Counted from the first letter of the stretch, positions 1-42,639 are shown. The stretch is 42,639 nt of DNA from Candidatus Nomurabacteria bacterium (GCA_943356775.1 CALRFU010000008.1:1-42639); one strand, 5' to 3'. The notes: generated from the letters alone by a model not told the origin. Numbers and translations: made by a program.

Positions 1-121
1 CTGCATAACCTCAGATACATATTGCACTCCTTCATGGCGAAGGAACATGCGAATCACAAGCATTAATCGGGGTGTCAAAGGTTCTCGGACAACACAGGAA
101 TACGCGATACGGTTCGCGTAT

Positions 122-1141
122 ATGATCAGCGAAGAGGCCAAGCGGAGAGCAAGGATTATCAGTTTCTGGAAGAGACACGGACTCGAAGCGACGGAGGAAG
201 CATACGGCGTGCGGAAGCGCACCCTGTACCTCTGGCAGCACAAGCTCAAGGAAGGAGAAGGCAAGCTCGAGAGTCTCAACTGCGGCTCACGCGCTCCCAA
301 GAAGAAACGGCAGCGAAGGTACGACTGGCGTATCGTGGACGAAATCAAACGACTGCGCCTTGCGTACCCGAACCTCGGAGAAAAGAAACTGTACCCGCTC
401 CTCTTCGAACTCTGCGCCCCACTTCACCTCGCGTGTCCGAAGCAGGCAACCATCGGCCGCATCATCAAAGACAAAGGTGGTATGCGCACGGCACCCCTGC
501 GAACAACCGGCAAAGGGAAGGTACTCCCGTGGAAGCGCCGGAAAGTCCTCAGGAAGCCCCACGACCTCGCCGCGACACATCCCGGCCACGTGGTTGCCCT
601 CGACACCATCGAGCGGTTCGTGCACGGCCTGCGTCGGTACGTCATCACGTGTGAAGACATCCATTCGCGCTTCACCTTCGCGTGGGGTACGACCTCGCAC
701 GCCTCAAAGGCTGCCGAAGAATTCTTCGAACACTGGAGCGCAGTCTTTCCATATCAAACCACCTTCGTCCTGACCGACAACGGGAGCGAGTTCAAGAAGC
801 ACTTCGCTGACCGTCTCCTTGAGCTCCAGATCACCCACTACCACACGTACCCGAGGACACCCAAGATGAACGCCCACGTCGAGCGCTTCAACCGCACCAT
901 CCAAGATGAGTTCATCGACTACCATGACGCCCTCCTCCTCGATCTCCCTCGCTTCAACGAGAAGCTCATGGACTGGCTCCTCTTCTACAACACCAAGCGC
1001 GTCCACCATGCGTTCAAGAATGAATTGTCTCCGGTGCAGTATCTGCTACAGTACGAGTCATTAGCAGCGGAGTGCAAAACTACCTGCGGTCATACATGCT
1101 ATTGCGTTTTTTGGCGGGCTGGTGCATACTCTTCGGGTTCT
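122..1141 (+). mobile_element. Integrase-core (rve, DDE) transposase of IS3/IS481 type; ORF has no stop of its own and runs in frame into rpsJ
   Basis: N-terminal HTH-like region; catalytic-type motifs ALDTIERF, LTDNGSEF, NAHVERFNRTIQDEF; C-terminal ..RVHHAFKNELSPVQYLLQ. Likely start ATG 122 (MISEEAKRR). Boundary with rpsJ set at its likely own ATG (1142). Confidence 0.85.
1102..1130 (+). promoter_or_regulatory. Putative rpsJ promoter: TTGCGT - 17 bp - CATACT
   Basis: -35 1102-1107, -10 1125-1130, ATG at 1142; shares the string TTGCGTTTTTTG with the rplC promoter. Confidence 0.6.
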
Positions 1142-1558
1142 ATGACAGCGGAAGAGACAGTCAAAAAGGCACGCAAGCCGCGTGCCAAAACTGCCAAATC
1201 GGCAGATGGCTCTTCTGCCGCACCTACTCCTCGCGCCCGTAAGGCTGATACCGCACATCGTCTCCGCATCAAGGTCCGCGCTTACGAGCACGGCATCCTC
1301 GACAAGTCGGTAAAGCAGATAATCGACACCGCTGCCCGCTACAATGCGACCGTTGTCGGCCCTGTACCGCTCCCTATCGATATCAAGAAGTACACCGTCA
1401 ATCGAGCCGCCTTCATCGACAAAGATTCCCGCGAGCAATTCGAGATGCGCATCCACAAGCGCATGATAGATATTTTGAATCCCGACCCGAAAGTCATCGA
1501 AGCGTTGACCAACATCGACCTTCCGTCCGGAGTGAGTATAGATGTAAAGATGATGTAA
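1142..1558 (+). CDS. rpsJ: 30S ribosomal protein S10 with basic N-terminal extension
   Basis: RLRIKVRAYEHGILDKSVKQIIDTA...VVGPVPLPIDIKKYTVNRAAFIDKDSREQFEMRIHKRMIDI is S10. Confidence 0.93.
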   Translation: MTAEETVKKARKPRAKTAKSADGSSAAPTPRARKADTAHRLRIKVRAYEHGILDKSVKQIIDTAARYNATVVGPVPLPIDIKKYTVNRAAFIDKDSREQFEMRIHKRMIDILNPDPKVIEALTNIDLPSGVSIDVKMM

Positions 1559-1580
1559 AAACGCGCCGGGGGCGCGTTTT
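1557..1580 (+). terminator. Intrinsic terminator after rpsJ
   Basis: AAAACGCGCC ggg GGCGCGTTTT. Confidence 0.75.
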
Positions 1581-1701
1581 TACATCATGGGGGAATCTCT
1601 CCAGGAGATTGACCCGCCATGATATTAATTGTACTGTGAATGCGGTCTGGAATCGCTACGCAAGCGCGTCGCGATGGGCTCGCATTTCCGAGGAGGGAAT
1701 C

Positions 1702-1944
1702 ATGCGCAAGGTCGCTATTCTGATCGTCGCGTTGTGTGCCGGAGCAGCGTTCGTCACCATCCCGTCGACGGCAAACGCGGAGACGTGTACCGGCTACCAT
1801 AAGATGTGCCTGAGCGTCTGCAAGAGCGAGTTCAACAATTCGCAGAAATGTCTCGGGGAATGCCCGGGATACCGCGCCCAGTGCATGTCGACCGGCCGTT
1901 GGATGTCACGCAAGGTGCAAGACGCCAATGTCGAGCGCCGCTGA
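1702..1944 (+). CDS. Small secreted Cys-rich protein (signal peptide)
   Basis: MRKVAILIVALCAGAAFVTIPSTANAETC..; SD-like GAGGAGGG upstream; CxxxxxxCxxxC...CxxxCxxxxxxCMSTGRW. Confidence 0.7.
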   Translation: MRKVAILIVALCAGAAFVTIPSTANAETCTGYHKMCLSVCKSEFNNSQKCLGECPGYRAQCMSTGRWMSRKVQDANVERR

Positions 1945-1975
1945 CCGAGGCTCAGCAAATGTGAGCGACATGAGG

Positions 1976-2000
1976 AAGGGTGCCTTTAGGGGCGCCCTTC
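1976..2000 (+). terminator. Terminator of small Cys-rich gene
   Basis: AAGGGTGCC tttagg GGCGCCCTT then T-rich. Confidence 0.6.
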
Positions 2001-2003
2001 TAT

Positions 2004-2204
2004 TTATTTGATGCTTCTGTCGCCGTGCCTCCAGACGTAGTGGATTACGAAGACGAGCGTGCATATCCACAGTGCCCACCATACGCCCGCGATGGTATCG
2101 ACGTAGGGTAGAAGAGCACTCTGCGTCGCGTCGAGACGCAAGATGTCATTTCCGGCAAGCTCCTTCAATTCGATGAGCGGCAGTGTTTTTTGTGATGTGT
2201 CCAT
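2004..2204 (-). CDS. Small membrane protein, unknown
   Basis: MDTSQKTLPLIELKELAGND..WWALWICTLVFVIHYVW; single TM; immediately follows the 453-aa ORF. Confidence 0.5.
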   Translation of the reverse strand: MDTSQKTLPLIELKELAGNDILRLDATQSALLPYVDTIAGVWWALWICTLVFVIHYVWRHGDRSIK

Positions 2205-2206
2205 AA

Positions 2207-3562
2207 TTAATATCGATAGATGTTCTTGAGGGGAAGCCCCACCGGCGGCGCTTCCGGCGGCGCTTTTATCCACGTATTTTTACCGAAAGCTTTGTACTCA
2301 AGCGAGCAGGCGTCAGATTCGTCGATGATACGGTAAAAGGGTTCGCCATTTATCGAGTGGTCAAATGTCATCGCGATACGCGGAATGTCAGTCGAGCACA
2401 GATTCTTGAGCGCTCGCCAATGTTGATACGGATCGCAGCGTTGCCACGAGATGGCGGATTCTACCCGTTCCTCGCGCACCCACTGGCCATTTTCCTCGTA
2501 CACGTCTTTTTTCACAACACACTCACGAGTGGTGCACGTACTTCCCGCAAGTGTCTCAGACGAGCTCTTCGTGAGCGTAATTTCGGGCGCATAGAAGTAC
2601 CGTACCGCCATAACGCACTGATGGTTCGAGTCAAACATCCACATTCCGTAGCGATTGTTCGCCGTCGTCATTCGTACCGTATCGACATCGTGTTTCAAGC
2701 TCGGTATCTGCAGCAAAAAGAGCGCGACCACAACTATCCAACCCGCGGCGGATTTCCAAGAAAGAGGAGGTCGTTGGTACCGGTACATCGGACCGAAGAG
2801 TATGAGGAGTGGAAGCAGGGAAGCTGCGGGATAATTGTAGAGGACAAGGGTGCCTGAGTAGAGATGAAAGATCGTGAAGTAGACGAGGGAGAGACGTTGC
2901 GCGATTTTGTGTTTGGAGAGAAGGAACCAACACCCGACGACTTGTTCGAATATAACGCTGTTTGTTAGGAGTGGAGTGAGCGCATCGGGAAAGAGAGGAA
3001 GACCGGATTGTAGGGAGGAGAAATATGTACCAAGTATCCAAGACGGATAGAATTTTATCGTCGCAGAAACGAAGTACAGAGTGACAAAAATTATTTTTGT
3101 GAAGTATTCTTTATGGGGGAGGAAAAGCAGGGAGGCAGTAAGAACAAGATGATACGTGTCGTACATGCCGAGTATCGTGTAGCTGAGCACGTACCCAACG
3201 AACGCCTTCCAAAGGAAGAGCAAAAGGAGGAGCATGTGTGCCCGCGCCCAGTGCCCGCGCCACATGAGATATACAATGCTGAGCATGATCCCGAACATCC
3301 CCATGTAAAAGGTCGTGTGTGAGTACCCGCTCGGTAGATAGTGCAGAAAATAAAGCCGTCCGCATTCTTGGAAATACGGCCAACAGACGGCGTTCGTTGC
3401 GCGCTCGACGGTGATAGCCGAAGAACCCATCCACTGTTGGAAGGTGACGAAGAAATAGAAAAGCAAACCGCCAAAAAGCCATTGAAGAGTCGTATTTTCT
3501 TCTATCTCACGGATAGAGAGGATGCGCCGGTACACTTGCTCGATGTTTCGAAGGAAGTTCAT
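2207..3562 (-). CDS. Polytopic membrane protein, possibly HTTM/vitamin-K-carboxylase-like
   Basis: Multiple TM segments; ATIKFYPSWILGTYF resembles the HTTM K..DW motif; first ATG (MNFLRNIEQVY) at 3562. Confidence 0.5.
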   Translation of the reverse strand: MNFLRNIEQVYRRILSIREIEENTTLQWLFGGLLFYFFVTFQQWMGSSAITVERATNAVCWPYFQECGRLYFLHYLPSGYSHTTFYMGMFGIMLSIVYLMWRGHWARAHMLLLLLFLWKAFVGYVLSYTILGMYDTYHLVLTASLLFLPHKEYFTKIIFVTLYFVSATIKFYPSWILGTYFSSLQSGLPLFPDALTPLLTNSVIFEQVVGCWFLLSKHKIAQRLSLVYFTIFHLYSGTLVLYNYPAASLLPLLILFGPMYRYQRPPLSWKSAAGWIVVVALFLLQIPSLKHDVDTVRMTTANNRYGMWMFDSNHQCVMAVRYFYAPEITLTKSSSETLAGSTCTTRECVVKKDVYEENGQWVREERVESAISWQRCDPYQHWRALKNLCSTDIPRIAMTFDHSINGEPFYRIIDESDACSLEYKAFGKNTWIKAPPEAPPVGLPLKNIYRY

Positions 3563-3564
3563 AA

Positions 3565-5223
3565 TCAAAAGCGTTTGCGGAGGCAGTAGAGTTCGTTTGC
3601 AACCGTGGGCACAAAGAGCGTCCGAGCCTTTTCGTCGTACGCTATCGCGTTAACTATCCTCTCGGTTGCCTGGAAGAACGAGCGAGGCTCGCCGTTTTCG
3701 GGTGCGAGTTCGTAGAGCCTGCCGTCATTTGAACCTATCCAAAGCGAATCAAGCGCAAGAACGGGCGATGAGAAAATACGACCATGAGTGAGGAAAGTCC
3801 ACACCACTTCTCCTCGGTCGAGAGAAAGCGCATAGAGGTTCTTATCAAGGGATGCGGCATACACCAGGTTCCCCACGACGAGTGGGGTAGAAAATACCGG
3901 CATTTCTGTTTTGAATGAAAATCGCAAGGCCCCAGAATCAGCTTCAAGGGCGTATATCGAACCATCCCACGAACCGAAAATAATAAGGCTGCGTCGCGCG
4001 TCATATGTAGCTGACGCCTTAATCGCACCACCGGTTTGGAATTTCCACCTTTCTTCCCCTGTTTTTGCGTCGTATGCATAGAGTATTCCGTCGTTGCTTC
4101 CGATGACCGTCATATTCTTTTGCTCTATATAGAAGGGGGAACCGTGCGTGTACTCAGGCATCTTGTGACCCCATACGCGCTCTCCCGTCGAGAGTCGTAA
4201 TGCAACGATACCGCCACGTTTTCGGAATAAGCCGAATTCAAGACCGATGTACATCAGGTCTAGCTTAGGCGCGAGTGCCGGCGAGGAACCGACCCACTCC
4301 GCTTCCGCGTACGTCCACTTTTTATTTCCGGTACGAGTCTCGAGCGCGTACACGTTCCCATCATAGGCTCCAAAATAGACAACCTCTTTGTGTATCGCAG
4401 GGCTCGAGAAGATACCCTTCCAGCGTGGATGGGGCCCGACTTTTAAATGCCATCTGGGCGCTCCGGTTTTTTTGTCTATCGCCCAAAAAATACCATTATC
4501 GCTGCCCACGTATACATGGTCACGATCTACGGCTGGTGCTGATTTTTCAGTGACCATATTGAAGCTGGGCGCTCCACCACTCTGTTTCCAGATAACTTCG
4601 AAGGAATCGTGAGGTACATCCACATTTTTCTCGAGCAGAGGGATATCGAAGTCGGGCAGGGTAAATATCGAATCTATTTTTGTGCTGTCCCTCTTTACCA
4701 GCTCACTATAGGCACGCGTATCTCTAAATCTGAGTATTACGAAAATGTCTGAAACTTTCTTCCCTGCTTCTGAAAGTGCCAGGATTTGCCGACTCATCGA
4801 TTGACCGCTATTGATAGAGTCGTCGACGAGTATGGCGGGCTCATCAGTCAGCCCCCCTTCGAACATTCGCATGAGCCCATCGCGCTTACGGGATTTTCTC
4901 AGGAAGAAACCATGCACAGGTTTTCCTTTCTCGGCACCTTTAAGCACAATAGCCGTGATGAGAGGGATGGCGGCCGACTCAATTCCTCCTACTTGGAAGG
5001 GATATGCATGCTCGTATCTGCGCCAGAATTCTTCCGCTATAAAATCGAGCACCGACGCTTCGAAGACTATGGCTCTGAAATCAAAAAACCATCGGGGGTC
5101 TCGAGCGTCTCCGCCCCGAGAGGCTATCTGTATTGAGGCGTTCGGCTTGAGAAAAACTTTATCCGAGATGAGTTTCTTGAGGTCGCTTTTCTGGATTTTG
5201 TGTCGATTCTCCGGAGGTGTCAT
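3565..5223 (-). CDS. Fusion: N-terminal phosphoribosyltransferase (OPRTase-like) + C-terminal PQQ-type beta-propeller
   Basis: PRPP-loop AILVDDSINSGQSM; then repeated YxxDxKTGxxxW blades (FWAIDKKTGAPRWHL, VYALETRTGNKKWTY, LYAYDAKTGEERWKF, IYALEADSGALRFSF, LYALSLDRGEVVWTF). Confidence 0.8.
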   Translation of the reverse strand: MTPPENRHKIQKSDLKKLISDKVFLKPNASIQIASRGGDARDPRWFFDFRAIVFEASVLDFIAEEFWRRYEHAYPFQVGGIESAAIPLITAIVLKGAEKGKPVHGFFLRKSRKRDGLMRMFEGGLTDEPAILVDDSINSGQSMSRQILALSEAGKKVSDIFVILRFRDTRAYSELVKRDSTKIDSIFTLPDFDIPLLEKNVDVPHDSFEVIWKQSGGAPSFNMVTEKSAPAVDRDHVYVGSDNGIFWAIDKKTGAPRWHLKVGPHPRWKGIFSSPAIHKEVVYFGAYDGNVYALETRTGNKKWTYAEAEWVGSSPALAPKLDLMYIGLEFGLFRKRGGIVALRLSTGERVWGHKMPEYTHGSPFYIEQKNMTVIGSNDGILYAYDAKTGEERWKFQTGGAIKASATYDARRSLIIFGSWDGSIYALEADSGALRFSFKTEMPVFSTPLVVGNLVYAASLDKNLYALSLDRGEVVWTFLTHGRIFSSPVLALDSLWIGSNDGRLYELAPENGEPRSFFQATERIVNAIAYDEKARTLFVPTVANELYCLRKRF

Positions 5224-5327
5224 GAAGTGACATTATGGCATAGGGGTCGAATAGGGAAAACCGCTCGCACGATAGGCTTTTCCACAAGAAAACCAAGGGG
5301 TCTTGTTTTGCATGCTATCTTTACTAT

Positions 5328-5600
5328 ATGTCGTTCCTGTTTTCTCCAGAATCTAGCCTGCGCGTCTTTTCGAGACGCATTGCGGGTTTGGGATTGCTCG
5401 CACTCGGGCTAGCTATCATTCCGCTCGCATCTTCAAAAAGTGATTTTCATATCGGCGAATACAAGATTGATGAAAGCGTAGCGCACGCGGACGTGCCGTA
5501 CGCTGAGGCCGCGTATTACGCCGAAGCATCATATGGGGGCGGAGGTGAAGGCGGAGAGGGGGGTGAAGGCGGGGAAGGAGGAGAAGGCGATTGTCCGTAA
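5328..5600 (+). CDS. Small membrane-anchored/secreted Tyr- and Gly-rich peptide (peptide A1)
   Basis: N-terminal TM; AHADVPYAEAAYYAEASYGGGGEGGEGG..; extended -10 TGCTATCTT ends 6 nt before ATG. Confidence 0.65.
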   Translation: MSFLFSPESSLRVFSRRIAGLGLLALGLAIIPLASSKSDFHIGEYKIDESVAHADVPYAEAAYYAEASYGGGGEGGEGGEGGEGGEGDCP

Positions 5601-5606
5601 TACTCC

Positions 5607-6788
5607 ATGGAGCCTACCACTTCAAATACGAGCATATATACCACAGTCGCAACTGCGCTCATTTTTGTTGCGATTGGCGGGGCTCTTGTTTATTGGGGGG
5701 CGCCGATTGTGCGAGGATGGGCGGAGAAATCCGCGAGTGATGCGCGTCGAGCAGAATTCCAAGATATCAATGAAACCGTTGCTATGCAGTTTGAAGGTGA
5801 CTTCGCAGGCTCGGCGCAGCGCGCGGAGGGCATGAGGGGTGAGATAGGGACGGGCACCGTGAATTATCAGAGAAATATCACCGCACTCGCAACTGCAGAA
5901 TTCTGGTCGGGCGAAAAGGAAAAGAGACTCGAGGCGGTACGCCTCACAAAAGAGCAGCTCGCTTCCGCTCCGGGCTCGAAGCGGAATCAAGCACTGCTTA
6001 TCAATCGCCTCATTGGCTACATGACGACGGCTATGGAGCCAGAGATAATCGCTGAAGTGTTCAAGGGCGAGCCATTTCAAACTCTCTACGACGCAAAGAA
6101 CGATACCGATTCTATATTCAGCAATCTGGCCCTCGAATCAATTTCTCGTTACCCCACGACCGCAGCGAATGCTCGGGTTGGCATATGGCATTCCGGTAAG
6201 ATCTTTAAGGACTACGACGGAATAGCGGAACTCTCAAAACAGGAAAAAGTCGAGCACATACAGGGCATATTGTATCGAATAGAGGAGATGAACCGATTAT
6301 TTCCTTCGGAACGGAAAATCCCAATGCTCTATTCGCAGCTTGCAGAAGCGCAGTTCGCATATTATCAGGGGTTCATGTACGGTGCTCTCTCGCTGACGAA
6401 TCCCGAATATCTTGATGACATGGAGGGTGCATTTTCGAAGGTACACGAGGAGTATCGCGTTGAAAGGAATGACGAAGGAAAACCGGTAGCCTTACTTGAA
6501 TCTCGCATTCCGTATACCAATTTTGCCTATGCCACGTACCTCAATGCGGTAGCGGGATCAACGCGAAAGGCTGATGTGGAGAAGCTCTTGGCGCAGGTAA
6601 TTGAACTTGTGACCGAACATCCGGATATACACAAGGGCGCGTTCCTTTCATTCATGAAGCAAACGGCAGTAGACGGTAGTGAGGGCACGAGTGGTCGTTG
6701 GTACAGCTACGATCGCTTCGTTCGCATGGCAAAAATATATCCTCCTTTCAAGACATTTCTCAATCAGAACGGGTGGAATTTAAAATAA
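5607..6788 (+). CDS. Membrane-anchored helical (TPR-like?) protein T1
   Basis: N-terminal TM, long helical remainder; IAEVFKGEPFQTLYD..PPFKTFL similar to T2. Confidence 0.7.
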   Translation: MEPTTSNTSIYTTVATALIFVAIGGALVYWGAPIVRGWAEKSASDARRAEFQDINETVAMQFEGDFAGSAQRAEGMRGEIGTGTVNYQRNITALATAEFWSGEKEKRLEAVRLTKEQLASAPGSKRNQALLINRLIGYMTTAMEPEIIAEVFKGEPFQTLYDAKNDTDSIFSNLALESISRYPTTAANARVGIWHSGKIFKDYDGIAELSKQEKVEHIQGILYRIEEMNRLFPSERKIPMLYSQLAEAQFAYYQGFMYGALSLTNPEYLDDMEGAFSKVHEEYRVERNDEGKPVALLESRIPYTNFAYATYLNAVAGSTRKADVEKLLAQVIELVTEHPDIHKGAFLSFMKQTAVDGSEGTSGRWYSYDRFVRMAKIYPPFKTFLNQNGWNLK

Positions 6789-6796
6789 AAAACTTA

Positions 6797-6835
6797 AACC
6801 CCCGGCAGTCGCACTGACAGCCGGGGGTTCTTTCT
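6797..6835. terminator. Strong (possibly bidirectional) terminator between T1 and symporter
   Basis: AACCCCCGGC..GCCGGGGGTT followed by TCTTTCTT. Confidence 0.75.
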
Positions 6836-6860
6836 TGTAGGCGACGTACATGTCGCAAGA

Positions 6861-8312
6861 TCAGATTGCTTTTCGCGGGTTCGATGCGAGCCGCTGCCGC
6901 TTTTCTTCGGCGCCGACCATGGCACCGACCGCGCACGACAGGAGTGGCCATACGAGCGCAAAGAGCGCGCCCGCAGACTTCCCGTGCACCTTCGTGAACG
7001 GCAGAATATCGGCAATTGCGCCGCCGGGGTAGATCCAACCGAGCGTAAGCAGGATTCCGCCTGCCCAGCCGATCAGCATTCCCCAGAACACGCTCTCACG
7101 CACCGTGTACGGTGCGAACATGGCGAACACCAAGGGGAAAATTGCTTCGCCCCGGATGACCGACATGCTCTCCTGCAACAGCCTGACGTCGATCTTCTCG
7201 AAGCTGGTGAGATAGGTACCAGCCACAATTGGAATCAACATCGCCACGCGGCTCCATTTGACGGTCTGTCGGTCACTCGCGTCGCGGATGAACCAACGGT
7301 TGACGATCTCGATGGAGAACACGTCGCCTGCGCTCGCTAGCAGTGATGCGAGTGCTGTCGCGAGGATCGCGATGATGATGAGCGTGACCCCGATGAGCCC
7401 CCATTCCGGGAGCACGTCACGTAGAATCGTGAGCATCGGCAATTGCCCACCCGTCAGCTTGTAACCGAGCGAGCGGGCGAGGAAGCCGAAGGAGCCGAAG
7501 ACGAGGGCGGCAAGTGCGAACAGGAAGCCGCCTCCGAAATAGGCCATGCGCACGTTCTGCGCCTGCACGGCATATGCGCGCTCGGCAAGGTCCGGATTGC
7601 AGATTGGACCACCGAGAAGCGAAATGCCGAGTGGTACGCCGACGAACCACAGCACGTCCCACGCCGACATCGGCGAGGCCGCGATGGCCGGTCCCTGCGA
7701 CGCGAAGTCGTGGGTGCCGAGCAGAATCACGACCGCAATCGAGAACGCGCCGATGAGCGCGACCTTGACCTTGTCGCCGAGTATTGCGCCGAGGAGTCCG
7801 CGCGGTACCACCAGAAGAAATGCGGCGGCACCGATGATGACGGACATTTCCCACGGCGGTACGCCGGTAAGCTGCGAGAGCCACTGGCGGATGCCGGTCA
7901 GGGTGTAGGCGACGGCGAAAATGAGCGCTCCGAAGGTGGAGAAGAACATCATCGTCCGTGCGCCCGGTCCGAAAATGGACCCAATCGCTTGCGCGATGGT
8001 GTACCATTTTTCGCCGCGATCCCGCATCATCTGCTGAAGTTTCGGCGCGAGGATGCCCATCAGGATCATCGCCGCGACGTTGGGCAGGAGAAGCGCGAGA
8101 AAGTGATACGGCCCCTGGTAGGCGAGTGCGCCGGATACGATTAGTGCCGGCGCCTGGATCCAATTTGCCGTAAGCGTGAGGGTCCCGACGAAGGGACCGA
8201 CATTACGATCCGCGACCAGGAAGGATTCGCCGGTCGGCTGCTCCTTCTTGTGCGAAAGTGCCCACAGCAGGAAGATCCCTGCCGCGGCCACGAACAACAT
8301 GATGAAACCCAT
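6861..8312 (-). CDS. Sodium:solute symporter (SSF) family permease
   Basis: Many TM segments; FLVADRNVGPFVGTLTLTANWIQAPALI typical of the SSF N-terminus; SD-like AGAGAGG upstream of ATG. Confidence 0.8.
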   Translation of the reverse strand: MGFIMLFVAAAGIFLLWALSHKKEQPTGESFLVADRNVGPFVGTLTLTANWIQAPALIVSGALAYQGPYHFLALLLPNVAAMILMGILAPKLQQMMRDRGEKWYTIAQAIGSIFGPGARTMMFFSTFGALIFAVAYTLTGIRQWLSQLTGVPPWEMSVIIGAAAFLLVVPRGLLGAILGDKVKVALIGAFSIAVVILLGTHDFASQGPAIAASPMSAWDVLWFVGVPLGISLLGGPICNPDLAERAYAVQAQNVRMAYFGGGFLFALAALVFGSFGFLARSLGYKLTGGQLPMLTILRDVLPEWGLIGVTLIIIAILATALASLLASAGDVFSIEIVNRWFIRDASDRQTVKWSRVAMLIPIVAGTYLTSFEKIDVRLLQESMSVIRGEAIFPLVFAMFAPYTVRESVFWGMLIGWAGGILLTLGWIYPGGAIADILPFTKVHGKSAGALFALVWPLLSCAVGAMVGAEEKRQRLASNPRKAI

Positions 8313-8404
8313 TGGTTCGACCTCTCTCTTTCAGTTGCGCCTGTGTCATTCAAGAACAGGCTACAGGCACCATATCAAATACGGGCGGGAAGCGGAACTA
8401 TTGT

Positions 8405-9505
8405 CTAGGCAAAATCGTTGTCGGGTTCGAGGTAGCTTTTTGGCGGCAGGTCGTCGCTATAGTGCATATTCTCGTCGAGAAAGTTGAATGCGGTCTGTTG
8501 TCTCGTGATGAACGCCCGCGAACCTTTCTTCGTTTTCTTATCGCGGTATTCCGCATCCTTCGTGAATCCGTAGATGACGTCCTTGCTGACCCACTTGTAG
8601 CTCGGCCACGTATCCTTGATGCGCTTGTCCAAATTATTCATGCTCCACAGCTGGAAGTCCCCGGTATTGTAAAAAGACTTGAAGTGCGTCTCGAGGTAGT
8701 TCGGGCCGATGCCGGGCACATTTCTCTTGGCGACGAACATAAGCGTGTACATAACAACGGCCTGCCACTTCAGCGCAAAATTAATCCACCACAGATACTC
8801 GAAATTCGTGGTCAGCGGTACGGGGGACGCATCTTTCAGCCGCTCGAAGAGATCGAGATAAAAATTGGTGACGCGGTCCTCATTGCCGAAGCTTTTCCCG
8901 AAAAATTCGAAGAATGTTTCGCGCCTGTACGGCTGATGGATTGCGCCGGGGCCGTACGTAAGTATGAGACGACCGACCTTGTCGGACCCCATGACCTGGT
9001 CGTTGTTCTCGCCGGAGAGCACGAAGTCTCCGGTGCCGAGTATATAGGGAAACATCGTGCTCGATTCCACGCGCAGATTGCCGCGGATGTGCTCGTCGAA
9101 GAACCGCGGATTTTCCATGATGGATTCCTGTGAGAGGAGGACCACGATACGTTTTTTTTGGCTCGCGGTCGCTTGCTTCAGCAGGGAGACGAGCATGCAC
9201 GTACTGTCGATGCCGCCCGAGTAAAAAACGTACACGTCTTTATTCAGTGTGTCCGCGTGCGCGAGCATCTCTTTCGCGCGGTCATTGCAGATATCCTCGT
9301 AGCTTTTCGTAAACGGGCGGAAGGTCGCGAGCGGGTAGAGCGATTTTGTGCGCACAGGTGTCTTGATAGTACTCGTGCGGTCAATGGGCAAGACCCATCC
9401 TCCATAGAGGCGAAAAAAATGGGAAAACATCTCGACGTCGGACAAATGTCTGTTGCGCTCCAGCATTTGGGGAGGGTTTATGTATATAAATCGAGGTTCC
9501 GACAT
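8405..9505 (-). CDS. Asparagine-synthetase-like PP-loop ATP-pyrophosphatase, no glutaminase domain (B1)
   Basis: VFYSGGIDSTCMLVSLL (PP-loop), GENNDQVMGSD (cf. G-x-G-D-E-L-F-G); paralogous to 13555..14646. Confidence 0.75.
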   Translation of the reverse strand: MSEPRFIYINPPQMLERNRHLSDVEMFSHFFRLYGGWVLPIDRTSTIKTPVRTKSLYPLATFRPFTKSYEDICNDRAKEMLAHADTLNKDVYVFYSGGIDSTCMLVSLLKQATASQKKRIVVLLSQESIMENPRFFDEHIRGNLRVESSTMFPYILGTGDFVLSGENNDQVMGSDKVGRLILTYGPGAIHQPYRRETFFEFFGKSFGNEDRVTNFYLDLFERLKDASPVPLTTNFEYLWWINFALKWQAVVMYTLMFVAKRNVPGIGPNYLETHFKSFYNTGDFQLWSMNNLDKRIKDTWPSYKWVSKDVIYGFTKDAEYRDKKTKKGSRAFITRQQTAFNFLDENMHYSDDLPPKSYLEPDNDFA

Positions 9506-9516
9506 ATGTCTTTAGT

Positions 9517-10158
9517 TTAGAGAAACCGAGTGAATTCTATGCGAATTGCTTCGAGCTCCTGCTCGTTTTTCGCATGCTTCACTTTATTGAAATATTTCAT
9601 ACGTAATTTCTCGTTCTTTGCGAGAAATTCGTGGTCGAGCTGTGCCTGTAGCAGTATTTCCTCCACTGCACGTTCAATAGAGATTCCGAGCTCGTCCGCG
9701 TAATACACTACATAGGGAGACTGAATGATGAGTTTGGGGTCGAATCCAGAGTCTTTGAGTCGGCGAGCCTGTGCCTCTTTGCTGACATATATGAGCTCTT
9801 GGAAATCCAAACCACTTCGTACCTGATTTCGATATTGATTGATGCGCTCCATCATGTAAGAAATAGTTTTTAGTTTCTCTGTCAGGAGTACTGCTCTTTG
9901 GCGTAATTCTTCCGTCACCGCCTCTGGATGTGTCTTACAGAATGTACGGTCTTTATCCGACCACGACCATGTCGGGTATTCTCTCGGGGATGTGCCAAAA
10001 AGAGGCATACTCTGAGGGTAGTTCGGGATATTGGCAGCCGCGATGTGCTCGGTGTCCATGGTGCATTCGTGCACAAACTGCACGGCAGCGGGATGCCAGC
10101 TCAGAGTAAGAACCGTGTCCGAGCTTGTGTCAACGAGGATACTGAGTTCGCGCGGCAT
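9517..10158 (-). CDS. Unknown partner protein P1 of PP-loop module
   Basis: ATG at 10158 (MPRELSIL), TACAAT 6 nt upstream; YPTWSWSDKDRTF paralogous to YPEYVWSWKDRTV of P2. Confidence 0.65.
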   Translation of the reverse strand: MPRELSILVDTSSDTVLTLSWHPAAVQFVHECTMDTEHIAAANIPNYPQSMPLFGTSPREYPTWSWSDKDRTFCKTHPEAVTEELRQRAVLLTEKLKTISYMMERINQYRNQVRSGLDFQELIYVSKEAQARRLKDSGFDPKLIIQSPYVVYYADELGISIERAVEEILLQAQLDHEFLAKNEKLRMKYFNKVKHAKNEQELEAIRIEFTRFL

Positions 10159-10270
10159 GGTGCGATTGTACCGCAGATGTTGTCCCCAACAACACAAGAA
10201 TCGTGGAAGGAATCCACGTTTTTATCCCCACGTGGGCGACACCCCTCTTTACCGTGCTACAATATTTTAT

Positions 10271-10480
10271 ATTAGGTGGATAAAAGGGTCGGCGCTCGCT
10301 CTCTTTGCCGTTGTGGGAAGTGGCATCGTGGCGGCGTACGCGCACGTGTTTGGCTTCGGCACCGGTGTCGCTATTGAACCCTCCCAGATTCTTGGCGAAA
10401 AAGTATTTGCAGACGTTCCGTACAGTCAGGCGAGTTACTATGCCGAAGGGTCTTATTATATCCCTGGTGGTGGGGGCTGA
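10271..10480 (+). CDS. Small Tyr/Gly-rich membrane/secreted peptide (peptide A2), predicted AUU start
   Basis: (I)RWIKGSALALFAVVGSGIVAAY..KVFADVPYSQASYYAEGSYYIPGGGG*; no nearby ATG in frame; TGCTACAAT ends 7 nt before ATT. Confidence 0.5.
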   Translation: MRWIKGSALALFAVVGSGIVAAYAHVFGFGTGVAIEPSQILGEKVFADVPYSQASYYAEGSYYIPGGGG

Positions 10481-10523
10481 TACTGCGCCAGTTACTTAGC
10501 ACGGATGTTTTTATAATCCACGT

Positions 10524-11651
10524 ATGAATAGTATTTACAAAATTCCCGCCCTGCTCGCCATTTTTTTCGCTCTCCTACTCAGCGGGTTCTTTTTCTATTT
10601 ACAAAATAGCGCAAGACAACAAGAGGAGTTTGTTCAGATTCCTGACCCCGAAACATCGCGGGTCAAGCAAATCTTGTCACTAACGAGAAGTGGTGATTAT
10701 GCTCCAGCGGCAGCAGAGGTGGATGCTCTTTTGGCAAAACAGGCCGCCGGAGAAATTCTCTCGGAGCAAAAGCAGGCATCTCTCAATAGACGTTACCTTA
10801 TCAAATACAGAGTTTCCGGTAATAATACAGACGCCATTGAGTATCTCCGCCGACTCAAAGCAAATGTTTTGAACGTAAATTTACCAGCAGAATCACGTGC
10901 GGAAGACCTCTCTCGGCTCGCCCTTACATACTGCAGTTTTGCGCGCGACGAAGGGACACTTCGGGAAATATTTACCGGTGAGCCGTTTGAGCAATACTGG
11001 GTAGAGGGGGATGGTGCGCTTTCGACGCGAAAGTTGTTGGAGTGGGCTTACAATGATGTGGACCCTTCTCCTCGAACAGCCCTCGACTTAGCCCGTTGGT
11101 ACGTAAACCGCGCAATCATCAGACCTCTAGACTCAGAAACAAAAACACAGTACATCAAGTTAGCAAAAAGTTATGTTGCTGAGGGCGAGGAGCTGAATCG
11201 TGAAGATGTCGCGGCGGATGGGGATAAGTATCTCCTTACTCGGCGCTACGCGGCTTATCTTTACTGGCGCGCTTTCACAATGCACGCCCTTATGATGTTG
11301 GGGGACAAAACCTACGAAAAAGAAGCAAAAACAGCATACGATGATTTTCGGAGAACTGTTCTAGAACAGAACAACGCATCCTCATTGCAATTGCTCCCCT
11401 ATTCATACGTTGTTCAGGCAAACTTCATCTCGAAATTGTACGGCGACAAGGAGACTGCCAAGGTACTGCTTGCAAAAGCTATGCAGCTTGTGCGTGCTGA
11501 TCCCTACCGCCACACAAACGAATTTGAAGAGTTTACGCGTGATACGTGGGGTAACGCGTGGGCGGGGCTCGTCACGGCTGCTATCCGTGACATGATGGAC
11601 GTCTCCCCAGAGTTTAAGGAGTTTATTGAGAAAGAAGTACTCTCCGGATGA
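10524..11651 (+). CDS. Membrane-anchored helical protein T2
   Basis: N-terminal TM; LREIFTGEPFEQYW..SPEFKEFI parallels T1; TATAAT 6 nt before ATG. Confidence 0.7.
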   Translation: MNSIYKIPALLAIFFALLLSGFFFYLQNSARQQEEFVQIPDPETSRVKQILSLTRSGDYAPAAAEVDALLAKQAAGEILSEQKQASLNRRYLIKYRVSGNNTDAIEYLRRLKANVLNVNLPAESRAEDLSRLALTYCSFARDEGTLREIFTGEPFEQYWVEGDGALSTRKLLEWAYNDVDPSPRTALDLARWYVNRAIIRPLDSETKTQYIKLAKSYVAEGEELNREDVAADGDKYLLTRRYAAYLYWRAFTMHALMMLGDKTYEKEAKTAYDDFRRTVLEQNNASSLQLLPYSYVVQANFISKLYGDKETAKVLLAKAMQLVRADPYRHTNEFEEFTRDTWGNAWAGLVTAAIRDMMDVSPEFKEFIEKEVLSG

Positions 11652-11672
11652 TGGATCCGTCTGACCCATGTC

Positions 11673-12836
11673 ATGAGTCGTAGTCTTCAATTACACAGGC
11701 GGGCATTTGTTGCTACCGTAGTAGTATGCGCCATCGCAGCGACTTGGTTTTGGTGGTCGGGGACGAGCGACCCGCTCGCGTCAGCTCTTCGCCCTTCGGA
11801 ACAGAGCAGAATACGGCAATATATTGATGAGGAGCTCCCGTCTCGGACGTGGATGAGGTATGCTAAAAGCGTCGTTCAGGATCATGAATACCCCCCAGCA
11901 CAGGCGGCACGGATTTACGCGTACATCGCATCGGCTTACAGTGATGTCTATGACGCCACGGATGATAAGCGGCAGGCAATGCGAGCACCGTGGTACGTAA
12001 TTACGCACCTCTACCCTTATACAAAGCGAGACGCGACACTCTTGCTCGTGGCGATTCAGGATAACTCGGAGGTAACGCTTTCTCCGAAAGCGACGGAGAT
12101 TGTTGACGCATACAAAAAGCGCTGGGACGAGAAAGAATCTCACGGTCACCCGGATGTGGTAATTCCGACAAGAAAAGATTTATGGATTCCGGTGACAGAA
12201 AAGGGGGCACACATCGATCCGCTAGATCCGAACGCTGGCTCGTGGCCACGGTGGATAATTACGAATGATACGTTTGATATGCCGGCTCCGCCGGCTGTGG
12301 GGAGCGCAAAGGACGCGGAAGAGATACAAAAAATGAAGGACAGTCTTGCGCAGAGGGAAGCATGGCGTGAAAGGATTTTTATATGGTGGGGCGGAAAGGG
12401 GACAGGCACTCCTTCGTGGCAGTGGCAAGACATTATGTACGATGTTGCGGCAGGCACGATGGACGATAAGGCCTATGCGCGTTATCAGAAAAACCTTGCG
12501 CAGGCGCTTGCCGACACATTCATCATTTGTTGGGATGAGAAATTCATTTACTGGAGTGCTCGACCGTGGATGCGCATTCCCGGTTTCAAACCTATTGCGG
12601 AAACACCTCCGTTCCCGGGCTATCCGTCGGGGCATTCCACTGTCTCTGCTTCAGCCGCAGTCGTTCTCGGCGCGTGGTTCCCGGAGCATGCAGCGGACTT
12701 CATGGCTATGGCAGAAGAAGCTCACGACACGCGTCTTTATGCCGGGATTCACTTTGAAATCGACAACACCGAAGGTTTTGCTCTCGGCAAGAGAATCGGC
12801 GAGCGCTTGCTTGAGAAGATTGACATACGTAAATAA
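11673..12836 (+). CDS. Vanadium-dependent haloperoxidase / PAP2 superfamily protein
   Basis: KFIYWSARPWMRIP, FPGYPSGHSTVSASAAVVL, DTRLYAGIHFEIDNTEGFALGKRIG match the K..RP / PSGHS / R..GIH active-site motifs. Confidence 0.8.
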   Translation: MSRSLQLHRRAFVATVVVCAIAATWFWWSGTSDPLASALRPSEQSRIRQYIDEELPSRTWMRYAKSVVQDHEYPPAQAARIYAYIASAYSDVYDATDDKRQAMRAPWYVITHLYPYTKRDATLLLVAIQDNSEVTLSPKATEIVDAYKKRWDEKESHGHPDVVIPTRKDLWIPVTEKGAHIDPLDPNAGSWPRWIITNDTFDMPAPPAVGSAKDAEEIQKMKDSLAQREAWRERIFIWWGGKGTGTPSWQWQDIMYDVAAGTMDDKAYARYQKNLAQALADTFIICWDEKFIYWSARPWMRIPGFKPIAETPPFPGYPSGHSTVSASAAVVLGAWFPEHAADFMAMAEEAHDTRLYAGIHFEIDNTEGFALGKRIGERLLEKIDIRK

Positions 12837-12892
12837 TCTTCCAGCCAGGACATAGATCTCGTGATATACTCGCAGCGTGAGAGAGATTATCT

Positions 12893-13558
12893 ATGCATGC
12901 TTATCATGCGATCTTAGATAGCGAAACAAAAACGTTCCTTGCGCTTGGAACAAACCCAGGTGTCCTGGTGCAGGTTCATGAGTGCACACCGGGGACGTTG
13001 CTTTACATGATGGTCAACCGTCCCGTCTACAAGAACGGTTTTCCTCTCGAGCATAGCGACCCGGCAACGTATCCGGAATATGTATGGAGCTGGAAAGATC
13101 GCACCGTTACGAGGCAAGACACGCCGCCTTCTCCTGCGTTACGGGCGACATCGGCCCTTGCAGTTCTAAAGATGAAGGCATTCACGCGTATTGCCAACAA
13201 AATAAGCCGCTCTCGTATGAAACTGGACACTGGCGTTGAAATGGCGGAGACTGTTCTGCGACTGAAGCGCGATGAGGCCTCCCGCTTCAAGGAATCAGGA
13301 TATGACGAATCGCGGATTTTCGAATTTCCATATCTTATGCAATTTGCTGAGTACAGTGGCATACCATACTCGGCAATCGCGGACGACATCCTCTTAGCGG
13401 CTCGTATGGATGAGGAGGTGCTCGTCAAGACGGAAATATCACGCGTGAAGTACGTCGAATTGGTACAGCGAGCGAAAACGGTGGCAGATGTTGAGAAATA
13501 TATGCTGGAGTTCGATAACTTTGACGGCGCGAATACTCGTGTACGTATGGCCGCATGA
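12893..13558 (+). CDS. Unknown partner protein P2 of PP-loop module
   Basis: Paralog of P1 (KDRTV.., EASRFKESGYDESRIFEFPYLMQFAEYSGI); TGATATACT upstream; stop overlaps next start (ATGA). Confidence 0.7.
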   Translation: MHAYHAILDSETKTFLALGTNPGVLVQVHECTPGTLLYMMVNRPVYKNGFPLEHSDPATYPEYVWSWKDRTVTRQDTPPSPALRATSALAVLKMKAFTRIANKISRSRMKLDTGVEMAETVLRLKRDEASRFKESGYDESRIFEFPYLMQFAEYSGIPYSAIADDILLAARMDEEVLVKTEISRVKYVELVQRAKTVADVEKYMLEFDNFDGANTRVRMAA

Positions 13559-14646
13559 AGCTCGTATTCTATAATCCGGTTTTGGTGAGAGATGAGAGTA
13601 ACCGGCATCTTCCCGGCATGGAGCGTTTTTCGACATTTTTTAAGTTTTACAATAACGCCGTAGTACTACTCGATAGAACAGGCACGTTGAAGATTCCTAT
13701 CCAGACCCAGTCAGTCTTTCCCATACCGGCCCTTAGACCCTTCTCGAAAACTCTGGAGGAGGTGTGCAACGAACGCGCGTGTGAGCTGCTGAGGCACGTA
13801 GATAAGCTCGGAACCCCTCTGTATGTCCTCTATTCGGGTGGTATTGATAGCACCTTGGTTCTCGTATCCCTCCTTAAGAATGCCACACCGTCTGAGAAAA
13901 AGAATATTATCGTACTGCTGAACAAGGAGTCCATACAAGAGAATCCGTCCTTTTATGCAGATCACATACGCGGTCAATTGCGCACGGAATCGTCCGGGAT
14001 GTTTGGCTTTCTTATGGGCACTAACAATGTCTTCGTCGGTGGCGAGTGCGGTGACCAATTGTTCGGCACGGATCGCCTTTTGGACATCATTACTCGTTTT
14101 GGTGGTCAATCTCTTCACGCGCCATACTCGAGGGATATTTTCTTCACATATTTTAACTCATCACTCAACGACGGCGACCTCACCAACTACTGGCTAGATA
14201 TATTCGAACGCTTAAAAGGCGCCGCCACGGTTCCTATCACTACGAACGCTGAGTTCATCTGGTGGATTAGTTTTGCACTCAAGTGGCATGCTGTGTTTTT
14301 CCGCATTCTGTCGTACGCATCCAGTCGGAATGCCCCGAACATCTCGCGAGCGTATGTCGCGACTCGCTACTTTCACTTCTACAATACGGACGATTTCCAA
14401 TTATGGAGCCTGAATAATCCGGACAAGAAAATCAGGGACACGTGGCGGTCATACAAATGGCCATGCAAGGATATCATCTATGATTTTACGAAAGACGCCG
14501 ATTATCGCGACAATAAGACTAAGCACGGCTCGCAGTTTTTCCTCTTAAAGCACATGGAGCCGCACAATTTTATAGACGATTCCTTTCATTTGTACCGCAC
14601 ACTCGATGCGAAGCAGTATTATAATCCGGACAACGATTTTTTGTGA
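13555..14646 (+). CDS. Asparagine-synthetase-like PP-loop ATP-pyrophosphatase (B2)
   Basis: VLYSGGIDSTLVLVSLLKNAT, GGECGDQLFGTD; strongly similar to B1 along its length. Confidence 0.78.
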   Translation: MKLVFYNPVLVRDESNRHLPGMERFSTFFKFYNNAVVLLDRTGTLKIPIQTQSVFPIPALRPFSKTLEEVCNERACELLRHVDKLGTPLYVLYSGGIDSTLVLVSLLKNATPSEKKNIIVLLNKESIQENPSFYADHIRGQLRTESSGMFGFLMGTNNVFVGGECGDQLFGTDRLLDIITRFGGQSLHAPYSRDIFFTYFNSSLNDGDLTNYWLDIFERLKGAATVPITTNAEFIWWISFALKWHAVFFRILSYASSRNAPNISRAYVATRYFHFYNTDDFQLWSLNNPDKKIRDTWRSYKWPCKDIIYDFTKDADYRDNKTKHGSQFFLLKHMEPHNFIDDSFHLYRTLDAKQYYNPDNDFL

Positions 14647-14652
14647 TACTTC

Positions 14653-15429
14653 TCATCGGGTCAGACCAACCCCGCGTTGTGAAAGGTACATCGCACCTGC
14701 GATACTAAGAGTAGTTGCCCCCACAAGTACGAGTAAGCTCAGGCCTATACCCGCATCCGATACGCCGAGTACTCCATATCTGAATCCGTTTATAAGGTAA
14801 AACGTCGGGTTCCATTCTGATGCGGTTGCTGCCCACGGCGAAAGGTACGTGATTGAGTGGTAGACACCACCGATATAGATTGCCGGCGTAATGACAAAGA
14901 CATTTACCATCGATATATTCTCAAGGCTAGTGCTGCAGAGTCCCGCAATGACGCCGATGAAGGCGAAGCATATGCTGGTGAGTACAAAGAAAAAGAGTGC
15001 GGTGAATGGGTGCACAATCGACAGCGGACTTAAGAAGAGTGAGACAAGCAGAACGATACAGCCGACTAAGAGTCCGCGAACTACACCTGCAGATGCGAAT
15101 CCGACGACGATAACCCACGGGGGAATCGGCGCGACGAGCATCTCGCTGATGTTGTTCCAGACGATACGAGCGGAGAAGAGATTCTTGGCGACATGGACGA
15201 ATGTATTAATCATTACCGCAAGTAATATAACTCCAGGTATTACGAATTCGATAAACGGAACTCCCCGTATTGTGCCTATTTTTTCTCCGAGAATGCCTCC
15301 GACTACCAAGAAAAAAAGCAGCACGGTCACAATAGGCGTGACAAGGGTCTGAAAAGGAATCCGGAAAATCTTTTCAGATTCCTTAAAAAAAATGGTTGTG
15401 TAAGCAATCCAGATGCGACGACTACCCAT
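14653..15429 (-). CDS. ABC-2 type transporter permease
   Basis: Six-TM ABC-2 topology, LVTPIVTVLLFFLVVGGIL; no adjacent ATPase; TACTAT 7 nt before ATG 15429. Confidence 0.75.
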   Translation of the reverse strand: MGSRRIWIAYTTIFFKESEKIFRIPFQTLVTPIVTVLLFFLVVGGILGEKIGTIRGVPFIEFVIPGVILLAVMINTFVHVAKNLFSARIVWNNISEMLVAPIPPWVIVVGFASAGVVRGLLVGCIVLLVSLFLSPLSIVHPFTALFFFVLTSICFAFIGVIAGLCSTSLENISMVNVFVITPAIYIGGVYHSITYLSPWAATASEWNPTFYLINGFRYGVLGVSDAGIGLSLLVLVGATTLSIAGAMYLSQRGVGLTR

Positions 15430-15480
15430 GTCGCTCATAGTACCGACAAAATCGTCAAATCAATAGATAGAGGCAATAGG

Positions 15481-15510
15481 AAAAGCCCGCCAGGTGACCG
15501 GCGGGCTTTC
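15481..15510 (-). terminator. Terminator of small Cys-rich gene (minus)
   Basis: GAAAGCCCGCCggtcacctGGCGGGCTTTT on minus strand. Confidence 0.7.
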
Positions 15511-15531
15511 TTCGCGTCGTAGGCGCAGAGC

Positions 15532-15768
15532 CTACTTGCGGGTGAGACCGCAGTGGGTCGCCCCTTTGCTCTTTGCGCCCTCGGTCCAGCAGCCGGTCTT
15601 TAAGCAGGCGCGTTGCTTGTCGTTGCACACGCACGATGCGGCCTTGCACCGGGACTCGCAGGTCTCTTTCCACGCAGAACACGAACTGTTCGCGAACGCG
15701 GGGGACATGGTCGCCGCGAGCGCAGAGAGAGTCAGCGCCAGCAGCGTCGTCCTTGTCGTATTTTTCAT
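15532..15768 (-). CDS. Small secreted Cys-rich protein, related in pattern to 1702..1944
   Basis: MKNTTRTTLLALTLSALAATMSPAFANSSC..; C-x6-C-x3-C..C-x6-C-LKTGCW; SD GGGAG. Confidence 0.65.
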   Translation of the reverse strand: MKNTTRTTLLALTLSALAATMSPAFANSSCSAWKETCESRCKAASCVCNDKQRACLKTGCWTEGAKSKGATHCGLTRK

Positions 15769-15876
15769 CGGATCGCTCCCTTGGGATGAGGCATCCATAC
15801 GCGAGGATGCTGTCGAAATTCTACCACTCAATGCGTCTTTGTCAATACAGCCGTATCGGCGTGGTATCTTTGCTTC

Positions 15877-16518
15877 ATGTCCCCATCTCTCAGATATTGG
15901 AAAGAAATAATTTTGTGGCTTGGACCTTGCCTGTTACTCGTGACCTCCTTTTTCCATACAGGCAGCGAGGGATCTACCACGGTGATAGGAGCTCTTTCGC
16001 CGCATGCGGTGAAGTGGTTATGGATACACATTGTCCAGGTATTTGTATTCGGGCTCATGGCGCTTTCTTTACTATTGCTTACTCCAAAAGATGGGTCCGT
16101 CATCTCGTCCGTAGTGTACTTCTGCGCCTTTTTGTTTGGGATTTTGTATATAGCGGCGGACGCGGTGGCTGGTATAGCAACTGGCGTAGTCCTCAATATC
16201 TATGCGTTGGAGCCAAGTCTCGATTTCGTCGCAATAGAGGGAATACTGTACTCCCTCCTCGAATCCGATATAACTCGCGACCTGTTTTTTGTGGCCTCAC
16301 TCTCATGGCTGATAGCAACTTGCGCTCTTGCTCTCGCACTATTGAGAAAGAAGGAATCGTGGTTGGTAAGCGCATCGCTCGTGTGTGCGGGGATTGCACT
16401 GTTCCTCGGTCACGGACTCGTGCGCGGGTCTGTCACAGGTATCGCCATGATGGTCGTAGCGTTTGTATACACACGAAATGCGTGGCACGAAGAGCATTCG
16501 ATACGCATGATACGATAG
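15877..16518 (+). CDS. Polytopic membrane protein, unknown
   Basis: About 6 TM segments; TGGTATCTT ends 6 nt before ATG. Confidence 0.6.
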   Translation: MSPSLRYWKEIILWLGPCLLLVTSFFHTGSEGSTTVIGALSPHAVKWLWIHIVQVFVFGLMALSLLLLTPKDGSVISSVVYFCAFLFGILYIAADAVAGIATGVVLNIYALEPSLDFVAIEGILYSLLESDITRDLFFVASLSWLIATCALALALLRKKESWLVSASLVCAGIALFLGHGLVRGSVTGIAMMVVAFVYTRNAWHEEHSIRMIR

Positions 16519-16524
16519 TACATT

Positions 16525-17352
16525 ATGTTCTCCAGTCGCGTGTATCAACTCTTCATGCGTCACCGCATCAAGACGATTCTCGTCGTGGTCATATGCGCAC
16601 TCACGGGGGTTACGTTTTTCCATACGATTGAAATTGCACTCGAGAAAACATCTCTTGCGCTTTTTCCGTCTGCGCAGCGTGCTTTTGATTATGGGGAACG
16701 GCATTTTAATGCCAGAACTCGTGGCGAATACGATATTGTCGCCGCTGAATATTTTTTTGGAAAAGCGGCGGATATCGACCCAAAGACTCCGTATCTCTTT
16801 CACGAGCTTGCACGTATCGCGTTTCTGAAAGGGGATTTTGAGGTAGCTATGGCACTCATAAACTCACAGATAGACCTCATGGGGGACAGTGCTCCGAATT
16901 CATACTACATACGCGCTTTAATAGAGGGGTATAAAGGCGATTACGTCGCTTCTGCGGAGGACTACAAGTACTTCCTGAAATTCCAACCCACTAATTGGGC
17001 GGCGGTTAATGATTATGCCTGGGTACTCCTGAAGGCGGGGAAGGCGAAAGAGGCTTCCGATGCGACCGCACGTGCGCTTGAGTGGTTCCCGGAGAATCCG
17101 TGGCTTCTGAATACACATGCGACGGCCCGGTACGAATTGCATGATTATGAAGGAGCTCTTCTCTCGGCGCAAAAGGCGTCAGTCGAGGTCGCCACACTTT
17201 CGGAAGCCGAGTGGCTCCAGGCATATCCCGGCAACGATCCAAAGATCGCGGATAGAGGAATTGTCGCTTTCCAAAAGGCTGTCCGGGATAATATACACAG
17301 CATTACCCTCGCACTTACCACAAGTGCGGTACAATCTACGGTACAGCCATGA
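16525..17352 (+). CDS. TPR-repeat protein with N-terminal TM
   Basis: Tandem helical repeats (FLKFQPTNWAAVNDYAWVLLKAGKAKEASDATARALEWFPENPWLLNTHA). Confidence 0.7.
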   Translation: MFSSRVYQLFMRHRIKTILVVVICALTGVTFFHTIEIALEKTSLALFPSAQRAFDYGERHFNARTRGEYDIVAAEYFFGKAADIDPKTPYLFHELARIAFLKGDFEVAMALINSQIDLMGDSAPNSYYIRALIEGYKGDYVASAEDYKYFLKFQPTNWAAVNDYAWVLLKAGKAKEASDATARALEWFPENPWLLNTHATARYELHDYEGALLSAQKASVEVATLSEAEWLQAYPGNDPKIADRGIVAFQKAVRDNIHSITLALTTSAVQSTVQP

Positions 17353-18458
17353 GACATCACTTGCGCAAACTCGCGACACGAGCTCATCTTTTTCCTGCGA
17401 AGAAGGAATTAATCTTTACAGTCATTGTTATTGTTGTCGCGTTCGCACTGCTGGCCACCGCGCCCTCCGCGCAGAAGCCATTCTCTTCTTCGGAAGTTCA
17501 ATTTACCGACCCGTCCGTGCGTGGGCTTGCGATTGTCCCTGCATCATGCCCTTCGACTCCGCACGGCAGCGAAGTATGTGACGTCGCTGCCAATCAGAAC
17601 TGTTCGCTTTCTGCGACGAGCGCGACTATCACGGCCGGGCAGAGCACGACACTGCAATGGTCTGTCACACAGCCCGCGTATCTCGCCGCATTATTCCCCT
17701 CGAGCTTTAGCGGCAACATTTCACCAGGTGGCGGCACCGTCTCGACGTGGACTGGTTCGAGGAGTGTGACCCCATCGCTGACCACCACGTACGTGCTAAA
17801 TGGCACCGTCGCCGTCGCCGTTCCGTGGTTTGGCAGTCTTCGTACCGGGTCGGCACAATGCCAGACCACCGTTACCGTGCTGTGCCCTACAGGAACGTAC
17901 TCATACAACGGCGCCTGTGTTCCCGGTTGTCCTGCCGGGTATTACCAATACAACGGAAGTTGTGTTGCGTCATGTCCGGTCGGATACGTTGCTCAGAGCG
18001 GCGTGTGTGTTTTCAGCGCGTGTCCGAGCGGATATGAACAGCAGGGGACTCAATGCGTGAGTACTACGCCCGCGTGTTCGACCCTCAATTACTGTGTGGG
18101 AAGCACGTTGTGGCAAAGAGATTCATCATGCGCTACAGAGCCGATTTTGACGTGTTCCGCGGGTTGTTCCGCCGGGGCGTGTATCGGCACTGCGGGGCCC
18201 GGTGTGGTCGTCTGGCAGGTACGTCCACCACTCGTTAATTCGGGCGAAAGGGCGAATGTGAACTGGCAGGTAACCGGGGTGCGCTCGTGCGAGGTGCGTG
18301 GCAACAACGGAGATGCGTGGAGCGGTCTATCCGGTGCGCAGGCCTCGAGCCCGATCATCGCGCCAACGACTTTCACACTGACTTGCATTGGCCTCGATGG
18401 TTCTGTTGTGACGCGAGCAGCGACTGTCAACATAGTGCCTATATTCCAGGAGCAATAG
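17349..18458 (+). CDS. Secreted surface protein: Ig-like domains flanking tandem Cys-rich repeats
   Basis: N-terminal TM; SATSATITAGQSTTLQWSVT..; CPxGxYxxxGxCV x4; start overlaps previous stop (ATGA). Confidence 0.65.
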   Translation: MRHHLRKLATRAHLFPAKKELIFTVIVIVVAFALLATAPSAQKPFSSSEVQFTDPSVRGLAIVPASCPSTPHGSEVCDVAANQNCSLSATSATITAGQSTTLQWSVTQPAYLAALFPSSFSGNISPGGGTVSTWTGSRSVTPSLTTTYVLNGTVAVAVPWFGSLRTGSAQCQTTVTVLCPTGTYSYNGACVPGCPAGYYQYNGSCVASCPVGYVAQSGVCVFSACPSGYEQQGTQCVSTTPACSTLNYCVGSTLWQRDSSCATEPILTCSAGCSAGACIGTAGPGVVVWQVRPPLVNSGERANVNWQVTGVRSCEVRGNNGDAWSGLSGAQASSPIIAPTTFTLTCIGLDGSVVTRAATVNIVPIFQEQ

Positions 18459-18485
18459 CTTGAAGTCTTGCTATACTGAAAACAC

Positions 18486-18971
18486 ATGAGTTCCGCACGT
18501 TCTCTTCCCAGCGCACTTCTCCTCCTCCTGATTCTTGTTCCACTGTTTGCGTCAGTCCCGTTTTTTGCTCACGCACAAACGCCTGACAATGATTTACGCA
18601 CGACTATTCGCGCCGAGCTTCTGAGTGACCCCCGCACATCAAGCTTGTCGGAGGTCCAGGTAGATACCCTCGTCGACCTGCTTGCACAAGAAGCACAGAA
18701 GCAGGGCATAACATCGCAGGATATTCAATGGCGTCCGCAGAGCACCGAGCGATTCGTCGCTACCGAAAGTGCGGCACCCGAAGCGCCTGCGTGTATGGGA
18801 GGATTTCTCTGTATCATGAGCGAAGCATTCGGTTTCGTAGGTGCCGACACCACTATTCCGTTCACCCTCGGAGCTGCCTCTATGGGTCTCGTTTGGATTC
18901 TGGCTGAAATGATTCACCGCCGCAGACATCCAGCAGGAGTTCCTGTGAGCACACCCGTCTCAGGTCTATAG
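18486..18971 (+). CDS. Small secreted/membrane protein, unknown
   Basis: Signal peptide, C-terminal TM; TGCTATACT 8 nt before ATG. Confidence 0.55.
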   Translation: MSSARSLPSALLLLLILVPLFASVPFFAHAQTPDNDLRTTIRAELLSDPRTSSLSEVQVDTLVDLLAQEAQKQGITSQDIQWRPQSTERFVATESAAPEAPACMGGFLCIMSEAFGFVGADTTIPFTLGAASMGLVWILAEMIHRRRHPAGVPVSTPVSGL

Positions 18972-18973
18972 AG

Positions 18974-19001
18974 TTGCGTTTTTTGTAGTCTTACGTATAC
19001 T
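18974..19001 (+). promoter_or_regulatory. rplC operon promoter: TTGCGT - 16 bp - TATACT
   Basis: -35 18974-18979; -10 18996-19001. Confidence 0.7.
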
Positions 19002-19039
19002 GCCTCCACCCACGTCCCACAATAATGTCTGCGCTACGC

Positions 19040-19097
19040 GCGGGCGGGACCAATGGCAGGCTTCTACGAGCCCGCTATTGCGGGCGTTTCTTTTTTC
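19040..19097 (+). promoter_or_regulatory. Candidate leader attenuator upstream of rplC
   Basis: GCCCGC tatt GCGGGC GTTTCTTTTTT (19070-19096) with an identical upstream GCGGGC (19040-19045) able to pair with the 5' arm. Confidence 0.5.
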
Positions 19098-19102
19098 AAA
19101 AT

Positions 19103-19717
19103 ATGAAATTCATCAAAAAGTTTATGTTGGGCACCAAAGGAAGAATGACCCAAGTCTTCGATGACAAAGGGATTGTTTCCGCTGCAACAATCGTTACTGC
19201 GGGTCCTCTTACCGTGACTCAAATCATGGGGAAGGAAAAGCAGGGCTATGAGGCTGTCCAAGTCGGCTTCGGCGCCAAGAAAGAGACCAAGGTCAACAAA
19301 GCACAGACAGGTAAACCCTTCCGCGTATTGCGTGAATTTCCTCTCGAATCCGGTGCCACAGCCCCGGAGGCTGCGTCCACCATCGATGTCTCGATTTTCG
19401 TTCCCGGGGACGTCGTCGCAGTGTCCGCAATCTCAAAAGGTAAAGGATTCCAAGGCGTCGTGAAGCGACACGGATTCAGCGGAGGTCCGCGCTCTCACGG
19501 TCAGAAAAACAAAGAGCGCTCACCGGGCTCTATCGGCGGAGGCGGTCGCGCAGGCGGTCGTGTCGTCAAAGGTATGCGCATGGCCGGACGCATGGGCGGG
19601 GACCGCATCACGGTGAAGAATCTCAAAGTCTTGCAAGTGGACGTCGCCACAAATACACTCGTCATTTCAGGTGCTCTACCGGGCAAACCGGGGACACTCA
19701 TCGAAATCCGCGCGTAA
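19103..19717 (+). CDS. rplC: 50S ribosomal protein L3
   Basis: MKFIKKFMLGTKGRMTQVF..GGPRSHGQKNKERSPGSIG. Confidence 0.95.
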   Translation: MKFIKKFMLGTKGRMTQVFDDKGIVSAATIVTAGPLTVTQIMGKEKQGYEAVQVGFGAKKETKVNKAQTGKPFRVLREFPLESGATAPEAASTIDVSIFVPGDVVAVSAISKGKGFQGVVKRHGFSGGPRSHGQKNKERSPGSIGGGGRAGGRVVKGMRMAGRMGGDRITVKNLKVLQVDVATNTLVISGALPGKPGTLIEIRA

Positions 19718-19727
19718 TTATATTGAT

Positions 19728-20450
19728 ATGAAAACAGACATTTATAACTCACAAGGCAAAAAGGCAGGCTCCGTAGAACTTCCGGACAATGTGTTCGGAG
19801 TTGCCTGGAACGACTCTCTCATGCATCAAGTCGTGACCGGAATGCAGGCAAATGCCCGCCCGACCGTCGCACACGTAAAAAATCGTGGCGATGTCCGAGG
19901 AGGAGGCAAGAAGCCATGGGCACAGAAGGGCACAGGTCGCGCACGTCACGGTTCGAGCCGCAGCCCTATATGGAAGGGTGGAGGCGTCACTCACGGACCT
20001 CGCAGAGACCGCGATTATTCTCAGGCTATTCCGAAGAAGATGCGTGCGAAGGCGCTTTTCATGGCACTCTCGCGTAAATTCAAAGAAGGTCAAATCCTTT
20101 TTGTCGATTCATTCGGTATCTCAGAGCCGAAGACCGCTGCCGCTCAGAAGTCTCTCGCGATGCTCTCGAAGGTTTCGGGATTTGAAAAGCTCACCACCAA
20201 GGGGAAAAACGCCGCCCTTGTCGCATTTTCAGAACCGACGGAGGTAGCCAACAAGAGCTTCCGCAACATCGGCAACATCACCGTCATCTCTGTCCGCAAC
20301 CTGAATCCTGTCGCCGTTCTCGGTAACTCGTACCTTGTTATCGAAGGACCTGATGCAGCCGTAGCTATCGTCGGGAGCCGAATGCAAAAGACAGCAGCTG
20401 AAAAAGCAGATAAGAAAGTAGCTAAGGAATCCGTTAAGGCGAAAAAATAA
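19728..20450 (+). CDS. rplD: 50S ribosomal protein L4
   Basis: GGGKKPWAQKGTGRARHGSSRSPIWKGGGVTHGP. Confidence 0.95.
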   Translation: MKTDIYNSQGKKAGSVELPDNVFGVAWNDSLMHQVVTGMQANARPTVAHVKNRGDVRGGGKKPWAQKGTGRARHGSSRSPIWKGGGVTHGPRRDRDYSQAIPKKMRAKALFMALSRKFKEGQILFVDSFGISEPKTAAAQKSLAMLSKVSGFEKLTTKGKNAALVAFSEPTEVANKSFRNIGNITVISVRNLNPVAVLGNSYLVIEGPDAAVAIVGSRMQKTAAEKADKKVAKESVKAKK

Positions 20451-20451
20451 T

Positions 20452-20829
20452 ATGGCACTTTTTGGAAAAAAGAAGAATACAGAGAAGAATCCTGCTTCGC
20501 CCAAGGCTACGCAGGACGAGAGGCTTGCCCTGCGAAGCTTTAGCGGAGGACGGGACATCTCGACCATCCTGCGACACGCCCGCATCACCGAGAAGGCGAG
20601 CATGCACCAGATTTCAGGCGTGTACACATTTGATATCACCCCTTCGGCAACGAAACGCGATGTGATACAGGCTGTGTTCGCTCTCTATAAGGTGACTCCT
20701 CGCTCAGTTCGCGTTGTTACCGTTCCTACAAAATCACGTCGTAATGCGCGCACCGGTAAGGTCGGCATGACGGGCGGGGGTAAGAAGGCCTACGTATACC
20801 TTAAAAAGGGCGAGAGCATAACCTTCTAG
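20452..20829 (+). CDS. rplW: 50S ribosomal protein L23 (N-terminally extended)
   Basis: ARITEKASMHQISGVYTFDI..TKRDVIQAVFALYKV. Confidence 0.92.
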   Translation: MALFGKKKNTEKNPASPKATQDERLALRSFSGGRDISTILRHARITEKASMHQISGVYTFDITPSATKRDVIQAVFALYKVTPRSVRVVTVPTKSRRNARTGKVGMTGGGKKAYVYLKKGESITF

Positions 20830-20854
20830 TTCGACACGCTCACTATAAATAATT
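20827..20854 (+). repeat. Intergenic motif copy 1 (rplW/rplB)
   Basis: TAGTTCGACACGCTCACTATAAATAATT-ATG. Confidence 0.8.
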
Positions 20855-21697
20855 ATGAAAACCTACAAACCGACATCAAAATCACAGCGGCAGCACACCT
20901 CGATTGAATACCGAAAGTTGCTTTCGGGACACAAGCCGGAGAAGTCGCTCATGAAGGGTGCCCGCAGCCGCGCCGGACGTAACTCGTTCGGTCGCATCAC
21001 CGTGCGTCACCAGGGAGGCGGACACAAAAAGAGTCACCGCGACGTCGATTTTAAGTTCAACAAAAAGAATATTCCTGCCAAGATAACGACTATCGAATAC
21101 GATCCGTTCCGTTCCGCATTCATCGGAATCGCAGTCTATGCCGATGGCGAGAAGCGCTACGTCGTCTTGCCGCAGAGGGTAAAAGTAGGGGATACGTTCA
21201 TCGTTTCCGAAACTGCTCCCGTTACGCTCTGCAACCGCCTTCCTCTCGGCAGCATGCCGGTCGGTACGTTTGTCTATAACATCGAATTGAAGCCGGGTCA
21301 GGGTGGTGTCATCGCACGTTCCGCAGGTAACTACTGTGAAGTCGTCGCACAAGATGCCGGATACACCCACCTCAAGATGCCTTCGACCGAAGTGCGCCGT
21401 GTCATCTCGACCGCATGGGCATCCGTCGGCGAAGTCTCCAACGAAGAGCACCATCTCGTAAATCTCGGTAAGGCAGGTCGCAGCCGTTGGCTCGGACGCC
21501 GTCCGACCGTCCGCGGAACAGCGATGAACCCGGTAGATCACCCACACGGAGGCGGTGAAGGAAAGCAGGGCCGCGGTTTGCGCCGTGCAAAGACTATGTG
21601 GGGTAAGCCATCCGGCAAAGGACAAAAGACCCGCAGCCCGAAAAAGTATTCAAACGTGTTTGTCGTTTCCCGCCGAAAAGTCGGGAAGCGCAAGTAA
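20855..21697 (+). CDS. rplB: 50S ribosomal protein L2
   Basis: TAMNPVDHPHGGGEGKQGRG; ends KKYSNVFVVSRRKVGKRK. Confidence 0.97.
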   Translation: MKTYKPTSKSQRQHTSIEYRKLLSGHKPEKSLMKGARSRAGRNSFGRITVRHQGGGHKKSHRDVDFKFNKKNIPAKITTIEYDPFRSAFIGIAVYADGEKRYVVLPQRVKVGDTFIVSETAPVTLCNRLPLGSMPVGTFVYNIELKPGQGGVIARSAGNYCEVVAQDAGYTHLKMPSTEVRRVISTAWASVGEVSNEEHHLVNLGKAGRSRWLGRRPTVRGTAMNPVDHPHGGGEGKQGRGLRRAKTMWGKPSGKGQKTRSPKKYSNVFVVSRRKVGKRK

Positions 21698-21738
21698 TCA
21701 ACCGCGGCCTGATGGCCGCGGTTTGCTATAGTGTCTGC

Positions 21739-22095
21739 ATGGACATCCGCATCATTCGCGAGCAAATCTCGCACGACGTTCTTGAGGAGCTGATGCGTTC
21801 GCACTACCGTACTTTTGTGAAAGGAGTTGCTGATATTGAGCGGGGCGTAATTGCGCTCGGCGGAGATTGGCACATGGATGCGAACACTCTGCTTATCGGA
21901 GATGGTTCAGAACAGAAAAATTTGTGGGGTTTTAATATTTATCCGGGGAAAACCGGCGAGGAAGCAATCGAATATGAATCATTGATTAACATTCGTCCCG
22001 CGCAAGGTAATCGAACTCGTGAAATTGCCGATGCGTCTATACGAGACGCCGTACGTTCTCTCGTGAGCACATTTGTTCCCGAACTCGTCCTATGA
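21739..22095 (+). CDS. DUF5674-like protein
   Basis: MDIRIIREQISHDVLEEL..GDWHMDANTLLIGDGS; TGCTATAGT 6 nt before ATG. Confidence 0.55.
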   Translation: MDIRIIREQISHDVLEELMRSHYRTFVKGVADIERGVIALGGDWHMDANTLLIGDGSEQKNLWGFNIYPGKTGEEAIEYESLINIRPAQGNRTREIADASIRDAVRSLVSTFVPELVL

Positions 22096-22367
22096 AAAAA
22101 GACGCCCGCTTTTATTTCGCGAATCTTGGTGTCGACGTTGCGCGGTGTGTGTCGGCTTCATTGAAGAGAAATGATGAGCGCTACGAAGATCATATCGCGG
22201 AAGCATATCGGACGCTCGCATTTCTCCATGGCGCACAAAACCCTGCGGCGTATGAGGAAGGCCTCCTTCTCCTTCGGGGCCTTGAGTATGCCCGTGAAGA
22301 TAACAAGCTCTCCGAATTTAATAATCAGGTAAACGAACTCATTGCCGAGTATTCTCCTCTCGCCTAA
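22092..22367 (+). CDS. Hypothetical protein
   Basis: 91 aa ORF overlapping previous stop (ATGA). Confidence 0.5.
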   Translation: MKKDARFYFANLGVDVARCVSASLKRNDERYEDHIAEAYRTLAFLHGAQNPAAYEEGLLLLRGLEYAREDNKLSEFNNQVNELIAEYSPLA

Positions 22368-22406
22368 TGTTCCTTGTAACTCACGACCGTGAGATAGAAG
22401 GAACAT
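22367..22406. repeat. Long hairpin/inverted repeat at probable insertion junction
   Basis: ATGTTCCTT gtaa CTCAC gacc GTGAG atag AAGGAACAT. Confidence 0.7.
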
Positions 22407-22414
22407 GCTGCGCA

Positions 22415-22471
22415 AAGAAGTATTCCAACGTCTTTATCGTTACCCGTCGCAAAGTCGGGAAGAGGAAGTAA
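22415..22471 (+). pseudogene. Displaced 3' end of an rplB allele (19 codons incl. stop)
   Basis: Encodes KKYSNVFIVTRRKVGKRK*, near-duplicate of the end of rplB (21641-21697), mostly synonymous differences. Confidence 0.85.
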
Positions 22472-22507
22472 ACGAAAAAGGCCCGCCGACCAAGCGGGTC
22501 TTTTTCG
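22472..22507 (+). terminator. Intrinsic terminator after rplB remnant
   Basis: AAAAAGGCCCGC cgaccaa GCGGGTCTTTTT. Confidence 0.8.
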
Positions 22508-22532
22508 TACAATACTCTGTTAAGATGTAAAT

Positions 22533-22937
22533 ATGCGTCTTTTTGGTAAAGCACTATACATCGCTGGGATATCGACCTTCTTGTCTGTTTTGCTATTGGT
22601 GATACTCAAAATTTTACCCCCCGTCGTCTCAAAAAATTCGGAGTTCTCGACCTTATCACTCGATTTCGCCCCTCTTATTATCGGTTTAGTTGGGCTGGTT
22701 CTATACATAGTGGGAGGCTACCTGGAAAAACGTGAAAAAGAAGCATATCGGTCTGTCGGGGGATGGGGAATTTGCTTTAGTGTTGCCATCGTCTTTATTT
22801 TCTCGAGTACTATTTTTGTGAACCGCGCTGATCCGCTCCGTGAATTAGGCCTCGCTTTCGGACTCTTTTTTGGTCTTCCGGCACTCGGTATATCAGCACT
22901 GCTCATGTGGCTAGGTAAACAGGGCGATAAAGTTTGA
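22533..22937 (+). CDS. Small polytopic membrane protein
   Basis: Four hydrophobic segments; TGTTAAGAT 6 nt before ATG. Confidence 0.5.
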   Translation: MRLFGKALYIAGISTFLSVLLLVILKILPPVVSKNSEFSTLSLDFAPLIIGLVGLVLYIVGGYLEKREKEAYRSVGGWGICFSVAIVFIFSSTIFVNRADPLRELGLAFGLFFGLPALGISALLMWLGKQGDKV

Positions 22938-22985
22938 CTTGTAAGAGCATTTCCTATACATTGTGGCTTACCCGCGTGCGCGGGT
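22934..22985 (+). promoter_or_regulatory. rpsS promoter and leader hairpin
   Basis: TTGACT - 17 - TACATT; hairpin ACCCGC gtgc GCGGGT TTTAAATT (22970-22993) just before rpsS. Confidence 0.55.
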
Positions 22986-22996
22986 TTTAAATTGAT

Positions 22997-23347
22997 ATGA
23001 CACGATCACTTAAGAAAGGTCCGTATGTGGACGTCAAACTTATGAAGAAAGTCTCGCTGCGTAAAGCTACGCAGGGGGTTATTAAGACGTGGGCACGAAG
23101 CTCGCAGATTGCGCCTGAATTCGTCGGCTATACCTTCGGGGTACACACAGGCAAGAATTTCGATGATGTATTCGTTACAGAGGACATGGTGGGTCACCGG
23201 TTGGGTGAGTTCGCGCCGACGACCAAATTCATAAAACACGGCGGTAAGATGCAGAAGGAGACGGAGATGGCGGCAAAGGCCGCTGAAATCGCAGCAGCAA
23301 GCGCCGCGAAGGCAACTGCGACGACTGCAGCCGGCGCAAAGAAATAA
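22997..23347 (+). CDS. rpsS: 30S ribosomal protein S19 with Ala-rich C-terminal extension
   Basis: [38 protein letters not shown]. Confidence 0.95.
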
Positions 23348-23348
23348 T

Positions 23349-23771
23349 ATGAAAGCACTTTTGACCAACTATCATCAATCGCCGCGCAAAGTGGGGCTCG
23401 TTGCCGACCTCATTCGCGGCAAGAGCGTCGCTCAGGCACGCGCAGCGCTCCTCTACTTGCCCAAGAAGTCTTCTCCCGCGCTCGGCAAACTTTTGGATTC
23501 TGCCATCGCCAACGCAAGCTCTTCGGGTAATTCTGTAGAAAATCTTTTTGTGAAGACCATCACCGTCAACAAGGGCGCCGTGATGCGCCGCGCTCGACCA
23601 TTCGCCCGTGGACGCTCGGGAACGCTTCGAAAAACGATGAGCATTGTGTTTCTTGAACTCGGCACTAAGCAGGTTTCAGGTGCCAGGGTTCAGGTGCCAA
23701 GGAAGAAGACACCAGCAAAGACGAACCTAAAAAAGAAGCCTGCATTTAAAAAACTGGAACCTGTAACCTAG
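23349..23771 (+). CDS. rplV: 50S ribosomal protein L22
   Basis: NYHQSPRKVGLVADLIRGKSVAQARAAL..RRARPFARGRSGTLRK. Confidence 0.94.
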   Translation: MKALLTNYHQSPRKVGLVADLIRGKSVAQARAALLYLPKKSSPALGKLLDSAIANASSSGNSVENLFVKTITVNKGAVMRRARPFARGRSGTLRKTMSIVFLELGTKQVSGARVQVPRKKTPAKTNLKKKPAFKKLEPVT

Positions 23772-23788
23772 AACCTGATACCTATCTT

Positions 23789-24472
23789 ATGACACACACC
23801 GTACATCCATACGCACATCGCCTCGGCATCATCCGCGACTGGAAGTCGCGCTGGTTTGCCAAGAATCCTGCCAAATACCGACAGAATGTCTGCGTTGATG
23901 CCGCTATCCGCCGTTTCCTCAAGAAGCGTTTGCGCGGTGCATACGTCACCTCGGTAGAGATAGAACGCAATGAAAAAGCGGTTCGCGTGATTGTGAAGAC
24001 ATCCCGTCCGGGATTGGTCATCGGTCGCGGTGGGGAAGGCTCGACCAAGCTCAGCAAGGAAATAGAAGCAGTCATCCGCACGGTGCCGAAGGCAGAACGC
24101 AAAGCAGTCCGTCTCGATATCGAAGAAGTTCGCTCACCGGAATCACAGTCGCCGGTCGTCGCATACATGGTCGCTGAGGGCTTGGAGAAGCGCCAGACGT
24201 TCCGCCGTGTTTTGAAGCAGACTGTCGAGAAGGTGATGGCGAATCGCGATGTACAAGGTGTACGCATCGCTATCGCAGGCCGTCTCGGAGGAGCAGAAAT
24301 GTCCCGCACCGAAGAAATAAAGCGCGGCCGCGTGCCACTGCAGACTCTCCGTGCTGATATCGATTTCGCTCGCGAACAGGCGTACCTCCCCTACGGTGTC
24401 ATCGGTATCAAAGTCTGGGTTTACCGCGGAGATATCTTTGCCGACGAAAAGCAATCCGCCAAAAACGCGTAA
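23789..24472 (+). CDS. rpsC: 30S ribosomal protein S3
   Basis: MTHTVHPYAHRLGIIRDWKSRWF..RPGLVIGRGGEG. Confidence 0.95.
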   Translation: MTHTVHPYAHRLGIIRDWKSRWFAKNPAKYRQNVCVDAAIRRFLKKRLRGAYVTSVEIERNEKAVRVIVKTSRPGLVIGRGGEGSTKLSKEIEAVIRTVPKAERKAVRLDIEEVRSPESQSPVVAYMVAEGLEKRQTFRRVLKQTVEKVMANRDVQGVRIAIAGRLGGAEMSRTEEIKRGRVPLQTLRADIDFAREQAYLPYGVIGIKVWVYRGDIFADEKQSAKNA

Positions 24473-24478
24473 TACTCT

Positions 24479-24901
24479 ATGCTCGCACCTAAAAAAGCTA
24501 AATATCGCAAATGGCAGTCAATGCGCCGTGGTGAGCGACGCACGAATTCTGCCGATAGCCGCGGCGTCACGGTAGCTTTCGGATCATTCGGCCTCAAGTC
24601 GCTCTCACAGGCTCGTGTCACATCCAATCAGATAGAGGCTGCTCGTCGTGCGCTTTCCCGTGCAGGCGGTAAGGGTGCCAAGATTTGGACCCGCATTTTC
24701 CCCGACAGACCATTCACCCGCAAAGCCGCGGAAGTACGCATGGGTAGCGGTAAGGGCGATGTGGCCGGCTATGTCTTTGATGTGAAGCCAGGACGCGTCA
24801 TCTTCGAAATTGACGGCGCTGTCGAGGCTGTTGCGCGCGAAGCATTGCGTAAGGCGGGGACAAAACTTCCCTTGACCGTTCGTGTCGTCGCACGTCAATA
24901 G
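24479..24901 (+). CDS. rplP: 50S ribosomal protein L16
   Basis: MLAPKKAKYRKWQ..WTRIFPDRPFTRKAAEVRMGSGKG. Confidence 0.95.
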   Translation: MLAPKKAKYRKWQSMRRGERRTNSADSRGVTVAFGSFGLKSLSQARVTSNQIEAARRALSRAGGKGAKIWTRIFPDRPFTRKAAEVRMGSGKGDVAGYVFDVKPGRVIFEIDGAVEAVAREALRKAGTKLPLTVRVVARQ

Positions 24902-24931
24902 TTCGACGTTGCTTACTATAAATAAAACACT
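24899..24931 (+). repeat. Intergenic motif copy 2 (rplP/rpmC)
   Basis: TAGTTCGACGTTGCTTACTATAAATAAAACACT-ATG. Confidence 0.8.
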
Positions 24932-25156
24932 ATGACTGATATTACGAAACAAGATGCCGCAGAATTGCAGAAGCAGGTCACCGATAAGCGTGAGGCTTTG
25001 CGCGTATTCCGGTTTGGGGGCGCAGGCAGCCGCACGCGCGATGTCCGCGCCGGCCGCACACTGCGCCGCGAAATCGCTCAGGCTTTGACCGAGCTTCGTG
25101 CGCGAAACCTGTCTGCAGTCAAGGTAGAAATTGCATCTAAGGCCAAGAAAGCGTAG
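24932..25156 (+). CDS. rpmC: 50S ribosomal protein L29
   Basis: Short helical ORF at the expected position; REALRVFRFGGAGSRTRDVRAGRTLRREIAQALTEL. Confidence 0.85.
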   Translation: MTDITKQDAAELQKQVTDKREALRVFRFGGAGSRTRDVRAGRTLRREIAQALTELRARNLSAVKVEIASKAKKA

Positions 25157-25173
25157 TATCTCACTTCACACGT

Positions 25174-25446
25174 ATGGAACCCGAAACAACAACAGGAAAA
25201 ACATTTGAAGGCGTCGTCGTTAAGTCGGCGATGAAAGACACGGCGACCGTGCAGGTCGAACGCTACGTGAAGCATCCGAAGTACCAGAAGTTCATGCGCC
25301 TCTCGAAGAAATTCTTGGTACACGATGTCGGTAACACCGCACAGATAGGGGACAAGGTGACCATCCGTGAGACCCGCCCTATTTCCAAGCGCAAACGCTT
25401 TGTGTTGGTTTCCCGCATTTCCTCTAACCTAGAACCTAGAACCTAG
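25174..25446 (+). CDS. rpsQ: 30S ribosomal protein S17
   Basis: GKTFEGVVVKSAMKDTATVQVERYVKHPKYQKFM..VTIRETRPISKRKRFVLV. Confidence 0.94.
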   Translation: MEPETTTGKTFEGVVVKSAMKDTATVQVERYVKHPKYQKFMRLSKKFLVHDVGNTAQIGDKVTIRETRPISKRKRFVLVSRISSNLEPRT

Positions 25447-25452
25447 AACCTA
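25426..25452. repeat. Tandem 7-mer AACCTAG (about 4 copies) spanning rpsQ stop
   Basis: AACCTAG AACCTAG AACCTAG AACCTA. Confidence 0.9.
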
Positions 25453-25459
25453 TTTTTGT

Positions 25460-25840
25460 ATGATTCAAGATAGAACTCTCGTTAAAATAGCGGACAATTC
25501 AGGCGGTATCATCGGCCGTGTCTTTAAGATATTGGGCGGTTCCAAGCGCCGCTACGCCGGTATCGGCGACCAGATAGTTATCTCTATCCAGACCGCGCAA
25601 CCCCGCAAATCAGTCAAGAAAAAGGAAGTGCACCGTGCAGTCGTCGTCCGCCAGAGAAAGGCCTTCCGCCGTGCAGACGGTTCGTACGTACGTTTCGACG
25701 AGAATGCCGTTGTCCTCATTGCCGGTTCGGGCAAAGAGCCGAAGGAGCCAAAAGCATCCCGCGTCTTTGGTCCCATCCCGCGCGAAATAGCAGAGCGTGG
25801 CTACCAACGCATCGCGACACTCGCGCCCGAAATTGTTTAA
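25460..25840 (+). CDS. rplN: 50S ribosomal protein L14
   Basis: MIQDRTLVKIADNSGG..GSGKEPKEPKASRVFGPIPREI. Confidence 0.95.
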   Translation: MIQDRTLVKIADNSGGIIGRVFKILGGSKRRYAGIGDQIVISIQTAQPRKSVKKKEVHRAVVVRQRKAFRRADGSYVRFDENAVVLIAGSGKEPKEPKASRVFGPIPREIAERGYQRIATLAPEIV

Positions 25841-25841
25841 T

Positions 25842-26153
25842 ATGAAACTCAAGAAAGGAGATAAGGTCCTCGTTATCGCGGGGAAGAGCAAGGGGCAAAG
25901 CGGCGCAATCGTACGCGTGCTCACGAGTGCCAACATGGTACTTCTCGACGGTATCAATCTCGTGAAGCGTCATCGCAAGCCCTCGGCACAGAACCGCAAG
26001 GGTCAGATTGTAGACAAGCCGATGCCGATACACGCATCCAACGTCATGCTCGTCGATCCGAAGACAGGTAAGCGGACGCGCATCAAAATTACACGTAGCA
26101 AAGACGGTGTGCGCGAACGTGTCGCGGTCAAAAGCGGCGAAGCTTTGAAATAG
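25842..26153 (+). CDS. rplX: 50S ribosomal protein L24
   Basis: MKLKKGDKVLVIAGKSKGQSGAIVRVL (start at 25842). Confidence 0.94.
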   Translation: MKLKKGDKVLVIAGKSKGQSGAIVRVLTSANMVLLDGINLVKRHRKPSAQNRKGQIVDKPMPIHASNVMLVDPKTGKRTRIKITRSKDGVRERVAVKSGEALK

Positions 26154-26178
26154 TTCGATTCCACTCACTATAAATACT
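26151..26178 (+). repeat. Intergenic motif copy 3 (rplX/rplE)
   Basis: TAGTTCGATTCCACTCACTATAAATACT-ATG. Confidence 0.8.
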
Positions 26179-26709
26179 ATGAATGCAACACAAACACATA
26201 ACAAGACGTTTGAAGCTCTCAAGGGCGAGTTGGGCTACACCAACGTAATGCAGACACCGAAGGTCTCGAAGATTGTCGTCTCGACCGGCGTCGGCTCACT
26301 CAAGGACAAAAAGAAGCTCGAGCTCATCATAGAGCGCCTCACGCGTATCACGGGGCAGGCTCCTGCGGTGCGTGGTGCCAAGAAATCTATCGCCAACTTC
26401 AAGTCGCGTGTCGGTGACGTTGCAGGCTACCAGATAACTCTGCGAGGGAGCCGCATGCAGTCATTCCTCGATAAGCTCATCCACATCGTATTTCCGCGCG
26501 TGAAGGACTTCCGCGGCATCAACCTGACGGCAGTAGACGAGATGGGAAACATCTCGATAGGATTCAAGGAGCACATTGTATTTCCAGAAACTTCCGACGA
26601 AGACACCAAAGACATCTTCGGTCTCGCCGTCACTATCGTCACCACCGCCAAGAGCAAGAAAGATGCGCAGGCGTACCTCCGCTACATCGGTATTCCTTTC
26701 AAATCGTAA
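26179..26709 (+). CDS. rplE: 50S ribosomal protein L5
   Basis: PKVSKIVVSTGVGS..LDKLIHIVFPRVKDFRGI. Confidence 0.95.
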   Translation: MNATQTHNKTFEALKGELGYTNVMQTPKVSKIVVSTGVGSLKDKKKLELIIERLTRITGQAPAVRGAKKSIANFKSRVGDVAGYQITLRGSRMQSFLDKLIHIVFPRVKDFRGINLTAVDEMGNISIGFKEHIVFPETSDEDTKDIFGLAVTIVTTAKSKKDAQAYLRYIGIPFKS

Positions 26710-26725
26710 ACAACCGGGGAAACCC

Positions 26726-26758
26726 AGAAAACAGCTCACCTCTGGTGAGCCGTTTTCT
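26726..26758 (+). terminator. Intrinsic terminator after rplE
   Basis: AGAAAAC a GCTCACC tct GGTGAGC c GTTTTCT. Confidence 0.75.
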
Positions 26759-26788
26759 TGACCGGAGGGAACGGGGTAGTATTGCACC

Positions 26789-27478
26789 ATGAGCAAACAC
26801 AAGGAATTCTGGAATAAGGAGTACAAGACGAGCGAACACCTCACGCTCTCTACCGCACCTTCGGAAGACCTCGAGAAATTCACCCGTTTCCTCGAGAGGG
26901 AATACAAGCGCGAGTACCTCAACGGCTACGCCCGTGTGCTCGACCTCGGCTGCGGCAACGGCCGCAATCTCATCTATCTCGCCGAGCAATACGCTATGCG
27001 CGGCGTGGGCTACGACATCTCCGACGTGGCGATTGCCGAGGCGATTCGGGCCTCCAAAGACTTGCCGCTCGAATACGAAGTCCGCTCTATTGCTGAGCCT
27101 CTGCCTCAAAAGGACGGCTCTGTCACGATGGTGCTCGATATGATGACCTCGCACTTCCTGAAGGGGGAGGAGCGTAAGGCACTCAAAGCCGAAATTCTCC
27201 GCGTCTTGCGACCCGGCGGCTGGTTCTTCTTCAAATCATTCCTTGCGGACGAAGACCTCAACGTAAAACGCCTCTTGCGTGAGAATCCTGCCGACGAGGA
27301 GAATGCCTATATCCATCCCAAGATGGGCGTGTATGAATACGTGTGGACCGAAGAGGCACTAGAGGAATTCTTCACTCCGGAATTTGAGATACACAAAATC
27401 CACAAATCGCACAAACACCTACGCCGCGGCAAGCCCGGCAAACGCCGCACCCTATCTGCCTACATGCAGAAGTTCTAA
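26789..27478 (+). CDS. Class I SAM-dependent methyltransferase
   Basis: VLDLGCGNGRNLIYLAEQ (motif I), LRPGGWFFFKSF; TAGTAT 6 nt before ATG. Confidence 0.8.
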   Translation: MSKHKEFWNKEYKTSEHLTLSTAPSEDLEKFTRFLEREYKREYLNGYARVLDLGCGNGRNLIYLAEQYAMRGVGYDISDVAIAEAIRASKDLPLEYEVRSIAEPLPQKDGSVTMVLDMMTSHFLKGEERKALKAEILRVLRPGGWFFFKSFLADEDLNVKRLLRENPADEENAYIHPKMGVYEYVWTEEALEEFFTPEFEIHKIHKSHKHLRRGKPGKRRTLSAYMQKF

Positions 27479-27509
27479 TACATCACTTGGACCATTCATT
27501 TGCGGTCGG

Positions 27510-27686
27510 TTGACTTTGCCCCCCGCTTCGTCTATATTGTCCGAGCCTCGTAGGGGGCTTTGTTTTTTAGAGTGATTCCGGCTTCGGCCAGAATATCGCA
27601 GGAACAAGGTCACGGAGGGAGTTTCTTTAACCCAACATCCGAAAGGTGGGGTGCCGGAACTTCCGCTCTCCTTTAGGCATAATCTC
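27510..27686 (+). promoter_or_regulatory. rpsN/spc-segment promoter and structured leader
   Basis: TTGACT - 17 - TATATT (27510-27538); hairpin + TTTGTTTTTT (27543-27568); long-range pair TTCCGGC (27576-27582)/GCCGGAA (27653-27659). Confidence 0.55.
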
Positions 27687-27872
27687 ATGGCAAAGAAATC
27701 AATGATTATAAAGGCGAATCGCGTACCGAAGTTCTCTTCGCGTACCGTTCGACGCTGCTTCAAGTGCGGCCGCCCTCGCGGATTTATGCGTGATTTCAAC
27801 CTCTGCCGTATCTGCTTCCGCGAGGAAGCTTTGGAAGGAAATATTCCTGGCATCAAAAAATCATCATGGTAG
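27687..27872 (+). CDS. rpsN: 30S ribosomal protein S14 (zinc-binding type Z)
   Basis: [38 protein letters not shown]. Confidence 0.94.
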
Positions 27873-28261
27873 GCGATACAATCGGTGACTTCATAGTGCG
27901 ACTCACAAACGCCGGGGCAATCAAGAAGGCTACCGTCTCCGTGCCGTACTCGTCATTCAAGATGGCTGTCGCAGAAAAGTTGAAAGAGATGGGCTATGTG
28001 AAAGATATCGAGAAGAAGGGCAAGAAGGTCAAGAAGACCATTGATGTCGTTCTCAAGTACTCGGAGACTGGCGAGCACGCGATTCAGGGCGTGAAGCGCA
28101 TCTCGAAGCCGGGCCGTCGTTTGTACAAGAGCACCCGCGAAATCGTCCCTGTCCGCTACGGACACGGCTCACTCGTACTCTCGACCCCGAAAGGCGTTCT
28201 CTCCGACAAGGAAGCTCGCAAGCAGAATGTCGGGGGCGAAGCACTCTTTGAAATCTGGTAA
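27866..28261 (+). CDS. rpsH: 30S ribosomal protein S8
   Basis: [47 protein letters not shown]. Confidence 0.95.
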
Positions 28262-28280
28262 TTTTTCTTCAAATATTCAT

Positions 28281-28826
28281 ATGTCACGTATAGGAAAAAG
28301 AGCAATACCAATCCCAGCAGGCACCGAAGTCTCGGTCGTTTCGAACGAGCTTATCGTGAAGGGGAAAGGGGGCACTCTCAAGAAGATGGTGCATCCTGCG
28401 GTCACAATCGCTATCGCAAATGGTGAAGCGACTGTTACCCCAAAAGAGAAGTCCCGCCTCGGACGCGCTTTGTGGGGCACCTACGCTGCACACGTCCGCA
28501 ACATGATTTCCGGCGTCAACACGCCATTCATAAAGAAATTGCAGGTAGAAGGTATCGGTTACAAGGTAGAGCTTACCGGGAAGCAGCTCAAACTCATCGT
28601 CGGATTCTCACACCCGGTCTTGCTCGCTATTCCTGAAGGTATCACCGCAGTAGTCGAGAAGAATATCGTCACTGTCTCAGGTTCTGACAAAGAGGCAGTC
28701 GGTCAATTCGCCGCATCGGTGCGCGCCGTCAAGAAGCCTGAGCCATACAAGGGCAAGGGTATCCGTTATGAAGGCGAGGTCGTCCGCGAGAAGCAGGGTA
28801 AGAAAGCCGCCGCAGCCGCCGCATAG
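28281..28826 (+). CDS. rplF: 50S ribosomal protein L6
   Basis: MSRIGKRAIPIPAGTEV..EPYKGKGIRYEGEVVREKQGKKAA. Confidence 0.95.
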   Translation: MSRIGKRAIPIPAGTEVSVVSNELIVKGKGGTLKKMVHPAVTIAIANGEATVTPKEKSRLGRALWGTYAAHVRNMISGVNTPFIKKLQVEGIGYKVELTGKQLKLIVGFSHPVLLAIPEGITAVVEKNIVTVSGSDKEAVGQFAASVRAVKKPEPYKGKGIRYEGEVVREKQGKKAAAAAA

Positions 28827-28855
28827 TTCGACTTCGCTCACTATAAATAAACAGT
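28824..28855 (+). repeat. Intergenic motif copy 4 (rplF/rplR)
   Basis: TAGTTCGACTTCGCTCACTATAAATAAACAGT-ATG. Confidence 0.8.
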
Positions 28856-29200
28856 ATGGAAATCACTAAACAAGAACAAAGAATCCGCCGCCACAAGCGT
28901 GTGCGCGCAAAGGTCATCGGAAGCGAAACCCGTCCGCGCCTTTCTATATACAAGTCCAACACACGCCTCACTGCGCAGGTAATCGACGATACGAAAGGCG
29001 TCACTATTGCAGCTGTTTCTTCACTCGATGAGAAGGGTAAGACTCCACGTGAGCGGGCGGAACAGTCGGCGACGACTCTTGCAAAGGCTTTGATTGCAAA
29101 GGGAATCAAGGCTGTTGTTTTCGACCGCGGAGGCTTCCAGTACGTCGGAACGGTGAAAGCTTTTGCGGATACTGCACGCGCTGCGGGATTAGAATTTTAA
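28856..29200 (+). CDS. rplR: 50S ribosomal protein L18
   Basis: RPRLSIYKSNTRLTAQVIDD..VFDRGGFQYVGTVKAFADTARAAGLEF. Confidence 0.94.
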   Translation: MEITKQEQRIRRHKRVRAKVIGSETRPRLSIYKSNTRLTAQVIDDTKGVTIAAVSSLDEKGKTPRERAEQSATTLAKALIAKGIKAVVFDRGGFQYVGTVKAFADTARAAGLEF

Positions 29201-29224
29201 AGAACAAAGTAAACACTTAATTGT

Positions 29225-29827
29225 ATGGCCGATGAAAACACACCAGAAGTAACACCCAACGCAGCCGTCGCAGCTCCTGCACAGGCAGCTGTAGCGAAGC
29301 CGGGTTTTGCCGGCCGCGGAGGTAATCGTGACCGCCGGGGAGGACGCCCGGGTGGTCGCCCAGGCGGACGCCGTGGTGGCGATGAGCGCCGCAGCGAGTT
29401 CGCACAGAAGCTGATTGGTATCCGCCGCGTCGCCCGCGTTATGGCAGGAGGCCGCCGTTTCAATTTCAGTGCCGCTTTGGTAATCGGTGACAAGAAGGGT
29501 CGCGTCGGTGTCGGATTGGGCAAGGCCGCAGATACCGCACAGGCGATAGAGAAGGCTACCCGTGCCGCGAAGCGCGCAATGATACAGATCAACCTCACGA
29601 AGAACCGAAGCGTTCCTCACAACATCGAAGCGAAGTTCTGTGCGTCGCGTGTCGAAATTCGTCCGGCCGCCGGTCGCGGATTGGTCGCAGGCTCATCGGT
29701 ACGTACTGTTCTCGAACTTGCCGGTGTTTCCGACGTTACCGCAAAGCTTCTTTCGCGCAGCAAGAATTCGGTCAATAACGCACGTGCCGCTATCGAAGCT
29801 CTCAGAAAGTTATCGATGGGAAAATAG
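29225..29827 (+). CDS. rpsE: 30S ribosomal protein S5 with RGG-rich N-terminal extension
   Basis: RRVARVMAGGRRFNFSAALVIGDKKGRVGVGLGKA. Confidence 0.95.
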   Translation: MADENTPEVTPNAAVAAPAQAAVAKPGFAGRGGNRDRRGGRPGGRPGGRRGGDERRSEFAQKLIGIRRVARVMAGGRRFNFSAALVIGDKKGRVGVGLGKAADTAQAIEKATRAAKRAMIQINLTKNRSVPHNIEAKFCASRVEIRPAAGRGLVAGSSVRTVLELAGVSDVTAKLLSRSKNSVNNARAAIEALRKLSMGK

Positions 29828-29877
29828 TTCGACGTCGCTCCTTCGATAAACTCAGGATAAATCACTATAAATAATCT
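29825..29877 (+). repeat. Intergenic motif copy 5 (rpsE/rplO), with internal insertion
   Basis: TAGTTCGACGTCGCTC-cttcgataaactcaggataaat-CACTATAAATAATCT-ATG. Confidence 0.8.
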
Positions 29878-30321
29878 ATGACATCACTTAACTCACTTAA
29901 AAGAATGACCCTCCGGAAGGAGATGCGCGTCGGACGCGGGGGAAAGCGCGGCAAGACTGCGGGACGTGGCACCAAGGGTCAGAACGCACGCGCCGGGCGC
30001 AAGAAGCGCCCGGAAATGCGCGATATCATCAAGAAGTTGCCGAAGCGCCGCGGATACGGCAAGAATCGCGGACGCAGCGTCGACGGTTCGAAGCTGGATG
30101 CGGTCGCAATTTCGCTCGACAGACTCGAGAAGCTCTTCGAGAGTGGAGCGGAAGTAAGCTCAAAAATTCTCGCAGAAAAAGGCGCAATCTCGGCGCGTAC
30201 GATGCCGCCGGTTAAGATTGTCGGCACAGGCAGTCTCTCCAAGAAGCTCTCTTTGAAGGGTGTCGCCGTCTCCGCTTCGGCTCGCCTTGCTATCGAGAAG
30301 GCTGGAGGTACGATTGCTTAG
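29878..30321 (+). CDS. rplO: 50S ribosomal protein L15
   Basis: RVGRGGKRGKTAGRGTKGQNARAG. Confidence 0.94.
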   Translation: MTSLNSLKRMTLRKEMRVGRGGKRGKTAGRGTKGQNARAGRKKRPEMRDIIKKLPKRRGYGKNRGRSVDGSKLDAVAISLDRLEKLFESGAEVSSKILAEKGAISARTMPPVKIVGTGSLSKKLSLKGVAVSASARLAIEKAGGTIA

Positions 30322-30325
30322 TACT

Positions 30326-31600
30326 ATGCTCGAAGCACTACTTCGTAAGATAAAACTCACCTTCGGGGATGAGGTTTTGCGTACACGCATTCTTTTTGTG
30401 CTCGGTGCTCTCGTCGTATTCCGCTTCCTTGCAGCTATTCCTATTCCGGGTATCAACGCGGCACAACTCGAAGCTTTTTTGGGCAACAACCAATTTCTCG
30501 GACTTCTCAATATTTTTTCGGGAGGCGGTTTCTCCAATCTCTCTATCATGATGATAGGAGTCTCTCCGTACATCACGGCATCCATTGTGATGCAGCTCAT
30601 GACGATTTTGATTCCGAAATTGAAGGAGATGTACCAGGAAGAAGGAGATGCGGGACGCATGCGTTTCATGCAGTATTCGCGGTACCTCTCGGTACCCCTC
30701 GCTTTTATCCAGGCTTTCGGATTCCTCCTTCTTTTGCAGCAGAACGGTATCGTGCCTCAGCTCTCACTTCTTGGCTTCATAACAAATATGACGGTGATAG
30801 CCGCCGGCGCAATCCTCATCATGTGGATCGGCGAGCTCATTTCTGAATTCGGTGTCGGCAACGGTATCTCGCTCATCATCTTCGCTGGTATCGTCGCGGG
30901 CTTGCCGTCTGCTCTCGCGCAGCTCATCTTCTCGTTTGATGTCGCACAGATTCCTGTGTATATCGCGTTCGCCGCTGTCGCCGCTGTCATTATTTCGGGG
31001 GTTGTATTTGTTACCGAAGCAGAGCGTCCTATCCCCGTAACCTACGCGCGGCGCGTGCGCGGTACCAAGGTCTTGGGGGGAATCTCCACGTATTTGCCGC
31101 TGCGCGTGAATCAGGCCGGAGTCATGCCTATCATCTTCGCGCTCTCGTTCCTCCTCTTCCCTCAAATGATTGCGACATTCATCTCCAAGAGCTCTATTCC
31201 GTTTCTCGCATCGGGCGCCGAGGCTGTCGTGGGTGCGCTTGCTAATCAGTGGGTATACGGAGCGCTCTACTTCTTCCTGGTCGTTGTCTTTACGTACTTC
31301 TACACGGCTATCACATTCGAGCCGAATCAGATTGCGAAGAATCTCCAGAAGAACGGAGCCTTTATTCCCGGTGTACGTCCCGGCGGCACAACGAGTGAAT
31401 ATCTCGGCAATATCATCACCCGCATTACCCTCGTCGGGGCATTATTCCTCGGTACGCTTGCCGTCCTCCCCATCATTCTCCAGGGATTGACGGGTATTAC
31501 GGTCATAACTATCGGTGGTACGGCACTTCTCATCGCCGTCTCGGTCGTCCTTGACCTCGTAAAGAAAATCGACGCGCAGACCTCGATTCGGGAGTATTAG
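30326..31600 (+). CDS. secY: Preprotein translocase subunit SecY
   Basis: 10-TM SecY; PYITASIVMQLMT, GIPFKS-like RPGG, ERPIPVTYARR. Confidence 0.95.
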   Translation: MLEALLRKIKLTFGDEVLRTRILFVLGALVVFRFLAAIPIPGINAAQLEAFLGNNQFLGLLNIFSGGGFSNLSIMMIGVSPYITASIVMQLMTILIPKLKEMYQEEGDAGRMRFMQYSRYLSVPLAFIQAFGFLLLLQQNGIVPQLSLLGFITNMTVIAAGAILIMWIGELISEFGVGNGISLIIFAGIVAGLPSALAQLIFSFDVAQIPVYIAFAAVAAVIISGVVFVTEAERPIPVTYARRVRGTKVLGGISTYLPLRVNQAGVMPIIFALSFLLFPQMIATFISKSSIPFLASGAEAVVGALANQWVYGALYFFLVVVFTYFYTAITFEPNQIAKNLQKNGAFIPGVRPGGTTSEYLGNIITRITLVGALFLGTLAVLPIILQGLTGITVITIGGTALLIAVSVVLDLVKKIDAQTSIREY

Positions 31601-31657
31601 AATCGATAAACAAGTACTCATCTACTGCATTGCTCCACATGTGGTAATCTCGTGCAT

Positions 31658-32239
31658 ATGAAGCAAGTAGTAGTAATCGCAGGTCCTTCGGGTTCCGGAA
31701 AGAACGCGGTTATTGGTTCGATTCTCAAACGCAATCGCAAGTTCACCCGCCTCGTCACGGTAACGACCCGGGCCATGAGACCGGGGGAACAGGAGGGAGT
31801 CGATTACCATTTCTTATCACAGGAGAAATTCGATGCGGAGCTTGGAGCGGGCAACATCCCGGAGCATCGGTTCGTTCCGGAGCTCAACACCTATTACGGT
31901 ATTTATTTGCCCGATCTGAAGGAGAAGATACAGGCTGGCAAGATTGTGTTCGCGCAGGTGGATATCGAAGGTGTGAGGCTTCTGAAAGAGCGCTTTGGTG
32001 CGGTGGCCATTTTCATAATGCCGGAATCTCTCGAGCAATTTAAGTCGCGTTTGCGGGTACGCAACCCTGAGTGGTCCCAAAAAGAGTTTGACGCCCGCAT
32101 GAGAATAACCGAAGAGGAGATGCGTGTGCACGCGCCGCAATACGACTACCGGGTGACAAATGCCGACGGAAAATTGCAAGAGACGGTATCGCAAGTCATG
32201 GATATTATGCACAAGGAAGGCTATACTTTTGAATCATGA
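31658..32239 (+). CDS. gmk: Guanylate kinase
   Basis: VVIAGPSGSGKNAV..VTTRAMRPGEQEGVDYHFLSQEKF. Confidence 0.92.
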   Translation: MKQVVVIAGPSGSGKNAVIGSILKRNRKFTRLVTVTTRAMRPGEQEGVDYHFLSQEKFDAELGAGNIPEHRFVPELNTYYGIYLPDLKEKIQAGKIVFAQVDIEGVRLLKERFGAVAIFIMPESLEQFKSRLRVRNPEWSQKEFDARMRITEEEMRVHAPQYDYRVTNADGKLQETVSQVMDIMHKEGYTFES

Positions 32240-32316
32240 ACCCCGTTAGAAAGATTCTCGGACACATTCTCCACAAACAACTCTTTATGCGCGGCACGGA
32301 AGTTACCCTCATATGA
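32236..32316 (+). CDS. 26-aa small ORF bridging gmk and adk by ATGA overlaps
   Basis: MNPVRKILGHILHKQLFMRGTEVTLI*; start overlaps gmk stop, stop overlaps adk start. Confidence 0.35.
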   Translation: MNPVRKILGHILHKQLFMRGTEVTLI

Positions 32317-32338
32317 TAAATACATTTTCTAACGGGGT
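32240..32338. repeat. 13-bp perfect inverted repeat flanking 73 bp (MITE/REP-like)
   Basis: ACCCCGTTAGAAA (32240-32252) / TTTCTAACGGGGT (32326-32338). Confidence 0.85.
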
Positions 32339-32927
32339 GCATCCCATCACCGTTCTTTTCTTCGGTCCCCAAGGTGCGGGGAAGGGTACGCAGGTGAAGC
32401 TCCTCATGGAGATTCTCAAAGCTCGTTCCGAGCGTGGCATCATTCATATAGACATGGGACAGCTCTTGCGCAACATGATTGCTGCGGGAAGCTACACCGG
32501 TAAGCTCACCAATGAAATAGTGGGAGTGGGGAAGCGCATGCCTGATTTCATGCCGATATATCTCACAACGGAGGCGCTTGCGAGGCAGTTCACCGGCGAG
32601 GAACACATCATTGCCGATGGCCTTGCGCGCGGTCCCGACCAGACACGCGGGTGGGACGACGCGATGGTCTTCTACAAACGACCTGATTTCCACATCGTCT
32701 CGCTTGAACTCTCTGAGTCAGAGAGCATCAAGCGGCTCGTAAAACGCGGAAGGAGCGATGATACCGAAGACGCTATCAAGCAGCGTCTGTCTTGGCACAA
32801 GGCAGAAGTCGAGCCGCAGCTTGAATTTCTCAAGAGTCGTGGGCGTACCATACATCGTATTGATGGAGCACCAGACGTGGAAACAGTCCAAAAAAATATC
32901 CTTACGGCGCTAAACCTACAAGGTTGA
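32313..32927 (+). CDS. adk: Adenylate kinase-family protein
   Basis: VLFFGPQGAGKGTQVKLLMEIL; DGLARGPDQ. Confidence 0.88.
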   Translation: MINTFSNGVHPITVLFFGPQGAGKGTQVKLLMEILKARSERGIIHIDMGQLLRNMIAAGSYTGKLTNEIVGVGKRMPDFMPIYLTTEALARQFTGEEHIIADGLARGPDQTRGWDDAMVFYKRPDFHIVSLELSESESIKRLVKRGRSDDTEDAIKQRLSWHKAEVEPQLEFLKSRGRTIHRIDGAPDVETVQKNILTALNLQG

Positions 32928-32934
32928 ACCTTGT
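32918..32934. repeat. Palindrome spanning adk stop and abutting map start
   Basis: ACAAGGTT G AACCTTGT, ATG at 32935. Confidence 0.85.
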
Positions 32935-33702
32935 ATGATTGCAAAAACGAAAGCAGAGATTGATGCGCTACGCGAGGGGGGAAAGCGCTTGGCGCGGCAC
33001 CTCCGCATCTTGAGCGAGATGGTAGCTCCTGGTGTGACAGGGCAGCAGCTCGAAGATAGGGCGCATGAGCTCGTGAAAGCGGAAGGCGACCTCCTCGCGT
33101 TTTATCACCACACGGAGCGGAAAGGTGACAAGCCGTACCCATCAGGACTCTGCCTCTCTGTCAACGACGTCATCGTGCACTCTCCTGCGAGCGACAACGG
33201 TGCGATTATTCACGACGGCGATGTCGTGTGTCTCGATTTCGGCATCAAGCACAAGGGTCTTTTCACCGACCATGCGGTCACGGTCATCGCGGGTACGAGG
33301 CGCAATCCCAATGATGAGGAGCTCGTTTCGGGCACGTATGAAGCACTTGCTGCGGGTATCGCACAGGCAAAAGTCGGTAACACGACGGGTGACATCGGCT
33401 ACGCAGTACAGAAAATCGCAGAAAAATATCATTTCGGATACCCAAAGAATCTTTCAGGTCACGGCGTCGGACTCAAAGTGCACGAGGAACCGCACATACC
33501 GAATTTCGGAACACCAGGCAAAGGCGCGAAGCTGCATGAGGGTGAGATTATTGCCATCGAGCCGATGATGACGCTCGGCTCGGGCGAACTTTTTATAGAC
33601 AAAGACGGTCACTCCTATCGAACTCGCGACGGCTCGCGCACTGCGCACGCCGAACACACCGTACTGGTCACCAAAAATGGGCCTGAGATTTTGACTGTTT
33701 AA
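32935..33702 (+). CDS. map: Methionine aminopeptidase type I
   Basis: GLCLSVNDVIVHS..GDVVCLDFGIKHKGLFTD..GHGVGLKVHEEPHIPNF..EGEIIAIEPM. Confidence 0.95.
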   Translation: MIAKTKAEIDALREGGKRLARHLRILSEMVAPGVTGQQLEDRAHELVKAEGDLLAFYHHTERKGDKPYPSGLCLSVNDVIVHSPASDNGAIIHDGDVVCLDFGIKHKGLFTDHAVTVIAGTRRNPNDEELVSGTYEALAAGIAQAKVGNTTGDIGYAVQKIAEKYHFGYPKNLSGHGVGLKVHEEPHIPNFGTPGKGAKLHEGEIIAIEPMMTLGSGELFIDKDGHSYRTRDGSRTAHAEHTVLVTKNGPEILTV

Positions 33703-33748
33703 ATAGAAGTAAGCTTTTGCTTACCGAGGAATAGGCTAGAATGTCGGG

Positions 33749-35023
33749 ATGGACATACTAGTCGTCGGTAGTGGGGCGCGGGAACACGCGCTCTTGTGGA
33801 AGCTCAAACAATCGCCGCGCGTGGGGAAGCTCTATGCGGCACCGGGGAACGGCGGGACGAATCTCCTTGCGGAGAACGTGCCGATTGCCGTCATGGAATT
33901 CGAGAAGTTGGCGGCTTTCGCGAAAGAAAAAGGAATCGGGCTGACGGTACCGGGACCGGACGATGCGTTTGTCGGCGGTATCGTGGATGTATTTCAGGCT
34001 CACGGATTGCGTGTGTGGGGGCCGAGCAAAGAGGCGGCACAGGTTGAAGGTTCGAAAGCGTTTTCGAAGCAATTGATGCAAGACGCACAGATTCCCACAG
34101 CAAAATTTCAAGTGTTTACTGACCCGTCATCAGCTCTCGCGTATGTGCGTACGCACAGTGCTCCGATTGTAGTGAAGGCGTCAGGCCTGGCACTCGGCAA
34201 GGGTGTGTATGTCTGTCGTACGACCGAAGAGGCAGAGCAGGCCATTCAGGAGATTATGGTTGACCGCACACACAAAAGTGCGGGAGATGAAGTGGTTATT
34301 GAAGAGTATCTTGAGGGCCCCGAGATATCTGTCCATGCGCTCACCGACGGCAGTACACATATACTTTTTCCTTCATCTCAGGATCACAAGGCTGCGCTTG
34401 ACGGCGACCAGGGGAAAAATACGGGCGGTATGGGCACCATTGCTCCGGTACCCGGCGTGGCTTCTGATGTGATGGCAGGCATCGGAAACCAAGTTGTTAC
34501 CCCGACGTTCGAGACGCTCAAGAAACGTGGCGTCCAATTTAGAGGACTCTTGTTTCCCGGTCTTATGATGACTGCGGACGGTCCGAAAGTCCTTGAATAC
34601 AACGCCCGTTTCGGGGACCCCGAGACGCAGGTATATATGCGTTTGCTGAAAACCGACCTGCTCGACCTCCTCGAAGCGTCTACAGACGGTACACTCGATG
34701 CCATCCGCGATTCGGTCGAATGGCACCGGGGATTTGCGGCGAACATCGTGATTGCCTCCGGCGGCTATCCCGATGCATACCCGACAGGTTTACCGATAAG
34801 CGGTATTGCGGAAGCGGAACAAGACGAACATGTCGTGGTATTTCAAGCAGGAACAAGAATGGACAACGGTCAGTTGGTTACCGCTGGCGGGCGTGTACTC
34901 GGCGTCTCCGCGATAGGCGGCACACTTAAGCAAGCCCTCGACCGCGCCTATACGGCGGTGGAGAAAATCCATTTTGAAGGAATGCACTTCCGTCGCGACA
35001 TCGGGGCAAAATCTCTCTTGTAG
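33749..35023 (+). CDS. purD: Phosphoribosylamine-glycine ligase
   Basis: MDILVVGSGAREHALLWKL..KASGLALGKGVYVC..EYNARFGDPETQ. Confidence 0.94.
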   Translation: MDILVVGSGAREHALLWKLKQSPRVGKLYAAPGNGGTNLLAENVPIAVMEFEKLAAFAKEKGIGLTVPGPDDAFVGGIVDVFQAHGLRVWGPSKEAAQVEGSKAFSKQLMQDAQIPTAKFQVFTDPSSALAYVRTHSAPIVVKASGLALGKGVYVCRTTEEAEQAIQEIMVDRTHKSAGDEVVIEEYLEGPEISVHALTDGSTHILFPSSQDHKAALDGDQGKNTGGMGTIAPVPGVASDVMAGIGNQVVTPTFETLKKRGVQFRGLLFPGLMMTADGPKVLEYNARFGDPETQVYMRLLKTDLLDLLEASTDGTLDAIRDSVEWHRGFAANIVIASGGYPDAYPTGLPISGIAEAEQDEHVVVFQAGTRMDNGQLVTAGGRVLGVSAIGGTLKQALDRAYTAVEKIHFEGMHFRRDIGAKSLL

Positions 35024-35041
35024 GAGTGATATAATTTCCGC

Positions 35042-37855
35042 ATGCCTCCCATGCTGGAGAAGCCGCGTAATGCGGCGCTTCCGAAATTCAAATCTCCTGA
35101 AGAGGAGCTTGCCTATTTGCGTGAGCGCGTGCGCGAGAAGGAGGCCGAGATGGAAGCCCCTGATAATCGTTTTGAATCTGACCGCATTGCAAGGCGTGAA
35201 GTAGCGGCATACTCAGAAGTGCCCGCGGCGACCATCCTCCACGAGACGGTGGTCATGGCGGAGCACGAGATCCTCAAAAACGTCCTCAGACTCGAGCCAG
35301 AGATGCATGACACACAGGTGGATGAGATTTTGCGATTGGTACAGACGAATGGTATACGCAATGCCCTCTCCGTAGCCGCACGGATGAAGAACCCACATCT
35401 CGAGGACGACATTCATCGCGCACTTGTGAGGTACATCGCCGAAGGGCTGCCTGATAGAGGCATGGGGGTACCGGAAAAGACACGTCGAGCTCTCAATATG
35501 GTGCTTTTCGAGATACATCCACAAGCACACGGAGGGGGCGACAAACAGGATAATCAGCAGCACAAACTTGAACAGTTGCTCTCATCTTCCGAGCAGCTCT
35601 ACGCAGGCCTCACTTCACTCATCGACAAACACGAAGGCTTCTCACTCGAGATAGCGGTGCAAGAGGGAACCGAAGAAGCATTTTTGTACCTCGCAGTGCC
35701 GCGCACGAAAAAGATACTCGCGGAGCGCCTCATCTCTTCGGTCTTCCCGAATGCGCGCATGTCGGAATCGCGCGGCGATTACAACATTTTCAACTACGAA
35801 GGGCACCATGCCGCCGCTTATGCGACGCTCGCTGACCACCCGTCTCTCCCGCTCAAGACCCCGGAGCTCTTTGAGTATGACCCGATGAATGTGCTCCTGG
35901 CGGCATTTGCAAAAATTGCGAAGCATGGCGAGGGGGCATCTCTCCAAATAACCGTCTCGACCGAAGGTGACCGCTACAATCACCACTACAAAAAGATTTT
36001 GCGTCAACTTGAGAAAGGGAAGAATTTTCGCAAGGCAATCAAAGTTCCCGAGACGGAGATAGGGGAGGCTGTCTACGCGATGGCAAAGCAGGTATTCATG
36101 CCAGAGGCGCACAAGAAGGAAATGGAGAGCCAATTCCGTAAATCATCTGACCAAGTGATGACCGAAGAAATAACTAAGAAAATAAAAAGCCGCATCGCAC
36201 CGGTCTCTATCCGGCTCGTCACGTCGGCACCTACGCAAGAGCGTGCGGATGAACTCCTCTTTAACCTCGAAGCACCCTTCAATCAGTACGACGATCCAAA
36301 AGGGAATCAACTGACTTTCAAGCGTGTCGGGAGTTGGGGGCTTACGGATTTCATTCGGAGTTTTACGTATCGTGAATTCGACCCATCGATTATGATGCCG
36401 CTCTCTCTCGCCGAGGTCACTGCGATTTTCCACTTTACTGCAGAACGCTTGACCACCTCGCGCGAGTTGAAGCGGAGCTTCGGCAAGCAAGCTCCTGCCC
36501 CTGTCGAGACTCCGGCCGAAGGTATCACGATCGGTATTAATCAATACGGCGCAGATGAGACACCGGTGCGCTTTGGCGCCTCGGATCGTTTGCGCCATGC
36601 GTATGTAATCGGACAGACGGGTACGGGAAAGACTGGATTTATCAAAAACATGATCATCCAGGACATCAAGAATGGGGAAGGTGTTGCCTTCATTGATCCA
36701 CACGGCAATGACATCGAAGACATACTCGCTTGTATCCCACCGGAGCGCATAAAAGACGTTATATATTTTGATCCTGCGTACACCGCGCGGCCGATGGGTC
36801 TCAACATGCTCGAATATGACCGCTCGAAGCCCGAGATGAAGACCTTTGTTGTCGACGAAGTCTACGGCATCTTCCGCAAACTCTATGCCGACGTGCCCGA
36901 AGCGTTTGGCCCTATGTTCGAACAGTATTACCGCAACGCCGTGCAGCTCGTCGTCGAGGATCCCGATACGGGCAGTACATTCGTCGAGATACCACGCGTC
37001 TTTGCCGATCGCGATTTCCGCAACATGAAGCTCAATCACTGTAAGAATCCCATTATCGTGCAGTTCTGGCGCAAAATCGCCGAAGCCGCGGGAGGGGATC
37101 CATCGCTTGAGAACGTCGCCCCGTACATCACGAGCAAGTTCGACGTCTTTCTCACCAACGACATCATGCGGCCTATCGTGAGTCAGGAAAAATCCGCCTT
37201 TAATTTCAGGGAGATAATGGACAAGAAAAAGATTTTCCTTGCGAATCTCTCGAAGGGACGCTTGGGCGACAGAAATACCTCGCTTCTCGGCCTCATCCTC
37301 GTGTCCAAATTCCTGCAGGCGGCCTTCTCGCGCGTCGATACACGCGGAGACCTTCTGCCGGTGTTCTATCTCTACATCGACGAATTCCAAAACTTCGCTA
37401 CGCCTTCTATCGCGACGATTCTTTCCGAGGCACGCAAATACAAGCTTTCACTCACGATTGCGCACCAATTCATTGCACAACTCGAAGAAGACATACGCGA
37501 TGCGGTCATCGGCAACGTGGGCACCAAAGCATCATTCCGCGTCGGTACCCAAGACGCCGAATTTTTGGAGAAACAATTTTCTCCGATATTTAACGCGCAA
37601 GACCTCGAGAATTTGCCCAACAGAAACGCCGTACTCTCGCTTCTGGTCAATGGCGTCCCTGCACGGCCATTCACTATTCAGACGCAGGATTTGCCTAGAA
37701 TGGACTACAGCACCGTCGAAGCATTGAAGGAACTTTCGTACAGGACATATGGTAAGGATAGGCAAGAGGTAGAAGACGACGTCAACCGCAAATTCGACGC
37801 GGCCTACGGCAAGAAACCGGTTGACCCGGGAGCGCCTGCACCGCTCTACCAATAG
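35042..37855 (+). CDS. VirD4/TraG-like type IV secretion/conjugative ATPase (HerA/FtsK superfamily)
   Basis: AYVIGQTGTGKTGFIKNMI (Walker A), FYLYIDEFQNFATPSIATILSEARKY (Walker B), GTQDAEFLEKQF. Confidence 0.85.
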   Translation: MPPMLEKPRNAALPKFKSPEEELAYLRERVREKEAEMEAPDNRFESDRIARREVAAYSEVPAATILHETVVMAEHEILKNVLRLEPEMHDTQVDEILRLVQTNGIRNALSVAARMKNPHLEDDIHRALVRYIAEGLPDRGMGVPEKTRRALNMVLFEIHPQAHGGGDKQDNQQHKLEQLLSSSEQLYAGLTSLIDKHEGFSLEIAVQEGTEEAFLYLAVPRTKKILAERLISSVFPNARMSESRGDYNIFNYEGHHAAAYATLADHPSLPLKTPELFEYDPMNVLLAAFAKIAKHGEGASLQITVSTEGDRYNHHYKKILRQLEKGKNFRKAIKVPETEIGEAVYAMAKQVFMPEAHKKEMESQFRKSSDQVMTEEITKKIKSRIAPVSIRLVTSAPTQERADELLFNLEAPFNQYDDPKGNQLTFKRVGSWGLTDFIRSFTYREFDPSIMMPLSLAEVTAIFHFTAERLTTSRELKRSFGKQAPAPVETPAEGITIGINQYGADETPVRFGASDRLRHAYVIGQTGTGKTGFIKNMIIQDIKNGEGVAFIDPHGNDIEDILACIPPERIKDVIYFDPAYTARPMGLNMLEYDRSKPEMKTFVVDEVYGIFRKLYADVPEAFGPMFEQYYRNAVQLVVEDPDTGSTFVEIPRVFADRDFRNMKLNHCKNPIIVQFWRKIAEAAGGDPSLENVAPYITSKFDVFLTNDIMRPIVSQEKSAFNFREIMDKKKIFLANLSKGRLGDRNTSLLGLILVSKFLQAAFSRVDTRGDLLPVFYLYIDEFQNFATPSIATILSEARKYKLSLTIAHQFIAQLEEDIRDAVIGNVGTKASFRVGTQDAEFLEKQFSPIFNAQDLENLPNRNAVLSLLVNGVPARPFTIQTQDLPRMDYSTVEALKELSYRTYGKDRQEVEDDVNRKFDAAYGKKPVDPGAPAPLYQ

Positions 37856-37891
37856 TTTCTCTCAGTGTGGAATCGTGGTACATTGTCGCTC

Positions 37892-38494
37892 ATGGAACAC
37901 CCTAAAAAAGAGCGAACATTTGTAATGGTTAAACCGGACGGCGTACAGCGCGGCTTGGTCGGAGAAGTTATCAAGCGATATGAGCGCACGGGGCTTAAGC
38001 TCATGGGTTTGAAACTCTGTGTGGCCGACGAGAAGAAGCTGTGGGAGCACTACGGTAAGGATGATGTGTGGTTCCTCAAAAAGGGTACCAAAATCATGGA
38101 GGACAAGAAGCTCAACAACCTGCCGGTTACCAAAGAGGCGATTGAGTACGGAAAAGACATCATCGGCCAACTCGTGAAGTTTATGACGAGTGGACCCGTT
38201 ATCCAGATGGTCTGGGAAGGGAACCAGGCGGCCGCTGTCGTCGTGAAGATTACCGGTACCACCGAGCCTGCTTCATCGGATGTTGGTACTATCCGCGGCG
38301 ACCTCACCATTGATTCATATAATATTGCGGCGGTGGATGACCGCGCAGTGCGCAACCTCGTCCACTGCTCCGAATCAGCCGATGAAGCGAAGCGGGAGAT
38401 TGCTATTTGGTTTACTGAAGCTGAAATGACTCAGTATCGCCTCGTAGGAGAGCAAATTCTGTACGACGTGAACCTTGACGGCATCCTCGAATAA
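37892..38494 (+). CDS. ndk: Nucleoside-diphosphate kinase (long form)
   Basis: ERTFVMVKPDGVQRGLVGEVIKRYERTGLKLMGLKL..RGDLTIDSYNIAAVDDRAVRNLVHCSESADEAKREI. Confidence 0.9.
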   Translation: MEHPKKERTFVMVKPDGVQRGLVGEVIKRYERTGLKLMGLKLCVADEKKLWEHYGKDDVWFLKKGTKIMEDKKLNNLPVTKEAIEYGKDIIGQLVKFMTSGPVIQMVWEGNQAAAVVVKITGTTEPASSDVGTIRGDLTIDSYNIAAVDDRAVRNLVHCSESADEAKREIAIWFTEAEMTQYRLVGEQILYDVNLDGILE

Positions 38495-38557
38495 GAAAAA
38501 CCTCAACGGGAGAGATATTCACACTATCTTCCGTTTTGCGGGTGTATACTATTTATA

Positions 38558-38682
38558 GCGGTTAGGTACGAAAACCTGCTGGTGCGAATAAGGGTAATCC
38601 GACATCGCTCTCTGCCTTGGCAGAGATGCTGAGGACTCCCACCTGGCTCCAATACCAGGCCACCGTACTTACCGCCTCCGAG
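38558..38682 (+). ncRNA. Structured non-coding RNA, family not recognised
   Basis: -10 TATACT (38545-38550); closing stem GCGGTTAGGTACG/CGTACTTACCGC (38558-38570/38664-38675); internal hairpins CTCTGC-CTTG-GCAGAG and CCTGG..CCAGG; own terminator. Confidence 0.65.
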
Positions 38683-38707
38683 AAACCCTGCACGATGCAG
38701 GGTTTTT
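38683..38707 (+). terminator. Intrinsic terminator of ncRNA
   Basis: AAACCCTGCA cga TGCAGGGTTTTT. Confidence 0.85.
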
Positions 38708-38726
38708 GGGTGTTAGACTTTCCGCT

Positions 38727-39098
38727 ATGACCGGAAGACAGCTACTCTTTGCGCAGGTTATTGTCCTTGTCGTCCTTTTCGGCATCGTCATCTTCGGAAT
38801 GTCGCATGACTATCTCTGGGGTGTCGCATGGTATAGCGCCACTGCGCACTTCCTGGGAGGTCTGTGGGCAGCACTTTTCTTTACGTGGGGGCAAGGTGCA
38901 CTCCGTCTGTCGCGTAGTGTCGCGTATGTTGTGGTCGCAACGTTTGTGCTCGGTGTATGTTGGGAGATATTTGAATTCTCAATCGGTGCGACACATTTCC
39001 CTGTCGATACCGTCGACACGATAGCAGACCTCATCATGGACGTAATCGGCGGCACGATGGGGGCGCTTATAATGAAGTATCTATGGCCGCGAAAATAA
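38727..39098 (+). CDS. Small polytopic membrane protein
   Basis: Four TM segments; DTVDTIADLIMDVIGGTMGALI; TGTTAGACT 7 nt before ATG. Confidence 0.6.
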   Translation: MTGRQLLFAQVIVLVVLFGIVIFGMSHDYLWGVAWYSATAHFLGGLWAALFFTWGQGALRLSRSVAYVVVATFVLGVCWEIFEFSIGATHFPVDTVDTIADLIMDVIGGTMGALIMKYLWPRK

Positions 39099-40489
39099 CA
39101 TTTCACGGAGGCGCGGGGACGGTAACCGGCGCAAATTTCCTTGTTGATACGGATTCGACCCATTCGACTGACTCAGGGCAGGCAGGCTCACCGCAAGCAG
39201 GTACGCAAAAGATATTGATTGATTGCGGCATCCTGCAAAGAGAGCAGGTGTGTGATGTTGCGAACAGCGCACCTTTTTTTTACGATGTGGCATCGGTAGA
39301 TGCGCTCATCGTGACGCATGCGCATGCCGACCATATTGGGCGCATCCCTCGATTTGTCCGTGATGGATTTCGCGGCGCTATTCATTCGACGGGAGCGACC
39401 AAAGAGCTCGCCGCTCTCATGTTTGCCGATGCGCTGCGCGTAATGCAGAGCGACGCTTTGAAGCATGGGTGCGAAGTGTTATATGAAGCCGAGGATGTGA
39501 CAACGACACTCTCGCTCTGGAATGCGCATGAATACCACGAACCATTTTCACTTGATGAGGTCGAAGTGGAGCTTTTTGATGCCGGCCACATACTCGGTTC
39601 GGCACTGGTAAAGATGACGCGGGCAAGCCGCTCGATTGTCTTTACGGGCGACCTCGGTAATTCTCCGGAATCGCTTTTGAATGACACCGAATCACCCGAG
39701 GGAGCACAGTACATCGTCATGGAGAGTGTGTACGGGGACCGTGTACACGAGGGGCGGGATGAGCGTCGCGAACAACTGCGCCTGTGCGTGGAAAAAGTAC
39801 GGGCACACAAAGGGGTTTTGCTTATACCGTCTTTCTCCCTTGAGCGTACTCAACTCCTCCTTTTTGAGCTCAATGTGATGATGGAGGAGGGGACGCTCGC
39901 GCCCATCCCGATATATCTCGATTCGCCGCTTGCCATCGAGGTCACCGAGGTATTCCGGAAGTACAGACACTTGCTCAATCCGAAGGCGCAGAAGCATTTT
40001 TCTGAAGGCAAAGATCCTTTTTCGTTCAAAAGCCTTAAGCTTACCCGTGAAGTCAGCGATTCCCGAGCCATCCATGCTGCGCCGAATCCCAAGATCATCA
40101 TTGCGGGTGCGGGTATGTCTCACGGGGGGCGCATCCGTGCGCATGAGAAGTACTATTTGGGCGATAAAAAAGCAACCATTCTTTTTGTGGGATACCAAGT
40201 GCCTGGTTCCTTAGGTCGCCGTATTCAAGATGGGGAGAAACGTGTGGAGATAGATGGTGAGCACATTCGTATCTATGCCGAGCGCGAGACACTCTCAGGA
40301 TATTCGGGTCATGCTGACCGAGAGCAACTCCTCACCTTTGTCGAAAACGCAGGTGAATCACTCGAACGTGTCTTTGTGACGATGGGGGAGCCGCGCTCAT
40401 CGATGTTTCTCGCGCAACGCCTAAAAGATTTTCTTGGCGTTGATGCGGTTGTGCCCGAAGCGGGACAAACATTTGAAATAGATTGGTGA
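39083..40489 (+). CDS. Metallo-beta-lactamase/beta-CASP family RNA-processing exonuclease
   Basis: GGAGTVTGANFLV, THAHADHIGRIP, DAGHILGSALV, FTGDLGN, LSGYSGHADREQL. Confidence 0.9.
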   Translation: MAAKITFHGGAGTVTGANFLVDTDSTHSTDSGQAGSPQAGTQKILIDCGILQREQVCDVANSAPFFYDVASVDALIVTHAHADHIGRIPRFVRDGFRGAIHSTGATKELAALMFADALRVMQSDALKHGCEVLYEAEDVTTTLSLWNAHEYHEPFSLDEVEVELFDAGHILGSALVKMTRASRSIVFTGDLGNSPESLLNDTESPEGAQYIVMESVYGDRVHEGRDERREQLRLCVEKVRAHKGVLLIPSFSLERTQLLLFELNVMMEEGTLAPIPIYLDSPLAIEVTEVFRKYRHLLNPKAQKHFSEGKDPFSFKSLKLTREVSDSRAIHAAPNPKIIIAGAGMSHGGRIRAHEKYYLGDKKATILFVGYQVPGSLGRRIQDGEKRVEIDGEHIRIYAERETLSGYSGHADREQLLTFVENAGESLERVFVTMGEPRSSMFLAQRLKDFLGVDAVVPEAGQTFEIDW

Positions 40490-40511
40490 TGAGATGATAT
40501 AATTTCCTTTA

Positions 40512-41195
40512 ATGGCAAAAAGAAATCTCTACCCCAATCACACCGCCGTCCCGCTGAATTTTTGCCGACTGCCCGACGGATACGGCGTCGTAAAAATCGG
40601 CGTCTCGGGTGCCGCTGAGACCGGTGCGTGCGGGCTCGATGCCTACGAAAAAGCAAAAGAACTCGGACGTGAGATAGCAAAGCAGGGCGGCATAATCACA
40701 ACAGGGGCGACTACGGGCTTTCCGATGTACTCAGCCATGGGAGCCAAAGACGAATGTGGTTTCTCAATCGGGTTTTCACCCGCCGCTAACGAGCGCGAGC
40801 ATGTGGAGACCTACAAATTACCGCTCGATTTTATGGATGTAGTCGTATATACCGGATTTGGGTATGCGGGGCGAGACCTACTATTTGTGCGTTCGTCTGA
40901 TGCCATGATTATCGGATGCGGACGCATCGGGACGCTCAATGAGTTTGCCGTCGCATTCGAAGACCGTCGCCCCATCGGCATATTAGAAGGTTCTTGGGAG
41001 ACTGACGAGATATTGAGGCGCGTAATCGAGGCAGCACATCGACCGAACAATAAAATTGTCTTTGATTCGGACCCAAAAGCAATCGTTGAACGCCTTATCG
41101 AAATGGTGATGAAAGAAAAAGAAAAGACGATGCTCGTCTACAACAATCACGACAACCGAGGTGCGGTGATCCGAGCGGAGGAGGTGATCCTCTAG
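40512..41195 (+). CDS. SLOG/LOG-like Rossmann nucleotide-binding protein
   Basis: KIGVSGAAETGACGLDAYEKAKELGREIAKQGGIITTGATTGFPMYSAMGAKD; GRIGTLNEFAVAFED. Confidence 0.7.
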   Translation: MAKRNLYPNHTAVPLNFCRLPDGYGVVKIGVSGAAETGACGLDAYEKAKELGREIAKQGGIITTGATTGFPMYSAMGAKDECGFSIGFSPAANEREHVETYKLPLDFMDVVVYTGFGYAGRDLLFVRSSDAMIIGCGRIGTLNEFAVAFEDRRPIGILEGSWETDEILRRVIEAAHRPNNKIVFDSDPKAIVERLIEMVMKEKEKTMLVYNNHDNRGAVIRAEEVIL

Positions 41196-41198
41196 TAA

Positions 41199-41546
41199 CT
41201 AAGCTTTCAGGTTTTTCGTCAGCCTCTCGAATGTTTCAGGGTAATCTTTTGCGAGTTCAGAGAGAACTTTGCGGTCGAGTTTGATGTCGGCCTTCTTGAG
41301 AGCGTCGATAAGTCTTGAATAAGAAAATCCGAGTGGGCGCGCTGCGGCATTGATGCGGATCGTCCAGAGGTTGCGGTATTCGCGCTTTTTGGTGCGGCGA
41401 TGGCGGAAGGCGTGGGTGCCCGCGTGCTGAATTGCCTCCTTTGCGGTGCGCTCTTTGTTGGCGCGGTTAAAGCGATAGCCCTTGGTCTGTGCCAAGACGT
41501 TGCGTCGGCGCTTCAACTTTGTAACTCCTCGTTTTACTCGTACCAT
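41199..41546 (-). CDS. rplT: 50S ribosomal protein L20
   Basis: MVRVKRGVTKLKRRRNVLAQTKGYRFNRANK..RRTKKREYRNLWTIRINAAAR. Confidence 0.95.
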   Translation of the reverse strand: MVRVKRGVTKLKRRRNVLAQTKGYRFNRANKERTAKEAIQHAGTHAFRHRRTKKREYRNLWTIRINAAARPLGFSYSRLIDALKKADIKLDRKVLSELAKDYPETFERLTKNLKA

Positions 41547-41584
41547 ATCGTTTTTTCTTTACTTGTAGTGAGCTTGTCGAACTA
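41547..41584 (-). repeat. Intergenic motif copy 6 (rpmI/rplT, minus strand)
   Basis: TAGTTCGACAAGCTCACTACAAGTAAAG.. before rplT ATG. Confidence 0.75.
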
Positions 41585-41770
41585 ATTGCCCAAATAGCGG
41601 CTTTTTGCGGTGTTGTCCATCACCATGTGGAAGGCAACTGCACGGCCGCGGCGCATCTGTTTTGAGCTGCTTTCCTTAGCGTTAAAGTGGTTTTGTCCCG
41701 GAGCACGGGCAATGATCTTGCCTTTTTTTGTCACTCGCAGTCGTTTCGTATACGATTTATTCGTTTTCAC
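41582..41770 (-). CDS. rpmI: 50S ribosomal protein L35
   Basis: MKTNKSYTKRLRVTKKGKIIARAPGQNHFNAKESSS. Confidence 0.92.
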   Translation of the reverse strand: MKTNKSYTKRLRVTKKGKIIARAPGQNHFNAKESSSKQMRRGRAVAFHMVMDNTAKSRYLGN

Positions 41771-41808
41771 AGTTGCGCCATTGTGCCAGAACAGGCCGAA
41801 AAAGCAAG

Positions 41809-42411
41809 CTATTTGACGTCCTCTGTCGTTGGGGTGACTTTGGCAGGCTTTTGTATCTGCGGCTTCTTAGAAGGGTCGCGTTCGAGGGTGATGGAGAGGC
41901 CTTTGGGGCCTTTTTGGATAGGCTCGGCTACCTTGTAGCCCTCGGGAATGACCGCGAGGAAACGCTCGAGGCGCTCCTTGAGGAATTCGAATTCCATGTA
42001 TTTGTAGCGGCCCCACAAGAAGAGATCTACTTTTACGCGGTGACCCTCCTTGAGCCATTCGGCGGCCTTGCCCGCTTTTATCTGCATATCGCGCTCCGAG
42101 GTTCCGATTTTGACCTGTGTAATCTTGGTTTCCGTCACGTGCGCTTTCGATTTTATCTCCTTGTCCTTTTTCTTTTGTTCGTATTTGAATTTGCCGTAGT
42201 CGGTTATTTTGCATACTGGCGGCTGTGCATTGGGGGATATCTCGATGAGGTCCAGTCCGAGCTCAGCCGCTTTTGCGAGCGCCTCACGTATGGGGAGAAC
42301 GCCGAAATTCTCGGCATCAGGTCCGATGACGCGCACCTCGGGCGAGCGGATGCCCTCATTCATGCGGGCGCGCTCCTTCTCAGCTTGCGATGTGTATTTA
42401 GTGAATCCCAT
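41809..42411 (-). CDS. infC: Translation initiation factor IF-3
   Basis: NEGIRSPEVRVIGPDAENFGVLPIREALAKAAELGLDLIEISPNAQPPVCKITDYGKFKYEQKKK; ATG at 42411. Confidence 0.95.
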   Translation of the reverse strand: MGFTKYTSQAEKERARMNEGIRSPEVRVIGPDAENFGVLPIREALAKAAELGLDLIEISPNAQPPVCKITDYGKFKYEQKKKDKEIKSKAHVTETKITQVKIGTSERDMQIKAGKAAEWLKEGHRVKVDLFLWGRYKYMEFEFLKERLERFLAVIPEGYKVAEPIQKGPKGLSITLERDPSKKPQIQKPAKVTPTTEDVK

Positions 42412-42456
42412 TTGTCGCACACACTATAGCATTCCGTGCGGATTCCTCAAGCGTAT

Positions 42457-42639
42457 TCATTCGGCGGAGACCTGGGTCTGCGTAAAGCCCCCAAACGGTC
42501 TCAAATAGCTAAGCGCAAGGAGCAGAGTGTTCTTCATCGTCTCGAGAATCTTCCAGATAAAGGTGTTCTCTCCCGAGAAGTATCCCGAGACAGGATTGTT
42601 CGCAAGATCGTTTGAAGTGAAGGTCTGCGGCACGCTCAG
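42457..42639 (-). CDS. C-terminal end of an unidentified protein (runs off window)
   Basis: Open minus frame ..LSVPQTFTSNDLANNPVSGYFSGENTFIWKILETMKNTLLLALSYLRPFGGFTQTQVSAE*. Confidence 0.5.
   Translation of the reverse strand: MSVPQTFTSNDLANNPVSGYFSGENTFIWKILETMKNTLLLALSYLRPFGGFTQTQVSAE

Follow-up and report, generated by a model that had tools for sequence, protein, structure and literature searches.

A candidate RiPP-type peptide island of a Candidatus Nomurabacteria bacterium and its phage-shared asparagine-synthetase-like enzyme pair

Introduction

Asparagine-synthetase-like (AS-like) enzymes are known to tailor RiPPs by C-terminal amidation, nitrile formation and lasso cyclisation, the lasso cyclases, the TsrC/ScdTA amidases and the nitrile synthetase PesC being documented examples (PMC13060819). 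Among the RiPPs matured by MNIO enzymes, precursors with a Sec signal are the hallmark of the bufferins (PMC12452194; Patescibacteria are unmentioned in its text), and the presence of YcaO-containing RiPP clusters in CPR genomes generally has been reported in an acid-mine-drainage study (PMC12153355). Few secreted products are known from Patescibacteria, whose ultra-small cells mostly depend on a host.

The window analysed here is a stretch of 42,639 nucleotides from a Candidatus Nomurabacteria bacterium (GCA_943356775.1 CALRFU010000008.1:1-42639). A preliminary description had proposed, for positions 5328 to 14646, a peptide-processing system in which duplicated modules of a protein P and an AS-like PP-loop protein B are arranged around Tyr/Gly-rich small peptides and a haloperoxidase. 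The reading favoured in the present work, with a probability of roughly 0.55, is that the P-B pair constitutes an ATP-dependent, amide-forming accessory module that was recruited into an export-leader RiPP island.

Gene content and genomic site of the island

All genes named in the preliminary description are intact open reading frames (Table 1), but the unit to which they belong is larger: the island extends from approximately 1.6 to 19.0 kb of the window (about 17 kb) and is bounded by the ribosomal protein genes rpsJ and rplC. The proposed paralogies held for A1/A2 (37% identity, including the common ADVPY..A.YYAE.SY...GGGG and a Gly-rich tail), T1/T2 (23%), P1/P2 and B1/B2, the last pair being alignable from end to end and retaining SGGIDS and GExxDQxxG; P diverges much faster than B (31% versus 51% identity between the window copies). 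P is located directly 5' of B in both pairs, the reading frames of P2 and B2 being coupled by an ATGA overlap as described before, and no further B copy was found in the window's own genome (811 kb, 14 contigs). None of the proteins A, T, P and B could be assigned to a confident family of Pfam, NCBIfam, PHROGs or PADLOC, and a reading of the locus as a defence system received no support from PADLOC.

Table 1. Features of the island and its flanks (positions counted from the first nucleotide of the window).
Feature	Position	Strand	Remarks
rpsJ (ribosomal protein S10), left island boundary	1211..1555	+	tblastn; flank conserved in relatives
H, conserved polytopic membrane protein	2207..3568	-	homologues 45-52% identical in L008 and L096
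PRTase domain fused to PQQ-type beta-propeller	3565..5223	-	PQQ_2 2e-40; PyrE-like PRTase 3e-13
A1, precursor-like peptide	5328..5600	+	membrane/Sec-type N-terminal leader, AHAD junction, Tyr/Gly/Glu-rich core
T1, membrane-anchored helical partner directly 3' of A1	5607..6788	+	
SSS-type sodium:solute symporter homologue	6861..8312	-	co-directional with P1-B1
B1, AS-like PP-loop synthetase without glutaminase domain	8405..9505	-	fold predicted for paralogue B2
P1, constant partner of B, phage-type protein	9517..10158	-	
A2, precursor-like peptide, core DVPYSQASYYAEGSYYIPGGGG	10157..10480	+	start codon uncertain
T2, membrane-anchored helical partner directly 3' of A2	10524..11651	+	
Vanadium-haloperoxidase/PAP2-type enzyme	11673..12836	+	N-terminal hydrophobic anchor; K, RP, PSGH and TR..GIHF motifs
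P2, partner of B2	12893..13558	+	AF2 pLDDT 95.8
B2, AS-like PP-loop synthetase, ATGA-coupled to P2	13555..14646	+	AF2 pLDDT 96; Foldseek
ABC-2 type transporter permease, system membership uncertain	14653..15438	-	PF01061 5e-22
TPR protein, conserved in islands	16525..17352	+	TPR_19 5e-11
Cys-rich exported protein, conserved in islands	17349..18458	+	
Small exported membrane protein, island end	18486..18971	+	similar ORFs in L007 and L097
rplC (ribosomal protein L3), right island boundary	19025..19717	+	flank conserved in relatives

In every island of the window's genus for which both flanks were seen (the window, L179 on the same contig as L007, L096/L097, L180, L182 and L191), rpsJ stands on one side and rplC on the other, and one of the two flanking genes was seen beside many other islands of the genus; the island occupies a fixed site within the ribosomal-protein operon of an ultra-small bacterium. 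The genes recurring around B relatives are those of the PRTase-PQQ protein, T, the TPR protein, the Cys-rich exported protein, H and the symporter. The PRTase-PQQ protein (PRT), with its conserved VDD..NSG motif, is the most widespread island marker and was detected in 22 of the 397 genomes of the order sample and in 18 of the 52 genomes of the window's genus. H recurs in islands, has no Pfam match and appears HTTM-like by eye.

Precursor-like peptides and RiPP maturases of related islands

A is positioned directly 5' of T in about 25 pairs across islands, mostly from the same genus and order. Throughout these A peptides an N-terminal hydrophobic segment and a signal-peptidase-like AxAD junction are kept, while the core is hypervariable: Tyr-rich in the window, Cys-rich in L008 (AHADVPEAACGACGCGGSCGDC), Gly/Asp-rich in L122 and Tyr/Trp-rich in G730 (AYADAPYSQASYYSQADYGWW). 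A feature of RiPPs, the short precursor with conserved leader and variable core beside maturation genes, is present across the A-T pairs. For A2 of the window no ATG, GTG or TTG occurs just 5' of the membrane segment; the closest in-frame upstream ATG, at position 10157, overlaps the start of P1 on the opposite strand. YSQASY-like motifs are present also in a YcaO island without P-B (L194), and the Tyr-rich peptides of the window therefore belong to the general A family; comparison by eye of P-B-positive with P-B-negative islands revealed no A-core signature that tracks the presence of P-B.

In homologous islands, A-T pairs adjoin recognised RiPP maturases. The L008 island encodes a TOMM SagD-family YcaO protein (1e-50) together with a SagB-family peptide dehydrogenase above the NCBIfam cut-off, and the L005 island a YcaO protein and two nitroreductases; in the P-B-positive L007 island, an Os1348-like partner accompanies an MNIO maturase that matches the bufferin model at 1e-56 but stays below the equivalog cut-off. 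YcaO was also found in 9 of 18 further PRT-positive regions of the order and in 9/13 P-B-negative regions of the family. The A cores beside YcaO, SagB and MNIO contain Cys residues, a composition that suits those enzymes. The RiPP maturases of the sister islands provide the strongest evidence for A as a modified peptide, and they uphold the earlier suggestion of a peptide-modification and export locus. Based on the A-T layout, the PRTase-PQQ context and the maturases of the relatives, A1 and A2 are very probably RiPP-type precursors; the island is likely to be of RiPP type, and the peptides of the whole 17-kb stretch are very probably chemically modified and exported.

The tailoring enzymes differ from island to island, being YcaO plus SagB, MNIO, or neither; in the window island YcaO, SagB and MNIO are all absent and no RiPP maturase was recognised. 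Of the well-covered P-B-positive islands, the two that lack both YcaO and MNIO are those of the window and G730, and P-B is therefore the leading candidate for modifying the Tyr-rich A peptides of these two.

The AS-like synthetase B

B1 and B2 (366 and 363 amino acids) gave no GATase match, in agreement with the initially reported lack of a glutaminase domain; PF00733 matched neither of them nor any other protein of the own genome. The Foldseek search with the AF2 model of B2 pointed to an AS-like fold, the ranking being hydroxyamidotransferase TsnB9, beta-lactam synthetase, carbapenam synthetase and asparagine synthetase; the match to TsnB9 (E 2e-4, Foldseek probability 1.00) had a modest TMq of 0.39, and the profile alignment of B with AsnB (hhalign) was confident around the PP-loop region only. 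According to the model, B would be an AS-like PP-loop synthetase. Across 50 B sequences SGG.DS, Glu164, Asp167, Lys301, Lys321 and Lys323 are invariant, and G163, I97 and Q168 are nearly so. Glu164 and Asp167 presumably correspond to residues of the asparagine-synthetase motif GEGxDE, and Lys301 is a possible catalytic lysine, a mapping based on family knowledge. From the known AS-like RiPP enzymes, which form amides (PMC13060819), we infer that B would do likewise by ATP-driven adenylation of a carboxyl group.

The partner protein P

The AF2 model of P2 found no match among PDB structures (Foldseek). Its best match in BFVD was an uncharacterised Caudovirales protein (TM 0.79/0.85), followed at lower similarity by cyanophage and DUF4376 proteins; P thus resembles phage proteins only. 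The matching protein of Prochlorococcus phage P-HM2, 248 amino acids in length, is probably PHM2_099 (weak HMM support), which is located among structural and fibre genes.

P could be a dedicated partner or adaptor that guides B. Alternatively, P itself might be the substrate, in that B would ligate a small molecule imported by the SSS symporter to a tail-fibre-associated type of protein for surface decoration, and in the island to a cell-surface partner; the much faster evolution of P compared with B, the fold matches confined to phage proteins (including that of P-HM2 and, weakly, DUF4376) and the strict coupling of P and B would agree with such a role. However, no conserved acceptor residue is visible across 53 P sequences and P has no obvious export signal, which renders this alternative improbable.

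Neither an McjB-type protease nor an RRE was recognised in P (Pfam, NCBIfam, PDB fold search). An AS-like enzyme beside small peptides, and YcaO/SagB in related islands, might bring to mind an ordinary lasso-peptide or TOMM cluster; in view of the missing McjB-type protease and RRE, the lack of lasso precursor features and the absence of YcaO from the window, such an assignment is highly improbable, and both readings were rejected for the window.

Distribution of P-B in cellular genomes and viruses

A scan of 84,980 species genomes recovered B relatives in five loci, of which the four with a named lineage all belong to Patescibacteria; genus-level searches added further relatives in the window's genus. 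P-B is present in 10 cellular genomes, in nine of them in an island context. In the order sample the pair was found in 2/397 genomes, both PRT-positive (2 of the 22 PRT-positive genomes; three more B matches, which were marginal at approximately 5e-4 and covered no more than the PP-loop part, were left out), and in the genus B was found in seven of the 52 genomes, six of which also encode PRT. The co-occurrence of P-B and the island gave Fisher p values of 0.005 in the genus and 0.002 in the order sample. In the seventh genus genome, G778, PRT is absent and P-B lies beside A, T, TPR, YcaO and SagB; P-B is thus situated inside or beside island genes in all seven P-B genomes of the genus.

Among viruses, 414 contigs of IMG/VR encode a B relative. 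P is located immediately 5' of B in 80 of the 81 viral loci examined, usually with overlapping reading frames, and the loci adjoin genuine phage genes (DNA polymerase, PhoH, portal, major head protein). Beside P-B, a cupin gene occurs in 22 of 54 viral representatives; further neighbours are a second PP-loop family, radical SAM, aminotransferase IV, alpha/beta hydrolase, methyltransferases and symporters, and GNAT-like and desaturase-like genes were noted by eye only. A, T and YcaO are absent among the conserved neighbour families of the viral loci. The viral scan with the P alignment was unproductive, P being too diverged, and tblastn of five B queries against the 50,697 phage records of INPHARED found no close B relatives; the sole match, weak and partial, is annotated as MnmA in Pseudomonas phage Cygsa01.

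In four phage loci, P-B is accompanied by symporters homologous to the ones that adjoin P-B in islands (L074 versus L004: 30%, 2e-61). The second PP-loop protein beside P-B in G730 matches those of phages (L074: 33%, 9e-53; L077: 31%, 1e-46); P-B, SSS and the second PP-loop gene recur together in phages L074/L077 and in G730. In the mostly viral B tree, the seven cellular sequences group with the viral sequences L015 and L016 (support 99/98). Judged from these sequence relationships, P-B has been exchanged between phages and Patescibacteria, the unrooted tree being without direction. P-B is an optional accessory of the islands and mainly a phage module. The view that P and B form modules built around the peptides received no support, since P-B is optional in islands and mainly viral without A and T: the neighbourhood search located P-B in islands but A and T were absent from hundreds of phage contigs, and the wide occurrence of P-B without peptides argues against a peptide-dedicated module, but not against a peptide-modification locus.

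The viral loci also allow for the alternative that P, B and SSS are a phage-type cassette which makes an amide metabolite of its own (a metallophore, a signal or a nucleotide-like compound); in the island it would be a passenger or yield a parallel product, and A1 and A2 would stay untouched. The metabolic character of the phage neighbours, among them the cupin, radical SAM and aminotransferase IV genes, the 414 viral contigs with B relatives, and the joint travel of SSS and the second PP-loop gene with P-B are consistent with this. However, all seven P-B genomes of the genus have the pair inside or beside an A-T island though no more than 18 of the 52 genomes encode PRT; unless the island site is simply an insertion hotspot, an unrelated passenger would hardly show such a distribution, and we consider a separate metabolite rather unlikely. 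P-B joins the island to a large unexplained gene pair of environmental phages, and each context makes the other testable.

Proposed function of the island

If P-B is an amide-forming accessory module of the RiPP island, A1 and A2 would be the precursors, with the N-terminal membrane/Sec-type segment serving as leader. Modifying enzymes would work on the A core that follows the AxAD junction; the modified A would then be exported and cut between AxA and D at the signal-peptidase-like site. T, the TPR protein, H and the PRTase-PQQ protein would form the conserved membrane apparatus, and P-B an exchangeable tailoring cassette common to phages and islands. In the window, the targets of P-B would most likely be A1 and A2; for a modification of A by P-B as such, we see slightly less than an even chance.

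The window symporter is part of the P1-B1 cassette; it shares 80% identity with the SSS protein of L181 and 20-24% (1e-11 to 1e-15) with symporters beside phage P-B, and on its own gave no Pfam match. It might bring in a small solute that is used by P-B. In a wider reading, which is speculative and, as a whole, unlikely, an AS-like catalytic subunit (B) and a phage-type adaptor (P) would together make up a so far undescribed ATP-dependent ligation system, by which small molecules taken up from outside are joined to ribosomal peptides or proteins; phages would use it widely, and Patescibacteria would have recruited it into a new family of export-leader RiPP islands with a fixed place between rpsJ and rplC.

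The assignment of the enzyme between T2 and P2 to the VHPO/PAP2 type was substantiated by PF01569 (1e-8) and by its best PDB match, the vanadium-dependent haloperoxidase 4cit (6e-14); acid phosphatases share this fold and also match the protein (7f17, 2e-9). No counterpart was found in the other islands searched, the gene having been seen in the window island only. Once the Tyr-rich core has been exported, the membrane-anchored enzyme could halogenate or oxidise it, but an action on A is doubtful.

As a conserved yet variable locus at one genomic site, the island would offer candidate effectors or signals for the contact of Patescibacteria with hosts and competitors.

Comparison with known systems

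Neither the island nor the phage P-B pair was described in any paper that the literature search turned up; most subscription journals lay outside its coverage. With TOMM/LAP clusters (SagB-SagD), the homologous islands have in common the SagD-family YcaO and SagB proteins beside Cys/Ser/Gly-rich short peptides. In contrast to these clusters, the island precursors carry a membrane/Sec-type leader with AxAD junction, T, TPR, PRT-PQQ and H are additional, and the window island is devoid of YcaO. MNIO clusters of the bufferin/methanobactin type resemble the P-B-positive L007 island in the MNIO maturase, and the Sec-signal precursors of bufferins are a further point of likeness; the window, by contrast, has no MNIO, and neither the precursor family nor the set of neighbouring genes is the same.

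The haloperoxidase-type enzyme of the window has kept the vanadate-site motifs of vanadium-dependent haloperoxidases such as 4cit; unlike these it is membrane-anchored and shorter, and its activity is putative. B resembles AS-like RiPP enzymes as a putative adenylating PP-loop synthetase, in the AS-type fold suggested by its model and in its link to ribosomal peptides, but differs from them in lacking an N-terminal glutaminase domain and a PF00733 match, in its pairing with the unrelated P, and in being also phage-borne. RiPP-type islands are already known as a kind; the precursor family and the phage-shared accessory enzyme pair appear to be new here.

Genomic position and borders of the island

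The putative precursor-peptide island interrupts the S10 operon between rpsJ and rplC (window positions 1555-19025), and many genomes belonging to the genus carry it at the identical operon site (among them the window and the related loci L179, L180, L182, L191 and L096/L097). At least one other family (L139) apparently has the island at this rpsJ-rplC site too, only one flank being visible there. In the window, a transposase-like integrase ORF (2-1558; 503 aa from the ATG at 47) is in frame with rpsJ and runs into it; a transposase resembling this ORF is present in locus L006 (4197-5312). Small ORFs similar to those listed in the table were observed in L096 and L193.

Small ORFs near the island ends of the window
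Feature	Position	Strand	Location
Cys-rich ORF, export signal	1609-1944	+	near island end
Cys-rich ORF, export signal	15532-15831	-	near island end

Variation in gene content

The island of L194 (genome G805) comprises three membrane-anchored helical partners (T), two PRTase/PQQ-type beta-propeller (PRT-PQQ) marker genes, two YcaO genes and three precursor-like A peptides that have YSQGYYDPK motifs together with Cys; the precursor module was apparently duplicated recently. Among the viral contigs, L077 exhibits an apparent biosynthetic gene run (4159-17002) of a TauD-like dioxygenase, a symporter, a PP-loop gene, P-B (the phage-type partner with its asparagine-synthetase-like synthetase), two B12/radical-SAM-like genes, further PP-loop genes and a TctC-like binding protein; a TctC-like gene is also located close to P-B in the MNIO-containing island L007. 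The viral contigs L064, L065 and L084 possess three or four tandem B paralogues versus a single P.

TGA reading in a relative of the same order

In L132 (genome G584; GC 26%), a patescibacterium of the window's order, TGA is read through in long genes, and 8 of the 13 aligned in-frame TGA codons of its minus-strand PRT-PQQ frame fall at Trp or almost-only-Trp alignment columns. Together, these sequence features suggest that TGA encodes Trp in this organism, in contrast to the code of Gracilibacteria/Absconditabacteria, in which TGA encodes Gly.
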